From contig JAPLRS010000040.1 in assembly GCA_026399015.1 (NCBI GenBank), positions 124,001 to 188,000 on the forward strand: 64,000 nucleotides of DNA, read 5' to 3'. The notes under the pieces were generated by a model. It was not told where the DNA came from, ran no database searches, and was given only the letters and a program-made list of their open reading frames with translations. Positions 1 to 64,000 of the stretch are shown one piece after another. Positions within the stretch are counted from its first letter, which is position 1; each line of letters starts with the position of its first letter. The DNA is from Methylococcales bacterium (GTDB taxonomy: Bacteria; Pseudomonadota; Gammaproteobacteria; Methylococcales; Methylomonadaceae). The position numbers were made by a program, and so were the translations under genes.

Positions 1-486
1 ACAGAGGCGGTTGGCCAGTACCTCGAAGTGCGTCTTTTGTTTCTATGTTCCAACGGTGGCATTAGGAAAATACGCTAGTCATATTCCTAATACGTCTGGG
101 AATTACCCAGTCTTTTAGCCTTCTTTTTATATTCAAATTACCGAAATTGGTTTTACTTAAGGCGTATCCAATCATCATCCACAACACGAGGTGTGGGTAG
201 TCAGTAAAGTCGCTGCTTTTGCTCAGCTGTTACGCTCAATGCGAAGAACATTCCATTGCCAACGGCACCTATCAATCTACCGGTGCGAGTATTTCAAAAG
301 TGTTTGCCTAGGTTGTTGCCTGGTGTGCTTACTGGTTTTGAAAGGAACCAATCAACCTTCGCCTAATTCTTTCTTTATTACTTTTATTTAGCAAAGTTAT
401 ACAAAAGGGCCCAAAAAAGCCCCAAAAAAGCCGTTTTTTTACTGTTTTTTGTCTTACGAGCTAAATAAAGTAAAGGAGTTAAAGAG
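1..486. other. stretch without a confident gene
   Basis: I see no convincing gene here. The only long frame, from a GTG at 191, gives a cysteine- and arginine-rich peptide that does not look like a protein. Two small hairpins lie near the left edge: ATTAGGAA/TTCCTAAT with a loop of about 15 bases (around 63-91), and CTGGG/CCCAG followed by a T-rich run (around 97-120). They may end a gene lying to the left of the window. The last 70 bases contain homopolymer-rich sequence and then the ribosome binding site of the next gene. Confidence 0.4.
97..120 (+). terminator. possible weak rho-independent terminator
   Basis: A five-base-pair stem CTGGG/CCCAG with an AATTA loop is followed by TCTTTTAGCC and a further T run. 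It could terminate a transcript entering from the left edge. The stem is short, so this is a weak call. Confidence 0.25.
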
Positions 487-903
487 ATGCGAATAAACGA
501 ATTATTAAATGATGACCAACTCTACGAGATTTGGTGGTTAGTGAGTGATGCAATATGGGAAGCACTGGTTGATAAATACGTTGCCAATGATATAGACGAA
601 GGGTATGTCTATCGAAGACCATTTGCTCGAAGGAGGTATCCCATGCCCACTAGAAGTGGTCCAGCACGAAAGCTTAAGCGAAAGCCAGCGCCCAAAATGC
701 CTGTAAAACCATTCCCCATTCGACCAGAGCAAACGCCAGTGAATAAAACAAAAATTTCACCCAGTCAAACCAGTGGTCTTAATCCTAAGATTGATATTCA
801 AAACGGTCCAGACTTTAAACTTAAGGATCGATATGTCATGCCAGAACTTAGCGATAAAGACATTGAGATTGAAATGAAGAAAAAACCTAATGGTCGCCAC
901 TAA
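487..903 (+). CDS. hypothetical basic protein, island gene 1
   Basis: I do not recognise this 138-residue protein. Its start is well supported: AAAGGAG lies eight bases before the ATG. The first 40 residues are acidic to neutral and contain a Trp pair and a short helix (LYEIWWLVSDAIWEALVDKY). From about residue 43 the chain becomes rich in Arg, Lys and Pro (RRPFARRRYPMPTRSG, then a KPAPKMPVKPFPIRP stretch), which suggests a disordered, nucleic-acid- or partner-binding tail. The last 14 bases overlap the next gene, so the two are probably translated together. No signal peptide or membrane segment is visible. Phage or mobile-element origin is possible but unproven. Confidence 0.6.
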   Translation: MRINELLNDDQLYEIWWLVSDAIWEALVDKYVANDIDEGYVYRRPFARRRYPMPTRSGPARKLKRKPAPKMPVKPFPIRPEQTPVNKTKISPSQTSGLNPKIDIQNGPDFKLKDRYVMPELSDKDIEIEMKKKPNGRH

Positions 904-1243
904 TATTAAACAAGTTATCGAGGATGATGGCACTATTCGATTCTATTTGGGTGATTTACACCATAATCCAGAAGGGCCGGCTGTCATTGCTTATGATGGC
1001 TTACATAAAGAATATTGGTTTAAAGGCATGAGGCACCGAACAGATGGTCCTGCGGTTGAATATGCCGATGGTGATTACGAATATTTTCAGCAGGGCAGGC
1101 GACACAACTTACAGGGCCCTGCTAAGCGCATCGATGGAAAGTTAGAATATTGGATCAATGGTATTCAGTATACGACTGAAGATGAATACATTATGGTGCT
1201 TTTTGCGATGGGCTATGTGAATGGGAAGAAGTTTAGTAATTGA
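890..1243 (+). CDS. small protein with GPA/DG repeats (MORN-variant-like)
   Basis: This 117-residue protein contains three spaced copies of a pattern like HRxDGPAxxxxDGxxEYWxxG: around residues 25-45 (HHNPEGPAVIAYDG), 48-65 (HRTDGPAVEYADG) and 71-90 (HNLQGPAKRIDGK), each followed by an aromatic Tyr/Trp-rich strand and a Gly. Such repeats are known from phage proteins and from MORN/YwqK-like beta-repeat proteins, some of them antitoxins or adaptors, but no function can be assigned. The start overlaps the previous gene by 14 bases with no clear separate ribosome binding site, so coupling is likely. It may be one half of a two-gene module with that basic protein. Confidence 0.6.
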   Translation: MVATNIKQVIEDDGTIRFYLGDLHHNPEGPAVIAYDGLHKEYWFKGMRHRTDGPAVEYADGDYEYFQQGRRHNLQGPAKRIDGKLEYWINGIQYTTEDEYIMVLFAMGYVNGKKFSN

Positions 1244-1304
1244 GTCTATTATAAGATTTACTATTTATGATGTAAATGATGTTTGTTCAAGATTGTCCTG
1301 AAAT

Positions 1305-2310
1305 TTAATGTAGGTTATAATGTAATGAATATTTTACATATTTATTTGCATCAGCAGAAAAAGCCCGCCAGTCTTCGTCAGATAAACGGTTTGACAAATA
1401 GTGCGCTGCCATTAATGAAAATGCACCGCTAACTGATTGTAAATCTGTAATAAATTGATGAATTTCATCTGTTCGATTATCGCCATAGGATAAATAGATC
1501 GTATCTCTGTAATTAGCTTTGCCACGATAACGAAAAGCCTGGCTTAGAAAATTCACATGTGCTGGTTCCAATCTAGCCTCCCTTAAGCGCTTTGCTTTGC
1601 TAGAGCGGAAGTTCTCATATCCATATTTTTTATATTCGGAGCTTCCCTTAACACTTTCTTCAATGGGCCATTTTTCATATTCTGCTGTACCTTTAAGATA
1701 TGAGTATATTGAGCCAAAAGCCATTTCTTGATTTGACGGTGATGTATTTAGGTCATATTTTTTGCCATTTCGTAAAGCATCTACAGTCTTAGTAATATTT
1801 GATTGAGTTAAATTAGAGATACTAAAATCAAATGGAGTTTGTAGTAACATCCTACAAACAATATCTATTTGCCAGATTTTTGCTGTAGCTATGAGTTTGA
1901 GGGTTAGAACCACTTGAGGCTGCCAACATCGCTTTTGAAGCATAATATATAGTGTAATACCAAGCTATAATAGCTGATCTTACAATTGAATAAGGGTTAT
2001 CGATAATATCCATCTTATTAAGAGCATTTAAATTGTGCATTGACATAATAATGGATTCTAAAGCCAATGTATCTGAGGCTTTATTTTTTCGTCGTTTATT
2101 AACGTATTGGTAAAGATGGTGCAGATTATTATGAGAAAAATTGTTTTCACAAATAATGGCTAGACCTCGCATCCAGTTTACTGTTCCTTGAAATGCAAAT
2201 CGCGGAGTGGGTTGATTGTTATGCGCAAATAGTCTATTTAATAACCACATGATATCTTTAATTGTAATCTGATTAACTATAAACATTAGGGTTAAGGGAT
2301 TAGAGCACAA
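1305..2310 (-). pseudogene. frameshifted HEPN-like gene
   Basis: Two minus-strand reading frames overlap (2310-1852 and 1943-1305) and read as a single protein of about 335 residues if one base is dropped in an A5 run near 1873-1880: the text then passes from ...QTHSYSK to IWQIDIVCRMLL. The N-terminal part holds the helical segment SAIIAWYYTIYYASKAMLAA, which resembles the first helices of HEPN and nucleotidyltransferase-associated families common in defence and toxin loci. The C-terminal half (SFLSQAFRYRGKANYRD and later) is unrecognised. It may be a real pseudogene, a sequencing error in the homopolymer, or a gene using slippage. It is divergent from the TIR-like gene and may share its regulatory region. 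Confidence 0.5.
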
Positions 2311-2444
2311 TTTAGAGCAGAAGGTATAAAAAATTAGTAGTCATACGCATAAAAACAAGTAGTTTATAGTTATTGGTTATTAATGCAGCGAATTTCAAGA
2401 TTAAGATCCAAATCGGGGAACGTTATTTAAACAGGAGTTATAGG

Positions 2445-3227
2445 TTGAGTATTGAATTTTTAAAAACTGATTTTGATAAAGTAAGTTATCTTCTTAATTT
2501 GTTAACAGCAAGAGCAACAGGAATGACTGCTGATTCAAGAGAGTTTGAAGCTTTGCGCCATGAGTTGCTTAGCAATCCAAATTTATCTTCTTTCCTTCCT
2601 CAGTGGTTACTCCAACATAGGAATCTAGATACATTTTGGGGGTTCATTAAACTAAAGTTTAATACATACGCTGAGCGCCGTACTTTTTTGTCTGAGCAGT
2701 TTACACCCTTGCTAGATTTTCTAGAGTTTGGCCAACTTACACCTTCCACGCCTAGATTTAGGTCGGCTCAGGCTGTATCAAGAAATAAACGAAAAGTATT
2801 TATTGTTCATGGAAGAGATAACGAATTAAAACAAGAGGTTAGTCGATTTATTGAAAAAATTGGTTTAGAAGCAATTATATTACATGAGCAAGCCAGCGAA
2901 GGAATGACCATCATAGAGAAAATAGAACATTATTCTAATGACGCGGATTTTGCTCTAGTTTTATATACGGCTTGTGATCATGGCCGAGGCGTACATGAGT
3001 CTAATATTGCTCCCAAAAATAGAGCTCGCCAGAATGTAGTATTTGAGCATGGGTATTTTATGGCAAAGCTTGGGCGAGAAAATGTGTGTTCTTTGGTTAA
3101 AGGTGAAATAGAAAAACCAAATGATATAAGTGGCGTTGTTTATGTAACATTGGACGATTATGGTGCTTGGAAAATTGAGGTTGCTAAGGAGTTAAAATCT
3201 TGTGGCTATATAATCAAAAATTTTTAA
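2445..3227 (+). CDS. TIR-like nucleotide-binding protein (CAP12/Pycsar TIR type)
   Basis: The C-terminal part (about residues 117-255) is a TIR-like domain of the PF10137 type: KVFIVHGRDNELK opens the fold, the D-A-D-F-A-L-V-L-Y strand follows, and RARQNVVFEHGYFMAKLG carries the likely catalytic Glu in the FEHGYF motif. Family members bind or degrade NAD and often act as effectors in anti-phage systems. Residues 1-95 form a helical domain (FEALRHELLS, NTYAERRTFL) seen fused to such TIR-like domains. The frame is open from a TTG at 2373, but AGGAG seven bases before the TTG at 2445 makes that the better start (260 residues). No cyclase or other second-messenger gene lies next to it. Confidence 0.75.
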   Translation: MSIEFLKTDFDKVSYLLNLLTARATGMTADSREFEALRHELLSNPNLSSFLPQWLLQHRNLDTFWGFIKLKFNTYAERRTFLSEQFTPLLDFLEFGQLTPSTPRFRSAQAVSRNKRKVFIVHGRDNELKQEVSRFIEKIGLEAIILHEQASEGMTIIEKIEHYSNDADFALVLYTACDHGRGVHESNIAPKNRARQNVVFEHGYFMAKLGRENVCSLVKGEIEKPNDISGVVYVTLDDYGAWKIEVAKELKSCGYIIKNF

Positions 3228-3401
3228 TAATTTTTTCATTTATGAATGAGTTTAATATCTAAAATAGTGCGAGCATATACTGTTTAACAGGAGTAACAAA
3301 ACTGACGTCACCTATTTTTACACTCACTTCCAATCTTAATTAATCTAATAGGGGGTATATATGATAAAGTTTCATCAAAACCTTATCATTAAAATAATCA
3401 A

Positions 3402-3497
3402 ATGTGGAAATTACTAACATCTCCTTTTTTCATAACTTTAGGCTGTAAGTCTACTATTACTCAAGCAGAAATAATTTATCCACTATGCCAAATTTAA
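3402..3497 (+). CDS. possible small lipoprotein-like ORF in an otherwise empty gap
   Basis: The gap 3228-3530 has no large gene. One 31-codon frame could encode a peptide with a basic start (MWKLLTSPFF), a short hydrophobic stretch and an LGC-K boundary like a lipobox. It has no clear ribosome binding site and position -3 of the lipobox is Thr, which is atypical. It could equally be chance. The rest of the gap is AT-rich and presumably contains the promoter of the following membrane-protein gene. Confidence 0.18.
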   Translation: MWKLLTSPFFITLGCKSTITQAEIIYPLCQI

Positions 3498-3530
3498 TTT
3501 GTTATCCGAGTTCCAATTGAGGAATGAAAT

Positions 3531-4511
3531 ATGAAATGGAAGGAATTATTCTTCAGTGCTTTGCTATCGATGTTAGTAAGTGTGATAGGTGGTGTGGGAA
3601 CATATTATTTTACAAAGGATCCTGATCTCTCAAAAATCGAACAACTTAGTTATCAGCTTATAGCTGGTGGGGTCTTCAACGGGGGCGCATCAGAATTGGC
3701 CTTAAGTTCACTTAATGTGAAGAATATAGGGGGGGTCGCCGCTTCAAATGTAAAAGTTTTACTTACTTTTGAAAATTCAATTGTAAAAGATATATCTTTA
3801 GATTCAAGTGATGGCATAAAAGAGTTTAGCCGTGAACTTAAAGAAAAATCAGTGAAAATTGGATTTGATAAATTATTTCCCACTGAGAGTCTTACTATTA
3901 ATTTACTTCTCTCATCCCAAGAAACACCAAAGGTCTCAATACGAAGTGACGCTTCTATAGCCACCCAAAAAATATTTTATTCAAATAGTAAATCAAAATT
4001 AATAAATAATTTAAAATTAGTGATGTCAATTTATGGATTACTTTTATTTGTAACGCTTTTGGTGATGTTAAAAATATCACGCAGTTTAAATATTGGGTTT
4101 GGAAACTCAAAGAATAATACATGTTTTTTGTTAATGCATGCTGGCCTATTGGATCAAGCATTTAGAATTTTATCCTCCAAAATTGAAAGTGGTTGTTACG
4201 ATGCAATAACTTTATCAAATTTGGCTTTATGTAGTGCGCTTAAAGGTGATTCGGAAAATGCAGAACGTTATAAAGTTGCATCGTGTTATAAAAATCTTAA
4301 TACATATGAGAAAGCAATATATGATTTTAATGAATCTATTATTCTTATTTTTCAAGAAAAGATTGATGATGGTTTAGATAAATTGGAAAGGGCTATTAAT
4401 GCATCCCCCAAAGTCATTAAGAAATATTGTAAATATTCAGTACATTTTAATTCTTTAAAACATAATGAACGGTTTGCTAATATTATTAGTGAAGAAAAAA
4501 AAACCATCTAG
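3531..4511 (+). CDS. two-helix membrane protein with cytoplasmic repeat tail
   Basis: I do not recognise the family of this 326-residue protein. A transmembrane segment at about 7-27 (LFFSALLSMLVSVIGGVGTYYF) leads to a predicted extracytoplasmic, beta-rich region (about 30-150: LALSSLNVKNIGGVAASNVKVLLTF), like domains of ABC- or ion-channel-associated proteins. A second segment at about 160-180 (LVMSIYGLLLFVTLLVML) is followed by a cytoplasmic helical tail with TPR-like spacing (FLLMHAGLLDQAFRIL, AITLSNLALCSALKGDSENAERY). A GAGGA ribosome binding site supports the start. It lies 24 bases upstream of the methyltransferase operon on the same strand and could be co-transcribed with it, but nothing shows that it belongs to that system. 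Confidence 0.6.
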   Translation: MKWKELFFSALLSMLVSVIGGVGTYYFTKDPDLSKIEQLSYQLIAGGVFNGGASELALSSLNVKNIGGVAASNVKVLLTFENSIVKDISLDSSDGIKEFSRELKEKSVKIGFDKLFPTESLTINLLLSSQETPKVSIRSDASIATQKIFYSNSKSKLINNLKLVMSIYGLLLFVTLLVMLKISRSLNIGFGNSKNNTCFLLMHAGLLDQAFRILSSKIESGCYDAITLSNLALCSALKGDSENAERYKVASCYKNLNTYEKAIYDFNESIILIFQEKIDDGLDKLERAINASPKVIKKYCKYSVHFNSLKHNERFANIISEEKKTI

Positions 4512-4535
4512 GATGAATTTTAAACAACTCTATTT

Positions 4536-7220
4536 ATGAATGTAGAAGCATTAGAAAACAATCTCAAAACACTAGTATCTAGTCTCAATAAAGAGACATT
4601 TATATACGATTTGTTAATGGCTTATGAGTTGCCTAAGGCTTCTGTTACACGTTTACAAAAGGGTGATTACAATCTTTCTAAAGTTTCAGGTGAAATTTTA
4701 TGGAAGAAGAAGTTATTTTTCAAACAAGAAACTACAAATGATTTACATCAAAGTATTGATAATGTTAGTAATAATGCCACTATTGTTAAACAGCATCCTC
4801 GTTTTATTATAGTTACTGATTTTGAAATGCTGTTAGCCGTTGATACTAAAACTGCTGATAGCTTAGACATTTTATTAACAGATTTAAGTAAACATTATGA
4901 CTTCTTTTTACCCTGGGCAGGCTTAGAAAAGACCCAATTCCAAAGTGAGAATCCAGCCGATGTTAAAGCCGCAGAACGTATGGGGCGATTATATGACATT
5001 ATTTTAGAAGATAACCCTACCCAAGAAAAAGACCAGTTACACGCACTCAATATCTTTCTTTCACGATTATTATTTTGCTTCTTCGCTGAAGACACAGGAA
5101 TTTTTCAAGACAATCAATTTACCAATGCTATTGCCTCTCATACGGGAAAAGATGGCAGTGACCTTCAAGCTTATTTACAGAAGCTATTTGCTGTTCTTAA
5201 TGTCAGTGATAGAACGGACTATCCACAATTTCTACAAGACTTTCCTTATGTCAATGGTGGTTTGTTCGCTGATGATTATCCTTTGCCTTCTTTTACGGCA
5301 AAATCAAGAAAAATAATAATTGAATGTGGCGAGCTTAACTGGAAGTCAATTAATCCAGATATCTTTGGCTCCATGATTCAAGCTGTGGTGCATAACGACC
5401 AGCGCAGTAATCTTGGGATGCACTACACCTCAGTGACCAATATTATGAAAGTGATAGAGCCACTATTTCTTAATGAGTTGTATGAGGCCCTAGAAAATGC
5501 AGAAGAGGATGAGAAAAAGCTCAGTAAACTTTTAGGCAGACTTTATAACTTACGTATATTTGATCCAGCTTGTGGCTCCGGTAATTTTTTAATTATTGCC
5601 TACAAAGAGTTATGTAAATTAGAAATGGAGATATTCAGGCAATTACAGTCCATCAACAAAGCCTGGGAATCAAAAGAGTCTGGATTATGTATTACTCGTT
5701 CAGGACTTCAATTATCACAATTTTATGGCATTGAGATAGATGACTTTGCTCATGAAACAGCAAAGCTTTCACTATGGTTAACAGAGCATCAAATGAATTT
5801 GGTCTTTAAGGATGTCTTTGGAGAAACACGTCCTACGCTGCCATTGCAAGATGCTGGTAATATTTTTTGTGGTAATGCCACTCGGCTGAATTGGGAGCTG
5901 GTTTGCCCGAAATTGGATTTAAAAGGGAATCCTTATGAGATTTATATTCTCGGTAATCCACCATATTTAGGTGCGCGAATTCAGGATAAACAGCAGAAAT
6001 CCGACGTAAAAAGTGTTCTTGGACATATCAATGGGTTTAATAATCTCGATTATATTTCTTGTTGGTTCTTAAAGGCATCTGAATATATTAGGAAGACGAG
6101 TAATGAATTTGCTTTTGTATCGACAAATTCAATAAGTCAGGGAATATCTGTGGCTATGCTTTGGCCTTCAATTTTAGTGGATAATGAAATTAGCTTTGCA
6201 CATCAGTCATTTAAATGGACAAATAATGCAAAAGGGAATGCTGGTGTAATATGCGTAGTTATTGGAATACGATCTAGGTCAACAAAATGCAAGTATATTT
6301 TTAGAGAATCGAGACAATTAAAAGTATCTCATATAAATGCTTATTTATTTAATGCGGGAGATATTTATATACAGAATCGAAGAACTCCAATCTCATCTAT
6401 ACCTTATATTAATTATGGCAGTTTTGCATTAGATGACGGTAATTTAACAATATCTAAAAGTGAAAGGGAGTTAATCCTAAAAGAAGATTTTAGCACAAGA
6501 AGTTTTTTATATGACTTTATTGGTGCGAAGGAGTTAATTCAAGGTGGTGAGAGGTATTGTCTCTGGATTGACGATGTCGAAGTCAAAGAAGTCATGAAGA
6601 TAGCAATTTTACGTAATAAAATTGAGAGAGTGGGAGAATGGAGGCAAAATAGTGATAGGGAGGCGACCAAGAAATTATCTAACGTTCCACATCGTTTTGC
6701 AGAGATTAGACAGCCAACTTCTTCGTATCTTGCATTTCCAACGGTTTCGTCAGAAAGAAGAGAATATATTCCAATAGCTTTTCTTGAACCTAATATTATT
6801 GCATCAAATCAAATATATATTATTGCGAATCCTGATCCATATATTTTTGCTGTTATATCTTCGCATATGCATATGACTTGGGTGCGAACAGTTGCGGGGC
6901 GATTGAAATCAGATTATCGTTATTCATCATCCCTCTGTTATAACACATTTCCGTTTCCAAATATTAATGATGAACAAAAAAGTATATTAGAACAGCATGT
7001 TTTTAAAGTCCTGGATGAGCGTGAACAGCATTCTGAAAAGACTATGGCGCAGCTTTATGACCCCGATAAAATGCCTGCAGGTTTACGAAAAGCACATCAT
7101 GAAATGGATTTGGCCATAGAGCAATGTTACCGTCCACAGCCATTTAAATCAGATGAAGAGCGCTTAGAATATTTATTTAAGTTGTATGAAACTATGATTG
7201 CAGCTGAGGATAACGATTAA
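4536..7220 (+). CDS. class I DNA methyltransferase of a three-gene restriction-type system
   Basis: This 894-residue protein is an N6-adenine-type DNA methyltransferase of the large MmeI-like group. The SAM-binding motif DPACGSGNF is at about 346 and the catalytic motif IV NPPY at about 474; a helical spacer (LNIFLSRLLFCFFAEDTGIF, FPYVNGGLFADD) typical of the group precedes them, and the C-terminal 350 residues probably hold the target recognition domain. In bifunctional MmeI-like enzymes an N-terminal PD-ExK nuclease comes first. Here the first 80 residues (FIYDLLMAYELPKASVTRL, GEILWKKKLFFK) show no such motif, so this subunit probably only methylates and recognises DNA. The stop codon overlaps the helicase start (TAATG), so these genes form one operon. 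Confidence 0.85.
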   Translation: MNVEALENNLKTLVSSLNKETFIYDLLMAYELPKASVTRLQKGDYNLSKVSGEILWKKKLFFKQETTNDLHQSIDNVSNNATIVKQHPRFIIVTDFEMLLAVDTKTADSLDILLTDLSKHYDFFLPWAGLEKTQFQSENPADVKAAERMGRLYDIILEDNPTQEKDQLHALNIFLSRLLFCFFAEDTGIFQDNQFTNAIASHTGKDGSDLQAYLQKLFAVLNVSDRTDYPQFLQDFPYVNGGLFADDYPLPSFTAKSRKIIIECGELNWKSINPDIFGSMIQAVVHNDQRSNLGMHYTSVTNIMKVIEPLFLNELYEALENAEEDEKKLSKLLGRLYNLRIFDPACGSGNFLIIAYKELCKLEMEIFRQLQSINKAWESKESGLCITRSGLQLSQFYGIEIDDFAHETAKLSLWLTEHQMNLVFKDVFGETRPTLPLQDAGNIFCGNATRLNWELVCPKLDLKGNPYEIYILGNPPYLGARIQDKQQKSDVKSVLGHINGFNNLDYISCWFLKASEYIRKTSNEFAFVSTNSISQGISVAMLWPSILVDNEISFAHQSFKWTNNAKGNAGVICVVIGIRSRSTKCKYIFRESRQLKVSHINAYLFNAGDIYIQNRRTPISSIPYINYGSFALDDGNLTISKSERELILKEDFSTRSFLYDFIGAKELIQGGERYCLWIDDVEVKEVMKIAILRNKIERVGEWRQNSDREATKKLSNVPHRFAEIRQPTSSYLAFPTVSSERREYIPIAFLEPNIIASNQIYIIANPDPYIFAVISSHMHMTWVRTVAGRLKSDYRYSSSLCYNTFPFPNINDEQKSILEQHVFKVLDEREQHSEKTMAQLYDPDKMPAGLRKAHHEMDLAIEQCYRPQPFKSDEERLEYLFKLYETMIAAEDND

Positions 7221-9160
7221 TGCCAAATCTTGTTGATGTAACCTATGCGCAAACGGGTCAAAGCACCTCAACTAATAATATGGGTATGCGTGAGATGCAA
7301 GCTTGTGCATATGCGGAGCGAAATGCCCAGTACCTTTTATTAAAAGCGCCGCCTGCTTCTGGTAAGTCTCGAGCTTTAATGTTTTTAGGCTTAGATAAGC
7401 TCTATAATCAAGGACTAAAAAAAGTTATTGTGGCGGTTCCAGAAAGATCGATTGGTGCATCATTTGATTGCACGAACCTGACTGATCAAGGGTTCTTTGC
7501 GGATTGGGATTTTAATAATGATTATAATCTTTGCACGCCTGGAGGCGAGAAAAGCAAGGTTGGGGCATTTAAAAGCTTCTTAGATAATACAAATGAAACT
7601 ATTTTGGTTTGCACACACGCAACACTACGATTTGCTTTTGATGCAGTAGATGAATCTGTATTTAATAATACCCTTTTAGCGATTGATGAGTTTCACCATG
7701 TTTCAGCAGATGATAATAATCGCTTAGGGGAAGTGCTTCGCTCCGTTATAAAAAATACCAGTGCGCATATTGTAGCAATGACCGGTTCTTATTTTCGTGG
7801 TGATAGTGTACCGGTCTTGCTACCTGAGGATGAGGCACGTTTTACTAAAGTGACCTATAATTATTATCAGCAGCTTAATGGTTATACTTATCTAAAAACA
7901 CTGGGTATCGGTTATCACTTTTATCAAGGTCGCTATTTAAGTGCGATTGATGAAGTATTAAATACTGATAAAAAAACTATTCTTCATATCCCCAATGTTA
8001 ATGCCAGTGAATCAACTAAATTAAAGCATGATGAAGTTGATTCTATTTTAGATAGTATCGGTAGGGTAGTTCATCAAGACCCTCAAACAGGTGTTATTAC
8101 CGTTGAGCGCAAGCTTGATGGTAAGTTGATTAAAGTAGCTGATTTAGTCAATGATAACCAGATAGACCGAGATAAAATTGTTGCTTATCTGCGGCAGATT
8201 AGTTCGGTTGATGATATGGACCTTATCATTGCATTAGGGATGGCTAAAGAAGGTTTTGACTGGCCTTTTTGTGAGCATGCCCTTACTGTAGGGTATCGCG
8301 GATCACTCACTGAAATTATTCAAATTATTGGACGAGCTACACGAGATAGCTCAAATAAAACCCACGCCCAATTTACTAATTTAATTGCTCAACCTGATGC
8401 CGCGGACGACCAAATAAAGCTTTCAGTAAATAATATGCTTAAGGCTATTACGGTTTCTTTATTAATGGAGCAAGTATTAGCCCCTAATTTTAAATTTAAG
8501 ACCAAAAATTTTGATGACGAAGACGAGGAAACTGACGTTATTAAAATACGTGGATTCAAAGAACCTAGTTCTAAACGGGTTAAAGATATTGTTGAATCTG
8601 ATCTTAATGATTTAAAAGCAGCAATTTTACAAGACCCAAAGATTTTACAAGCTTTACCTGGTGAGTTTATTGATCCTGAAGTCATTAATAAAGTGATGAT
8701 TCCAAAGATAATACAAACTAAATATCCAGATTTGAATCCTGAAGAAATAGAAGAAATTAGGCAACATGTGGTTGTTGATTCGGTCATTAAGAACGGTGAA
8801 ATTAAAGAGGTAGGTAACAATCGCTTTGTGCGTATGGCGGGTAAATTTGTCAATATAGAAGATTTACATATTGATTTAATTGATCAGGTTAATCCATTTC
8901 AAAAAGCGTTTGAAGTATTGTCTAAATCTGTGACAGCAAAATTATTAAAAGTTATCCAAGAGACTATCGATGCAGGACGCATTAAGATGACTGATGAAGA
9001 GGCAGTTATCTTGTACAGAGATAAGATTAGCGTTTTTGTAAAAACCCATTCAAGAGAGCCGAATATTAACTCTACTGACCCTTTAGAAAGGCGAATGGCA
9101 GAAGCAATAATTTATTTAAAAAATAAAAAGCGCCAGCAGGCTTCTGGAAGTAGCCTGTGA
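7220..9160 (+). CDS. DEAD/DEAH-type superfamily 2 helicase/translocase subunit
   Basis: This 646-residue protein is an SF2 ATPase. Walker A is PPASGKS at 44-50, the Walker B/DExH equivalent is IDEFHH at about 154-159, a motif III-like AMTGSYFRGD follows, and a motif VI-like QIIGRATR lies at 368-375, so both RecA lobes are present. Walker B reads DEFH, a DExH-box form. The C-terminal 200 residues are a family-specific tail ending in an FVKTHSREP...PLERRMAEAI motif that also appears near the N-terminus of the next protein. The gene starts inside the methyltransferase stop and its own stop overlaps the next start (GTGA). It is the likely translocating subunit of a methyltransferase-helicase-nuclease complex. 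Confidence 0.85.
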   Translation: MPNLVDVTYAQTGQSTSTNNMGMREMQACAYAERNAQYLLLKAPPASGKSRALMFLGLDKLYNQGLKKVIVAVPERSIGASFDCTNLTDQGFFADWDFNNDYNLCTPGGEKSKVGAFKSFLDNTNETILVCTHATLRFAFDAVDESVFNNTLLAIDEFHHVSADDNNRLGEVLRSVIKNTSAHIVAMTGSYFRGDSVPVLLPEDEARFTKVTYNYYQQLNGYTYLKTLGIGYHFYQGRYLSAIDEVLNTDKKTILHIPNVNASESTKLKHDEVDSILDSIGRVVHQDPQTGVITVERKLDGKLIKVADLVNDNQIDRDKIVAYLRQISSVDDMDLIIALGMAKEGFDWPFCEHALTVGYRGSLTEIIQIIGRATRDSSNKTHAQFTNLIAQPDAADDQIKLSVNNMLKAITVSLLMEQVLAPNFKFKTKNFDDEDEETDVIKIRGFKEPSSKRVKDIVESDLNDLKAAILQDPKILQALPGEFIDPEVINKVMIPKIIQTKYPDLNPEEIEEIRQHVVVDSVIKNGEIKEVGNNRFVRMAGKFVNIEDLHIDLIDQVNPFQKAFEVLSKSVTAKLLKVIQETIDAGRIKMTDEEAVILYRDKISVFVKTHSREPNINSTDPLERRMAEAIIYLKNKKRQQASGSSL

Positions 9161-10371
9161 TTGATTTTGAAAAGGAATTAGCCGTTATTTTAGCGGATGA
9201 TCCTTTGGGTTTGTTAGTGATAAAGCCAAAGGCCTCATCTGGCATGAATATGGATGAGCGATTGTTATCTTCTTTTGAGGAGATTAATACTTTTATAAAT
9301 GAGCAAGGTCATGAGCCCCAAGCAAGTCAAGATATCAATGAACGTAAGCTTTATAGTCGCTTAAAAGGCTTGCGTGAAAACCCAGAAAAAGTGGCTGCAT
9401 TAATTCAGTGTGATAGTTTTGATTTGTTTGCTACTGAGAAAATGCCAGTTGTTAAAGAGATTAATACGATTGCTGATGTTCTCGAAGATGATTTCCTAGG
9501 CTTATTAGGTAGTAATGCAAAGGATGAAGAAGATCCTACTGATATTTTTAAGCTTAGACACGTCACCAAAACGATAGATATGCCTGAGCAAATTGCACGT
9601 AGGGTTCCGTGTAAAAATTTTGATAAGTATGAACAACTTTTCAAGCAGTGTCATAGGGATCTTGTTTCTGGAGCTAGTGTCTTTAAGCCATTTACAGGAG
9701 AGCAACAAATAACAGCAGGACATTTCTTTATTTTGCACGGTGTTATGGTTTACGTTGCTGATGTCGGTGAGAAGGAAAAAAAACGCGGTAAAGTTAATGC
9801 CAGATTACTGTGTATCTTTGAGAATGGTACAGAATCTAATATGTTGTTGCGTTCTTTAGCAACTGAACTTTATAAGGATGAAAATGGTGTACGTGTTCTT
9901 CCTTTAAGCGAAGATTTACTTATGCCGGATGAGCATATAACACATGAAGATCAATCGACGGGTTATATCTATATATTACAGTCATTGACTGAAGATAATA
10001 ATATCAGGGATATTGCTGATTTATATAAAATTGGTTATTCGAGCCAACCAGTTAAAGAACGCATTAAGAATGCGTCGCAAGAACCAACCTATTTAATGGC
10101 AGATGTTAAATTACTTAGTGAGTTTCAAACATTTAACTTAAATCCCCAAAAGCTGGAGTTATTACTGCATACATTTTTTGCAGAGGCTTGTTTAAATATT
10201 GATGTATTTGATAAAGAAGGTAAGCGCTATACTCCAAGAGAATGGTTTATTGTGCCGTTGCAAGTTATAGAAATAGCTGTAAGGCTATTGATCAATGGTG
10301 AAATCATTAACTATCGTTATGATAATAATAAACGAGAGATTATTGAGAAAGTTGGTAGTTTCGGTGAATAA
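9157..10371 (+). CDS. GIY-YIG (T5orf172/MUG113-type) nuclease
   Basis: This 404-residue protein carries a GIY-YIG fold of the T5orf172 type: GYIYIL at about 269-274, LYKIGYSS at 289-296 and KERIKNAS with the conserved Arg at about 302, followed by LELLLHTFF in the position of the catalytic Glu helix, then YTPREWF. That fold is the likely DNA-cutting activity of the operon. The N-terminal 60 residues carry INEQGHEP...INERKLYSRLKGL, similar to the C-terminal end of the helicase, and may be a shared docking module. A GTG start inside the helicase stop, preceded by GGAAG, is used. The residues around 165-260 are unassigned. Confidence 0.82.
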   Translation: MIDFEKELAVILADDPLGLLVIKPKASSGMNMDERLLSSFEEINTFINEQGHEPQASQDINERKLYSRLKGLRENPEKVAALIQCDSFDLFATEKMPVVKEINTIADVLEDDFLGLLGSNAKDEEDPTDIFKLRHVTKTIDMPEQIARRVPCKNFDKYEQLFKQCHRDLVSGASVFKPFTGEQQITAGHFFILHGVMVYVADVGEKEKKRGKVNARLLCIFENGTESNMLLRSLATELYKDENGVRVLPLSEDLLMPDEHITHEDQSTGYIYILQSLTEDNNIRDIADLYKIGYSSQPVKERIKNASQEPTYLMADVKLLSEFQTFNLNPQKLELLLHTFFAEACLNIDVFDKEGKRYTPREWFIVPLQVIEIAVRLLINGEIINYRYDNNKREIIEKVGSFGE

Positions 10372-10562
10372 AAATACTGAAGACTAAAGGCTAATAATTA
10401 TAAGATGACTGATTAATAGGAAGTAGCGCCATCAAAAAGTCGCATCGCAGCCTTGCATATAAGTTCTTGCAACACGCAATATTTAGACAGTCTGTCTAGT
10501 GCTGTATGCTTTAACGCAAAGTTATTGAAGGCTGCAAAGTTCTTCTTAGATAGTTTGTAGGG

Positions 10563-11009
10563 CTATTTTCCAGCAATTTTTGCCGCCTCTTCAATTCTGT
10601 TAGCTAGTTTTTCGTAATCAATGTACTTGTAAACGTTGAAACCGCTATCCATCAACAGTTTTGGAGTTTTACCAGGTTCATCTACATTCTGGTTTTTATC
10701 TTTTAAATGATGGATTTGTATGCCAACAACACCATTGCCACGTTCAATAGACTTTTCAATCTCGTATTTTATGTATTTTCTGTTTGCAGTTTGATTACCG
10801 ATAAAAACAACAGTAACACTTGTATTATAAAGGGCATCATCAATCAATTTTTTGATAGCCGCATCACTTTTCCTTTTGGCTTCCTCCCAAAGAGATGCAT
10901 CTTGAAACCCAGCAGCTGCGGAGCCCAATATATTTGGGATGCTTCTGATTTGATTGATACGCCAAATATCCCTCTGATAGTGAAAGCTGAAAAATACACG
11001 TCTAGCCAT
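10563..11009 (-). CDS. ThsB-like TIR-domain protein (MTH538/DUF1863 type)
   Basis: This 148-residue protein is a stand-alone TIR-like domain. It opens with RRVFFSFHYQRDIWRINQIR, the hallmark start of the MTH538 TIR-like family (PF08937) to which Thoeris ThsB belongs, continues with SVTVVFIGNQTANRKYIKYE (a central strand and the helix with the conserved Tyr/Glu) and GVVGIQIHHLKD. ThsB proteins sense phage and make a cyclic-ADP-ribose-type signal for a partner effector. No SIR2-SLOG or macro-SLOG ThsA gene lies next to it; instead it starts at the stop codon of a small membrane protein (TAATG on the minus strand), so the two are translationally coupled. The likely model is TIR sensor plus membrane effector, but this is inference. 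Confidence 0.82.
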   Translation of the reverse strand: MARRVFFSFHYQRDIWRINQIRSIPNILGSAAAGFQDASLWEEAKRKSDAAIKKLIDDALYNTSVTVVFIGNQTANRKYIKYEIEKSIERGNGVVGIQIHHLKDKNQNVDEPGKTPKLLMDSGFNVYKYIDYEKLANRIEEAAKIAGK

Positions 11010-11422
11010 TATTTATTTCCTATTGTTTCCACGATTAACATGATGATAATAATTGTGCCTAGTACACTTCCATGAAATATACTCAGGGTTAAAGAAAAAC
11101 ACGTTGATTGCCATGAATCAACTTCGTTTTCGAACATGGTAGCGTTCATAGAAAAATCAATTTCTCTGGGCTGTTTCTTTGAAACTGATTGATAGAGTTT
11201 GCGATAAAGCCTTTCTTGATGAAGAAAATAACCATCAAGAAACCAGAAAGATACACATGGAAAATATGCCAAATAAATAAAGAATGGATTTGAATCTTTT
11301 GCGGCAAGAGCAAAAAGGGCTGATGTCAGAGTGACACTCCAGCCTTTGAGTAAAAATGAATTTCCAGCTAATCGATTTATTACATATTGAATCATCTCAA
11401 GATGTTTTAATTTAGATTCCAT
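11009..11422 (-). CDS. small membrane protein coupled to the TIR gene
   Basis: This 137-residue protein has an N-terminal amphipathic helix (LKHLEMIQYVINRLAGNSF), two close hydrophobic segments at about 23-43 (FLLKGWSVTLTSALFALAA) and 47-64 (FFIYLAYFPCVSFWFLDGY), a cytoplasmic loop (about 66-108) and a third segment at about 113-133. This layout resembles small membrane effectors of nucleotide-signalling systems. The start is well placed after GAGGT. It is the first gene of a two-gene minus-strand operon with the ThsB-like gene, so it is the probable effector, for instance a pore that opens on a signal. No catalytic motif is visible. Confidence 0.7.
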   Translation of the reverse strand: MESKLKHLEMIQYVINRLAGNSFLLKGWSVTLTSALFALAAKDSNPFFIYLAYFPCVSFWFLDGYFLHQERLYRKLYQSVSKKQPREIDFSMNATMFENEVDSWQSTCFSLTLSIFHGSVLGTIIIIMLIVETIGNK

Positions 11423-11565
11423 AAATTACCTCTTGAACAGGTCTAAAATATGATTATACAGGTATACAAAATACATAATATTAGATTGTTCTTGATGTTT
11501 TAAAGCTCCAAAGTTTTGTACAAAAAATATGCGTTATTTTATCAAAATGTCCTGATATTGCTGAT

Positions 11566-11737
11566 TTATACCTCCACATCCTTCAATAAAGTATAGATGG
11601 TTTGTCTGGTAACACCAAAGTGCTTGGCAATATCAATTTTTGGTGCACCACCATTAAACATAGCAAAGGCTATTTCTTTAGCTTTATCATTCAGGGCATC
11701 AGGGCATCAGGGCATCAGGGCGCCCAAATTTCTAAAA
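11566..11737 (-). pseudogene. 3' fragment of a second serine-recombinase gene
   Basis: Read on the minus strand, the last 43 codons give ALNDKAKEIAFAMFNGG...KHFGVTRQTIYTLLKD and a stop. This is a diverged copy (several substitutions, not identical) of the C-terminal HTH region of the intact recombinase at 12738-13292. Similarity continues beyond the stop for about 40 bases and, at the other side, up to the KFGRP codons, where it ends abruptly (ATTTCTAAAAACT against ATTTCTTACCGCG). An 8-base triplication inside it shifts the frame. It is a remnant of an older recombinase gene, now separated from the intact copy by the methyltransferase gene. Confidence 0.8.
11692..11721. repeat. three tandem copies of an 8-base unit
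   Basis: CAGGGCAT occurs three times in a row and is followed by a partial fourth unit (CAGGGC). The intact recombinase gene has only one such unit at the matching place. Because the unit is not a multiple of three, the expansion destroys the frame of the recombinase remnant. It is probably replication slippage in a sequence no longer under selection. Confidence 0.85.
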
Positions 11738-11744
11738 ACTATTT

Positions 11745-12674
11745 TCATTTAGGTATATGCCAAGCGTTAGGGAAGGCTAATTTCATTCCTTGGATAATAG
11801 CTTGGTCATTATTCCAGACCACAATAGCAGAAGGAAAAGGGGCCACTTCACCACCTTCGCCGCCGAATTTCAAACGACCTTTAAGCATAAAAACATCGGC
11901 TTTATTTACTATCCAAGAATGCCAAGCTAAGGTATCAGGTCTGGCAGGAATTAAAGCAATACATACAGTTACTCTGCCGCTTAAAAACTCATCATGGCAT
12001 TTCTTAATCCACATTTTTTGTGTCCTGCCGTAAGGTGGGTTAACAAATACGCTGCCAAACCAAGGTGTTAGTAAACCATCATCATTGGTTTCGCCGGTAT
12101 GATAAACCTTGGCCTTTACTGGTGCCTTTCTTCTGTCTTTAGTCGGGCTACAAGGGTCTAAATCGAATAGGCCACCTACTATTGGATATAGTTTATCTAA
12201 TAATTCGGGTGGGGTAGTCCATGCTTGATAGTTGCTGCTTGTTGCAGCGGTATTAAAGAATGATAGTGGCTTGTCATTATGGTTTAGAAATAAACCAGCG
12301 CCCAAAGTTGCAGCAATACGTTCAACAGAATAAAGGGTGGTTGATTGGTCCGCTTCAACTGAAATAATGGTGGGTACGCTAATGCAGGTGAGTGTCGATA
12401 GCTCTCTTAGTGGTATTTTTTGTCGTTGTCTTAGTATAGCGAGGCTTTCACCCAGTGAATTACCTTTAGGCAGACTTCTTCCGGCGATATCGTGTTCAAG
12501 TAAATGCGCCATTGAGGTAAAACTCGATAATAACCCGGCGCCTTTTTCGGATTTGATAACGGTAAGGACAGATAAGCCGGTCTGAGCCGAAACATTATAT
12601 TGTTTAAGCCCAGATGCTTTTCTTATCTTTTTAAGCTCGAAACCTAGTGTAGAAAATATGCGATTCTTTAACAA
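11745..12674 (-). CDS. HTH-Dam fusion: phage-type adenine methyltransferase with N-terminal Cro/CI-type domains
   Basis: The first half of this 309-residue protein has two helix-turn-helix modules of the Cro/CI type: about 8-60 (ELKKIRKASGLKQYNVSAQ, SVLTVIKSEKG) and about 73-125 (ESLAILRQRQKIPLRELS, VPTIISVEAD). The second half (about 145-309) matches the phage DNA N6-adenine methyltransferase family (PF05869): WTTPPELLDKLYPIVGGLFDLDPC holds the cofactor-site DxDPC and FVNPPYGR is motif IV. DNA binding at a chosen operator and methylation may therefore be combined. The frame opens at a TTG with no good ribosome binding site, so the true start is uncertain. It lies between the recombinase remnant and the intact recombinase gene, which suggests it came in as part of a mobile unit. 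Confidence 0.78.
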   Translation of the reverse strand: MLKNRIFSTLGFELKKIRKASGLKQYNVSAQTGLSVLTVIKSEKGAGLLSSFTSMAHLLEHDIAGRSLPKGNSLGESLAILRQRQKIPLRELSTLTCISVPTIISVEADQSTTLYSVERIAATLGAGLFLNHNDKPLSFFNTAATSSNYQAWTTPPELLDKLYPIVGGLFDLDPCSPTKDRRKAPVKAKVYHTGETNDDGLLTPWFGSVFVNPPYGRTQKMWIKKCHDEFLSGRVTVCIALIPARPDTLAWHSWIVNKADVFMLKGRLKFGGEGGEVAPFPSAIVVWNNDQAIIQGMKLAFPNAWHIPK

Positions 12675-12737
12675 AATGGTCTGAAATCATCAAAAAAAGT
12701 ATGCTTTATTTTATCAAATTAACCAGATATTGCCGAT

Positions 12738-13292
12738 TTAAACTTCAACTTCCTTCAATAAGCTATAAACAGTCTGTCGCGTAACATTAAAGTGCCTGGC
12801 AATATCAATTTTTAACGCGCCACCATTAAACATAGCAAAAGCCATTTCTTTAGCTTTGTCATCTAAGGCATCAGGGCGCCCAAATTTCTTACCGCGTTTT
12901 TTTGCCGCCTCTAAACCTGCTTTAACACGTTCACGGATTAAACCACGTTCGAATTCTGCCAGTGAGCCGAAAATATGGAATATCAATTTACCAGTAGGTG
13001 AGGTGGTATCAATATTTTCAGTAATTGATTGGAAGCCTATCTTGCGTTCTTCAAGGTCATTCACCACATCAATCAAATGTTGCAGACTTCGGCCTAGTCG
13101 ATCGAGTTTCCAAACGATTAAAACATCATCTTCACGCAATGACTTTAGACATTGCTGTAATTCAGGTCGGTCTTTTTTAGCACCCGATTGTTTCTCTTGA
13201 TAGATAAGCTCACAACCAATGGCTTTAAGGGCATCAATTTGTAAGTGGGTATCTTGTTCGTTTGTTGAGACCCTTGCATAGCCAACTTTCAT
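12738..13292 (-). CDS. serine recombinase (resolvase/invertase family)
   Basis: This 184-residue protein has the full resolvase fold. The catalytic Ser is residue 9 in GYARVSTNEQ, the arginine pair lies in VWKLDRLGRSLQHL (about 66-79), ENIDTTSPTGKLIFHIFGSLAEFERGLIRER forms the long E helix, and the C-terminal HTH is IARHFNVTRQTVYSLLK. Length and motifs are those of Tn3-type resolvases and Pin-type invertases. No transposase of a Tn3 element is next to it, so it may serve a small mobile unit or a plasmid-derived region. It could act at sites in the AT-rich 13300-13500 region, which is inference. Confidence 0.9.
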   Translation of the reverse strand: MKVGYARVSTNEQDTHLQIDALKAIGCELIYQEKQSGAKKDRPELQQCLKSLREDDVLIVWKLDRLGRSLQHLIDVVNDLEERKIGFQSITENIDTTSPTGKLIFHIFGSLAEFERGLIRERVKAGLEAAKKRGKKFGRPDALDDKAKEMAFAMFNGGALKIDIARHFNVTRQTVYSLLKEVEV

Positions 13293-13450
13293 ATCATTTC
13301 ACCTTCAAAAAATTAATGTGCTCTATATATAAAGTATAAGGCAGTTATTTAACGTACCTTTTATTAACTTATTATAGCATGACTTTTTTAACTTAGTTAA
13401 TTAACGTAATTTAGATGGAAATAATGGTGGTATGGGTTAAATATGAGAAG

Positions 13451-13476
13451 GTTAAATAAACATTTGTTTGTTTAAC
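13451..13476. promoter_or_regulatory. near-perfect palindrome upstream of the macrodomain gene
   Basis: The arms GTTAAATAAACA and TTTGTTTAAC face each other around a centre of a few bases, and a further GTTAAA follows immediately. It lies about 38 bases before the macrodomain start and 160 bases upstream of the divergent recombinase. It could be an operator for either gene or a recombinase crossover/accessory site. The assignment is a guess from position and symmetry. Confidence 0.4.
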
Positions 13477-13513
13477 GTTAAAATATAAGCACTGTAAATA
13501 AAGGTTGAATCAC

Positions 13514-14023
13514 ATGAAGAAAAGAATAATTGCTATTCAAGCCAACATCACAACACTAGAAGTTGATGTTATTGTAAATGCTGCCAATGAAAGCCTATTA
13601 GGGGGAGGGGGAGTTGATGGCGCAATTCATCGAGCTGCGGGCCCTGATTTATTAGATGAGTGTGAAAAATTAAATGGCTGCGATATCGGTGATGCGAAAA
13701 TTACTGCTGGTTATGATTTGCCCGCCAAATACGTAATTCATACTGTTGGCCCTACCTGGGATGGTGGAGAGTGTGGCGAGCCATTGTTACTTAAGAGTTG
13801 TTATGAGAAGCCATTAGATTTGATGCTGCAATATAAATGCAAAACTATAGCGTTCCCATCTATCAGTACAGGTGTATATGGCTATCCAATTGAAGAAGCC
13901 GCTTCAATTGCTGTTGCTACTGTAATTGCAAGACTAAGAGGCACTCATGAAATAGAGCAAGTTATCTTTTGCTGCTTTTCTGATTACGATCTGGATATTT
14001 ACAATGAAATATTGAATGAGTGA
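13514..14023 (+). CDS. macrodomain protein, MacroD/YmdB type ADP-ribosyl hydrolase
   Basis: This protein of about 169 residues is almost entirely one macrodomain. [20 protein letters not shown] at 17-36 holds the ADP-ribose-binding Asn and the Gly-rich loop, [10 protein letters not shown] follows, then [17 protein letters not shown], and [14 protein letters not shown] forms the second loop. MacroD enzymes remove acetyl from O-acetyl-ADP-ribose or ADP-ribose from proteins. The ATG at 13514 is preferred over the TTG three codons earlier because AAAGG lies nine bases before it. It stands alone, 2 kb from the TIR gene, so a role in processing TIR products is possible but unsupported. A chromosomal housekeeping role is the alternative. 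Confidence 0.88.
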
Positions 14024-14099
14024 GATATAACTGAAAATCAGAGTCAAGTACTATAGACTCCATAGTACTTTAAGCTTTTTTATGCATTTCTAAACTAGT

Positions 14100-15059
14100 T
14101 TAATTGCTGAGGGTGGATTCAATTTTGAATTTCATTAATCTTTCCTTCAAATTTTTCTTCATTTGAATATTAGCAATGATGTGTTTCAAAACTATATCAT
14201 GCTTATAATCACCTGGCATATTTACTGAATCATGGCATGGAAACCTTCCTCTCGCCGCATTTTCTACGGTGTTAACGGCTTCTCTTAATGACCGTAACGT
14301 TGCAGTTCTCATTGAATTGGATGGATCTGTTTCAGTTGAGTTTGCAATTGCAGTAGCAAGTGTTTCCCAATTAGGATATTTATCACTGATACCCGCTTCA
14401 GCTCCTAACTCATGAATAACCATATTAGGCGATAAACCTTTCATCCATAGGACCCTTAGTCTTTTTCTAATGGGTTCGGCTACAAATCTTTTGCCGACTA
14501 GTATCGCTGAGGGGTCTTCAATTCTCATAGGTTGAATGGTTTGACTGTTAAGAATGTCTTCAAACCGTTTCATAATTCTTTTTTTGTCACCTTTCAATGG
14601 AATTGCCAGTAGCATTACTGCAGTATTTTCAGATACTGTTTCGAGCGATTTGTCTTTGGCATAGCTATCAATAATGGATAGGCATTCATTTTGATTAATT
14701 TCTTGGTTTGCAAATATCGTTAGCAGGGGAACAAGCTCTGGAGATGTGGGGGGTTCACCAAAGACATAAGCGCCATGGTGATTCCACCAACTCTTAAAGT
14801 TACTAAGAGTGTGTTCGTTTAAACCTAAGTTCTTATAAGCTTCTACTACGGCATCTAGATCAGATGGAATATATTCTCTATCTTTATATCGATCCAGTTG
14901 ATTGTTTATATATAGGCTTGCAGTTTCAATACTAGGACTTAGTTTTAATACCTCATACAGAAGTTTCCCCTTTCGAGATGATTGGTAATTATCATCTGAC
15001 GGATCAAAGTCATTTTTAGACGCTGAATAGTGTTCCCATGGCTCTATAGTTTTATTCAT
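14100..15059 (-). CDS. hypothetical protein, island gene
   Basis: I do not recognise this 319-residue protein. It is soluble and mostly helical by composition, with no signal peptide or membrane segment. Visible blocks are an acidic start (YSASKNDFDPSDDNYQSS), a central helical part (LSIIDSYAKDKSLETV), a basic segment (GKRFVAEPIRKRLRVLWMKG) and a positively charged end (MKKNLKERLMKFK). It is divergent from the truncated gene at 15410 across a 350-base AT-rich region with repeated ATTTCGGT/ATTCG motifs, so the two may be controlled together. Confidence 0.6.
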   Translation of the reverse strand: MNKTIEPWEHYSASKNDFDPSDDNYQSSRKGKLLYEVLKLSPSIETASLYINNQLDRYKDREYIPSDLDAVVEAYKNLGLNEHTLSNFKSWWNHHGAYVFGEPPTSPELVPLLTIFANQEINQNECLSIIDSYAKDKSLETVSENTAVMLLAIPLKGDKKRIMKRFEDILNSQTIQPMRIEDPSAILVGKRFVAEPIRKRLRVLWMKGLSPNMVIHELGAEAGISDKYPNWETLATAIANSTETDPSNSMRTATLRSLREAVNTVENAARGRFPCHDSVNMPGDYKHDIVLKHIIANIQMKKNLKERLMKFKIESTLSN

Positions 15060-15112
15060 AATATTATATTTTTTAAGTTACTGAATTAAATGATAAAAAT
15101 AAGAAAATGTAT

Positions 15113-15326
15113 ATTTCGGTTTTTCATTCGAATTGATTGATTTTGCGCGAATGATTTTTCTGTAAATTTAGGTTTGTTATAACACATTGTTTTTTTAATT
15201 AAAAATAAAGTAATTTTTTTCAATGCTACTTAATTGTAACAACTAACTATGAGTTACGGTTGTTATTTGATATTAGATGTTAAAAATGGGATAATATTGT
15301 TTCTTTAAACGAATAGCTACCGAAAT
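15113..15326. promoter_or_regulatory. divergent regulatory region with inverted ATTTCGGT-ATTCG motifs
   Basis: The 350 bases between the divergent genes at 15059 and 15410 contain ATTTCGGT-N5-ATTCG at 15113-15130 and its inverse CGAAT-N4-ACCGAAAT at 15310-15326. A related TTTCGCCCATTCG lies at 15338-15350 and a reversed relative (CGCGAATGA) near 15146. Repeated, oriented boxes flanking a very AT-rich stretch suggest operator pairs bound by a regulator, perhaps with looping. No regulator is identified. Confidence 0.4.
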
Positions 15327-15409
15327 TTGAAAAAAGGTTTCGCCCATTCGATTAGGGATAAATTACTCGTTATTACTAGTTAATAACATTCACTTTAAAT
15401 AATTCTCAT

Positions 15410-15925
15410 ATGGAGAGAAAAATGAGTTCACATTACGAGAAAGAACAGAAATTGGCTGAAATTCTTTCAAATCTAAATGCAATTTCGGAAAAAAGAGCTA
15501 AATGGCAACCTGATTACGATAGTACACGTCAAAAACTGTATGTATTGTTGGGAAGCTGTCTTCCAATTTACGAAGAATTAAAAGGCACTAAAAATGAAGG
15601 TGCGTTTATAAAAACAGTTAAAGATGAGTTTATTTTACGCGGTATGCCGATACAAAAAAACTTGAATATCATGACACTTATTGTAAGAAAGGTTTTTGAT
15701 TCAAATAGTCAAAGCGTTTATACCTGGGCTCGTGCCTTAAGAGTTGCTGTTAGAGAAAAGGTAACCCCCGAAACTTTTGTTGATTGGGTTAATAACAACA
15801 ATGGTATCGAAGAGGTAGCAAAAATAAAAGGCGCTACTACGGTCACTAAAAAAAGAAGAAAAGCACTGGAAGAAGCCGAACATTTTGTTGAAGATTGGTT
15901 GGATGTCTGGCGTCAATTACTTTGA
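15410..15925 (+). pseudogene. hypothetical gene truncated at its 3' end by the IS21 element
   Basis: The frame codes for 171 residues, but the IS21-type left end begins at 15904. The last seven residues and the stop therefore come from the insertion sequence, and the original protein was longer. What remains is helical and charged (YEKEQKLAEILSNLNAISEK, MPIQKNLNIMTLIVRKVF, RALRVAVREKVTPETFVDWV) and is not recognised. The frame begins at ATG 15410 (MERK); a second ATG at 15422 lies seven bases after GGAGA and is probably the real start. Expression may still occur, but function is doubtful. Confidence 0.65.
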
Positions 15926-15970
15926 CCGGTTCGCGACAACTATCTTGTCCGGTTAGTGGTTAAAAAAATG

Positions 15971-16708
15971 CTATTTTTTTATGCTTTGTTTCTTTCGATA
16001 ACTCTCTCCGTTTAATTCAATAATAGTGGCATGATGGATAATGCGATCAATCGCAGCGACTGTCATCATCGTGTCTGGGAATATCTGATCCCATTGGCTA
16101 AAGGGTTGGTTAGACGTGATAATAAGGCTTGCACTTTCATATCTGTGAGCAATAAATTCAAACAATACTTGAGTTTCCGCATCAGTCTTTTTTACATATC
16201 CCATATCATCAATGATTAATACCTGATACTTATCTAGACGGGCCATGATGTTCTTTAAGTTTAAGTCACGTTTAGCTTGTTGTAATAGTTGTACTAACGT
16301 CATTGCAGTAAACCATTTCACACGTATTTTCTTTTCGACTAATTGGTATGCAAGGGCGGCGGCAATGTGTGATTTACCAACCCCTGAAGGACCGATTAAT
16401 AAGATATTCTCCGCTCGACGAGCCCAGTCTATGTCATCTTTGAGTGCGATTATCTGCTGCTGTAATGCTTCACAGTATTCGGTTAAGTGTAACTTGGTAA
16501 AGCTTTTGCCAGGCGGTAATCCCGCTTCTCGATTCCATTGTTGAACTCGCTTTTGGTACCTATCGGCCATTTCTTGCTCACAAAGACCTGACAAGTAGCG
16601 AATATGCCCATAGCCTTTTTCAATCGCTTGTAATTGATGGCTTTGATAATTCACCTTGAATGAAGGTAATTTCAATTCTTTTAATAAAAGAGCAATCGTT
16701 TCAGGCAT
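15971..16708 (-). CDS. istB: IS21-family helper ATPase IstB
   Basis: This 245-residue protein is the AAA+ partner of the IS21 transposase and directs target choice. Walker A is LIGPSGVGKSHIAAAL at about 103-118, Walker B is VLIIDDMGY, and ITSNQPFSQWDQIF with DRIIHHATIIEL gives the sensor region of DnaC/IstB proteins. Length is normal for the family. Its start overlaps the end of istA by eight bases, as usual for IS21, so translation is coupled. The gene appears intact. Confidence 0.95.
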   Translation of the reverse strand: MPETIALLLKELKLPSFKVNYQSHQLQAIEKGYGHIRYLSGLCEQEMADRYQKRVQQWNREAGLPPGKSFTKLHLTEYCEALQQQIIALKDDIDWARRAENILLIGPSGVGKSHIAAALAYQLVEKKIRVKWFTAMTLVQLLQQAKRDLNLKNIMARLDKYQVLIIDDMGYVKKTDAETQVLFEFIAHRYESASLIITSNQPFSQWDQIFPDTMMTVAAIDRIIHHATIIELNGESYRKKQSIKK

Positions 16709-18227
16709 GACACCCCCCAGTGCGATACCAATGACCTTTTAAGAGATGGTCATAACTCATTAGGTCATGCTGTCGAGCTTGAATTTGGGGGACTGCTTGA
16801 TGACCTAGATAGCGCTCTTGTAATACCTTTAAGGGAGGTAGTAATTTATTTTCATCAAGTAAAGCCAATAACTCATTGCCTAACGGTTCCTCACAATCAT
16901 GATCTGAGGCAATGCGAAGCACTGCCACCATCCATTTACAAGCCTCTTGTGTTTGAAATTGTTGATCACAAACTGACCATAATTTGCGATAAACGTCCGT
17001 GGGTAATAGGTCTTCTCGAAATTGTAAGAAACGAAACGCCTGAGGTTTACTGGATAAACTATGAATTAGGTGGCGATAATTAATAGAGCGAGCTCGATCA
17101 TTACCGGGTTTCGGATAAACACGGGGTAGTGTAATCGTTAGCGTTTGACCCACATAAACAGCTAAGCGATCATGGTAAATATGCACCCGAACAGTTTCAC
17201 CAATCATTTTTGCGGGCACGGTATATAAGACTCTTTTGATTTCTAAAGTACTACTACGCGTTACTTTTAAACTGACCTCGCTGTAATCCATAAAGCGTTC
17301 TTTAGGTAAAGGTTGTAACTGGCGTTGTTCTTCTTTAAATCGACTTAAACATCGTTTATTCAAGCGCTCCGTGATGGTATTTAAAAAGCACTGATATTCT
17401 TTAACTGTTTCAAAGTCATAACTACCGCGTAATTTTAAAGCTTGATCGAGGCGTCGTTTAAATGAACCATGTGCACATTCAATAGCCCCATTTTCATGAC
17501 TTACACCGCGATTATTGCGTGTTGCTCTTACGTTATAGTGAGCACAGAGTGCTTGATAAGACGCCGTTAGTTTTTGTTCTTCTACTCGATTAATAAAAGC
17601 AGCACTGAGACTATCGGTACGATGCTCAATCGGGCATCCTCCCGCCAATTGAAAGGCCGATTGTAATCCGTCCGCTAACGCAGAATAACTTTCACCACCC
17701 AGCGTCACTTGTACATATCGCCAACCACTATAGGCCAAACGATACTGGTATAAAAGATGATTAAACATTTTGCCGTGTATCGTTATTACGGAATTGGGAT
17801 GACTGAAGTCAGATAGACCCTGTTGACCCGCAGGGACCGATTGTCGAAATATGACCGGCTTATCGGGTCCTTGTGTCGCTTTCCAATGTTTAACTCGTCT
17901 TTGTAGGGTGCGCAATAGAGTATAAGAAAACTGACCTGGATATTTATCTTCTAGATATTCCCAAAGCGTTAATCCGGTTAACTCCGGCTCACTTTCTAAC
18001 AAAGGCGCTAATTCTTTTTCCCAAATAGATGTAAAAGGATCTTCTCGGGTACGCCAGTGACGATTAACTGATGCTAATTGACGTTCAGTCTTTTCAATTC
18101 TACGACCTGATCGTTCAGAAATCCCTGCTTTTGCAGCAGCTGTTTCTTGGCTTTTGCCTGACTTACGTGCGCTCATATATAAAGTCTCTTGATGTTGAGT
18201 AATACGTTTTCCAGACAAGGCAGGCAC
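16701..18227 (-). CDS. istA: IS21-family transposase IstA
   Basis: This 508-residue DDE transposase has an N-terminal HTH (SQETAAAKAGISERSGRRIE), a retroviral-integrase-like core (about 115-290: SDFSHPNSVITIHGKMFNHL with the first Asp, HRTDSLSAAFINR with the second, and NRGVSHENGAIECAHGSFKR with the catalytic Glu) and a C-terminal beta domain with YTVPAKMIGETVRVHIYHD. Length is in the family's range and no frameshift is seen, so the element may still be active. The frame opens at an ATG at 18227, close to the right end of the element. Confidence 0.95.
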   Translation of the reverse strand: MPALSGKRITQHQETLYMSARKSGKSQETAAAKAGISERSGRRIEKTERQLASVNRHWRTREDPFTSIWEKELAPLLESEPELTGLTLWEYLEDKYPGQFSYTLLRTLQRRVKHWKATQGPDKPVIFRQSVPAGQQGLSDFSHPNSVITIHGKMFNHLLYQYRLAYSGWRYVQVTLGGESYSALADGLQSAFQLAGGCPIEHRTDSLSAAFINRVEEQKLTASYQALCAHYNVRATRNNRGVSHENGAIECAHGSFKRRLDQALKLRGSYDFETVKEYQCFLNTITERLNKRCLSRFKEEQRQLQPLPKERFMDYSEVSLKVTRSSTLEIKRVLYTVPAKMIGETVRVHIYHDRLAVYVGQTLTITLPRVYPKPGNDRARSINYRHLIHSLSSKPQAFRFLQFREDLLPTDVYRKLWSVCDQQFQTQEACKWMVAVLRIASDHDCEEPLGNELLALLDENKLLPPLKVLQERYLGHQAVPQIQARQHDLMSYDHLLKGHWYRTGGCHA

Positions 18228-18317
18228 TCCACACAGTGAAATCCTCCTTGTCTTACATATCGTTCAACCGGTCAAGATAATTGACGTCGACCGGACAAGT
18301 TAATTGTCGCCGAACAC

Positions 18318-19472
18318 CCAGGGGCACCAGCTGTTACAAGGGGATCAACTATAGTGTTTAAAGGTAATTATACGGCAGGTCTTTTAAGTAAAACAGGTGT
18401 GTATTATCGTAACATCAGTAAGCGTCGATTTAAGGGTGATTTAGGAAGCGGAACACAACCAGTGGTGTTAATTGCAAATAATACACATACTCTTATTCCT
18501 GGTACTCAGACAGTATTCGGCTCGACGGCACCACCAAGTGCAGCAGGTAATCAAGTAGTATTTGCCGGCTTTGATAATGAAGAAAATCCAACATTAGGGG
18601 GTATCTATTTAGCAGCTTTAAAACCCTACCAACTTAATAAGCAACCAAAACTTAAAGCCCTAGTGACTATAGGTTTACAAGTACCAGGTGAAGAAAAAAA
18701 CATAGAGTTTAATAAACTTGGTGAAGGTGTGTCATTCGATGGTCGTTTCGTTGCCTTTTGGGGGGCTTGGGGAGAAGAAACTAAGACGGTAAGACTGTAC
18801 TGTCGAGAAGACGGAAATAAAGATCTTAAGGCATATTGTATGAGTAGCGCATCAGGCAATCAAGAAGATGCAAATGGTGCTTGGTATACGGAAAAAGAAG
18901 TCCCTTTACAGCAGGGTATTTTTGTTAGCGATATAAAAACTAATAAAATATCTAAAATTGCTAGAACCGATGCTATTTATTCTGATTTTGTATATTGGAA
19001 CTTTTCAGGTAAAGCGCCTGGTGTTGGAGAGGGTGAAGAAAGTGATGATGATGGAGAGTTGGCTCGTTGGCGTTCCGCATCGTTCATGGCTGTTTCCAGT
19101 AAGTTATCTGCTCGTGATAAAGAAGAAAATACAGGCGCTTATAACACTATATTTAAAGCAAGAACTGGTGCTCTAGGTATTAATAATGTTTATGTTAATC
19201 CGGTAGACGGTATTTATCTTAGAAATGGAGCTAAGAAAGATTCTTCAACTTTAGCTTTGGTTAAAACTGGAATGAATGGAACATTAATTGACCCTGAAGC
19301 AGTTTATGTTGATGAAGCACAACCTGAAAGTCTCCCGGTGTCCTTACCAGTAAGAGAGATGGGTGTCGAACGCGATGGTTTTCGTGGAAACTCAATTGCT
19401 ATAAACGTAAGTATGGGGACAGAAGGTGCTGGGTGGGCTGGTATATATTTAATGCGCGTTCCTAGTAATTAA
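18318..19472 (+). pseudogene. 5'-truncated exported-type beta-repeat protein
   Basis: The reading frame runs upstream without a stop right to the end of the insertion sequence (GAPAVTRGSTIVFKGNYTAG), so the true N-terminus, probably with a signal peptide, has been removed; the GTG at 18354 is only the first available start. What remains (372+ residues) has spaced beta-propeller-like blocks: NQVVFAGFDNEENPTLGGIYLA, VSFDGRFVAFWGAWGEE, VYWNFSGK and NSIAINVSMGTEGAGWAGIYLM. Each joins a visible/valid strand to a GIYL-type end. Such repeats occur in large secreted proteins of unknown function. Without its own start and promoter it is likely silent. Confidence 0.7.
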
Positions 19473-20060
19473 TAATTTTTATTTTTGGATAGTTAATTGT
19501 GTTTCGGACCTGAGATTCGGTTCACTTATGGTTGTCCAGATATTATTATTTCACCATAGGATATGCGTTATATAGCTCTTATGGATTGATTATCATGATA
19601 GCCCCGGTTTGATTCTATTCTCTGGGGCTTTGAGATGTCGATGCAATAACGAAAAAAAAGAATGAACTCTATGTTATGTATGGGCTGGAGCGTTTGTGGA
19701 TTTAAAAACACAGATTCGAAATACTGGCTCAGGTAGGCATTTATCCTCCAAGTTGCTTCAACGCCCAAATTGCCAAAACGCGGGTGGCTATGCCAGTTCT
19801 GGCCGTTGCGGCGTCGAAGGTTTTTGAGAGGGTCGGGAGAAAAATAATACATCTAAACTGGCACTTCGGTATTAACCTTCGGATTTTACAGACATTGCTC
19901 TATGCGGTCTTGAGGTGGGTGCTGAGGTGTTATACCCTTATTTTTTCGTTTTTATGTTGGACGTTATTGTGATATCGATTAGTTCAATCATAAATAATTA
20001 TCTATTATGGTTAGGATGGCTGATAATTGAACTATTAAATGAATTTTTATTGAATAAATT
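19473..20060. other. 588-base stretch without a confident gene
   Basis: This stretch separates the truncated island gene from the first conserved chromosomal gene. The only frames longer than 60 codons (19568-19852 on the minus strand and 19784-19972 on the plus strand) have compositions unlike real proteins and no ribosome binding sites. Several GC-rich blocks (for example around 19600-19630 and 19770-19840) contrast with the AT-rich surroundings and may be decayed mobile DNA. It may mark the right edge of the island. Confidence 0.4.
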
Positions 20061-20957
20061 ATGGCTAAAAAGACCTCCATCCCCAGTGAAAGACGTTTCC
20101 CAACAGCAAAGCAAGATGCTGTCAGTAGTGTCGCTTACGATTATGGAACGTCTCAGAGTCACTCGCCTTCTTATCGCTTAGCCTATGATGATTTTGAATT
20201 TATCATGCGCGATGAGTTACGTCCGGTGCGCTTACAGTTAGAGTTATTAAAGCCAGAGCTCATTCAATTAGAAGAAAACATTAAATCTACCGTTGTTATC
20301 TTTGGTAGTGCACGGATTTTTGATAAAGAAACCGTCATTAAGACGGCCGAGCAAACCAAAAGAAAATTAGAGTTAGAGCCAAACAATCTAGAGCTTTCTT
20401 TCAAAGCTAAGACTACCGAACGGTTACTTAAAAGAAGCCACTACTATGATGAGGCGCGTAAATTGGGTGCTTTAATTACTAAAAGTAAAAAAATTACTAA
20501 ACATACTTTAACAGTAGTGACTGGCGGCGGGCCCGGTATTATGGAAGCGGCTAATAGAGGGGCTGCAGATGTCGGTGGTAAAAGCATCGGTTTAAATATC
20601 GTCTTGCCCGGTGAACAAAAACCTAACCCCTATATCACGCCTGAATTGTGCTTTCAGTTTCATTACTTTGCTATTCGTAAAATGCACTTTCTCATGCGGG
20701 CGGTTGCTTTAGTGGCTTTTCCTGGAGGATTTGGGACTTTGGATGAGTTATTTGAGGCGTTGACGTTAATTCAAACTCAAAAAATCAAACCGATACCTAT
20801 TGTTTTGTTTGGCGAAGATTATTGGAAGAAATTAATTAATTTTGATATGTTGGTTGAAGAGGGTATTATCAGCCCCGACGACTTATTACTTTTCAAATAT
20901 GCTGAAACTGCTAAGCAGGCTTGGCAGATCATCGTAGAACATTACACTCCCAGATAA
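20061..20957 (+). CDS. LOG-family nucleotide 5'-monophosphate phosphoribohydrolase-like protein
   Basis: This 298-residue Rossmann-fold protein belongs to the LOG (lysine decarboxylase-like, TIGR00730) family, which removes the base from nucleoside monophosphates. The two hallmark motifs are present: VTGGGPGIMEAANRGA at about 153-168 and AFPGGFGTLDELFEAL at about 219-234, with FQFHYFAIRKMHFLM between them. The first 70 residues (SERRFPTAKQDAV, YRLAYDDFEFIMRDELRP) are an extra N-terminal part common in the longer bacterial subgroup. The next gene starts 29 bases after the stop, so the two probably form an operon. Confidence 0.88.
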   Translation: MAKKTSIPSERRFPTAKQDAVSSVAYDYGTSQSHSPSYRLAYDDFEFIMRDELRPVRLQLELLKPELIQLEENIKSTVVIFGSARIFDKETVIKTAEQTKRKLELEPNNLELSFKAKTTERLLKRSHYYDEARKLGALITKSKKITKHTLTVVTGGGPGIMEAANRGAADVGGKSIGLNIVLPGEQKPNPYITPELCFQFHYFAIRKMHFLMRAVALVAFPGGFGTLDELFEALTLIQTQKIKPIPIVLFGEDYWKKLINFDMLVEEGIISPDDLLLFKYAETAKQAWQIIVEHYTPR

Positions 20958-20986
20958 TAATTATAAAATCTTTAGAGGTATTGCTA

Positions 20987-22387
20987 ATGACACGTCTTAC
21001 TTTTTTTGGCGCCACCGGGCAAGTAACAGGTTCTTGTTATTTATTAGAAGCAAACTCACAGCGTATTCTCTTGGATTGTGGATTATTTCAAGGATCACGT
21101 GAAAATGAAAAACAAAATAGTACCGAGTTCCCTTTTGATCCAGCCAGTATTGATGCTGTCGTATTATCCCACGCGCATCTTGACCATTGTGGTCGCTTAC
21201 CCAAATTACTTAAAGAAGGCTTTACAGGAAAACTGTTTTTAACCGAAGCCAGCTTCTCATTGCTGGAACTGATGTTAAGAGATTCAGTACATCTGCATTT
21301 ACGCGATATAGAGTGGGAAAATAAACGTTTAGAACGAGCCGGCAAAGAATTACTGGTACCTCTCTATGACTTAGATGATGTTGAAGCCTTATTAAAACTA
21401 AGACATCCCATTGCTTACTACGCAGAAAAAGAAATTTTACCGGGTGTTAGTGTGTCATTTCATGAGGCTGGACACATATTAGGATCATCTATCGTGAGGT
21501 TACGCATCACTGAAAGCAATGAAAATAAAACCTTAGTTTTCTCCGGTGACCTTGGTAATCCAAACTCGCCTTTATTAAGAGATCCTTCTGTATTAACCGA
21601 AGCGGATGTGTTACTACTTGAATCGACCTACGGTGATCGCGATCATAAACCTTTAGAAAATACCTTAAGTGAGTTACGAGATGCCTTGAGTGCAGCGGCT
21701 CAATCAGGCGGTAACGTGATTATTCCTGCTTTTGCAGTCGGGCGTACGCAAGATTTAATTTATTGGCTAGGTAAAGTACAACGTTTAGGTTGGCTACCCC
21801 AGACACAAATCTATCTCGATAGTCCTATGGCTATATCGGCCAGTGAGATCTATGCTGCTAACACGCGCTTATTTAATATTGATGATCCTGAGTTTACTAA
21901 AATAGCCCCACAGGGATGGCATGCATGGTTAAAGAATCTGACTTATTCTGAAACGGCTGAAGAATCTATGGCGGTTAATAGAATAACTGGAGGCGCGATT
22001 ATTATTGCCGGTAGTGGTATGTGTAATGGCGGCCGTATTCGCCATCACCTTAAATATAATTTATGGCGTCGGAATGCGCACATTATTATTACAGGATATC
22101 AGGCCGAAGGCACATTGGGTCGGATGTTAGTAGATGGACATAAAAAATACATCAAAATATTGGGCTCTGAAATTAAGGTAGAAGCCAAGATACACACTTT
22201 GGGAGCTTTAAGTGCACATGCCGATCAAACCCAGTTACTAAAATGGGCAGGCAACTTCAAGGACCCAAAACCACGGCTTTATTTAGTGCACGGCGAAAAG
22301 GCTGCATCACTCTCCTTACAAACTTGCTTTAATCGCAGTGGATGGGAGGCGAATATTCCTGTATTCGGAGAGACGATTAGTTTTTGA
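20987..22387 (+). CDS. metallo-beta-lactamase/beta-CASP nuclease
   Basis: This 466-residue protein is an RNA-processing-type exonuclease of the MBL-fold beta-CASP group (YSH1/CPSF-73-like). SHAHLDHCGRLP is the HxHxDH metal motif, HEAGHILGSS supplies another metal ligand, VFSGDLGNPNSPLL follows, LLLESTYGDRDH, IPAFAVGRTQDLIYWL and IAGSGMCNGGRIRHHLKYNL give beta-CASP motifs A and B, and LSAHADQTQLL the last histidine. The frame is open from 20921 inside the previous gene, but the ATG at 20987 follows AGAGG and gives the family start TRLTFFGATGQVTGSCYLLE. It probably shares a transcript with the LOG gene. Confidence 0.92.
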   Translation: MTRLTFFGATGQVTGSCYLLEANSQRILLDCGLFQGSRENEKQNSTEFPFDPASIDAVVLSHAHLDHCGRLPKLLKEGFTGKLFLTEASFSLLELMLRDSVHLHLRDIEWENKRLERAGKELLVPLYDLDDVEALLKLRHPIAYYAEKEILPGVSVSFHEAGHILGSSIVRLRITESNENKTLVFSGDLGNPNSPLLRDPSVLTEADVLLLESTYGDRDHKPLENTLSELRDALSAAAQSGGNVIIPAFAVGRTQDLIYWLGKVQRLGWLPQTQIYLDSPMAISASEIYAANTRLFNIDDPEFTKIAPQGWHAWLKNLTYSETAEESMAVNRITGGAIIIAGSGMCNGGRIRHHLKYNLWRRNAHIIITGYQAEGTLGRMLVDGHKKYIKILGSEIKVEAKIHTLGALSAHADQTQLLKWAGNFKDPKPRLYLVHGEKAASLSLQTCFNRSGWEANIPVFGETISF

Positions 22388-22589
22388 GATGCTTAAAATG
22401 CAGGAAGTAGTAGGGTTAAGATAGACCAAGTCTGTCTGAAGTGGTCTAATAAAAACGGACACTCATATAGGTTGATATATTTAGTCAATCGAAGATGGGT
22501 AACTACAAATGACAAAACCAAAGCGAGTATTTGATACCGCTTAAGGGTTGTTACGTTTTGGAAAGAATATTTCATAAAAAGAAAAACAA

Positions 22590-22814
22590 ATGACTGAATT
22601 AAATAGAATTACTACTGACCCTCAAATATTTGGAGGTCGTCCTTGTATTCGCAAGATGCGTATAAGAGTAAAGGCTGTTTTGGATATGTTGGCATCGGGA
22701 GCAAGTAAGGAGGAAATTTTAGAAGATTATCCCTATCTTGAAGCAGATGACATTAAGGCATCGCTTGAGTATGCAGCTCATCAGATGGATCATCCAATTC
22801 TAAGCGTTGCTTAA
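22590..22814 (+). CDS. DUF433 antitoxin-like protein
   Basis: This 74-residue protein is a typical DUF433 member: NRITTDPQIFGGRPCIRKMR forms the N-terminal part, VKAVLDMLASGASKEEILED the HTH-like part and YPYLEADDIKASLEYAA the end. Family members are usually paired with a PIN-like DUF5615 toxin, and the remains of such a gene start just one base after this stop. There is no clear ribosome binding site. The antitoxin itself looks intact, so it is probably an orphan. Confidence 0.85.
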   Translation: MTELNRITTDPQIFGGRPCIRKMRIRVKAVLDMLASGASKEEILEDYPYLEADDIKASLEYAAHQMDHPILSVA

Positions 22815-22815
22815 A

Positions 22816-23022
22816 ATGCGTTTTTAAGTCGACGCACAGTTACCCATTGGTTTGGCTCGAATGTTAGAGCAGCATGGGTATGAATCTAAACATGTTGCTG
22901 ATTTAAACATGATGGAAACATCGGATCAGAATATTTGGAAATGGGCGAAGCAGAATAAAAGTATTATTATCAGTAAAGATGAAGATTTTGTAATCCTACA
23001 TAACATTGATGAGCAGCAATAA
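22816..23022 (+). pseudogene. DUF5615 PIN-like toxin remnant with an in-frame stop at codon 4
   Basis: From the ATG the frame reads MRF-stop-VDAQLPIGLARMLEQHGYESKHV, then DQNIWKWAKQNKSIIISKDEDF and ends at HNIDEQQ. The normal family start is MRFLVDAQLP, so the TAA at 22825-22827 is one base away from the expected TTA (Leu). The C-terminal strand with the family VWLRIGN-type motif is also missing. The catalytic-type residues (Asp in VDAQLP, KDEDF) remain. The toxin is inactivated both by the stop and by loss of its end, unless translation restarts downstream. Confidence 0.85.
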
Positions 23023-23303
23023 AATTAGGCGCACTAATCAAGCGAATCTGTGTCAGAGGCAGGCAATATCTAAACATCGCATTTTAGTGCACAAATATTG
23101 CACATCTTCAAAAAAACAATCCACTCCTTATGATGGTACACAAGTACTTTGAACTACTCATGTTCTTCCATCAAATTACATCTATATTAAGTGGTTGAGT
23201 ATCTAAGTTGTACTAGTCTCAGATTTAATCTGACACTGGGCTTGAAAAACAGAGTATTGCCGTTTTTATTAGATCACTACAGTATTGATGGCAAACTTTA
23301 TAA

Positions 23304-23348
23304 TTGACAAGTCATTGAACTTTGCTATATGGTGTCAATATGTCACCA
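23304..23348 (+). promoter_or_regulatory. promoter and operator of the DUF1778-GNAT pair
   Basis: TTGACA at 23304 and TATATG at 23326 are separated by 16 bases and form a good sigma-70 promoter. The inverted repeat TGGTGTCAATATGTCACCA (23330-23348) overlaps the start of transcription. It is well placed for autoregulation by the ribbon-helix-helix antitoxin encoded just downstream, as is usual for DUF1778-GNAT systems. AAGGAG lies six bases before the antitoxin ATG. Confidence 0.65.
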
Positions 23349-23361
23349 CTAAGGAGTCGTT

Positions 23362-23631
23362 ATGATTATTAGCAATGAACGTATTACCGCCAGAGTATCA
23401 GAACAAATTAAACAAATCTTGACAGATGCGGCTGATCTTACAGGGGCAACGCTGAATCAGTTCTTGGTGCAGGCGGCACTTGAAAAAGCAGAACATATTA
23501 TCGAAAAAGACAAATTGATACAGTTAAGTAAGAAAGATGCTGAAGTCTTTTTCGGGGCGCTTGAAAACCCACCAGAAGCTAATGTAAAACTCCTTAACGC
23601 GGTTAAAAACTATAGAGTTTATATTAAGTGA
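23362..23631 (+). CDS. DUF1778 (TacA-type) antitoxin
   Basis: This 89-residue ribbon-helix-helix antitoxin has the DUF1778 pattern: NERITARVSEQIKQILTDAA gives the strand and first helix, LTGATLNQFLVQAALEKAE the second, and the C-terminal tail (LSKKDAEVFFGALENPPEAN) is the segment that wraps the GNAT toxin in TacA/AtaR. It overlaps the toxin gene by four bases. The promoter in front contains a palindrome that it probably binds together with the toxin. Confidence 0.92.
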   Translation: MIISNERITARVSEQIKQILTDAADLTGATLNQFLVQAALEKAEHIIEKDKLIQLSKKDAEVFFGALENPPEANVKLLNAVKNYRVYIK

Positions 23632-24146
23632 TCCCAATCCTAACGATTGAGACACTTTCTAAAACACATAACCGCATCGCTTTTGATTGCGGCAATCATG
23701 CCTTAAATCATTTTTTACAAAAAATAGCGCGTCAGCATAGCGAGAAAGGCCTTTCTAAAACCTTTGTCTTGATTGATGCAGAACAGCCAACCGAAATTAT
23801 TGCTTATATGAGCCTTGTGGTTTGTGAGGTTTTGGCAGAAGACATTCCGCATCAATGGAAAAACAAATATCCTAAGAGAATTCCTGCAGCGAAGCTTGCA
23901 AAATTAGCGGTTGCCCATCATCAACAAAGGAAAGGCTATGGGGAAGTTTTGCTGATTGAAGCAATGCAAAAAACCTTAAATGTGTCTTACAAAATGGGTA
24001 TTGCCGGTCTTTTTGTGGATGCTAAACATGAACAAGCAAAAACTTATTATCATCAATTTGGCTTTATTGCGTTACCTGAACAATTGGATAATCTTTTTTT
24101 ACCGATAACAACGATAGCCAACAGTTTACACATTAATAACGAATAA
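23628..24146 (+). CDS. GNAT-family (TacT/AtaT-type) toxin
   Basis: This 172-residue protein is an acetyltransferase toxin that, in this family, blocks translation by acetylating aminoacyl-tRNA. FDCGNHALNHFLQKIARQH is the typical start, KLAKLAVAHHQQRKGYGEVL contains the acetyl-CoA-binding loop (QRKGYG), and AGLFVDAKHEQAKTYYHQFG carries the catalytic-type Tyr followed by FGF. It starts with GTG inside the antitoxin's end, so it is translated after it. All visible motifs are intact, and the pair is probably functional. Confidence 0.92.
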   Translation: MIPILTIETLSKTHNRIAFDCGNHALNHFLQKIARQHSEKGLSKTFVLIDAEQPTEIIAYMSLVVCEVLAEDIPHQWKNKYPKRIPAAKLAKLAVAHHQQRKGYGEVLLIEAMQKTLNVSYKMGIAGLFVDAKHEQAKTYYHQFGFIALPEQLDNLFLPITTIANSLHINNE

Positions 24147-24901
24147 ACCGACTTTATCCGTTTATTGAAGACAACAAATCGCTAAACCACAAACTTTAAT
24201 ATAGTTGGGCAATAATCTGTCACAGCATGTGTGGTTATGGCACAGTAACGGAAATAATACTTTAGCTCTATGCATATTATTCTCAAGGGTTAATTGATAG
24301 AAATGCTATCTAGTATTTAAACAGCGCCACCTAATACAATAGACCTTATTTAAAAAATAGCTAGATAAACTGTAAAAACATAGTGATCAGCACAGCAGTT
24401 ATCTGGATAAAAGTTTAAAAATATCTTATCGCAACGTCTATCGAACTTATTGTGTTTAAACAATTACCATCAGTCGGGAATTTAGCATACACAGTCATTA
24501 TTTTATTTGTAAGTCCAGTTGTTTATCCATCAACACACGCTTATAAACTACCTAACGCTACTAAAGCAGGAGAATGTCCGGCGATCACTGCATAAATCAA
24601 TTTGATATTTGCAGTTTTAGGTGCAGAAACTCAATATTTAATCGCTGTTTGTAGTGGTTTAAGATTCTGAGTTGCTTTTTTAAAAGCTACATAACATGCA
24701 GCAGTCGACATGACTAAATTAACAGGCGCTGTCAGAGGTTTTTTAGTGACTTATGGGTATTAAACAATCGGGCTATATTAAAGTTAAGCTAGAGTGATTG
24801 CTTATTGAGGCACTTAGACTGCTAGAATAGCGTTATTGTTAAATCTTGATGTGTTGAATCTAGTCGGTTGATAATTCTATGATGTTTAATAGCAGGTTTT
24901 T
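24147..24901. other. 755-base stretch without a confident gene
   Basis: Nothing conserved is visible apart from the weak small frame at 24452-24595, listed separately. The sequence is AT-rich with scattered short frames interrupted by stops and may be decayed coding DNA left by the toxin-antitoxin cassettes. The final 100 bases should hold the promoter of the PhoX-like gene. Confidence 0.4.
24452..24595 (+). CDS. possible small exported peptide
   Basis: A GTG-started frame of 47 codons reads as a short signal-peptide-like protein: basic start (FKQLPSVGNL), hydrophobic core (TVIILFVSPVV), a THA-type cleavage site, and a short mature part with one Cys. No ribosome binding site is clear, and the frame sits in a stretch with no other gene. 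It may be a remnant or chance. Confidence 0.2.
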   Translation: MFKQLPSVGNLAYTVIILFVSPVVYPSTHAYKLPNATKAGECPAITA

Positions 24902-26314
24902 ATGATAACAAGACGAAAGTTTTTAGAGCAAGCTGGCGCATTAACTGCGGCAAGCGCATTGGGATTTTTAGGTTTACAGCGTAGAGCTTTAGCCTTAGCA
25001 ACGGGTGATAAAAATACTTGGAGTGCTTATGGTTATGGAGAGCTAAAGCCAACGGCGACCCTTAATACAGGTGAAACTTTTTTAGCCTTACCAGAGGGCT
25101 TTCAATATAAAGCCTTTGGTAAACAGGGCAGTATCATGTCGGATGGTAATAAAACACCCGCACTGCATGATGGTATGGCGTGTTTTAAGATAGGTAATGA
25201 ATTGCGCTTAATTCGTAATCATGAAGTTTCTAATGGCAGAGTTCCCAAACAAGGTTCTGCGATTGGGTCTATTTCTTATGATGATGCGGTGGGCGGGGGC
25301 ACAACGACCTTAGTCATTAATCCTAAAACGCGTGAGTTGCTCAAAGATTTTGTGAGTTTAAGTGGTACATTGATTAATTGTGCAGGTGGCAGAACGCCAT
25401 GGAATAGTTGGATTTCTTGTGAAGAAACTACCTTAGGTCAAGGTATTAGAACAGACAATGCAGGTATCGTTATATCAGGCGGCTTTAGTAAACCACATGG
25501 GTATTGTTATGAGGTATTTGCTACGGCAAATGGCGTGCAGCCAGCAGAACCCTTAAAAGCCATGGGTAGGTTTAAGCATGAAGCCGCTGCTGTTGATAAA
25601 AACACGGGCATTGTGTATTTAACAGAAGATACTGATACGGCCGGTTTTTATCGATTTATCCCTAAACAGAAAAAACATTTAGCTAAGGGCGGTGTTTTAC
25701 AAATGTTAAAAGTCATTGATCAAGAGGCTTTTGATACCAGAAAAGGTTTAAGCATAGGCCAAAAGTTTAAAGTGACTTGGGTAACGATTGATAATCCTGA
25801 TCCTATTACTGCAGATCAAGATGATAGTGCGGTTTATAAACAAGGGCTAGCAAAAGGGGCGGCTACTTTTGCTCGTTTAGAAGGTGCTTATGTGCATCAC
25901 CATGGCCATATCTATTTTGTATCTACCAATGGTGGTAATCAAGTGGCGGGGCAAGTTTGGCGTTATGAGCACAAGAATAAAACTCAAGGCACATTAACGT
26001 TAGTATTTGAATCACCCAGTCGGGATTTATTAGATATGCCCGATAATATTTGTTTTAAGCCCAATAGCGAGTTGTTATTTATTTGCGAAGATAGTGACTA
26101 TAAAGGATTGACGGGAGTATCAGAAAATTACCTTAGAATTTTAACGCCTACTGGCAAGATCGCTAATTTTGCCAAGAATGTCACCCCAGGCTTTGAGTCT
26201 AGCGAGTTTGCCGGATCAACTTTTTCAGAAGATGGCAAAACATTGTTTGTAAATTTACAAGCAGTGGGTGTGACGGTCGCTATTTGGGGGGATTGGCAAA
26301 AGTTTAAAGAATAA
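24902..26314 (+). CDS. PhoX/DUF839-type protein with Tat signal
   Basis: This 470-residue protein starts with a twin-arginine signal (ITRRKFLEQAGALTAASALG) and is therefore exported folded. The remainder matches the PhoX/DUF839 beta-propeller family (alkaline phosphatase or related Ca/Fe enzyme): RLIRNHEVSNGRVP, LINCAGGRTPWNSWISCEET with the Cys and Glu near the active site, GRFKHEAAAVDKNTGIVYLT and LFICEDSD. It is shorter than classic PhoX (about 650 residues), as in the DUF839-only subgroup, so the substrate is uncertain. It converges with selO; only ten bases separate the two stops. Confidence 0.85.
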   Translation: MITRRKFLEQAGALTAASALGFLGLQRRALALATGDKNTWSAYGYGELKPTATLNTGETFLALPEGFQYKAFGKQGSIMSDGNKTPALHDGMACFKIGNELRLIRNHEVSNGRVPKQGSAIGSISYDDAVGGGTTTLVINPKTRELLKDFVSLSGTLINCAGGRTPWNSWISCEETTLGQGIRTDNAGIVISGGFSKPHGYCYEVFATANGVQPAEPLKAMGRFKHEAAAVDKNTGIVYLTEDTDTAGFYRFIPKQKKHLAKGGVLQMLKVIDQEAFDTRKGLSIGQKFKVTWVTIDNPDPITADQDDSAVYKQGLAKGAATFARLEGAYVHHHGHIYFVSTNGGNQVAGQVWRYEHKNKTQGTLTLVFESPSRDLLDMPDNICFKPNSELLFICEDSDYKGLTGVSENYLRILTPTGKIANFAKNVTPGFESSEFAGSTFSEDGKTLFVNLQAVGVTVAIWGDWQKFKE

Positions 26315-26324
26315 TTTAGGGTGA

Positions 26325-27929
26325 TTAAGAACTGCAGGATAGCATGGAGCACCCCGCGCGCTGTCTTGCCCACTCGGGGCGTTTTTCGGCAAATTGTGCT
26401 TTCCCGGTTTGTTCGGTATACGGATTTCGCAAGACATCCAATAACTCATGTACGCCGCTGTAATCGCCTTGTTCGGCTTTATCAATCGCTAATTGTGCAA
26501 GATAGTTTCGGAGTACATAAAGTGGATTGACCGCATTCATTTGTTTTACTCGTTCTGACTGTGATCTTTGATCAGCTTGAATACGCGCACTATAAGTTAG
26601 CAGCCATTCTTTTAGGCGCTGTTGGTAAGTAGGGGTGATTTGTTCTGGCACATAGTAAACGCTGGCAAGTGTTTGTAAGGCGTCATCAAGTTGCTGGTTA
26701 TTTAGGCCATTAGAACAGTCCACTTTAGCAAGTTGTCGATAGAATAGCGTCATATCCGTTTCGACTATTTGCAAAATAAGCAGTAATTCTGCACACAAAT
26801 CGTCGTCGGTGTTGGGGTCAAAAGTGCGTAACCCCAATTTATTAGCCATCATGTTCTGCCAACCTTTTTCAAAGGTTTCAGAGTAGCAATCCATGGCATC
26901 ATGTAAGGGTTGTTCTTTTTTAATCAGGGGAAAAATGGCATTAGCCAGTTGACCTAAATTCCAAAAAGCTATTTGAGGTTGATTACCAAACCGATAGCGT
27001 TTTTGTTCGGCATCCGTGGTGTTGGGTGTCCAACCGGGATCATAATTTTCTAACCATCCATACGGGCCGTAATCAATCGTTAGACCTAGGATTGACATGT
27101 TGTCCGTATTCATCACGCCATGTACAAAGCCTACGCGTTGCCAATGTACGATCATTTGTGCGGTTTTTTGGCAAACTTCTGTAAACCAAGCGATATAGGT
27201 TTGGGGTGAGGGTCCACCTAAGTGCGGAAAATCAGTGGTAATTGTGTAATCAATAAATTGTTTTAATAAGCTGTAGTCACTACGCGCTGTATAAATCTGA
27301 AAATGTCCAAAGCGGGTAAAAGAAGGTGCAACTCGACACACTACAGCCCCCGGTTCTGCTTTGGGGTTACCGTTATAAAACATATCCCTAATAACCTGTT
27401 CACCAGTGCTAATTAAACTTAAAGCCCGGGTGGTGGGTACGCCTAAATGATGCATGGCTTCACTGCATAAAAACTCACGCACTGAAGATCTTAAAACCGC
27501 TAAGCCATCAGCAGTTCTGGAATAGGGTGTGGGACCTGCGCCTTTTAATTGTAGAGCCCAGCGTTGATTGTTTTGATTTAGGATTTCACCTAAATTAATG
27601 GCTCTCCCATCCCCTAATTGTCCAGCCCAATGCCCAAATTGATGGCCGCCGTAACAAGTTGCGTAGGGCTTCATGTCGGTTAATAACTGATTGCCTGCAA
27701 AGGTATGGGTAAATTCAGCAGTTTCACAAACACTAGGGTGTAAATCTAAGAGCTCTGCCACTTCTTTTGCATAAGCGACTAATTTAGGGTTTGATACTTT
27801 TGTGGGCTGTACGCTTGAATAGCTGGCTTTTAGAACTTGCCGACGGTTGTTAATCGTTTCAGGGTCGGCCGGCAGTTCATTTGTAAATCGATTATCAAAT
27901 TTTAAGTCAACTAACTGTTTAATCTTCAT
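26325..27929 (-). CDS. selO: protein adenylyltransferase SelO
   Basis: This 534-residue protein is the SelO/YdiU pseudokinase, which transfers AMP to Ser, Thr or Tyr of target proteins and takes part in redox stress responses. YGGHQFGHWAGQLGDGRAI at about 93-111, QLKGAGPTPYSRTADGLAVL, VHGVMNTDNMSILGLTIDYG with the inverted active-site Asn/Asp, and WNLGQLANAI are all present. The C-terminus ends in SCSS, the family's usual tail with a conserved Cys. Length is normal. It stands alone, convergent with the PhoX-like gene. Confidence 0.93.
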   Translation of the reverse strand: MKIKQLVDLKFDNRFTNELPADPETINNRRQVLKASYSSVQPTKVSNPKLVAYAKEVAELLDLHPSVCETAEFTHTFAGNQLLTDMKPYATCYGGHQFGHWAGQLGDGRAINLGEILNQNNQRWALQLKGAGPTPYSRTADGLAVLRSSVREFLCSEAMHHLGVPTTRALSLISTGEQVIRDMFYNGNPKAEPGAVVCRVAPSFTRFGHFQIYTARSDYSLLKQFIDYTITTDFPHLGGPSPQTYIAWFTEVCQKTAQMIVHWQRVGFVHGVMNTDNMSILGLTIDYGPYGWLENYDPGWTPNTTDAEQKRYRFGNQPQIAFWNLGQLANAIFPLIKKEQPLHDAMDCYSETFEKGWQNMMANKLGLRTFDPNTDDDLCAELLLILQIVETDMTLFYRQLAKVDCSNGLNNQQLDDALQTLASVYYVPEQITPTYQQRLKEWLLTYSARIQADQRSQSERVKQMNAVNPLYVLRNYLAQLAIDKAEQGDYSGVHELLDVLRNPYTEQTGKAQFAEKRPEWARQRAGCSMLSCSS

Positions 27930-28000
27930 AGTGGTAATAATTTAAGAGGCAGTTAAAGAGTTATAAAAATGATAATTTACTTTTTCAGTTGATATTTTAT

Positions 28001-29587
28001 TTATGCTTGGCTGTTTAGATAGTCTTCATAATTACCGTTAAAGTCAACTATGCCATTAGGTGTTAATTCAATAATACGAGTTGCTAGAGACGATACAAAC
28101 TCTCTATCATGACTCACAAAGATTAAAGTACCTGGGTAATTTTCAAGTGCAGTATTCAGTGATTCAATTGATTCCATATCAAGATGGTTGGTGGGTTCAT
28201 CCATCACCATAATGTTATTTTTTTGCAGGATTAATTTGCCAAACAACATACGGCCTTGTTCACCACCTGAGATAACTTTAACAGATTTATTAATGTCATC
28301 AGCAGAGAATAATAAGCGTCCGAGTGTGCCGCGTATGGCTTGGTCATCATCAGATTCTTTACGCCATTGTCCCATCCACTCAATCAGTGTTTCACCCTCA
28401 GCAAAGTCATCCGCGTGGTCTTGGGCAAAATAACCGACTTCAGAGTTTTCAGACCATTTGACTATGCCAGTATCAGGCTCTAAATCACCTACTAAAGTTT
28501 TAAGCAAAGTTGATTTACCAATACCGTTTGGGCCGATTACAGCGATGCGTTCGCCCACGGGTACCATTAAATTAAGATTTTTAAAGAGTGGGTCTTCACC
28601 ATAACCTTTACTTAAATTCTCAACTTCTAAGGCTAAACGATGCAGTTTTTTAGTTTGATCAAAACGAATAAACGGGTTAACTCGACTCGATGGCTTAACT
28701 TCATCTAGTTTAATTTTATCAAGTTGTTTAGCCCGCGAGGTTGCTTGTTTAGCTTTAGAGGCGTTTGCAGAGAAACGACTAACGAAAGTTTGTAATTCGG
28801 CAATTTGAGCTTTTTTCTTAGCGTTGCCAGCCAGTAGTCTTTCTCTTACTTCGGTGACCGCTACCATGTAGTCATCATAATTGCCTGGATAAACGCGCAA
28901 TTCGCCGTAATCCATATCCGCCATGTGCGTGCAGACACTGTTTAAGAAATGTCTATCATGCGAAATTATAACCATGGTGCAGTTACGATCATTTAAAACA
29001 GTTTCTAACCAACGGATGGTATTAATATCAAGGTTGTTGGTGGGTTCGTCTAACAGTAAAATGTCAGGATTTGAGAACAAGGCTTGAGCTAATAACACTC
29101 TTAGTTTCCAACCAGGAGCAACAGCACTCATTAAGCCAGTGTGTTGTTCTAAGGGTATATCTAAGCCTAATAAAAGTTCACCGGCTCTTGATTCGGCGGT
29201 ATAACCATCGTATTCAGCAAACACAGATTCTAATTCTGCCGCGTGCATGTAATCATCTTCGCTGGCTTCTAAATTAGCATAAATGGCATCACGTTCAGAC
29301 ATGGCAGCCCACATTTCAGCGTGGCCCATTAAAACTACATCAAGTACCCGTTTATCTTCATAAGCAAATTGGTCCTGACGTAAATTACCCAATCTTTCAT
29401 TGGGGGTAATGCTCACGTTTCCAGCAGAAGGTTCTAAATCTCCACTTAAAATCTTCATGAAGGTTGATTTTCCGCAACCATTCGCGCCAATTAAGCCATA
29501 GCGATTACCATCACCAAATTTAACTGAAACGTTTTCAAATAAGGGTTTAGCACCAAACTGCATGGTTATGTTAGCTGTAGAAATCAA
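28001..29587 (-). CDS. ybiT: ABC-F family ATPase YbiT
   Basis: This 528-residue protein has two ABC ATPase domains and no membrane part, so it is a ribosome-associated ABC-F translation factor. Walker A motifs are GANGCGKS (about 34-41) and GPNGIGKS (about 353-360), with two [11 protein letters not shown] / [10 protein letters not shown] Walker B motifs. The first signature sequence is replaced by [15 protein letters not shown], a mark of the YbiT subgroup, while the second keeps the normal ISGGEQGRM. The linker (about 240-300) is charged and helical. It is divergent from ssb. Confidence 0.92.
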
Positions 29588-29802
29588 AGTGTTGTTCTCG
29601 AAGTAAAGTAGAAATTGATTGGATCTTAAATTAACGGTTAGCTTTTAAGGATGTGGGTTTATTTTAAGAGCCATAAAATTGATAGGTATTGAAATAATAG
29701 ATTTATTTTAACAGATTTTAATCGATGATTTTAAGTCGATTGTGCTTAATTTACATTACATTAATCATCATAAACCTAAATTTGATTGCTACTACAAGCC
29801 TG

Positions 29803-29832
29803 CTGACCGACTGAGCCTAGTTATAGTATAAT
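29803..29832 (+). promoter_or_regulatory. probable ssb promoter
   Basis: A TATAAT box at 29827-29832 and a CTGACC-type -35 at 29803-29808 (18-base spacing) lie about 42 bases before the ssb start. The -35 is only a moderate match. No LexA box of the E. coli type is seen. Confidence 0.4.
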
Positions 29833-29874
29833 TCAGAAAAATTTTATGTTCGGTTGTACTATTAAGGAGGTTAT

Positions 29875-30369
29875 ATGCTGAATAAGGTTACATTGATTGG
29901 AAGATTGGGTGCGGATCCTGAAGTGCGTTATATGCCCACCGGTGGCGCAGTTGCCAATATTACCTTAGCCACTAACTTCCGATGGAGAGATAAGGCCGGT
30001 GAAAGAAAAGAATCAACTGAGTGGCACAGGGTCGTATTTTTTAATCGCTTGGCGGAAATAGCTGGGGAGTATCTTAAAAAAGGTGGTCAAGTCTATGTAG
30101 AAGGGCGTTTGCAAACCCGTAAATGGCAAGCGCAAGATGGTCAAGACCGCTATACCACAGAGATTATTGCAACCGAAATGCATATGTTAGATACTCGTAC
30201 CGGTGGCACGGCAAATTTTGGTGCTGATCAACCGAGTACCCCCAGCCAAATGGCCGCGTCTAAACCGAGTTATCAAGCTAAAGCGCCAAGCTCAAATAGC
30301 GCTCCCGTGGGGATGCCTCCACCGCCACCACCATCTTATGAAGATTTTGATGACGATATCCCATTTTAA
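29875..30369 (+). CDS. ssb: single-stranded DNA-binding protein
   Basis: This 164-residue protein is SSB. The OB-fold occupies residues 1-110 ([57 protein letters not shown]), followed by a Gly/Pro/Ser-rich flexible linker and the acidic tip DFDDDIPF that recruits repair and replication proteins. AAGGAGG five bases before the ATG is a strong ribosome binding site. It is divergent from ybiT and is followed by a lipoprotein gene 52 bases on. Confidence 0.96.
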
Positions 30370-30420
30370 TTGAGTACTTTTTCAAAATTCATTCAAGTGT
30401 TTCATTACCAATAATTACTT

Positions 30421-31254
30421 ATGCTTATTAAAAGATTTATTCTGATTTGTACTGTGCCGACTTTGTTAGTGGGTTGTGCTGTGTTTTCTGGTTCTCAAGA
30501 GCCCGCTCCAGTTTATGGAGGTGTTGCAAAAACTCAGGATAAAAATGCTACGACTGCAAAAGGTAAAAAATCTAAAAAACAAAAAGTAAAAGAAAAGGTG
30601 TTTCAGCCCAAGTTGGTTGCTCCCGTCACCCCAGTATTACCTGAAATTGTGGAAGTGAAGCCTCTAGGGGATGCAAGTTCTTCTGCCCTCAGTATACAAG
30701 AACTAGCGCCAGAGCCATTAACCCCCGAACAACAAGCGGTCGCGACTGAACAAAACACCCCGGTAGAGTCACAGCCCCAAGCACCAGTTACCTCGGAACA
30801 AGCTTCGGATACATCTACTACACCGCCAATTGTAATAAATAACGCAAATGGTAGTGTTGCTGTGGAGGAGCCTAGGCAAGAATTACCTATTCCTGTTACG
30901 CCACAGTTTCAACCTTTAGAAACTTTTGCGCCCTTGTCTCCAGCAGTGAGTGCTCTGGCTTCTGCGGCTACTCAAAACACTCAGGCTGGAAAGCTGGAAG
31001 CGGCAACCACTATATTGGAAAGAGCTATTAGAATAGAGCCACGTAATGCTGCTTTGTATTACAAATTAGCTTTATTAAAGTTAAAGAACTCTAAACCGCG
31101 TGAGGCCGAAGACTTAGCTAAAAAAGCGGCTTTGTTGGCCGCCAATGATGCACTTATTAAAAAGCATAGCTGGTTGTTAATAGCAAAATGTCGAGACGTG
31201 CAGGGTAATGTCGAGGGAGCTAAAGAAGCGCGTAGTAAGGCTAACGGTTTTTAA
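30421..31254 (+). CDS. TPR-containing lipoprotein
   Basis: The first 20 residues form a lipoprotein signal (IKRFILICTVPTLLVGC with the lipobox LVGC, Cys about 19). A long Pro/Ala/Glu-rich linker (about 45-175) follows, and the last 100 residues are a TPR-type domain (KLEAATTILERAIRIEPRNA, YYKLALLKLKNSKPREAEDL). It is likely an outer-membrane or periplasmic scaffold, perhaps in envelope biogenesis, but no partner is evident. It sits between ssb and recA on the same strand. Confidence 0.75.
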   Translation: MLIKRFILICTVPTLLVGCAVFSGSQEPAPVYGGVAKTQDKNATTAKGKKSKKQKVKEKVFQPKLVAPVTPVLPEIVEVKPLGDASSSALSIQELAPEPLTPEQQAVATEQNTPVESQPQAPVTSEQASDTSTTPPIVINNANGSVAVEEPRQELPIPVTPQFQPLETFAPLSPAVSALASAATQNTQAGKLEAATTILERAIRIEPRNAALYYKLALLKLKNSKPREAEDLAKKAALLAANDALIKKHSWLLIAKCRDVQGNVEGAKEARSKANGF

Positions 31255-31413
31255 TCAGTTGCTCTACACAATAGTGTGTTAGTGTTGGGTCAGTTTCTTG
31301 TCAGTGCTCTGAAGATTTGTACGTAAATCAGGCTACCCGAAGCTATACGTCTATGTGATAATAAATACATGAGATAATTAATAGGTATTTTTATAACCTT
31401 CAGGATATTTGTA

Positions 31414-32457
31414 ATGGATGAGAATAAAAAGAAAGCGTTAGGTGCTGCTTTAATGCAGATTGAGAAGCAGTTTGGTAAAGGCTCTGTTATGCGTATGGGG
31501 GATGTGGCCGCTTCTCGTGATATTGATGTGGTTTCTACTGGCTCCTTAGGTCTTGATATTGCATTAGGTTGTGGTGGTTTGCCGCGTGGTCGGGTCATTG
31601 AGATATATGGTCCAGAATCTTCAGGGAAAACAACATTAACTTTGCAAGTGATTGCAGAAATGCAAAAGCTAGGTGGTACAGCGGCATTTGTTGATGCCGA
31701 ACATGCTTTAGATCCTAGTTATGCAGAAAAGATCGGTGTGAATGTTGATGATTTATTAGTTTCTCAACCAGATACTGGCGAACAGGCTCTAGAAATAACA
31801 GATATGTTAGTGCGTTCAGGTGCGGTTGATATAGTGGTTGTTGACTCTGTCGCGGCCTTAACACCTAAAGCTGAGATCGAAGGTGACATGGGTGACTCTC
31901 ATATGGGTCTGCAAGCCCGTTTAATGTCACAAGCCTTAAGAAAATTAACCGGTAATATCAAACGCTCAAATACTTTGGTTATTTTTATTAACCAAATCAG
32001 AATGAAGATTGGGGTTATGTTTGGTAGCCCTGAAACGACTACAGGTGGTAATGCTTTAAAGTTTTATGCGTCGGTGCGTTTAGATATTCGTCGTATTGGC
32101 TCTGTTAAAAAAGGCGATGAAGTTATTGGCAATGAAACACGCGTTAAAGTGGTTAAAAATAAAGTTGCTCCACCATTTAAACAAGCTGAGTTCGAAATTT
32201 TGTACGGAGAAGGTATTTCATTCTTAGGTGAAATAGTTGATCTAGGGGTGTCTTATGGGTTTATTAATAAATCCGGATCTTGGTACAGTTATAACGAAGA
32301 AAAAATCGGTCAGGGTAAAGAAAATGTTAAAGCTTTCTTAAAAGAACACCCTGAAAAAGCTAAAGAAATTGAAACTAAGATTAGAGCGGAAGCTTTTAAT
32401 AAATTACACCCTGTTACTGAAACGGTTGAAATAGACGATTTAGATTTAGAAGTGTAA
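31414..32457 (+). CDS. recA: recombinase RecA
   Basis: This 347-residue protein is a typical RecA. Walker A is GPESSGKTT at 66-74, Walker B is [12 protein letters not shown], the L1/L2 loops include [19 protein letters not shown] and [20 protein letters not shown], and the C-terminus is acidic. It carries out strand exchange and promotes LexA cleavage. recX follows 21 bases after, as usual in gammaproteobacteria. AGGA lies upstream of the ATG. I see no standard CTGT-N8-ACAG LexA box in the 160 bases before it. Confidence 0.98.
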
Positions 32458-32478
32458 GTTTGCTGTTAAAAAGTAACA

Positions 32479-32955
32479 ATGGTTGAGGTAAAATCAGTTG
32501 ATAGCCATTCTGTGGCTATCAAACAGTTGTGTTTTAAACTGTTAGCTAACAGAGAACATAGTAAAAAGGATTTATTGAATAAGTTGTTGGCCAAAGGCTT
32601 TGAGCATGATATATCTGTGGAAGTGATAGATAATTTGTGTCAAGAAGGTTGGCAATCTGATTTACGGTTTGCTGAGAGTTATGCTCGATACCGAATGCAG
32701 AAAGGCTTTGGGCCGTTATACATAAATTACGAGTTAAAGAAACAGGGTATTAATCAATTTGATTTGGAACCTATTGTTATAAGCACTGTGAGTAGTTGGC
32801 TAGAATTAGCTGAAAAAGTTTATCTAAAGAAATATGACGATCAAGTTTGTCTAGATCGCAATGAATGGGCAAAACGCAGTCGTTTTTTAATGCAACGCGG
32901 ATTCTCCAACACTATAATAAGCACCTTGTTTGAGCATTTAAATATTAAATTCTAG
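32479..32955 (+). CDS. recX: RecA regulator RecX
   Basis: This 158-residue protein is RecX, which binds inside the RecA filament and limits its activity. It has the three-helix repeats of the family: [40 protein letters not shown] with [20 protein letters not shown], and [20 protein letters not shown]. Length is standard. It follows recA closely with no terminator between them, so it is probably made from recA readthrough. Confidence 0.92.
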
Positions 32956-32992
32956 GGTATTAAGTTTTACCCTTCTAAATTACTTAGTTACC

Positions 32993-35605
32993 ATGAAAAA
33001 AATGACTAGCGCTGAGTTGCGCACCTCCTTCTTAGAATTTTTCCATCAACGCGGACACTCAATCGAACCTTCCAGTTCACTTATTCCTGGCAATGATCCC
33101 ACTTTGTTATTTACAAATGCGGGTATGGTGCAGTTTAAAGATGTGTTTACGGGTCGTGAAACGCGTGATTTTACTAAGGCGGTTACCACTCAACGCTGTG
33201 TAAGAGCAGGTGGTAAGCATAACGATTTAGAGAATGTAGGCTATACGGCTAGGCATCATACTTTTTTTGAGATGTTGGGTAATTTTAGTTTTGGAGATTA
33301 CTTTAAAAGAGATGCTATTCATTACGCATGGGACTTTTTAACTAAAGAATTAGAGATTCCTGCCGGTAAATTATGGGTCACTGTTTTTGAAGAAGATTTA
33401 GAAGCAGAGAACATTTGGCTACAAGAAATTGGTGTACCTGCTGATAGACTTTCAAGAATTGGTGCAAAAGATAATTTTTGGTCTATGGGTGATGTGGGGC
33501 CTTGTGGACCTTGCTCAGAAATATTTTATGATCATGGTGAAGATATTCCAGGTGGTCCTCCAGGATCACCTGATGAAGACGGTGATCGATATATTGAAGT
33601 ATGGAACTTGGTTTTCATGCAATATGATCGTTCTGCAGACGGCACGCTAACGCCATTGCCTAAGCCTTCTGTTGATACGGGTATGGGTTTGGAACGAATC
33701 AGTGCGGTATTGCAACATGTGCACAATAATTACGAAATTGATTTATTTCAACCCGTTTTAAAAGCTGCAGCTGATATTGTGGGTACTACCGATTTAACTA
33801 AAAGTTCCTTACGCGTTATTGCTGACCACATTCGATCGTGCGCCTTCTTAGTCGCAGATGGGGTACTACCCTCAAATGAGGGTCGTGGTTATGTATTAAG
33901 ACGAATTATTCGTCGTGCTATTCGACATGGTTACCGCTTAGGTATTCAAGATGTATTCTTTTATAAGTTAGTGGCACCTTTAGCTGGGGAAATGGGGGAT
34001 GCATTCCCTGAATTAAAAGCAGCTCAGGCACAGGTTGAAAAGATTCTCAAAAAAGAAGAGGAGCGCTTCGCTGAAACCTTAGGTCAAGGTATGAAAATTC
34101 TGGAGGCTTGTGTTGCTAAATTAGAAGGCACGGTGATTCCAGGTGAGACTGTATTTCAGTTGTATGATACCTATGGTTTTCCAGTTGATTTAACAGCGGA
34201 TTTTGCCCGAGAGCATAATTTAAGTGTGGATCATGCAGGGTTTGAAGTTGCAATGACGGCACAACGCGACAGAGCACGTTCTGCTAGTAGTTTTAATTCT
34301 GAACACGCCCAAGAAATAAAATTAGATTCGCAAACAGAATTTACGGGTTATGTAAATCTAGTTGATCAAGTAAAAGTGATTGCTATATACAGTGAAGGAC
34401 AGGCGGTTTCCAGCTTAAATGCGGGTCAAGAAGGTTTAGTCGTGTTAGATAAAACCCCATTTTATGCAGAGTCTGGTGGTCAAATTGGCGATTGTGGGCA
34501 AATTGTAGCTAAGGCTGGCGTTTTTGAAGTGCTTGATACTCAAAAACAGGGGGGGGATTTATTTTTACACCGAGGTAAAGTTGCACAAGGTAGTTTAAGT
34601 GTTGATGATACCTGTGAGGCTTTGGTTAATCTGGTTGCTAGAAAAGCTACTGAATTAAATCATTCTGCTACTCATTTGTTACATGCTGTATTGCGTAATG
34701 TATTGGGTGAGCATGTTAGTCAAAAAGGCTCATTAGTTAATACAGAACGTTTACGCTTTGACTTCTCGCATTTTGAGCCCGTTACACCAGAAGAAATAGT
34801 TACTATTGAAACTTTAGTTAATGAGCAAATTCGTTTAAATAATGCGGTTACTGCGCAGTTAATGGCTAAGGATGAAGCGGTACAAGCTGGAGCCATGGCA
34901 TTATTTGGTGAGAAATACGGTAGCGAAGTTCGTGTACTTAAGATTGGTGATTTCTCAACTGAATTATGTGGCGGAACACATGTGCAACGCTCTGGTGACA
35001 TTGGTGTCTTTAAAGTTATCAGTGAAACAGGGGTAGCTGCCGGTGTAAGACGTATCGAAGCGGTCACTGGTGCGGCTGCTGTTGAATGGATTATCAATCG
35101 TGATAACGCATTATCTGCTGTATCGGGTCTCTTAAAGAGTGCGGCGGATAAGGTTCCAGAAAAAATTGAGCAGTTGCTTGAAAAAACCAGAACTTTAGAA
35201 AAGCAAATTGATAGACTTAATTCAAAATTAGCCAGCTCTGCTGGTGATCAATTACTGGCGCAAGCAGTCGATGTGTCGGGTTTAAAGGTTTTGGCGGTTA
35301 AGCTTGAAGAGGTTGATAGTAAGGCTTTACGTGATTTAGCGGATCAATTGAAAAATAAATTAGGCCGCTGTGCTTTAGTATTGGCAGTGGTTGAAGGTGA
35401 AAAAGTAAGTTTAATCGCGGTTGTTTCAAAAGATGCAATTGGGCAGATAAAAGCGGGTGAGTTGGTTAACTTTGTAGCCACTCAAGTCGGTGGTAAAGGT
35501 GGTGGAAAGCCTGATTTAGCAATGGCTGGGGGGAATAATCCTGCTGGATTAGCCGAGGCATTAGCCACGGTTCCTGCCTGGGTTAATGCTCAATTGGGCG
35601 GATAA
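32993..35605 (+). CDS. alaS: alanyl-tRNA synthetase
   Basis: This 870-residue protein is full-length AlaS. The catalytic class II core begins with [17 protein letters not shown] and contains [13 protein letters not shown] (motif 1 region), [37 protein letters not shown] and [17 protein letters not shown]. The editing domain has [12 protein letters not shown] and [15 protein letters not shown] (Zn ligands), and the C-terminal oligomerisation/C-Ala domain ends in [15 protein letters not shown]. It lies in the conserved recA-recX-alaS-lysC order. Confidence 0.97.
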
Positions 35606-35620
35606 GACAGGTTTAATTGA

Positions 35621-36844
35621 ATGGCATTATATGTATATAAATTTGGCGGTACTTCGGTTGGTTCTGTAGAAAGAATCAAATCAGTCGCTGAAAAAGTAAA
35701 AAAAGCCCATGATTTGGGTGATCAAATAGTGGTTGTTTTATCTGCTATGAGTGGTGAGACAAATCGCTTAATCGATTTGGCAAAGGAAATGCAAGCACAG
35801 CCAACTGCGCGTGAATTGGATGTCCTAATTTCAACCGGTGAACAAGTGACTGTTGCATTGTTGGCTATGGCCCTACATCAATTAGGCTGTGAAGCGGTGT
35901 CATATACCGGCGCTCAGGTAAGAATTTTAACGGATAGCGTGCATACAAAAGCTAGAATTCGGGAGATTGATGACGCTAAAATGCGTGCAGATCTAAATGC
36001 AGGAAAAGTTGTGGTTGTCGCTGGTTTTCAAGGTGTTGATGAATTTGGTCATATTACTACTTTAGGTCGTGGCGGTTCTGATACATCAGCAGTTGCTTTA
36101 GCAGGCGCTTTAAAAGCAGATGAATGTCATATTTATACGGACGTGGATGGTGTTTATACAACTGATCCACGAGTTGAGCCTAAAGCACGCAGACTTAATC
36201 ATATTACTTTTGAAGAAATGCTCGAGATGGCAAGTTTAGGTTCAAAAGTATTGCAAATAAGATCGGTAGAGTTTGCCGGTAAATATAATGTTGCATTACG
36301 GGTTTTATCATCATTTCAAGAAGGGTGTGGTACGCTTATCACCTACGAGGATTCACAAATGGAAAGTGCTTTAATTTCGGGTATCGCTTTTAACAGGGAT
36401 GAGGCCAAACTAACAATTACAGGCGTGCCTGATTTACCAGGGGTTGCTCATAAGATTTTGGGCCCTATCGCTGATGCAAATATTGAAGTCGATATGATTG
36501 TGCAAAATATTGCAGACGATGCGACGACTGATTTTACGTTTACCGTACATAGAAACGAATATGTGCGTGCGAAAGCGATTTTAGAGCAAACATGTGGCGA
36601 GTTGGGTGCCAGAAAAGTAACTGGCGATGATACGATTGTTAAGGTATCTATCGTTGGTGTAGGTATGCGTTCTCATGCGGGTATCGCTAGCACAATGTTT
36701 AAGGCTTTGGCTGCGGAAGGTATTAATATTAGAATGATTGCCACATCAGAAATAAAGATTTCAGTTGTGGTTGATGAGAAATATTTGGAATTAGCAGTAA
36801 GAGCTTTACATGCTGCTTTTGAGTTAGATAAAACAGTATTGTAA
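35621..36844 (+). CDS. lysC: aspartate kinase, class II type
   Basis: This 407-residue protein phosphorylates aspartate, the first step to lysine, methionine and threonine. YKFGGTSVGSVERIK at 6-20 and VVVAGFQG, TLGRGGSDTSAVALAGAL form the kinase domain; two ACT domains follow (about 265-405: LTITGVPDLPGVAHKIL, VSIVGVGMRSHAGIAS) and mediate feedback inhibition. It starts 15 bases after alaS and is probably co-transcribed. In many gammaproteobacteria csrA follows lysC; here it does not. Confidence 0.96.
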   Translation: MALYVYKFGGTSVGSVERIKSVAEKVKKAHDLGDQIVVVLSAMSGETNRLIDLAKEMQAQPTARELDVLISTGEQVTVALLAMALHQLGCEAVSYTGAQVRILTDSVHTKARIREIDDAKMRADLNAGKVVVVAGFQGVDEFGHITTLGRGGSDTSAVALAGALKADECHIYTDVDGVYTTDPRVEPKARRLNHITFEEMLEMASLGSKVLQIRSVEFAGKYNVALRVLSSFQEGCGTLITYEDSQMESALISGIAFNRDEAKLTITGVPDLPGVAHKILGPIADANIEVDMIVQNIADDATTDFTFTVHRNEYVRAKAILEQTCGELGARKVTGDDTIVKVSIVGVGMRSHAGIASTMFKALAAEGINIRMIATSEIKISVVVDEKYLELAVRALHAAFELDKTVL

Positions 36845-36973
36845 TTATATTAGCGTAATAGTATCCAGCCCGATCAAACTGTCTGTTGAGTGTGCTGGGT
36901 ATTTTGATGTATAGTCATCATCAGTTATTTAATGAGAAAAGTGTTTAATTGATCTATCAACTAAGGTGATAAT

Positions 36974-37171
36974 ATGTCTGAAAAAGTAGGTAATGCTGCG
37001 GGTGAGATTTGGCGATTTCTTGATAAAAATGGTCCAATGAGTGTTTCTAAATTAGCTAAAGAAATTAGTGTAGAAGAAAAAAACTTCCAAAGAGCAATAG
37101 GGTGGTTAGCCCAGGAAGGTAAGATCTCGATTGAAATTGTAAATAGAGCTGAAACGATAGCCTTGTTATAA
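36974..37171 (+). CDS. small winged-helix protein (DUF2582 type)
   Basis: This 65-residue protein is a compact winged helix: VGNAAGEIWRFLDKNGPMSV, KLAKEISVEEKNFQRAIGWL and EGKISIE, ending in a short strand. It matches the DUF2582 family of small putative DNA-binding proteins of unknown role. AAGGTG precedes the ATG by about seven bases. It lies between lysC and the initiator tRNA, in the place where csrA is found in several relatives, but is not related to CsrA. Confidence 0.82.
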   Translation: MSEKVGNAAGEIWRFLDKNGPMSVSKLAKEISVEEKNFQRAIGWLAQEGKISIEIVNRAETIALL

Positions 37172-37255
37172 CAGTTTCTTATATGGAATTATTGATGGTG
37201 TTGTGATTAGGCTGTTATGGTTTCTGCTAAATATTACTAAAGTGTAATAAAAGTC

Positions 37256-37283
37256 TTGATTAATTATAATAAGTCTTTATAAT
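37256..37283 (+). promoter_or_regulatory. promoter of the initiator tRNA/nusA operon
   Basis: TTGATT at 37256-37261 and TATAAT at 37278-37283 are 16 bases apart and end about 13 bases before the tRNA. The spacing suits transcription starting a few bases ahead of the mature tRNA end. Confidence 0.7.
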
Positions 37284-37296
37284 ACTCTAAATCAAT

Positions 37297-37373
<77 letters not shown>

Positions 37374-37378
37374 TATTT

Positions 37379-37402
37379 AAAACCCCTTTTTGGGGTTTTT
37401 TA
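37379..37402 (+). terminator. rho-independent terminator after the initiator tRNA
   Basis: AAAACCCC and GGGGTTTT form a stem with a TTTTT loop, followed by TTATTTT. It is directly behind the tRNA and would end or attenuate transcription into rimP. Confidence 0.85.
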
Positions 37403-37448
37403 TTTTCTGGGCTTCGGTTTTGGGAGCTTAAAATTAGATTGTTAATGG

Positions 37449-37471
37449 AAGAGCCTTGGGCTCTTTTTTTT
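37449..37471 (+). terminator. second terminator or attenuator before rimP
   Basis: AAGAGCC and GGGCTCTT form a stem with a two-base loop, followed by nine T residues. It lies 26 bases before the rimP start, so it probably attenuates the operon. Two terminators in a row in this leader suggest regulated readthrough, perhaps by NusA itself as in E. coli. Confidence 0.8.
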
Positions 37472-37496
37472 TGTGTAAAAATTTAGTGAGGAAACC

Positions 37497-37982
37497 ATGA
37501 AGCAGGCTCCAGAGCATTTGCTTAACTTAATCGAACCAATAGTGGAAGGTTTAGGTTATGAATGTGTTGGGATTGACTATAACCCACACCCTAAACATGG
37601 TTTGCTAAGAATATATATAGATAGTGAAAATGGCATTTTGGTTGATGATTGCACTAAAGTAAGTCATCAAGTGAGTGGCGTTTTAGATGTTGAGGATCCA
37701 ATTCAAGGTAATTACCAATTAGAGGTTTCATCGCCTGGCGCTGACCGTCCATTTTTTAAAATAAGTCAATTCGAGCGTTATGTAGACAGTTCTGTCTTGG
37801 TGAGTTTATTTAAAGCGATTAATGGCAGAAAAAAAATCACTGGGCGTATTGTAAAAGTAGTCGACGATATTATTACCCTTGCAGAAGGTGAGCAGATTTT
37901 TGAGGTTCCATTTGACGCCATGAGTAAAGCGCGTTTGGTACCTGAATACATTATTGAAAAAGGAGGCCGAAATGGCAAATAA
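37497..37982 (+). CDS. rimP: ribosome maturation factor RimP
   Basis: This 161-residue protein is RimP, needed to mature the 30S subunit. LIEPIVEGLGYECVGIDY, LRIYIDSENGILVDDCTKVS and YQLEVSSPGADRPFF are the family's hallmark sequences. It overlaps the start of nusA by 11 bases. It lies after the two leader terminators and is first in the nusA-infB operon. Confidence 0.95.
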   Translation: MKQAPEHLLNLIEPIVEGLGYECVGIDYNPHPKHGLLRIYIDSENGILVDDCTKVSHQVSGVLDVEDPIQGNYQLEVSSPGADRPFFKISQFERYVDSSVLVSLFKAINGRKKITGRIVKVVDDIITLAEGEQIFEVPFDAMSKARLVPEYIIEKGGRNGK

Positions 37983-39471
37983 AGAAATTTTGTTAGTAGC
38001 TGAAGTTTTTTCGAACGAAAGGGAAATTGATAAGGAAATAGTTTTTCAAGCCATAGAATCTGCCCTAGAAGCTGCAACTGTTAAACGTCATGTTAATGTT
38101 ATTAAAGCTCGCGTAGAAATCAATAGAAAAACCGGTGATTACGTCACTTATAGACAATGGGAAGTTGTCGATGCAAACGCGGCATGTGCTGGTGATGTTG
38201 AATCACCCACTACCCAAGTATTATTAGAAGTTGCTAGACTTGATGATCCAAATATTCAAGTTGGACAATTCGTTGAAGAAGAAATCGAATCAGTTGATTT
38301 TGGCCGTATCGCAGCGCAAACTGCCAAGCAAGTTATTATTCACAAGGTTAGAGAGGCGGAGCGTTTAAAAATTGTAGACGCCTACAAAGAGCGAGTAGGT
38401 GAGCTAATTACCGGTATTGTTAAGCGTATAGAGAAAGGCAGTGTCTATTTGGATTTAGGTGGACATGTTGAAGCCTATATTGCCAAAGAAGATATGATTC
38501 CGCGTGAAGCTATCCGCATTGGTGATCGCATCCGTGGTTACTTAAAAGATGTTAGATCTGAACCTCGTGGTCCACAACTATTTGTAAGTCGAACTGCGCC
38601 TGAGTTACTAATTGCTTTATTTAAGCTTGAAGTGCCGGAAGTAGGTGAAGGATTAATCTCTATTTTAGGCGCTGCTAGGGATCCAGGCTCAAGAGCTAAA
38701 TTAGCGGTTAAGAGCAATGACCCAAGATTAGATCCTGTCGGAGCTTGTGTTGGCATGAGAGGATCAAGAGTTCAGTCGGTTACCAACGAACTTGCGGGCG
38801 AGCGAGTTGATATCATTCTTTGGAATCCAAGTGAAGCCCAGTATGTAATTAACGCTATGTTGCCTGCTGAAATTCAATCTATTGTTGTTGATGAAGATAA
38901 ACACAGTATGGATTTGGCAGTTGGCGCCGATAATTTATCTCAGGCTATTGGTCGTGGTGGGCAAAATGTGCGTTTAGCCAGCCAACTAACAGGTTGGGAG
39001 TTAAATGTATTAGACGCATCAAAAGCTGAACTAAGTGCAGAAGCCGAAGTAGGGAAAATTAAACAACTCTTTATCGATCAATTAGATGTTGATGAAGATA
39101 TTGCTCAAATATTAGCTGAAGAAGGTTTTATAAGCGTAGAAGAAATTGCTTATGTACCTGTTAGCGAGATGTTGGATATAGATGGATTCGATGAGGACTT
39201 GGTTAATGAATTAAGAAGTAGAGCCAAAGATGCTTTACTAATTAGTGCAATTGCCTTTGAAGAAAAAATTGATTCAGTTGAGCCTGCAAAAGACTTACTT
39301 GAAATGGATGGTATGGATACGGACTTAGCTTATGAATTAGCAGGTCAGGGTGTTATTACAATGGAAGATTTAGCTGAACAAGCAGTTGACGATTTAGTCA
39401 GTCTTCTAGGTATTGATGAACAGCGGGCGGCAAAATTAATTATGAAGGCGCGTGAGCCTTGGTTTGCTTAA
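37972..39471 (+). CDS. nusA: transcription elongation factor NusA
   Basis: This 499-residue NusA has the N-terminal RNA-polymerase-binding domain (1-125: EIDKEIVFQAIESALEAATV), S1 (about 135-200: LITGIVKRIEKGSVYLDLGG), two KH domains (DPRLDPVGACVGMRGSRVQS and GADNLSQAIGRGGQNVRLAS), and two C-terminal acidic repeats (AEEGFISVEEIAYVPVSEML, LAGQGVITMEDLAEQAVDDL). An ATG six codons upstream is also in frame, but AGGAGG five bases before the ATG at 37972 fixes the start, within rimP. Confidence 0.97.
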   Translation: MANKEILLVAEVFSNEREIDKEIVFQAIESALEAATVKRHVNVIKARVEINRKTGDYVTYRQWEVVDANAACAGDVESPTTQVLLEVARLDDPNIQVGQFVEEEIESVDFGRIAAQTAKQVIIHKVREAERLKIVDAYKERVGELITGIVKRIEKGSVYLDLGGHVEAYIAKEDMIPREAIRIGDRIRGYLKDVRSEPRGPQLFVSRTAPELLIALFKLEVPEVGEGLISILGAARDPGSRAKLAVKSNDPRLDPVGACVGMRGSRVQSVTNELAGERVDIILWNPSEAQYVINAMLPAEIQSIVVDEDKHSMDLAVGADNLSQAIGRGGQNVRLASQLTGWELNVLDASKAELSAEAEVGKIKQLFIDQLDVDEDIAQILAEEGFISVEEIAYVPVSEMLDIDGFDEDLVNELRSRAKDALLISAIAFEEKIDSVEPAKDLLEMDGMDTDLAYELAGQGVITMEDLAEQAVDDLVSLLGIDEQRAAKLIMKAREPWFA

Positions 39472-39501
39472 GGCACATAGCGAGTAATTAAGGGGTATAA
39501 G

Positions 39502-42192
39502 ATGAGCGATAAAACAGTAAGGCAGTTAGCCGAAATAGTAAAGATTCCTCTGGAAAGATTATTAGAGCAATTAAAAGAAGCAGGATTATCTGCAAGTACA
39601 CCGGATGATTTCATCACTGAAGATGAAAAGATGCAATTATTAGCGCATTTACGTAAGCGTCATGGTAAAGGTGAAGGTGATACCGGTAGTTCGCCAAGAA
39701 GAGTAACTTTAGAACGTAGAAAAGTAACTGAAATGAAACAGGCAACTGTGCCTGGTAGCACTACTAAGACTATTAGCGTCGAAGTGCGTAAAAAGAAGAC
39801 TTATATCAAGCGTAGCGATGTTGAAGAGACTGAAGTAAAAAAAGAAGAACTGCCTGAAGTCGTTAATGTCGCAATTGAAACTGCAACAGTTGCTGAAGTT
39901 AGTGCACCCCAAGTTGAAGTGACTGTGCCATTAGTAGAAGAGCCGCAAGCAACTGATACTACGACAGCTGAAGAGCCGATTAAAGTTGAAACGGTTGTAT
40001 TAGAAACTACTGAACCAGAAGTTGAAGAAGAAACTGTTGATTCAACAGACAGTCTAGCTTTAGGACTTGACGATGACTTAGAAATTGAACCAGTTGATTT
40101 AGTCGTATCTGTCGCTAAATTTGATGCTTTAAAAGTTAAAGAAGAAAAGAAAAATAAACAAGAAAAATCTAGCAAATCCAAAGAAGATGAAGAAGCTAGA
40201 AAAAAACAGCTAGAAAAAGAACAGCGCTTAGAAGAATCTATCAGAAAAAATGCTGATAAAGTTAGACAACAAGCCGCTGCAAAGCAAGAAACTTTACATC
40301 GTAAAAACCAAGATGATGGTGATAGACCTTCTGGAAAAGATGGCAAACGACCTAAGAAAAAAGGTAAGCAACCTGTCCGTAATAATATTCAATCAGATGG
40401 TAAACATCAGTTTGAAATGCCAGTAGCTCCTATCGTTAAAGATGTCACGATACCAGAAATGATCATCGTGTCTGATTTAGCACAAAAAATGAGTGTAAAA
40501 GCCGCATTAGTGATCAAGCATTTAATGAAGCTTGGCATTATGGCGACTATTAACCAAAGTATCGATCAAGAAACGGCGGCTATTTTAGTTGAAGAAATGG
40601 GTCACAATGCTATCATGCAAAGTGATGATGATCTTGAGCAAGAAATGTTGGCTGAGGCGCAGGAAGAAGATAACCGCGTTGAATTGCCTCGTGCACCAAT
40701 CGTAACCATCATGGGTCACGTTGACCATGGTAAAACATCTTTATTAGATTACATTCGTAAAACTCGTGTTGCAGCAGGCGAGGCGGGTGGTATTACTCAG
40801 CACATTGGTGCATACCAAGTTAAAACCGATCATGGTGCGGTAACATTCTTAGATACACCGGGTCACGCGGCATTTACTGCAATGCGTGCACGTGGAGCTG
40901 ATATTACAGACGTTGTTATTGTGGTTGTTGCTGCAGATGACGGTGTGATGCCACAAACCAAAGAAGCGGTTGAGCATGCAAAAGCGGCTAATGTACCTAT
41001 CATTGTTGCTGTTAACAAAATTGACAAGCCAGATGCAAACCCAGAAAAAGTGATGCAAGAGCTTTCAGTAATCGATGTTATTGCTGAAGAATGGGGTGGC
41101 GATGTTCAGTTCTTGAAGATTTCTGCTAAAACAGGTGAGGGTATCGATGATTTAATTGAAGCCCTAATCGTACAAACTGAAATTCTTGAGCTTAAAGCAC
41201 CAATTGAAGGGGCCGCGTCTGGTTTAGTTATTGAATCAAGATTGGATAAGGGTCGCGGTGCGGTTGCAACAGTAATGGTGCAAAAAGGTACTTTAGAGAG
41301 TGGTCAAATGGTGCTATGTGGTCAAGAATTTGGCCGCGTTCGTGCTATGTTTAATGAGAATGGTAAGGCTATTAAAGAAGCGGGTCCTTGTGTGCCTGTA
41401 GAAATTTTAGGTTTATCAGGCACGCCTAATGCGGGTGATGAGTTCTTAGTGGTGCAAAATGAGCGTATCGCAAAAGACTTAGCTAAACATCGTGAAGACC
41501 GTAAAAAATTCTCTAAACATGCTGCACAGCAAGCCTCTAAATTAGATGAAGTCTTCTCTAGAATGACTAGCGGTGAACTAGCAAGCGTTAATCTTGTTAT
41601 TAAGACTGATGTACAAGGTAGTTTAGAAGCCTTACGCGGATCATTAGTTGGTTTATCGAATGAAGAAGTAGAAGTTAAAGTGGTTTTTGGCGGTGTGGGT
41701 GGTATTAACGAAGGTGACGCAAACCTTGCGCTTGCTTCGGGTGCTATTTTAATCGGCTTTAATGTGAGAGCGGATGCCACTGCAAGAAAGTTAATTGAAG
41801 AGAAAAACATTGATCTTCATTACTACAGCGTTATTTACGATGCGATTGATGAAGTCAAAAAAGCCATTAGTGGTATGTTGGCTCCAGAAATTAAAGAACA
41901 AATTGTGGGTCTTGCTGAAGTTAGAGATGTCTTCAAATCACCTAAATTTGGCGCTATTGCTGGATGTATGGTTGTTGATGGTTATGTTAAGAGAAACCTA
42001 CCTATCCGTGTATTACGTGAAAACGTAGTTATTTTTGAAGGTCAGTTGGAATCTTTACGACGTTTTAAAGATGACGCTTCTGAAGTCAAAATGGGCATGG
42101 AATGTGGTATCGGTGTTAAGAACTACAACGACGTTAAACCTGGCGATCAAATCGAAGTATTTGAGCGTATAGAAATTAGAAGAGAACTATAG
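39502..42192 (+). CDS. infB: translation initiation factor IF-2
   Basis: This 896-residue protein is IF-2. The N-terminal IF2_N ([20 protein letters not shown]) is followed by a long charged, low-complexity linker (about 60-300), a second IF2_N (about 317-370) and the GTPase G domain: [14 protein letters not shown] (P-loop, about 410), the DTPGHAAF and NKIDKP motifs. Domains II to IV, which bind fMet-tRNA, end with [11 protein letters not shown]. The linker is rich in Glu, Val and Thr. rbfA begins four bases after the stop. Confidence 0.97.
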
Positions 42193-42196
42193 TCAT

Positions 42197-42559
42197 ATGG
42201 CTAAAGAGTTTGGTCGTAATGCACGCGTTTCTTCGCAGATGCAAAAAGAGTTATCGTTGATTTTTCAGCGAGATATTGATGATTCAAGATTGGGTTTTAT
42301 AACAATCAATGAAGTCGTTGTTACCAAAGATCTCGCTGTAGCGAAAGTTTATGTCACCGTTTTAAATGTTGATGACGCAGGTAAACGGGCTAATATAAAA
42401 GTTTTAAATGAACTGAGTCCGGTTATTCGCCATCAATTAGCTAAAAGAATGCGCTTAAGACATATTTCTGAATTACGCTTTCATTATGACGATTCATTTG
42501 ATACTGGTATGCGGGTTGCCGAGTTATTAAGTGATGTTGTTAAGCACGATTTAGATTAA
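42197..42559 (+). CDS. rbfA: ribosome-binding factor A
   Basis: This 120-residue KH-type protein is RbfA, which matures the 5' end of 16S rRNA. RVSSQMQKELSLIFQRDID, DLAVAKVYVTVLNVDDAG and MRLRHISELRFHYDDSFDTG are typical. It starts four bases after infB and truB follows eight bases on, all in one operon. Confidence 0.95.
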   Translation: MAKEFGRNARVSSQMQKELSLIFQRDIDDSRLGFITINEVVVTKDLAVAKVYVTVLNVDDAGKRANIKVLNELSPVIRHQLAKRMRLRHISELRFHYDDSFDTGMRVAELLSDVVKHDLD

Positions 42560-42567
42560 TTATAAGT

Positions 42568-43512
42568 ATGGCTAAACGCAAATCTGGACTTAATGTTCAT
42601 GGCATTATTTTGTTGGATAAGCGTTTAGGGGTTTCATCGAATAGAGCTTTGCAAGAAGTTAGGCGTTTATTTAATGCCAATAAAGCCGGGCACACTGGTA
42701 GTTTAGATCCTTTAGCGACTGGATTATTACCTTTGTGCTTTGGTGAAGCCACTAAAGTCTCTGCCTTAATGCTTGATGACGATAAACGATATCAAGTCGT
42801 TGTCCAATTGGGTGTAATGACTGACACAGGTGATGCAGAAGGTGAAGTAATTCAGGTTAAACCCGTACCTGTTTTGTCTCAAGCAGAAATCTTATCTTGT
42901 TTACAGCAGTTTACTGGGGAAATAGATCAAGTTCCGCCGATGTATTCGGCTTTAAAACAAAATGGTAAAAAACTCTATGAGTTAGCGCGTGAAGGCGTGG
43001 TAGTTGATAGAAAAGCTAGACGCATTACTATTTATGAACTTGTATTACTTAAGTTTGATGATGCTCAGGCGGTTACTCCAAATCAATTAACGCTTGATGT
43101 CTCTTGCTCAAAAGGTACCTATATTCGCTCTTTAGCAGAAGATATTGGTCATGCCTTGGGATGTGGTGGTACTGTGACACAGTTACGTAGAGTGATGGCT
43201 GGTCAGTTTACTATTCAGCAAGCTAAAACAATTGAACAATTAACGGCCATGTCGGAGCAGGAGTTGCAAGACACGTTAATAAGAGTTGATGAACCTTTAG
43301 AACATATACCTTTAGTTAGCTTAACAAGTCATCAAGCTACTGCTATAAATTATGGTCAATCAATAGAGTTTAAATTATCAGACGATCTAGGTTCTATAAA
43401 TACACCCGCACTCATAAGAATGTATCAGGATGATATTTTTTTAGGGTTGGGAGAAATGGGATTAGATGGTAGAATAGCGCCGAAAAAATTGTTTAATATG
43501 ACAATAGCTTGA
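42568..43512 (+). CDS. truB: tRNA pseudouridine-55 synthase TruB
   Basis: This 314-residue enzyme makes pseudouridine 55 in tRNA. GHTGSLDPLATGLLP carries the catalytic Asp at 47, and TYIRSLAEDIGHALGCGGTV, VPPMYSALKQNGKKLYELAR follow. A PUA-like C-terminal part ends the protein. It lies between rbfA and rpsO as in E. coli. Confidence 0.95.
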   Translation: MAKRKSGLNVHGIILLDKRLGVSSNRALQEVRRLFNANKAGHTGSLDPLATGLLPLCFGEATKVSALMLDDDKRYQVVVQLGVMTDTGDAEGEVIQVKPVPVLSQAEILSCLQQFTGEIDQVPPMYSALKQNGKKLYELAREGVVVDRKARRITIYELVLLKFDDAQAVTPNQLTLDVSCSKGTYIRSLAEDIGHALGCGGTVTQLRRVMAGQFTIQQAKTIEQLTAMSEQELQDTLIRVDEPLEHIPLVSLTSHQATAINYGQSIEFKLSDDLGSINTPALIRMYQDDIFLGLGEMGLDGRIAPKKLFNMTIA

Positions 43513-43580
43513 TTAATAGTTAATTAATCAAGGCAATAACATTGATTTCTACACCCTAACGTGGACGTCAATTTACTCAG

Positions 43581-43596
43581 AGTTGCATAAGCAACT
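43581..43596 (+). promoter_or_regulatory. small hairpin in the rpsO leader
   Basis: AGTTGC-ATAA-GCAACT forms a six-pair stem 30 bases before the rpsO start. It could be part of the S15-binding autoregulatory structure or a weak attenuator, since a T-rich stretch follows. The E. coli pseudoknot itself cannot be recognised by eye. Confidence 0.35.
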
Positions 43597-43626
43597 TTAA
43601 TTTTAATTTAATCTTAGGGATTATAA

Positions 43627-43896
43627 ATGCCATTTACAGCAGAACAAAAAAGAGCCGTAGTAGAAGCTTATCGTTTATCAGAAACTGATACAGGCTCACC
43701 AGAAGTACAAGTTGCTTTATTAACAGCGCACATCTTGCACTTAACTCCGCATTTTGCAGAACACAAAAAAGATAACCATTCTCGTCGTGGTTTATTACGA
43801 ATGGTTAATCAACGTCGTAAATTGCTAGATTATTTAAAAAATAAAGACAGCGATCGTTACCGCTCATTGATTGAACGTTTAGGTTTACGTAAGTAA
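43627..43896 (+). CDS. rpsO: 30S ribosomal protein S15
   Basis: This 89-residue protein is S15: [40 protein letters not shown] and [13 protein letters not shown] are all typical and its length is exactly that of the family. It binds 16S rRNA at the central domain. It lies before pnp, separated from it by a long hairpin. Confidence 0.97.
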
Positions 43897-43910
43897 TACT
43901 GTTAAATAGT

Positions 43911-43970
43911 TAAGCTGCAATTAGAAATACCCGATTCAATTAGCTTGTATCGGTATTTAATTGCAGCTTA
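43911..43970 (+). promoter_or_regulatory. long stem-loop between rpsO and pnp
   Basis: The arms TAAGCTGCAATT and AATTGCAGCTTA pair perfectly over 12 bases; after a small bulge (AG) AAATACC pairs with GGTATTT, then GAT/ATC continues after a one-base bulge, giving about 22 pairs with a loop of about 12 bases. A stem of this length lies where E. coli pnp mRNA has its RNase III site, used by PNPase for autoregulation. It may also terminate or process the rpsO transcript. The function is inferred from position. Confidence 0.65.
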
Positions 43971-44091
43971 TTTGATAGACCTTTCGATAACCCTTGGTTG
44001 ATACTTTAGCCAAACGCCATAGCTGTTAGTTAGGAAAGTAGACAAGCCTAATATAAGCCCTTAAACAACCTTTACACTAAGGAACCCTATA

Positions 44092-46182
44092 GTGAACCCT
44101 ATTAGGAAAGAATTTCAGTACGGTGATAATCTCGTAACACTTGAAACAGGTGAAATTGCACGTCAAGCTGATGGTGCAGTTATCATTGATGTAAACGGCA
44201 CATCTTTATTAGTTACCGTCGTTGGTAAAAAAGATGCAGCAGGAGGGGACTTTTTCCCCTTAACAGTTAATTATCAAGAAAAAGCCTATGCTGCTGGAAA
44301 AATCCCGGGCGGTTTTTTTAAGAGAGAAGGTCGTCCAAGTGAACAAGAAACCTTAATTTCAAGGTTAATCGACCGTCCAATTCGCCCTCTATTTCCAGAA
44401 GGCTACACAAATGAAGTTCAAATCATTGCCACAGTTATCTCTTTAAACCCTGAAGTTGATACAGAAATTCCGGCTTTATTGGGTGCATCTGCAGCTTTAG
44501 CTGTTTCTGGATTGCCTTTTAATGGTCCAATTGGTGCGGCTTGTGTGGGTTATAAAGAAGGTGCTTATTTATTAAATCCAAGCCCTGAAGTATTAAAAGA
44601 ATCAGATCTAACCTTAGTTGTAGCAGGTACATCACAAGCTGTATTAATGGTTGAATCTGAAGCTATAGGTCTTTCAGAAGAAGTGATGCTTGGCGCTGTC
44701 TTGTTTGGTCATGAACAAATGCAAACTGCTATCAATGCCATTAACGAATTTGCAAATGCTGCAGGCGCGGGTGTTGTTGAGTGGGTAGCTCCAGATGAAA
44801 ATTCTGATTTAGTTGAATTAGTGACTAATGAAGTAGAAGCTGGCATTAAAGCGGCTTATACAGTGCCTGAAAAATTAGTTCGACAAGATCAATTAAAAGC
44901 AATCCGTACTGCAGTTGTTGAAAAATTATCAGAAAATTATGCTGAAAAAGATATTAGAGGCATTATTGAGAACTTAGAATATCGCATTGTGCGTAACGCT
45001 ATTCTTAACGAAGGCAAACGTATTGATGGTCGTCCATTAGACAAAATTAGACCTATTTCAATTAGAACAGGTGTTTTACCAAGAACACACGGTTCAGCTT
45101 TATTCACTCGTGGTGAAACTCAAGCTTTAGTAGTTGCGACATTAGGTACTGCACGTGATGCACAAATTATTGATGCCTTAGCGGGTGAATATAAAGAACC
45201 ATTCATGTTGCATTACAACTTCCCTCCATTCAGTGTGGGCGAAACCGGTTTTGTTGGTTCACCTAAGCGTCGTGAAATTGGTCATGGTCGTTTAGCTAAA
45301 CGCGGTGTGGCGGCAGTACTGCCAAATATGGAAGAATTCCCATACACCATTCGTGTGGTTTCAGAAATTACAGAATCAAACGGTTCAAGCTCTATGGCTT
45401 CTGTTTGTGGTAGTAGTTTAGCGTTAATGGATGCGGGTGTGCCTTTATCTGCGCCAGTTGCGGGTATCGCAATGGGCTTGATTAAAGAAGGCGATAACTT
45501 TGCAGTATTATCTGACATCATGGGTGACGAAGATCACCTAGGTGATATGGATTTTAAAGTAGCGGGTTCTGCAATTGGTATCACTGCTTTACAAATGGAC
45601 ATCAAAATTGATGGTATCACCGCTGAAATTATGCAAGTTGCTTTAGCTCAAGCTAAAGAAGGTCGTTTGCATATCTTAGGTGAAATGAACAAAGCGTTGG
45701 CAAGCACTCGTGATGAGATGTCTGACTTCGCGCCGCGTATCATTACTTTTAAAATTGATCCTAGTAAAATTCGCGAAGTTATCGGTAAAGGTGGCGCTAC
45801 TATCCGTAGTATCACAGAAGAAACTGGCGCTAGCATTGACTTAACAGATGACGGTATCGTAAAAGTTGCCTCTGTTGATAAAGCGGCGGGCGAAGAAGCT
45901 AGACGCTTAATTGAAGAAATTACCGCTGAAGTTGTGGTAGGTAAAACTTACGAAGGCAAAGTTGTTCGTTTAATGGACTTCGGCGCATTTGTAACAATCT
46001 TACCGGGTAAAGATGGCTTAGTGCATATTTCACAAATTTCAGATGAACACGTTGACAAAGTTAGCGATCGTTTAAATGAGGGTGATATTGTAAGAGTTAA
46101 AGTACTTGAAATTGATCGTCAAGGTCGTGTTAGATTAAGTATTAAAGAAGTAGAAAAAGAAGAAGAGAGCGCTGCTGAATAA
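44092..46182 (+). CDS. pnp: polynucleotide phosphorylase
   Basis: This 696-residue PNPase degrades RNA from the 3' end. It has two RNase PH domains: the first with [20 protein letters not shown], the second with [20 protein letters not shown] and [15 protein letters not shown], including [12 protein letters not shown]-type phosphate-binding residues. A KH domain ([20 protein letters not shown]) and an S1 domain ([20 protein letters not shown]) end it. It starts with GTG at 44092. A strong terminator follows the stop. Confidence 0.97.
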
Positions 46183-46204
46183 GCTATTTTGCTATCGACT
46201 TCAT

Positions 46205-46229
46205 AAAAAGGGCCGAAAGGCCCTTTTTT
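46205..46229 (+). terminator. rho-independent terminator after pnp
   Basis: AAAAAGGGCC and GGCCCTTTTTTT form a strong stem with a GAAA tetraloop 23 bases after the pnp stop. It ends the metY-rimP-nusA-infB-rbfA-truB-rpsO-pnp block. Confidence 0.93.
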
Positions 46230-46469
46230 TATTGCAGGGCACTTAATAAGTGCGCGTTAGGCCTGTTGATTTAGATTGGTGCAATTATCAATAAGTAAAG
46301 AGGCTAAATTAGTTAGTACTATAGATTCAAAGTCGACATAACTCTATAACATTAATAGGGTATTGCCACTATCGCTCTCTGTTAAAATAAATATTATAAA
46401 TACTGGCACTTTATGTGCTTAAATTTTAATATTAGTCTTACATTGCTTTTACTTGGTGTTTTAATTTAC

Positions 46470-49400
46470 ATGAAATTAAATAATTCCTCTGCTCAACTTG
46501 ACACTTATTATCAACAAGTTCAAGACATTATCTTAAATAAACAAGATTGGGTAACTGGTTTGTTGCCTGCAAGTACAGCAGTGACTGTGCATGGGAATTA
46601 CACAGATGCGTGGGTTAGGGACAACGTTTATAGTATTCTTTCTGCTTGGGGTCTTGCCTTAGCTTATCGGCGGATTGATGGTGCACAAGATCGCACTTAT
46701 GTGCTAGAACAAAGTGTCGTTAAGTTGATGAGAGGTTTGTTAACGTCAATGATGCGTCAAGCACCTAAAGTTGAAAAGTTTAAACAAACCCAAAAGCCAA
46801 TTGATGCCTTACATGCTAAATACGACACTAAATCGGGTAACTGTGTTGTGGGTGATGATGAGTGGGGGCATTTACAATTAGATGCGACCTCATTATTTTT
46901 GCTGATGTTGGCACAAATGACCGAATCTGGTTTACGCATTGTGTTTACCATTGATGAAGTCAATTTTGTGCAAAACTTAGTGCATTATATTAGCCGTACT
47001 TATAGAACACCAGATTATGGTATTTGGGAGCGTGGCAACAAAATTAATCACGGCATAGCGGAGCTAAATGCGAGTTCAATAGGCATGGCAAAAGCCGCCT
47101 TAGAAGCCTTGTCTGGTTTTAACCTTTTTGGTAAAGATGGTGGCCAAGCTTCAATCGTGCATGTTATTAGTGATGATATAGCGCGAACTCGAATTACTTT
47201 AGAGTCATTATTACCCAGAGAGTCAATCTCAAAAGAAGTGGATTCAGCGGTATTAAGCGTGACTGGATTTCCGGCTTTTGCTATAGATGATGAAGCGATA
47301 CGTTTAAAAACCGAAGCCTTAATTTGTCAAAAGTTAGAAGGTCGGTATGGCTGTAAACGCTTTTTATTAGATGGTCATCAAACTGTTATAGAAGATCATA
47401 ATAAACTGCATTATGACCCGCATGAACTTAAACAGTTTATGGATATAGAGTGTGAATGGCCTTTATTTTTTACCTATTTATTATTAAATAATCTATGTGC
47501 AGATAATCAAGTAGCTGCCAAAGAGTATCGCGCCAAACTAGAAGCTTTATTGGTTGAGCAAAATTGCCAATATTTATTACCCGAATTATATATCGTGCCT
47601 GCAGATTTAATTGCCGCCGAAAAAGCTAATCCACGTAGCCAAGATCGTATTCCTAATGAAAATGTGCCTTTAGTATGGGCGCAAAGTTTATTTATGTTGG
47701 GCTGTTTAATTCAAGATGGCTTATTAAGTTGTGATGATATTGATCCACTCGGTAGGCATAAAAAGCTTAAAAATTCGCAAGATTACACCATTCAAATACA
47801 GTTAGTTTCGCAAGACGATGAAGTACAAAGGCGCTTACGTGAACATAATATTGAGACGCAAACTTTAGCGGAGCTCGCGCCATTTCAGATCCGCGAGGCA
47901 ACTGAATTGTCTATGGCTTACACGCAAGTGGGTCGAAATGACCGCATAGGTTTAACCGGTCGACCTTTAAGACAATTGCGTAGTTTAGCTACCTCAAAGT
48001 TATATACCCTAGCGGGTGAACCCTTAATATTTACCCCACAATGTCTTAACCAAAAAGGTTTCTATTTAGCGATGGATAATCATTTGTTAATACAAAGATT
48101 ACGCGTTGAGTTATCTTATATATACAGGCATTGGGATAAACAAGGTAATCCTGTGGTAGCCATGACTATCAAACATAATATGTTAGATAGTCGACACAGC
48201 GCTATTCTTATAGATTTTATTAACGAATTACAACAAGGCGTGACTAAAGGGATTCCTGTTAAAGTCGGGGCATTGAAAGATTTTTCAGAAACTTCTAATT
48301 ATGAAAAAATCAATCAATTACATGACTTTAGATTTTCGGAGGCCAAGTGGGAAGATAGTGAGCGACCTTTTTATCAATTATTACCCACTAACGATGAGCC
48401 CTCATTCCCCTTAGATATTTTATTGCTTACCGAGTGGGAAATTGCCAGCGACAGTGAACTGTTTATTCAATTAAATATTCATGCAAATCTGTATGCACAG
48501 CTAGAAATATTAATGTTGTTAACCCAACGCCACGGTTTAGATTACGAAACAGGCTTGGTAAACTCAGAAGGTAAAGTCGCTACCGTGGCAGACTTATTAT
48601 CCGAGTTATACGAAAGGGCAGGTGACCAACATGAGTGGTCAATCGTGCGTCGTTGTGCGGGCTTGTTAGGTAAATATGATATTAACTTAGAACAAGCAGC
48701 TACTGAGATATTAGTGAGACAGCACGCATTAACTTTAGGTCGGGCTTATAGTGGTAAAGCCACCTTAAATGGGCCTGCCGATTCCTTTGAGATATTACAA
48801 CTGATTCGTACATTTAATAATAATGACGCGAGTGAGCATATTATTATCCAAGAGTTAATCATTTATCTAGGTATGCTGATTAAGTCTAAACCCCTATTAT
48901 TTAAAGATATGCACACCATAAGGGTGGGTCATATCATGCAGTTATTGATAGTTAGGCAAAAGAGAGACTCAGGTTGCGATACCTTAGATCAAGCCTTTAA
49001 TGAGTTGTTAAGCTTGTCGCCATTCTCTTTATCAAAGAAATTAAAAGAAACTTTAGATGATTTTACTAATACAGAAGAAGAACTAGGCCTTGCCGAAAAT
49101 TTACATTATGAAGGCAGTAGTCGTAAATTAAACCATGCGCGTTTTTCTGTAGCTATGGATCCTAACAATAGCCAAGAAATTATTAATTGGTATGATTGGC
49201 GAGAGCAACAAGGCAGTGTGGGGCGAGAAACTAAAGCCTTTTATGACAGTGTTTGGGAGATTCTGCATCATTGTAAAGGCTTAATGATGGGTGGAAAGCT
49301 AAACAGTAAAAATCGTTTAGACAGTGAAAATACCTTGTCCCAAATGACCGAAGGTGAACAAAGCTTTAAATTGGTGGTGAATCATTTACTCAATAAGATT

Positions 49401-49688
49401 CAGGCACCGGTGTATCGACAATTAACTGTAGAAGCCCTAAAGGTGCTGGCTTTAATCTTTAAAGATAATCCAGAGTTACAAATTGACGATACCTTACTAA
49501 CAGATATTTTAATCGGCCATGCCGTAAGGTTAAGTTGGTTACAAATTCATCCGGAACATTCATATTCTTATGATGAGCAGGTCTCATCTGCATGGCAAGC
49601 GTTTTATCAGTTACCGCCTCATAAAGTTGCCAACGGTATTTTAGATGCGTTAATCTATCTACTTGAAAATAACCAAGAGGCAGCATAA
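46470..49688 (+). CDS. GH15/phosphorylase-kinase-regulatory-subunit-like protein
   Basis: This 1,070-residue protein resembles bacterial relatives of the alpha/beta subunits of phosphorylase kinase, which have a GH15-type (alpha/alpha)6 barrel. Typical sequence is VTGLLPASTAVTVHGNYTDA then WVRDNVYSILSAWGLALAYR at about 28-70, GDDEWGHLQLDATSLFLLML near 140 and GIWERGNKINHGIAELNASS near 190. The C-terminal half (about 540-1070) is unassigned. The frame is also open from an ATG at 46413 that would add a hydrophobic leader; I prefer the ATG at 46470 because the domain starts at once, though neither has a good ribosome binding site. The glucokinase gene follows directly, one base after its stop, so a role in glycogen or glucan metabolism is likely. 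Confidence 0.82.
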   Translation: MKLNNSSAQLDTYYQQVQDIILNKQDWVTGLLPASTAVTVHGNYTDAWVRDNVYSILSAWGLALAYRRIDGAQDRTYVLEQSVVKLMRGLLTSMMRQAPKVEKFKQTQKPIDALHAKYDTKSGNCVVGDDEWGHLQLDATSLFLLMLAQMTESGLRIVFTIDEVNFVQNLVHYISRTYRTPDYGIWERGNKINHGIAELNASSIGMAKAALEALSGFNLFGKDGGQASIVHVISDDIARTRITLESLLPRESISKEVDSAVLSVTGFPAFAIDDEAIRLKTEALICQKLEGRYGCKRFLLDGHQTVIEDHNKLHYDPHELKQFMDIECEWPLFFTYLLLNNLCADNQVAAKEYRAKLEALLVEQNCQYLLPELYIVPADLIAAEKANPRSQDRIPNENVPLVWAQSLFMLGCLIQDGLLSCDDIDPLGRHKKLKNSQDYTIQIQLVSQDDEVQRRLREHNIETQTLAELAPFQIREATELSMAYTQVGRNDRIGLTGRPLRQLRSLATSKLYTLAGEPLIFTPQCLNQKGFYLAMDNHLLIQRLRVELSYIYRHWDKQGNPVVAMTIKHNMLDSRHSAILIDFINELQQGVTKGIPVKVGALKDFSETSNYEKINQLHDFRFSEAKWEDSERPFYQLLPTNDEPSFPLDILLLTEWEIASDSELFIQLNIHANLYAQLEILMLLTQRHGLDYETGLVNSEGKVATVADLLSELYERAGDQHEWSIVRRCAGLLGKYDINLEQAATEILVRQHALTLGRAYSGKATLNGPADSFEILQLIRTFNNNDASEHIIIQELIIYLGMLIKSKPLLFKDMHTIRVGHIMQLLIVRQKRDSGCDTLDQAFNELLSLSPFSLSKKLKETLDDFTNTEEELGLAENLHYEGSSRKLNHARFSVAMDPNNSQEIINWYDWREQQGSVGRETKAFYDSVWEILHHCKGLMMGGKLNSKNRLDSENTLSQMTEGEQSFKLVVNHLLNKIQAPVYRQLTVEALKVLALIFKDNPELQIDDTLLTDILIGHAVRLSWLQIHPEHSYSYDEQVSSAWQAFYQLPPHKVANGILDALIYLLENNQEAA

Positions 49689-50657
49689 ATGATCTTAGCA
49701 GGAGATATTGGCGGCACAAAGACAGTTTTATGTCTTTTAATTAAAGAGCCAGATAACAGCACGACGTGCGTTAAAGAAGTCACTTATGCCAGTCAACAAT
49801 ATGCGACTTTTGATGATATTTTAGCCGAATTTTTACCACAAGATGCATCGATAACTTCCGCATGTTTTGGAGTGGCAGGACCTGTGGTTAATCAAGTTTG
49901 TAAAACCACTAATCTTCCTTGGTTATTGGATGGTCAGGCTCTTAAAACCCAATTAAATACGTCTAAAGTAAAGTTATTAAATGATCTAGAAGCGATGGCT
50001 TTGGGCATGTTGTATCTCCCAGAAACAGATTTAATTGAGTTAAATCCCAATGCAGTTAGTCAAAAAGGCACTTGTGCAGTCATCGCGGCCGGTACTGGTT
50101 TGGGTGAAGCCTTGTTATATTGGGATGAAGAAAAATATCACCCGATGGCTACTGAGGGTGGACATACAGATTTTGCGGCTCAAACAGCGCAACAAGATGC
50201 TTTATTAGTTTATCTAAGAGAATTAACGCCAGGCCATGTGAGTTATGAACGCATTTTGTCGGGTGTAGGATTTAGTCATTTATATGATTTTTTACGGACC
50301 CAAGATTTTGCAGCGCCTTGTGCAGAAGTTGAGCAGTTAAGCGCTGATGCAGATAGAAACGCCGTTATTTCAGGTTTGGGGTCGGCGGGTACAGATCCAC
50401 TATGCGTAGAAGTCTTGCGCTTATTTGTTGAGATTTATGGTGCCGAAGCGGGGAATCTAGCTTTAAAATCCTTAGCGACGGGTGGCGTGTTTATTGGTGG
50501 TGGCATTGGCGTAAAAATATTGCCAGCCATGCAGTCAGGGCAGTTTATTAAGGCATTTATAGCTAAGGGTCGTTTTGAGGCTTTATTAAATACTGTATCT
50601 GTAAAACTATCAATTAATCAACGCACCCCATTAATCGGTGCGATACATTATTTTTAA
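49689..50657 (+). CDS. glk: glucokinase
   Basis: This 322-residue protein is a bacterial ATP-dependent glucokinase. ILAGDIGGTKTVLCLL is the phosphate-binding motif, FGVAGPV, LLNDLEAMALGM, AAGTGLGEALLYWDE and MATEGGHTDFAAQ (sugar-binding residues) are all present, and GGVFIGGGIG lies in the C-terminal part. It begins directly after the GH15-like gene, so both are probably in one operon that would supply glucose 6-phosphate. Confidence 0.95.
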   Translation: MILAGDIGGTKTVLCLLIKEPDNSTTCVKEVTYASQQYATFDDILAEFLPQDASITSACFGVAGPVVNQVCKTTNLPWLLDGQALKTQLNTSKVKLLNDLEAMALGMLYLPETDLIELNPNAVSQKGTCAVIAAGTGLGEALLYWDEEKYHPMATEGGHTDFAAQTAQQDALLVYLRELTPGHVSYERILSGVGFSHLYDFLRTQDFAAPCAEVEQLSADADRNAVISGLGSAGTDPLCVEVLRLFVEIYGAEAGNLALKSLATGGVFIGGGIGVKILPAMQSGQFIKAFIAKGRFEALLNTVSVKLSINQRTPLIGAIHYF

Positions 50658-51110
50658 GACAGTTTTTTACAAAAATTGCCTGTAATTGAAGTTTTTTTGT
50701 ATTTATTTTTTTGTTGCCTTTTTACAAATAACAACGTGATTTAATAAGTTGGTCTTTTTAAGTTCGCCAGTTTTCCAATACTGAGCCTAATCACTTAAAA
50801 ATTGAGCTGTTGTATAATAACAACGGTTAAGTAAATGTTAAGATTTATAATGCTTCATGCAAAAATATTAGCTTGAAATTGTTGTTTAATAAGAGGATTA
50901 TTTGCACTCTAGTTAACCAACGGTAGGGGTATAAGGCATGAAAATTATAAAAACTATGATCTTAGTGGCGAGTCTTTTTGCAATAGCTGGAGCAGCTTTA
51001 TTTCAATTAATAATGCTTTTAGCTAATTTAGGACATCCCAGCAAGACATACAAACATAGCATTTCGTAGTCACGTTTAAATAATCGGTTTAAAATTCAGC
51101 TTATAGACAA
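50658..51110. other. intergenic stretch with one small ORF
   Basis: The 450 bases between glk and the modE operator contain no large gene. A T-rich stretch follows the glk stop. Only the 43-codon frame at 50938-51069 stands out. Confidence 0.5.
50938..51069 (+). CDS. possible small single-helix membrane protein
   Basis: The 43-residue frame reads KIIKTMILVASLFAIAGAAL followed by FQLIMLLANLGHPSKTYKHS: two basic residues, a 22-residue hydrophobic segment and a short basic tail. GGGG and AAGG lie before the ATG. A small inner-membrane protein is plausible. No relatives can be named. Confidence 0.4.
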   Translation: MKIIKTMILVASLFAIAGAALFQLIMLLANLGHPSKTYKHSIS

Positions 51111-51133
51111 TGTCGTTATAGATTGTAACGACA
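51111..51133. promoter_or_regulatory. ModE-box-like palindrome upstream of modE
   Basis: TGTCGTTA and TAACGACA form a perfect inverted repeat with a seven-base spacer (TAGATTG). The TCGTTATA half and the TAACGA half match the core of the known ModE operator (CGTTATAT...ATAACG). It lies 40 bases before the proposed modE start, which suggests autorepression when molybdate is present. It also ends one base before the upstream TTG at 51135, which makes that TTG an unlikely start. Confidence 0.6.
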
Positions 51134-51173
51134 GTTGTTTATCCTCGTCATTATTGATAGAAAAATAACTATT

Positions 51174-51983
51174 TTGTCCAAAAAAACCACCAATCAAACA
51201 ACCCAAAAGTGGGTTGAAGGTGATATACGCTTAGTAGGTTTACTTGATACGCGCATGATAGGTTTGTTAAAAGCCATAGCAGAGTCAGGTTCAATTAACC
51301 AAGCCGCCAAATTAGTTGGCTTAAGCTATAAAGGTGCTTGGCAGATAATAGAAAAAGCCAATAACATGGCACCTAAGGTATTAATATCGACAGCAACAGG
51401 TGGGGCAAAAGGTGGTGGTACCAGCCTAACAACCGCAGGACAAGCCTTATTAGAACTGTTTAATCGTGTGGATACTGAGCATAAAGTATTTTTACAAAAA
51501 ATAAATCAAAAATTAGCAGACGACCCCGTTGCCCAGTTATTACTCAAGCGTTTAGTTATAAAAACCAGCGCCACCAATCAATTATTTGGGAGCATAACGG
51601 CCATCGAAATAGGCGCCGTAAATGCCCAAGTCGTGGTTAAATTAAAAGGAGGAGAACAAGTCGTCGCCGCTATTTCTTTAGCAGATCTAAATCAACTTAA
51701 TTTAGTGGTAGATGGTGATGTCATTTTATTGATAAATGATCCAGAAATTATCATGATGACAGATCCAGAGTCATATCAGTATTCATCACGTAATTGTTTG
51801 GCGGGTAAGGTAATGCGCATTCAAACAGATGGCATAGACGCAGAAGTAGTGATACAACTGTCGAGTGGCGATAGCATAGTCGCCATGATCACCCAAGCCA
51901 GTGCAGAAAGCATGAATTTAAAACTCGACACCCCAGTTTATGCCCTATTTAAAAGCAACTCCGTCATATTAGGTACCCATTAA
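51174..51983 (+). CDS. modE: molybdate-dependent transcription regulator ModE
   Basis: This protein of about 269 residues has the ModE layout. The N-terminal winged HTH (DTRMIGLLKAIAESGSINQA then AKLVGLSYKGAWQIIEKANN) recognises DNA; two C-terminal molybdate-binding TOBE (di-mop) domains follow (about 130-195: FGSITAIEIGAVNAQVVVKL, and about 205-269: LAGKVMRIQTDGIDAEVVIQ). It is expected to repress molybdate uptake and help switch nitrogenase genes. The frame is open from a TTG at 51135, but the TTG at 51174 leaves room for the operator and gives a normal N-terminus. Both starts are uncertain. Confidence 0.88.
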   Translation: MSKKTTNQTTQKWVEGDIRLVGLLDTRMIGLLKAIAESGSINQAAKLVGLSYKGAWQIIEKANNMAPKVLISTATGGAKGGGTSLTTAGQALLELFNRVDTEHKVFLQKINQKLADDPVAQLLLKRLVIKTSATNQLFGSITAIEIGAVNAQVVVKLKGGEQVVAAISLADLNQLNLVVDGDVILLINDPEIIMMTDPESYQYSSRNCLAGKVMRIQTDGIDAEVVIQLSSGDSIVAMITQASAESMNLKLDTPVYALFKSNSVILGTH

Positions 51984-52314
51984 CAACTTTAATTGCAACA
52001 GACTTTAATGTCAAAAGCGTGTTCGTTAAAATAAACAGCGAGCCCAAATTATAGGGTGTGTAGTTACATTGTAAGTAAATATAGCGTGGGTTGAATGACA
52101 GTTATAGGGTATGCTGAACGCTAGTGAAGCGCACCAAATGTAAATGAAACACCAACCCCAATGATGCACCACGCTTTGCTTGATGCGCCTTCTAGCATCG
52201 GCACATCCCTATGTATATTTCAATTGATTTATGTTCAAACATATCTATATTCAAACGTATGTACATTTCAAATTTTGAATGTTCTATTCTACTAAATGTT
52301 CTAGTCTGGCGGAG
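51984..52314. other. 331-base stretch without a gene, between convergent genes
   Basis: It lies between the convergent ends of modE and rseC. Imperfect repeats of TTCAAA(C/T)-type with ATATCTATAT/GTATGTACAT between them occur at about 52218-52275, and short palindromic pieces such as GCACCAAATG and ATGATGCACCA occur before that. No T-run terminator is clear. Confidence 0.4.
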
Positions 52315-52740
52315 TTACAATTTTTTTATGCTGATTGAGTTTGCGTAGCGGGTCGCGGAGATTCTTTTTATACCTAATAAACACAGGGCAAAGCTTAATA
52401 CGGCACTGCCGAGTATCCAGATATCTTTATTGGCGGTGGTATCGTTGATAAAGGCATCCGTTAAAAATGTACCAACAAATAAAGCTAATAAGGGTAGTAA
52501 ATACATTAATAGCGAGGCGTTGATTAAGATATTTTCATCGATTGAAATAATAACTTTGTCACCCAGTTTAAAGTCATCAGAATTAATTAAGCGTAGGGAT
52601 TTTTTTTCTAAAAGTTGGCTTAGCGCTTGGGTGCTACAGCTTGATTTTTGTTGGCATCCTGCACACCCATGGGTGTTTAATTTATCAACCCAGATGTTAT
52701 GTGCATCAACTTTAACGATGACGGCTTGTTCTTCTATCAT
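52315..52740 (-). CDS. rseC: RseC/MucC-family protein (SoxR-reducing complex type)
   Basis: This 141-residue membrane protein starts with a Cys-rich domain (HGCAGCQQKSSCSTQAL; C-x2-C-x5-C) that is typical of RseC, followed by LRLINSDDFKLGDKVIISID and two transmembrane helices at about 75-95 (LLMYLLPLLALFVGTFL) and 105-125 (WILGSAVLSFALCLLGI). RseC takes part in sigma-E control and in the Rnf/Rsx SoxR-reducing pathway. It lies 57 bases after nifF on the same strand. A role in Rnf-type electron supply to nitrogenase is possible. Confidence 0.85.
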   Translation of the reverse strand: MIEEQAVIVKVDAHNIWVDKLNTHGCAGCQQKSSCSTQALSQLLEKKSLRLINSDDFKLGDKVIISIDENILINASLLMYLLPLLALFVGTFLTDAFINDTTANKDIWILGSAVLSFALCLLGIKRISATRYANSISIKKL

Positions 52741-52796
52741 AACTATCTTTGTTCTCTGTTATTAAGCAGGCTAGCATCTTAATCTAGCGCTGTTAA

Positions 52797-53324
52797 TTAA
52801 ACTAGGGCTAATGAATTTAACCAAGTATGGACGCGCTCGGTTGTTAGCTCTTTTTGATTATCTTGATCTAAAGCCAGCCCCATAAATTGACCATCAATGA
52901 TGGCTTTTGATTTTTTAAAAGTATAACCTTCGGTTGGCCATAATCCTATTAAATTTGCCCCACAAATATCAAATTCTTCATATAAATAATAAACCGCGTC
53001 TATAAATTCGTCAGGATAACCTTTTTGATTACCTAACCCGTAGATAGCCACTGTTTTACCACTGAAGTCTTGGCCTTTTAAAGTAGGTATAAATTCTTCC
53101 CAGCTTTCAGTTTGATTACCTGTCGATAAGCCGGGTACTTGGCCGTCACCATAGGTAGGTATGCCCAATATTAAGGTATCATAATTTAATAAGTCTTCGA
53201 CGGTGGCATTTCTAATGTTAACCGGTTTAGCTGCCAATTCAGGGCCCAGTATAGTGGCTATGTCTTTAGCAACTCTGCGAGTATTGCCACTATCTGTTCC
53301 AAAAAATAGTCCTATTTTTGCCAT
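52797..53324 (-). CDS. nifF: nitrogen-fixation flavodoxin NifF
   Basis: This 175-residue long-chain flavodoxin has the FMN-phosphate loop GTDSGNTR at 9-16, the flavin-flanking loops LGIPTYGDGQVPG (Tyr) and YGLGNQKGYPDEF, and the long-chain insertion TEGYTFKKSKAIIDGQFMGL. It donates electrons to the nitrogenase Fe protein. Downstream of a glutaredoxin-BolA gene (92-base gap) and upstream of rseC, it sits at the end of the nif operon, as in Azotobacter. Confidence 0.92.
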   Translation of the reverse strand: MAKIGLFFGTDSGNTRRVAKDIATILGPELAAKPVNIRNATVEDLLNYDTLILGIPTYGDGQVPGLSTGNQTESWEEFIPTLKGQDFSGKTVAIYGLGNQKGYPDEFIDAVYYLYEEFDICGANLIGLWPTEGYTFKKSKAIIDGQFMGLALDQDNQKELTTERVHTWLNSLALV

Positions 53325-53416
53325 GATAGCCTCACTTTAATTGAATACATTGGGTCTGTTGTTGTTTTAGAACTGCATAGATAATAGCTAGTTAAAAAAA
53401 GATTCTCGCTTAGGGA

Positions 53417-54031
53417 TTAAATTTTAATCTGTAATAAACCCGAAGTTGAACTCTCTGATAAAGCTTGCCATTCTTCAGGTGTATAGGCTTTAACACTTAG
53501 TGCATGTAACTTACCTGAGGCCAAGGGTTCTTTTAAAGTCGCCATGACGAGTTGCTGTTTTTTTACTAATGATAGGTCAGTAAATTGTGTACTAATTACT
53601 GTCACGGTTAAATCACAGCCCATACCATCAATAATAACTTTAGCATCTGGGATGCCTTTTAATACCAATTGCTCAGCATCTTCTTTTGATATTGATTCAT
53701 CATGAGATTCAGCTTTTTCAGGTAAAGCGGTTTGTAAAATAGGTAATAGGCTGCCGTTATTAGATAGTTCTTCTAAAATATCGCAACCGCCAATCAGTTC
53801 TGCATTTACAAAGAGTTGCGGGTAGGTTGGCCATTGTGAAATCTTGGGTAATTTTTCACGGATAAAAGGTGCTTCAAGTACGTTTACATAAGAATATGGA
53901 ATTTTAGTTGCGTTTAAAATGTTAACTGCTTTGCCAGAAAATCCACACTGGGGGTTAGACGGTATGCCCTTCATGTAAAGAATAATGGGGTTAGTGGCAA
54001 GTTGATGGTGTATTTTTTCTTCAGTTGTCAT
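53417..54031 (-). CDS. grxD: CGFS glutaredoxin fused to a BolA-like domain
   Basis: This 204-residue protein joins two iron-sulfur trafficking partners. Residues 1-105 are a monothiol glutaredoxin (LYMKGIPSNPQCGFSGKAV with active Cys 29, then WPTYPQLFVNAELIGGCDIL). Residues about 115-190 resemble BolA (ISKEDAEQLVLKGIPDAKV, QLVMATLKEPLASGKLHALS), although the motif differs from canonical BolA. In nearly all organisms these are separate proteins that form a [2Fe-2S]-bridged heterodimer. It follows clpX by 56 bases on the same strand. A glutaredoxin is linked to nif in Azotobacter; a nif Fe-S carrier role is likely. Confidence 0.82.
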   Translation of the reverse strand: MTTEEKIHHQLATNPIILYMKGIPSNPQCGFSGKAVNILNATKIPYSYVNVLEAPFIREKLPKISQWPTYPQLFVNAELIGGCDILEELSNNGSLLPILQTALPEKAESHDESISKEDAEQLVLKGIPDAKVIIDGMGCDLTVTVISTQFTDLSLVKKQQLVMATLKEPLASGKLHALSVKAYTPEEWQALSESSTSGLLQIKI

Positions 54032-54087
54032 AAGTTTCTCTTAGGGTGGGGCATAATAATTTTATAAGGGTATTTTTTAGTTCAGTT

Positions 54088-55362
54088 TTAGCCAGCTTGT
54101 TCGCGGATTTTTTCTGGATCTTTTAGTATCAATATAACCTCACTTTCACCTTTGACCGTTTCAGCATCAATCACGCATTGATCTATATCTTCACGTGAGG
54201 GGACATCGAACATGGTTTTTCTAAGGATTTGTTCCATAATACTGCGTAAACCACGCGCCCCTGTTTCTCTTTCAATGGCTTGTTGAGCAATTTCAACTAA
54301 CGCGTCTTGTTCAAATTTTAATTCCACATCTTCGTAAGCAAACAATTGTTGGTACTGTCTAACTAAGGCGTTTTTAGGCTCAGTTAATACTCTAATCAGT
54401 GCATCAGTATCTAGAGGTTCTAAAGGTGCAAGTATAGGAAATCGTCCTATAAATTCTGGAATTAACCCAAATTTGCGTAAATCACTGGGTTGGGTCGCAT
54501 TTAATAAGGCTTCTAAAGAAGGTTTTTCTGCTGTGTCATTTACTGGTGCATGAAAGCCAATGCCAGAGTTGGTAGGAGTGAGGCGTTTTTCGACATGTTT
54601 TTCCAGACCCGGAAATGAGCCACCCGCAATAAATAAAATGTTACGCGTATCAATGGTGGTTTCGCCGTCTTTATTGCGTTGGCCTTTGCCATTCACTTTA
54701 ACATGGGAACCTTCAACTAATCTTAGTAAGGCTTGCTGTACACCTTCACCTGATACATCACGCGTGCCGGTTTGTTGTTCGGGACTGCGGGCAATTTTGT
54801 CAATTTCATCCAGATACACAATACCCCATTCGGCATTAGCCATATTACCTTCGGCTACATCTAACAATCTAACGAGAATATTTTCAACATCATCACCCAC
54901 ATAACCCGCTTGGGTCAGGGTAGTTGCATCTGCAATAACAAAGGGTACGCCAACAATTTTGGCTAAGGTGCTGGCTAATAATGTTTTACCGGTACCTGAG
55001 GGGCCTATGAGTAATATATTCGATTTACCAATTTCCACTTCTTTATCGTAGGTACCTAAGCCGGCATTGCCACTTTCATGTTTTAAGCGTTTGTAATGGT
55101 TATAAACTGCAACTGATAAAATCTGTTTGGCTAGGTCTTGGCCAATAATGTACTGATCAAGGTGCTCTTTGATTTTAGCGGGAATAGGTAAGGGGCCTTG
55201 CATCTCGGAGAGTTCTTTTTTTTGGCTCCAATTACTGACTACTTGGTTGGCTAATAAAACACAGTCTCCACAGATAAACCCGTCGCTACCTGCAATTAAG
55301 GGTACTGTAGGTGCTTGGGCTATGCCACAAAATGAGCAGTGTTTTGTTTCTTTAGCACTCAT
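54088..55362 (-). CDS. clpX: ClpX-type ATPase of the nif operon
   Basis: This 424-residue protein is a ClpX. The N-terminal zinc-binding domain has Cys 9, 12, 31 and 34 ([13 protein letters not shown]). The AAA+ part has GPSGTGKT at 120-127, [11 protein letters not shown] (Walker B) and the IGF-loop-like HAPVN for ClpP contact is near 275 (GIGFHAPVN). The C-terminal small domain includes [20 protein letters not shown]. It lies 15 bases after nifM. In Azotobacter a second ClpX in the same place takes part in turnover of nif cofactor assembly proteins, so this is probably a nif-dedicated paralogue, not the housekeeping one, which would sit by clpP. Confidence 0.92.
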
Positions 55363-55377
55363 AAATAACTCCCTCTT

Positions 55378-56226
55378 TTATTTGGGTAAACTAGATAACC
55401 AAGCGCGTTGACATTTTTGTCGAGCTCTATCGCTCATCATTTGGCGTATTTTGGGTATGGCTTTTTGTAAGGATAAGGTTTCTGCGCGTTGTATTTTTTG
55501 ACATAAAACTAAATGAAAACCGATTTCTGATTGTACCGGTTGGCTTATTTCGTCTTCTTTTAGTTTAAATAACACCGCATCAATTTCCGGATACAGTTTT
55601 CCTTTGGGCACTGTACCTAAAGTACCCCCTTGTAATGCAGTTGGGCATTCAGAGTGCTTTAATGCCAAATCAGCAAATTTATAAGGTTTCTTTTGGAGTT
55701 TTGTATACAATTCTTGACTACGACTTAAGGCATTTTCATAAGTATTTTCTGGATAATCTGGATTAATACTGATAAATATATGGCTGACATCCCTCAGTTC
55801 AGGTCTATGAAATTGCTCTTTATGTAAATGATAGTAAATACCTATTTCAACTTCGCTGATTGTAGGTGAGCGCGCTGCGACCATTTCAAGCACAACATCA
55901 ATTTTACATTGCCTGAATAATCCAGAACGTAGACTAACTTCAGTAAGATTGTTTTTTTCTAGATCGATTAAAAAAGACTCTTCATCTACATAGCGATTGC
56001 GTATTTCTTGATAGGCTTTATGCAATTCTGCTTCTGAGATGATGACTGAGCCAGCCTCTGGGGTTTTTAAAATACGCGTTTCAATACTATACTCATTAGC
56101 CGCTTGCTGTTTTGCTTGGGCTAATTCTTGTTCTTGTAATTCGGTAGGTTGCTTTTTAAATAAGCTTAACGAGGCTCTTAATAGCGTATAAGAATCTGTT
56201 GGCTGTAAATTCATAGTGGCAGTCAT
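55378..56226 (-). CDS. nifM: peptidyl-prolyl isomerase NifM
   Basis: This 282-residue protein has the NifM layout: a SurA-like helical N-terminus (about 1-140: YTLLRASLSLFKKQPTELQE, HKAYQEIRNRYVDEESF-type stretch) and a parvulin domain (about 145-240: LRDVSHIFISINPDYPENTY, FADLALKHSECPTALQGGTL then VPKGKLYPEI, DEISQPVQSEIGFHLVLCQK). NifM is needed to fold the nitrogenase Fe protein NifH. It starts two bases after nifZ, in the order nifW-nifZ-nifM known from Azotobacter. Confidence 0.9.
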   Translation of the reverse strand: MTATMNLQPTDSYTLLRASLSLFKKQPTELQEQELAQAKQQAANEYSIETRILKTPEAGSVIISEAELHKAYQEIRNRYVDEESFLIDLEKNNLTEVSLRSGLFRQCKIDVVLEMVAARSPTISEVEIGIYYHLHKEQFHRPELRDVSHIFISINPDYPENTYENALSRSQELYTKLQKKPYKFADLALKHSECPTALQGGTLGTVPKGKLYPEIDAVLFKLKEDEISQPVQSEIGFHLVLCQKIQRAETLSLQKAIPKIRQMMSDRARQKCQRAWLSSLPK

Positions 56227-56228
56227 AG

Positions 56229-56708
56229 TTAACCCTCTGGTTCATTAAATGATTCAGGGTAGGCTGGGTCTAAGGCGGTTTCGGGGATTAATAAGGTTCT
56301 TCCGTCAAAAACGACATGATATTTAATATTTTCATCATCTCTAATCACTTTAAACACTTCGCCTATCGTGCCTTTTTCAAAGAGAATATTGCCTTGTATG
56401 CCTAAATCAATATTGCATACGACCCTATCTCTAAACTCAAATCGACTTGGGTTCCAAGGTTCCTCTGCACCAATAAGTTCTTCCAGCCGACAGCCCACCA
56501 TGCGACCATGATTTAAAAAATGCACGGTAAAAATGACTTGGTCTTGTAAGAAGGTACCCACTTCAATGACATTACCGACACTGCCCCGACGAATTAACAA
56601 AGTGCCCACATCTAAGCCAGGGTAGGTGCCATCATTACGAACGTTACGAGTGACTCTTACAGATTCGCCGTATTCGAAGCGCCCTTCATCATAGCGTTCG
56701 GGTTTCAT
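56229..56708 (-). CDS. nifZ: nitrogenase P-cluster maturation protein NifZ
   Basis: This 159-residue protein has two copies of the NifZ SH3-like domain: about 7-75 (FEYGESVRVTRNVRNDGTYP, GTLLIRRGSVGNVIEVGTFL, GRMVGCRLEELIG) and about 87-150 (FEFRDRVVCNIDLGIQGNIL, EKGTIGEVFKVIRDDENIKY). It helps form the second P-cluster of the MoFe protein. It overlaps the end of nifW by four bases. Confidence 0.93.
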   Translation of the reverse strand: MKPERYDEGRFEYGESVRVTRNVRNDGTYPGLDVGTLLIRRGSVGNVIEVGTFLQDQVIFTVHFLNHGRMVGCRLEELIGAEEPWNPSRFEFRDRVVCNIDLGIQGNILFEKGTIGEVFKVIRDDENIKYHVVFDGRTLLIPETALDPAYPESFNEPEG

Positions 56709-57019
56709 ACTTTTATATCACCTAAGGCCACAAAAGCAGATTGAGGTTCACCCATAGAAAATACTTTAAAGACCTTTTCTGTTTGCGCATCTGATACCAC
56801 AAAATCTTGGTAAGCGCGGTCTAATAATTTGCTGTAAACAGCCCTTAATGCCCCTTCATGTTCGGGCATATCATCTTTACCTTTTTGCAAATAATCATGA
56901 AAACGTTGCAAAATATGTAAGCGATTTACATGAACTACAGAGGGTTCATAATCAAGTTCAAAATATTGTAAAAAATCCTCTGCGGATTCTAAATCTTCCA
57001 AATCATCTAAAAAGCTCAT
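56705..57019 (-). CDS. nifW: nitrogenase-stabilising protein NifW
   Basis: This 104-residue protein is NifW, which protects and stabilises the MoFe protein. DLEDLESAEDFLQYFELDYE, VVHVNRLHILQRFHDYLQKG and LDRAYQDFVVSDAQTEKVFK are typical. Length is normal. It is followed by nifZ with a four-base overlap and preceded by a small membrane ORF. Confidence 0.93.
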   Translation of the reverse strand: MSFLDDLEDLESAEDFLQYFELDYEPSVVHVNRLHILQRFHDYLQKGKDDMPEHEGALRAVYSKLLDRAYQDFVVSDAQTEKVFKVFSMGEPQSAFVALGDIKV

Positions 57020-57037
57020 GGCTGTACTCCAACTTGA

Positions 57038-57148
57038 TTAAAGGGGACCAACTAGATTAGTGTCTTGAGTGACTAAATAAATCACTAAACTAATAAATAA
57101 AATTAAACTCACTAAAGCGAGCGGGGATATGTTGCGTTCTTTTAACAT
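57038..57148 (-). CDS. 36-residue single-helix membrane protein in the nif operon
   Basis: The minus strand codes for a 36-residue peptide: a charged start (LKERNISP), one transmembrane helix (LALVSLILFISLVIYLVTQD) and a polar tail (TNLVGPL). GGAG lies seven bases before the ATG. It fits neatly between the TPR gene and nifW with gaps of 38 and 18 bases, so it belongs to the operon. I cannot assign it to a family. It could anchor a nif assembly or protection factor. Confidence 0.6.
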   Translation of the reverse strand: MLKERNISPLALVSLILFISLVIYLVTQDTNLVGPL

Positions 57149-57186
57149 GAGCAGACTCCAGATAAGGTAAATAATTAAAATGGGTA

Positions 57187-57687
57187 TTAAGTTTCCTGCT
57201 GTCGTTTAAGCACTAATTCTAATAAGCCCTGCGCACCAATGCGGTCTTTACTATCTAAGGAGATTAATTTCTCAAAGATACTTTTGCTAAGATCTAGCCT
57301 TTCTAAACGCATATTTAAAAAGCCGATGGCTTTTAAGGTAAAGAGATACAACCTAACTTGGGTTAGTAAATTAATGGGGGTGTTGTTAATATGATGCGCT
57401 TGAATTTCTTGCCAATCTTCAGGAAAATCAACTAAAGGTCTAATCACGGCAAGCGCTTTAAGGGTAGCTGCTAAAGCGTCTTCAAGCCGATGTTGATAAT
57501 AGTAAAACCGGTTTAAGGCGACTAAAACATTAAGTGAGTTTGGTGCTAAAAAGTAGGCTCTAAGTAAGGGTAATTCAGCGTCACCACTGGCATAGTTTTC
57601 GGCCGCGGTTTTAATCATAGTTTCTACTTCGGGTGCATCTTGATTTTCAAAATACAAGCCTTGGGCTTCAAAATCTAATAAATCCAT
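57187..57687 (-). CDS. TPR-like protein of the nif operon
   Basis: This 166-residue protein is helical with a TPR-like spacing: LRAYFLAPNSLNVLVALNRF, YYYQHRLEDALAATLKALAV and IGFLNMRLERLDLSKSIFEK. No signal or membrane segment. Its ATG overlaps the cysE stop (TAATG-type), so translation is coupled. Similar uncharacterised proteins are found in nif clusters, but I know no function. A scaffold in nitrogenase assembly is a guess. Confidence 0.7.
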   Translation of the reverse strand: MDLLDFEAQGLYFENQDAPEVETMIKTAAENYASGDAELPLLRAYFLAPNSLNVLVALNRFYYYQHRLEDALAATLKALAVIRPLVDFPEDWQEIQAHHINNTPINLLTQVRLYLFTLKAIGFLNMRLERLDLSKSIFEKLISLDSKDRIGAQGLLELVLKRQQET

Positions 57688-58439
57688 TAATGCCTCGCCG
57701 CTAGTTTAACTGGACTGTCTTTTTTAGGAGTGCACAAAGTTTCTGCCTCACAGGTATCACAATCTTCTTCTAAGCTAGTTTCATTTAAAAGAGCTTGTTT
57801 TGCTTCAAGCTCATCAATGCGTTCCATTAAGCAAGAAATGGCTTTACCCACTGGATCAGGAATCAAATGATGGTTAAGGTCAATGCCTTGCCTGTTCTGA
57901 ATTTGCGTACCTTTAGTCTGAATAATACGACCGGGTATACCAACAACAGTACAACAGGGTGGCACATCTTTAACGACTACTGAGTTAGCGCCAACTCGCA
58001 CATTATTACCTAAAGTAATGGCGCCTAAAATTTTGGCGCCAGCACCAATCAATACGTTATTACCAATAGTTGGATGACGTTTTTCTTTATGCCAAGTAGT
58101 GCCACCTAAGGTCACGCCATGATATAAAGTCACATCGTTGCCGATTTCTGTAGTTTCACCAATCACAACGCCTAGGGCATGATCAATAAATAAGCGTCTA
58201 CCAATTGTGGCGCCTGGATGAATCTCAACATTGGTAAACGTTTTAGCGATATTTGCCATCATACGCGCTGATAATTTCCAGTTAGCTTTCCATAGGCGAT
58301 GACTAATTCGGTGTATTAAGACGGCATGTACACCAGAATAGGTTAATAATATTTCCCAAACATTATGGGCGGCGGGGTCTCTGCCAAACACACAATGCAC
58401 GTCTTCATGCCATTGTTTAAAAAACGTCAAATTCGACAT
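57687..58439 (-). CDS. cysE: serine O-acetyltransferase (nif-linked CysE)
   Basis: This protein of 250 residues makes O-acetylserine for cysteine synthesis. The left-handed beta-helix has [40 protein letters not shown] and [20 protein letters not shown] with the catalytic His residues, then [19 protein letters not shown]. The C-terminal 55 residues, with a coiled part and a Cys-rich [13 protein letters not shown], are an extension not found in E. coli CysE. The frame is open from a TTG at 58451; I chose the ATG at 58439 (MSNLTFF). It supplies cysteine to NifS for cluster synthesis, like CysE1 in Azotobacter. Confidence 0.92.
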
Positions 58440-58451
58440 GACCTTATCCAA

Positions 58452-58598
58452 TTAGTTTAATTGCCAGCCAGTGTTTTCAAGGGAGGGGCGGCCAGGTATT
58501 CTAAAAAAAGAGCCTGGATAACGATCATCTTGATCAGGGATCTCTAACGCCTTGCTTGCTTCTACTTCACTTGTTTCAAGTTCTGTTTGCTCATTCAT
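58452..58598 (-). CDS. 48-residue acidic protein between nifV and cysE
   Basis: This minus-strand frame of 48 codons begins with an acidic helix-like part (NEQTELETSEVEASKALEIP) and ends with DRYPGSFFRIPGRPSLENTG followed by WQLN. GAGG lies eight bases before the ATG. It fits the operon exactly: nifV ends 12 bases before it and cysE follows. The FFRIPGRP stretch looks like a conserved core, but I recognise no family. Confidence 0.6.
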   Translation of the reverse strand: MNEQTELETSEVEASKALEIPDQDDRYPGSFFRIPGRPSLENTGWQLN

Positions 58599-58610
58599 GG
58601 TGCTATCCTC

Positions 58611-59744
58611 TTACAGGTTTTGATGAAATAAATTAAGTTCTTCGGGTTGTGGCGGTCTTTTAGTCATACAGACAAAGTGTCTAACTTGCGTTAGCAATTT
58701 TTGGGCTTGTATACGATTAACCACAATACCCAGTTGTTTATAGGCATAGATAACGCCTTGGGTGCCCGAGTGTTTACCTAAAATCAGTTGATGGCTACGC
58801 CCAACAATGGCTGGGTCAACGCCTTGATAATTACTCGGATCTTTTAAAAGCCCATCGACATGAATGCCCGCTTCATGGCTAAAGACATTTTTACCAATTA
58901 AACTTTTTCTGCTACCAATCGCATCACCCGATGCGGTGGCGACTTGTTCTGAGAGTTGGGGGAATTTTTGTAAACAAATGCCGGTATCAAAGCCGTACAA
59001 TTGTTTTAAACCAACCACGACTTCCTCTAAGGCGGCGTTGCCGGCTCTTTCACCTAAGCCATTTACGGTCGTATTAACGTGAGTTGCACCAGCAAGTGCC
59101 GCTGCCATGGTATTTGCAGTAGCAAGCCCTAAATCATCATGGGCGTGCATTTCAATTTCTAAATCAGTAGCGGCTCTTAAGCGTTTGATAGTTTCAAAGA
59201 CGCCAAAAGGTTCCATTATGCCAACTGTGTCAGCAAAGCGAATGCGTGTAGCTCCAGCTCTTTGAGCCGTTTCAGCCATTTGTATTACAAAATCAATATC
59301 TGCGCGTGAGGCATCTTCCATGCCCATACACACGTCTAAACCAAGATCTATCGCTTCTGTTATGCAAGCGTTGATGGTGTTAAGAACCCAAGCACGGCTT
59401 TGTTTGAGTTTATGTTGGATATGTTGATCGGAAGCAGAAATGGACAAATCCACTTTATGTACATTTAAACCTAAGCAACTTTGTAGGTCATCATGGCGCA
59501 TTCTGGACCAAACTAGCAGTTTTGAGGGTAAGTTTAAAGCCGCGATAGCTTTAATTTCTTCCCGTTCAACTTCACCCATAGCGGGAATACCAATTTCTAA
59601 TTCAGGTACCCCCATGTCCGCCAATTGAATAGCTATTGATAACTTCTCTTGCAAAGAGAAGGCTACACCAGCCGATTGTTCACCGTCTCTTAGTGTAGTG
59701 TCATCAATAATAATTTGGCGGACTTGGGTTTTCATATCGGACAA
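58611..59744 (-). CDS. nifV: homocitrate synthase NifV
   Basis: This 377-residue enzyme condenses 2-oxoglutarate with acetyl-CoA to make homocitrate, the organic part of FeMo-cofactor. [20 protein letters not shown] carries the metal-binding Asp and the conserved Arg, [20 protein letters not shown] the metal-binding His pair, and [16 protein letters not shown] the Gly-rich GNAA motif. [15 protein letters not shown] follows near the C-terminus. Length is right for NifV. It starts three bases after nifS. Confidence 0.95.
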
Positions 59745-59747
59745 CTA

Positions 59748-60956
59748 TTAAGCGTAAGTTGGAGCAAAAGCTTGTTCTGGGTTTGCCACTGGGCCATCGC
59801 CATCCCAATAGGGTGATAATTTACGCAATGTTTTGACAATACTTGGCATGACTTCTAACACGGCATCAACTTCTGCCATGGTGTTATAACGCGAGAAAGA
59901 GAACCGAATAGTACCGTGTGCCGCTGTATAAGGAATATCCATGGCGCGCATGACATGTGATGGCTCAAGTGATCCAGAGGTACAAGCCGAGCCACTGGAT
60001 GCGGCAATACCGGCTTTATTTAAGAGCATTAAAATTGATTCACCTTCAATATACTCAAAAGCGATATCGGTGGTATTAGGTAAACGGTTGTAAAGGTCAC
60101 CGGTAACAAAGCAATGTGGAATGCTTTCTGTAATGCCTTTTTCTAGGCGGTCACGCATTTCTTTAACTGTGGTGTTTTCGTATTCAATGTAGTTTAGGGC
60201 AAGTTCACAGGCTTTACCTAAGCCCACAATCGATGCAGAGTTTTCTGTGCCGGCTCTACGACCACGCTCTTGATGGCCACCGCGTAATAAAGGTCTGTAA
60301 CGTGTGCCTCTACGCAGATATAAAACACCAATGCCTTTAGGTGCGTGTAGTTTATGGCCTGACAAGGACAACATATCAATCTTGGTGTCTTGCAACATCA
60401 TGGGTATTTTGCCGACAGCCTGAACGGCATCGGTATGAAACATAACACCGGCAGCATGAGCTAACTCAGCCATTTCGGCGACCGGAAAGATAGTACCGGT
60501 TTCATTATTGGCCCACATAATTGAAACGATCGCAACTTGATCAGATAATAATTTTTTATAAGATTCAATATTTAAGCGTCCCGCTTTATCAACCGGTAAT
60601 CTATGTATGGTGTAGCCTTCTTTTTCAAGATGCTCACATAAACTAAGAATGGCTGGATGTTCTACAGTGGTAGTAATGATTTCTTTTTTATTGGGTTGGG
60701 CTTTAATCGCAGATAATAAAGCCGTTGAATTAGATTCTGTACCACACGAGGTAAAGATGATTTCAGAATCGTGTTCACAGCCAATTAAAGCTTGTACCTG
60801 TTGGCGCGCATTTTTTAAACCACGTGCTACACCATCAGCAAATTTATGAATAGAAGAGGGGTTACCGTATTGCTCAAGAAAATAGGGGATCATGACATCC
60901 ACTACTTCATGATCAACTTTAGTGGTGGCATTATTGTCTAAATAGATATCAGCCAT
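59748..60956 (-). CDS. nifS: cysteine desulfurase NifS
   Basis: This 402-residue PLP enzyme takes sulfur from cysteine for Fe-S cluster assembly. The PLP lysine is K202 in LSLSGHKLHAPKG and the sulfur-carrying cysteine is C325 in SGSACTSGSLEPSHV. Both positions are the same as in Azotobacter NifS. HTDAVQ and ATVEHPA-like (TTVEHPAIL) sites bind the cofactor. It starts at the stop of nifU (one base shared) and hands sulfur to it. Confidence 0.96.
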   Translation of the reverse strand: MADIYLDNNATTKVDHEVVDVMIPYFLEQYGNPSSIHKFADGVARGLKNARQQVQALIGCEHDSEIIFTSCGTESNSTALLSAIKAQPNKKEIITTTVEHPAILSLCEHLEKEGYTIHRLPVDKAGRLNIESYKKLLSDQVAIVSIMWANNETGTIFPVAEMAELAHAAGVMFHTDAVQAVGKIPMMLQDTKIDMLSLSGHKLHAPKGIGVLYLRRGTRYRPLLRGGHQERGRRAGTENSASIVGLGKACELALNYIEYENTTVKEMRDRLEKGITESIPHCFVTGDLYNRLPNTTDIAFEYIEGESILMLLNKAGIAASSGSACTSGSLEPSHVMRAMDIPYTAAHGTIRFSFSRYNTMAEVDAVLEVMPSIVKTLRKLSPYWDGDGPVANPEQAFAPTYA

Positions 60957-61861
60957 TACGCCACCTCAATCTGTGCAAGTTTGCTCATTTCTGAAGCGGG
61001 GACTACTTTAATAAACTCGCCCATTACTTCCATTAAACGTTGTTGAATGCCCGCAATGGTCATTGCTGCCATTTGGCAACCGTTACAAGCACCTGTCATA
61101 TTGACATAAGCGGTATTACCAATCACTTCAACTAACTCTACATCTCCACCGTCTGCTAATAAAGACGGTCTTAAAGATTCTAAAACTTCTTCAATTTTCT
61201 TGATGCGTTGTAAGTTAGTCATTGGGCCTTTAACAGCCGTTAGCTTTTCTGGTTGCGCAACCGGTGCAGCAGTAGGGTCAAATTTTTCACCTTTCTCTGC
61301 TAATACTTTTTCAAGAATGGCTTCAATGTCTTCATGACAAGCCGCACAACCGCCACCCGCTTTAGTGAAGTTGGTGACATCTTCAACTGTGCGTAATTTA
61401 TTAGCCCACACCATTTCTTCAATCATCACCGCATCAATTGCAAAACATTTACAAATTAAGGCGCCTTCTTCATGATCATCTTTCCAAACTTCACCACGGT
61501 AATTAGCGATAGCTGCTTGTAAGGCTTCACGCCCCATCACAGAACAGTGCATTTTTTCGGGTGGTAAACCTTCAAGTTGAGCTGCGATATCTTGGTTAGT
61601 GACTTTTAAGGCATCATCAATCGTCATCCCAATAATCATTTCTGTTAATACAGAAGAAGAGGCAATGGCAGAGCCGCAACCAAAAGTTTGAAATCCGGCT
61701 TCCAGAATTATTTCTGAATCATCATCTACTTTAAGGGTTAGTCTTAAGGCATCGCCACAACTGATTGATCCAACTTCGCCTGTGGCATTTGCATCAGCAA
61801 CCGCACCCGCATTTTTTGGATTAAAAAAGTGTTCTTTAACTTTGTCTGAATAGTCCCACAT
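60956..61861 (-). CDS. nifU: nitrogenase Fe-S scaffold NifU
   Basis: This 301-residue scaffold has three domains. The IscU-like domain carries C35, C62 and C106. The middle, ferredoxin-like domain has C137, C139, C172 and C175 for a permanent [2Fe-2S] cluster. The Nfu-like C-terminus has [16 protein letters not shown]. Cysteine positions match the Azotobacter protein exactly. It accepts sulfur from NifS and delivers clusters to nitrogenase. iscA lies 30 bases upstream. Confidence 0.96.
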
Positions 61862-61891
61862 GACAGGTTCCTCGGCTTAAATAGTTGGCGG

Positions 61892-62248
61892 TTAAGAGCA
61901 GGTTTTAGTCCCTGTTCCTTCTGAATTGGTATTAAAAGACGTACCACAAGCACAACTTTTAACGGCGTTTGGATTAGTAAACTTAAAGCCGGAGCCTTCT
62001 ATACTGTCTAAAAAGTCAATGGACATGCCATCTAGCATCGGCAAGCTAACGGGGTCAATAAAGACTTTTACTTCACCACATTCAATAACGGTATCAACTT
62101 CTGCAGGTGTGCCTTCTAGTTTTAAACCATATTGATAACCGGAGCATCCACCATCGGTTACTTCAATTCTAAGTCCTGCTGTGGGCATTTCAGATCCTGC
62201 AATAAATCGTCCAACTGCGCTAACTGCTTTGTCTGTTAAGGTAATCAT
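61892..62248 (-). CDS. iscA: nif-linked A-type Fe-S carrier IscA
   Basis: This 118-residue protein is an IscA/HesB family carrier. LRIEVTDGGCSGYQYGLKLE holds the first cysteine and NAVKSCACGTSFN the C-x-C pair. As first gene of the nif operon it follows the sigma-54 promoter by about 45 bases. In Azotobacter a paralogue called IscA-nif is in the same place and provides iron-sulfur clusters during nitrogen fixation. Confidence 0.93.
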   Translation of the reverse strand: MITLTDKAVSAVGRFIAGSEMPTAGLRIEVTDGGCSGYQYGLKLEGTPAEVDTVIECGEVKVFIDPVSLPMLDGMSIDFLDSIEGSGFKFTNPNAVKSCACGTSFNTNSEGTGTKTCS

Positions 62249-62292
62249 TTTGTATTCTCCTGACTGAGTGGCATCGTTCTTGTTATTACTAA

Positions 62293-62309
62293 TAGCAACC
62301 TGTATGCCA
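62293..62309 (-). promoter_or_regulatory. sigma-54 promoter of the nif operon
   Basis: On the minus strand TGGCAT-N5-TTGCTA matches the -24/-12 consensus (TGGCAC-N5-TTGCW), including the invariant GG and GC. Transcription would start about 12 bases downstream, some 30 bases before the iscA ATG. Two NifA sites lie 54 and 107 bases upstream of it. Confidence 0.85.
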
Positions 62310-62362
62310 TTTATTTTTTTTACGCTAATTGCTTGTTTGTTAGAGGTTTAATTAAAAAGTGG

Positions 62363-62378
62363 TGTTGTAAGATCGACA
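62363..62378. promoter_or_regulatory. NifA upstream activator site 1
   Basis: TGTTGTAAGATCGACA is a perfect TGT-N10-ACA site, 54 bases upstream of the -24 box. NifA bound here could activate through looping. Confidence 0.75.
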
Positions 62379-62415
62379 TAAAACTCCGTGTTTTTATGAC
62401 ATACAGGACTAACAA

Positions 62416-62431
62416 TGTAAGCTTTCCTACA
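62416..62431. promoter_or_regulatory. NifA upstream activator site 2
   Basis: TGTAAGCTTTCCTACA is a second perfect TGT-N10-ACA site, 107 bases upstream of the -24 box of the minus-strand operon, and 18 bases before the start of the divergent NifZ-like gene. The spacing suits the minus-strand promoter. Confidence 0.78.
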
Positions 62432-62449
62432 AAATGACGAGGATTTGAA

Positions 62450-62728
62450 ATGAAGGTAGAAGATTTAGATATTGGAGATGTTGTGTATGCAGCCCGTTTA
62501 ATTGCCGATGATGGATCTATACCCGGTGGTATGGAGGGCGATGTCTTAGCTGAAGCAGGTACTAGAGGGGTTATTACTTTGATTGGTCATATTGAAGAAG
62601 ATCCTACCCGAACGGTGTTTTTAGTACGTTTTGAAGATAAAAATATGAACTTGGGTAATCCAGTGGGGTGCTGGACAGATGATTTAATCGTTGAACCTAA
62701 ATTAGTGACACCGCCATCATTACAATAA
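62450..62728 (+). CDS. single-domain NifZ homologue
   Basis: This 92-residue protein aligns with one half of NifZ: LDIGDVVYAARLIADDGSIP, GDVLAEAGTRGVITLIGHIE, and NPVGCWTDDLI correspond to FEYGESVRVTRNVRNDGTYP, GTLLIRRGSVGNVIEVGTFL and GRMVGCRLEELI in the NifZ of this window. It therefore has one SH3-like NifZ domain instead of two. It is divergent from the nif operon and shares its NifA sites. The TGGCAT-N5-TTGTTA sequence at 62269 is only a weak sigma-54 candidate for it. Confidence 0.78.
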   Translation: MKVEDLDIGDVVYAARLIADDGSIPGGMEGDVLAEAGTRGVITLIGHIEEDPTRTVFLVRFEDKNMNLGNPVGCWTDDLIVEPKLVTPPSLQ

Positions 62729-62797
62729 GTGTTAAAGTTGCGTAGTAATTTTATTAATAAGCGTTTTCTGGGATGTAACTAAGGCTACATTAAAAAT

Positions 62798-64000
62798 ATG
62801 ACTAAGAAAAGTGAAGCGGTTTTAAATTACCATCAACGCACCAAGCATACTTTACAGCGCTATGCAAAGGGCCCAGAATCAATCGATTGGGAAGATCAAC
62901 CGGATCATTTCCGGCATTTTTCGGGTTGTGAGATTGTTGATTTGCCATTGCCAGGCACTGAGCTTGATGTGTTGTTCTCAGCGTTAGATACGCCAGAAGC
63001 TATTCCTGTACAGCCATTGAATCTTGTTAATATTGGTTTATTGCTTGAGTTGGCGTTTGGTTTGTCAGCTTGGAAACAATTTGGCCCAAGTCGTTGGCCC
63101 TTACGTTGTAATCCTTCCAGTGGTAATTTGCATCCGACAGAAGTCTACTTGATAAGTGCCGAGTTAGAAGGACTTAAAGCCGGTGTTTATCATTATGTGA
63201 GTCATGATCACGCGCTAGAACAACGCTGTCGGTTTTCTGACAATTTACCCAATGCCAGCCTATATATAGGTTTGTCGTCTATCCATTGGCGTGAAGCTTG
63301 GAAATACGGGGAGCGAGCGTATAGATATTGTCAGCATGACTTGGGTCATGCCATAGGGGCATTACGTTATGCGGCAGCTACTTTAGGTTGGTCTATTGAA
63401 TTGCTAGCAGAAGCCGCTGATGCAGATGTTGCGAACCTATTAGGTATTGATCGAATCGAAGAATTTAAGCCCTCAGAGCAAGAGTCACCTGATTTATTGT
63501 GTCGAATAAATTTAGGGCATGGATATACGAGTGCTACTGAGATTAATCATCGTGCGCTTGATGATTTATTGGCTGCTGTTGCAACTGGCATTTGGTTTGG
63601 TAAAGCCGATAGTCTTAAAGCCTACCATATGTATAAATGGCCGATTATTGATGAGGTGTCTGCAGTGGCTCATAAACCTCGTACTGTTGAGCCAGATTAT
63701 CAGGCGGTTGCTTCTGCTGTATTGCCCGCACTGACAACCCAAACGGCGTCTACATTAATTCGGCAACGCCGTAGCGCCCAACATTTTGACGGTAAGATGC
63801 CTGCTATGGCAAAAGCGGAGTTTTATCGAATACTTTCTGCTGTATTACCCACTGCACCGGCATTTAAAGTATGGCGCTGGTCCCCTAAAATACATTTGTT
63901 TATTTTTGTGCATCGTATTGAGGGCTTACAACCGGGGATTTATGCTTTACCCAGATATCATGAAGCATTAGCACAGCTTAAAGCCGGGACATTAGAAGAA
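62798..64000 (+). CDS. SagB/ThcOx-type nitroreductase-like protein (partial)
   Basis: The 401 visible codons, running off the right edge, code for a SagB-type FMN oxidoreductase. The first nitroreductase-like unit has NLVNIGLLLELAFGLSAWKQ, WPLRCNPSSGNLHPTEVYLI (the Pro-Ser-Gly-Asn-Leu-His-Pro FMN motif) and ERAYRYCQHDLGHAIGALRY; a second unit starts near residue 320 (ASTLIRQRRSAQHFDGKMPA). Such double-domain proteins oxidise azoline rings in peptide natural products or act on unknown substrates. No peptide maturation gene is in view. The ATG has no strong ribosome binding site. Confidence 0.85.
   Translation, partial: MTKKSEAVLNYHQRTKHTLQRYAKGPESIDWEDQPDHFRHFSGCEIVDLPLPGTELDVLFSALDTPEAIPVQPLNLVNIGLLLELAFGLSAWKQFGPSRWPLRCNPSSGNLHPTEVYLISAELEGLKAGVYHYVSHDHALEQRCRFSDNLPNASLYIGLSSIHWREAWKYGERAYRYCQHDLGHAIGALRYAAATLGWSIELLAEAADADVANLLGIDRIEEFKPSEQESPDLLCRINLGHGYTSATEINHRALDDLLAAVATGIWFGKADSLKAYHMYKWPIIDEVSAVAHKPRTVEPDYQAVASAVLPALTTQTASTLIRQRRSAQHFDGKMPAMAKAEFYRILSAVLPTAPAFKVWRWSPKIHLFIFVHRIEGLQPGIYALPRYHEALAQLKAGTLEE

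Follow-up and report, generated by a model that had tools for sequence, protein, structure and literature searches.

The 64,000-nucleotide stretch of Methylococcales DNA analysed here (the window), from a bacterium that probably lives on methane, carries, on one strand, three tightly packed genes with fully open reading frames, encoding a DnmA/YeeA-type methyltransferase, a YeeB-type motor, and a YeeC-type nuclease (Table 1). As the initial annotation had seen, these genes overlap by 1 to 4 bases. The methyltransferase stop codon (7218–7220) shares a single base with the motor ATG, which starts at 7220, to give the sequence TAATG, and the nuclease GTG, starting at 9157, overlaps by four bases with the motor TGA that ends at 9160, to give GTGA. 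The operon sits inside a TIR-rich defence island. Elsewhere in the window, a match to DrmD at 15971–16708 (3.5e-38) was rejected as a DISARM gene because it falls on an IS21 IstB ATPase.

Table 1. Features of the three-gene operon, in window coordinates, with the basis for each.
Feature	Coordinates	Strand	Basis or remark
DnmA/YeeA-type DNA adenine methyltransferase, MmeI family, 894 aa	4536..7220	+	N-terminal domain without PD-ExK motif
Methyltransferase target recognition domain (TRD), residues 608-810, the exchanged part	6357..6965	+	blastn and domain identities
YeeB-type superfamily 2 (SF2) ATPase/translocase, 646 aa	7220..9160	+	Walker B is DEFH; C-terminal part helical
Motor C-terminal module, ~residues 603-641, apparently common to the nuclease N-terminus	9026..9142	+	hhalign
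YeeC-type GIY-YIG (T5orf172/MUG113) nuclease, 404 aa, GTG start	9157..10371	+	Domain matches, invariant residues, model
Nuclease N-terminal helical module, ~residues 43-80, putative relative of the motor C-terminal module	9283..9396	+	hhalign and structure model

The methyltransferase has the same succession of N-terminal, helical spacer, methyltransferase, target recognition, and C-terminal domains as MmeI and the Type IIL enzymes. Pfam places these as MmeI_N at residues 1–158, MmeI_hel at 169–244, MmeI_Mtase at 319–589 (E = 7.4e-104), MmeI_TRD at 608–810 (E = 1.4e-73), and MmeI_C at 811–887, and the protein aligns to the solved MmeI structure 5hr4 with 617.6 bits. The DPACGSGNF and NPPY motifs that had been reported are both found in the translation. 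In MmeI the endonuclease motif is D-X9-E-X-K, which we take to be formed by D70, E80, and K82. In the alignment to 5hr4 these positions fall on E53, K63, and E65 of the window protein, and the methyltransferase thus has no nuclease motif of its own, in agreement with the earlier view that it lacks an N-terminal PD-ExK. It was accordingly rejected as a member of the MmeI/Type IIL class, in which PD-ExK lies in the same chain, whereas here a motor and a GIY-YIG nuclease are supplied in trans and the protein falls on a separate side of the tree.

Among related loci, E-x-K is likewise absent from all 68 methyltransferase rows that could be assessed. A sample of 397 genomes from the window's phylum yielded 30 loci, with the N-terminus assessable in 28. 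Eight of these keep D/E/K, and neither motor nor nuclease occurs in any of the eight stretches examined (two of which end at a contig edge); the other 20 are without D/E/K, and every one of them has the motor. The relatives in this sample that keep the nuclease motif, and that have no motor or nuclease partner, make up one separate group on the tree, and the association of motif with linkage is to be read as a single old split rather than as independent events. PADLOC nonetheless labels the window methyltransferase REase_MTase_IIG (1016.8 bits) despite the absent motif, and since it thus types as IIG a protein without the nuclease residues, surveys may miscount this gene set.

Within the methyltransferase, it is the target recognition domain that differs most between close relatives. 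A blastn comparison with contig L155, from the same genus, gives no match between 6269 and 6936, and the identity of this domain is 43% to L154, 37% to L155 (over 78 residues), and 39% to L156, the other four domains being 69–97% identical to the same three where present in the compared ORF. As judged from these alignments, the domain is swapped between close relatives, as in a working restriction system. Its contact residues predict an asymmetric target of ~6 bp, 5'-CNNG(mA)G.

The motor carries the P-loop APPASGKS and the QIIGRATR motif first picked out in the translation, but its Walker B box reads DEFH, so that the description of it as a DEAH-type ATPase does not hold. Its Pfam matches (DEAD, ResIII, and Helicase_C) are weak, with only DEAD above its Pfam cut-off, and 15 of the 15 catalytic positions checked are invariant across 45 of 45 motors. 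A mostly helical C-terminus is modelled, and Pfam finds in this protein no match to a C-terminal PD-ExK of the type III Res kind, residues 520–576 of the model having a pLDDT below 50. The assignment of the third protein as a T5orf172-type GIY-YIG nuclease is borne out by Pfam matches to T5orf172 (1.5e-11) and MUG113 (3.8e-13). Seven of the eight positions checked, namely G269, Y272, K291, G293, R302, E334, and H338, are invariant in 49 of 49 sequences, and position 290 varies (Y in 33, H in 9, and F in 7). The nuclease model has a pLDDT of 85; each model covers one chain, and the pTM values are modest (0.43 and 0.59). When the C-terminal module of the motor is compared with the N-terminal module of the nuclease, hhalign returns 84.3% (E = 7.2e-6), against at most 0.9% for four controls, and by this profile comparison a small helical module is common to the two proteins.

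Linkage of the three genes was followed in the best 80 of 549 confirmed relatives, that is, in the nearest relatives of the motor. Wherever there is room, meaning at least 900 bp downstream of the motor for the nuclease and at least 3500 bp upstream for the methyltransferase, a nuclease gene lies on the same strand no more than 800 bp past the motor end (77 of 77) and the methyltransferase lies upstream, also on that strand (63 of 63), gene order being kept. The occurrence of similar gene sets in other genomes, of which the initial annotation knew, is thereby confirmed, as is the linkage of a motor and a separate nuclease to a methyltransferase lacking the nuclease motif. Pairwise distances of the three proteins over 86 loci correlate at 0.87–0.90 (0.88–0.90 for the methyltransferase with motor and nuclease), and for each pair none of 300 permutations reaches as high. 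By record title, the 80 loci come from Pseudomonadota, Bacteroidota, Bacillota, Planctomycetes, Campylobacterota, CPR bacteria, and one archaeal MAG; among 61 genomes of relatives, the motor is found in just five, the window's own included. In 30 of the 63 loci the methyltransferase and the motor are separated by extra genes, RhuM and PrrC-like AAA_13 among them. RhuM elsewhere partly adjoins type I genes.

An MmeI homologue without endonuclease motif, followed by an SF2 helicase and then by a T5orf172/GIY-YIG protein, is described for Bacillus subtilis and Vibrio crassostreae in the available text of two papers (PMC7261158, PMC9973331), and the window has all three of these in the same succession, the likeness being one of protein types and gene order rather than of direct protein alignment. 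The B. subtilis control genome matches the MmeI_TRD and T5orf172 Pfam families. For the B. subtilis dnmA(yeeA)-yeeB-yeeC genes a “Type I-like” system had earlier been suggested. DnmA has been demonstrated there to place m6A at GACGAG (PMC7261158), as compared with the CNNGAG predicted for the window, and 368 neighbourhoods have been surveyed (PMC9973331). In V. crassostreae, deletion of the dnmA or yeeB homologue reportedly raised sensitivity to some phages (as told in PMC9973331). The initial annotation knew of no experimentally defined system with this set, which stands in part: the set is known as dnmA-yeeB-yeeC and its methylation has been shown, while the available text of both papers reports neither ATPase activity for YeeB nor nuclease activity for YeeB or YeeC. 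The window set is hence of an already described kind that is widespread and biochemically unproven.

Like type I systems, the operon has separate modification and motor genes. Unlike them, its recognition domain is fused to the methyltransferase, with no HsdS, and its nuclease is a GIY-YIG on its own chain rather than fused to the motor; Pfam finds no match to Methylase_S or HSDR_N in the three operon proteins. With type III (Mod-Res) it shares an SF2 motor and, as would be expected for the window, an asymmetric site that receives m6A on a single strand. In type III the Res subunit joins motor and PD-ExK in one chain, whereas the window has a separate GIY-YIG nuclease and a methyltransferase of the MmeI kind. 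The best reading of the operon is a type I/III-like restriction system that is driven by ATP and has its nuclease as a separate chain. A restriction or defence role, as first proposed, fits the three domain-typed genes and their conserved linkage, and the set probably destroys foreign DNA that lacks the host's chemical mark.

We consider it likely, though well short of certain, that the operon is an intact DnmA-YeeB-YeeC (YeeABC-type) restriction-modification set working as follows. The MmeI-like methyltransferase would recognise an asymmetric ~6 bp site and methylate one adenine on one strand of the host DNA; at unmodified sites it would instead recruit or license YeeB, which would move along the DNA using ATP, and YeeC, a separate nuclease tied to the motor, perhaps via the common small module, would then cut. 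Replication invariably leaves one of the two daughter duplexes without the methyl mark, so a single bare site should not suffice for cutting; a pair of sites in inverse orientation, as type III enzymes require, is one possibility. Since the window copy looks intact and has a predicted target, it would be a good test case for phage restriction by the three-protein set.

For B. subtilis a different conclusion was reached, namely that the methyltransferase is a functional orphan that regulates genes, with YeeB and YeeC as relics. The available text of the two papers has this operon, the only one they put directly to the test, neither restricting plasmid uptake (PMC7261158) nor protecting against three phages (PMC9973331), its authors term it a relic, and some promoters drive less reporter expression once methylation is lost (PMC7261158, PMC9973331). 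The negative restriction results also weigh against the reading preferred here. Such an explanation is unlikely for the window, where all ORFs are open and the checked catalytic residues are retained; invariance over 45–49 diverse sequences, together with co-inheritance, is unlike what relics would show, and exchange of the recognition domain would scramble a regulatory methylome.

BREX and DISARM contain methyltransferase and ATPase gene sets, and PADLOC also matches the window methyltransferase to DrmMI (3e-45) and PglX (6.3e-6), which would suit a non-cleaving exclusion in which YeeB-YeeC keep phages from replicating or merely nick DNA, self being marked by the methyltransferase. Against this improbable alternative stand the invariance of the nuclease and its unfailing adjacency to the motor, and PADLOC lists no PglZ, BrxC, DrmA, or DrmB for the three operon proteins and seven neighbours (for the methyltransferase, among its best 25 of 30 matches). 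More doubtful still is a YeeB-YeeC nuclease that is triggered by damage, structure, or modification and attacks phage DNA without relying on the methyltransferase to recognise sites, the methyltransferase protecting the host only: in 33 of 69 loci 300 bp or more do separate the methyltransferase from the motor, in locus L045 the methyltransferase comes after the nuclease, and the DnmA motif is not under-represented in phage genomes according to the available text of PMC9973331, but the methyltransferase's upstream position and co-inheritance argue otherwise, and the viable dnmA deletion in B. subtilis speaks against a free-standing nuclease there.

Returning to ATP-driven restriction by the three proteins together, we tentatively put forward a wider proposal, quite possible but not one on which we would insist. 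YeeABC may constitute a distinct ATP-driven class descended from a degenerate type IIL enzyme that, having lost its nuclease, gained a separate motor and GIY-YIG nuclease linked to each other by a small duplicated helical module. Exchange of the recognition domain would shift specificity, and the space that separates the methyltransferase from the motor would dock guard genes (RhuM, Schlafen-AlbA_2, Fic, PrrC-like) sensing inhibition of the system, as PrrC guards a type I enzyme. Type I and YeeABC-type loci alike have RhuM and AAA_13/PrrC-like genes within or next to them, and PrrC itself occurs in a type IC locus, as described in the available text of PMC12707154.

The operon is real and intact, with three forward-strand genes that overlap through TAATG at the methyltransferase/motor junction and GTGA at the motor/nuclease junction, as the initial annotation had described (coordinates in the table). 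Its assignment of the third gene as a T5orf172-type GIY-YIG nuclease likewise stands, by a domain match to T5orf172/MUG113, while the label "DEAH-type" for the motor must be corrected, the box reading DEFH, with phenylalanine third in all 45 aligned sequences. All 15 motor motif residues are invariant across these 45 sequences. In the nuclease, all 49 aligned sequences share G269, Y272, K291, G293, R302, E334 and H338, and position 290 varies (Y in 33, H in 9, F in 7). This conservation points to a functional system.

Features of the operon and its surroundings (window coordinates)
Feature	Position	Strand	Remarks
TIR-domain protein, CAP12/Pycsar-effector kind	2373-3227	+	Pfam 3.5e-40; PADLOC PDC-S35; upstream of operon
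Protein with weak TPR matches	3531-4511	+	ends 25 bp before methyltransferase
Methyltransferase gene	4536-7220	+	MmeI family, all five MmeI domains in order
Motor gene	7220-9160	+	superfamily 2 ATPase: P-loop, DEFH box, QIIGRATR
Nuclease gene	9157-10371	+	GIY-YIG domain, T5orf172/MUG113 kind, C-terminal
ThsB-like TIR gene paired with PDC-M50A gene	10563-11422	-	candidate defence pair, PADLOC
Helix-turn-helix region and Dam-like phage-type adenine methyltransferase	11745-12674	-	one 309-aa ORF
Serine resolvase	12738-13292	-	
Macro-domain protein	13505-14023	+	
IS21-type transposase/IstB pair	15971-18227	-	PADLOC labels IstB protein DrmD

The gene set is already known, and what we add to it is exchange of the target recognition domain (TRD) with a predicted target, a cargo site and a module shared by motor and nuclease. 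Judged by families and description, dnmA(yeeA)-yeeB-yeeC of Bacillus subtilis is the same set, and the B. subtilis control genome gives profile matches for MmeI_TRD and T5orf172. According to PMC7261158, DnmA methylates GACG(mA)G, and no restriction of plasmid uptake was found; DnmA had earlier been grouped with MmeI homologues that have no endonuclease motif and lie next to yeeB/yeeC-like genes, for which a Type I-like system was proposed (reference 49 therein). PMC9973331 credits Morgan et al. with the earlier observation and, across 368 dnmA neighbourhoods, finds yeeB- and yeeC-like families to be the commonest defence-type neighbours, in the first and second places downstream.

Homologous triplets, which the initial annotation expected in other genomes, are indeed regularly linked. 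Among the 80 best of at least 549 confirmed motor relatives, a sample biased to near relatives of the query motor and, by record title, drawn from many phyla with one archaeal MAG, the nuclease gene lies on the same strand within 800 bp of the motor end in 77/77 loci with at least 900 bp downstream, and the methyltransferase lies upstream on the same strand in 63/63 with at least 3500 bp upstream; in one locus without such room (L045), it follows the nuclease. Across the 86 loci where each of the three proteins passed its score cut-off (L008/L155 is probably a single record entered twice), pairwise distances correlate at 0.899 for motor/methyltransferase, 0.868 for motor/nuclease and 0.879 for methyltransferase/nuclease, values reached in 0 of 300 permutations for each pair. 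The motor occurs in 5 of 61 genomes of relatives, its own included, and a relative of it in 263 of 72,556 plasmid records.

The methyltransferase lacks the PD-ExK nuclease motif, as had been proposed. Aligned to the solved MmeI structure (5hr4; 617.6 bits), it carries E53, K63 and E65 in place of D70, E80 and K82, the catalytic nuclease residues of MmeI. Of the 72 rows in the alignment (the window and 71 relatives), 68 are readable at the motif columns; 62 of these have K or R at position 63 and none has K at position 65, so the absence characterizes the family and does not stem from local decay. A methyltransferase profile search of 397 genomes of the same phylum gave 47 places, 30 of which were taken with flanks, leaving aside the window's own copy and 16 matches that were weaker or fragmentary; the N-terminus is readable in 28. 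The D/E/K residues are kept in eight, none with motor or nuclease in the stretches examined; in two of them (L143, L151) the contig stops about 0.1 and 1 kb past the methyltransferase. They are absent in the other 20, all of which have the motor and 18 the nuclease; in the remaining two (L135, L136) the sequence breaks off within the motor. Both loci with unreadable N-termini (L132, L153) have motor and nuclease. In a 41-row tree from which N-terminus and TRD were excluded, the eight D/E/K rows form one side of a single branch (support 100/100), so that motif loss and partner linkage trace to a single old event, kept since, rather than constituting repeated independent evidence.

The TRD, by contrast with its surroundings, has been exchanged between close relatives. 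Against the same-genus contig L155, which by length and hits is the record L008, DNA identity is 93.7% over 1-6269 and 84.4% over 6936-10360, with no DNA match over 6269-6936, a gap coinciding with the TRD. By domain (N, spacer, methyltransferase, TRD, C), identities are 85, 93, 75, 43 and 94% to L154 (same genus) and 75, 87, 69, 39 and 82% to L156 (same family); for L155 they are 97, 96 and 75% in the first three and 37% in the TRD over only 78 residues, since its methyltransferase is in two ORFs and the longer was used. In the contact code given in PMC4833311, Arg or Lys at 723 is associated with C at position 1; position 4 is G when residue 774 is bulky and C when K774 is combined with S810; and K806-D808 accompanies G at position 6, E-R accompanying C there. 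Read by this code, the window's residues (R at 723, T751, N773, Q774, K806, D808, R810) predict the target CNNG(mA)G; other target sites are predicted for L154, with E-R at 806/808, and for L156, with K774 and S810. Exchange of this kind is more in keeping with an active enzyme that tells self from non-self than with a fixed regulator.

Our best reading of the operon is ATP-driven restriction, in which the first protein would recognize the site and methylate one strand, the second would act as the ATP-driven motor, and the third would cut. One-strand (hemi-) methylation serves as host protection in the MmeI subgroup (PMC7261158). By analogy with type III enzymes, cutting may need two inverted sites. 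The chief reservation is the inactivity of the B. subtilis operon in the tests made, together with the fact that the portions of PMC7261158 and PMC9973331 available report no cleavage. As the latter describes, single deletions in B. subtilis left sensitivity to three phages unaltered and phages show no avoidance of the DnmA motif. Vibrio crassostreae reportedly became more sensitive to some phages when its dnmA and yeeB homologues were deleted (preprint, Piel et al., reference 35 there).

Methyltransferase and motor ORFs overlap or lie at most 47 bp apart in 33 of 63 loci and are separated by 463 bp or more, with intervening ORFs, in the other 30; gaps of at least 300 bp occur in 33/69 loci without room limit and in 9/22 of the phylum sample. 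The window operon itself has no such cargo. Of 88 cargo ORFs from 44 loci, 69 were scanned (19 were left out by hand, 17 from L135 and L136), matching RhuM (12), Schlafen AlbA_2 (12), HATPase_c_4 (10), Fic (5) and AAA_13 (2), with the AAA_13 cargo of L041 also matching PrrC (7.5e-19), which is known to guard a type I enzyme (PMC12707154). RhuM is present in 54 of 199 genomes. Among 53 of 78 RhuM-flanking ORFs scanned, from the 30 loci listed, raw match counts, to which one ORF can contribute in several families, were ResIII 6, SWI2_SNF2 5, N6_Mtase 3, HSDR_N 3 and Methylase_S 3, so RhuM adjoins type I genes in part of the loci. We infer that the cargo genes may guard the operon.

The nuclease is split into a small N-terminal ORF and a GIY-YIG part in L002, L006, L013, L055 and L069; the record annotation consulted likewise gives two genes. 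In L006 (Acinetobacter baumannii plasmid pABTJ1), a shortened motor ORF and the split nuclease directly follow an ISAba1 transposase; no methyltransferase was found in the stretch examined, and the copy is incomplete. The two-ORF methyltransferase of L008/L155 and the two-ORF motor of L156 may reflect either genuine splits or assembly errors.

In its source genome (2.70 Mb, 86% complete), the operon lies in a defence island with mobile-element genes. The weak-TPR protein has a homologue, 96.6% identical, only in the same-genus contig L008/L155 among the loci compared, and L155 has no match to the window between 10360 and about 11520, the ThsB-like region. The resolvase, macro-domain gene and IS21 pair (12738-18227) are marks of mobility adjoining the island.
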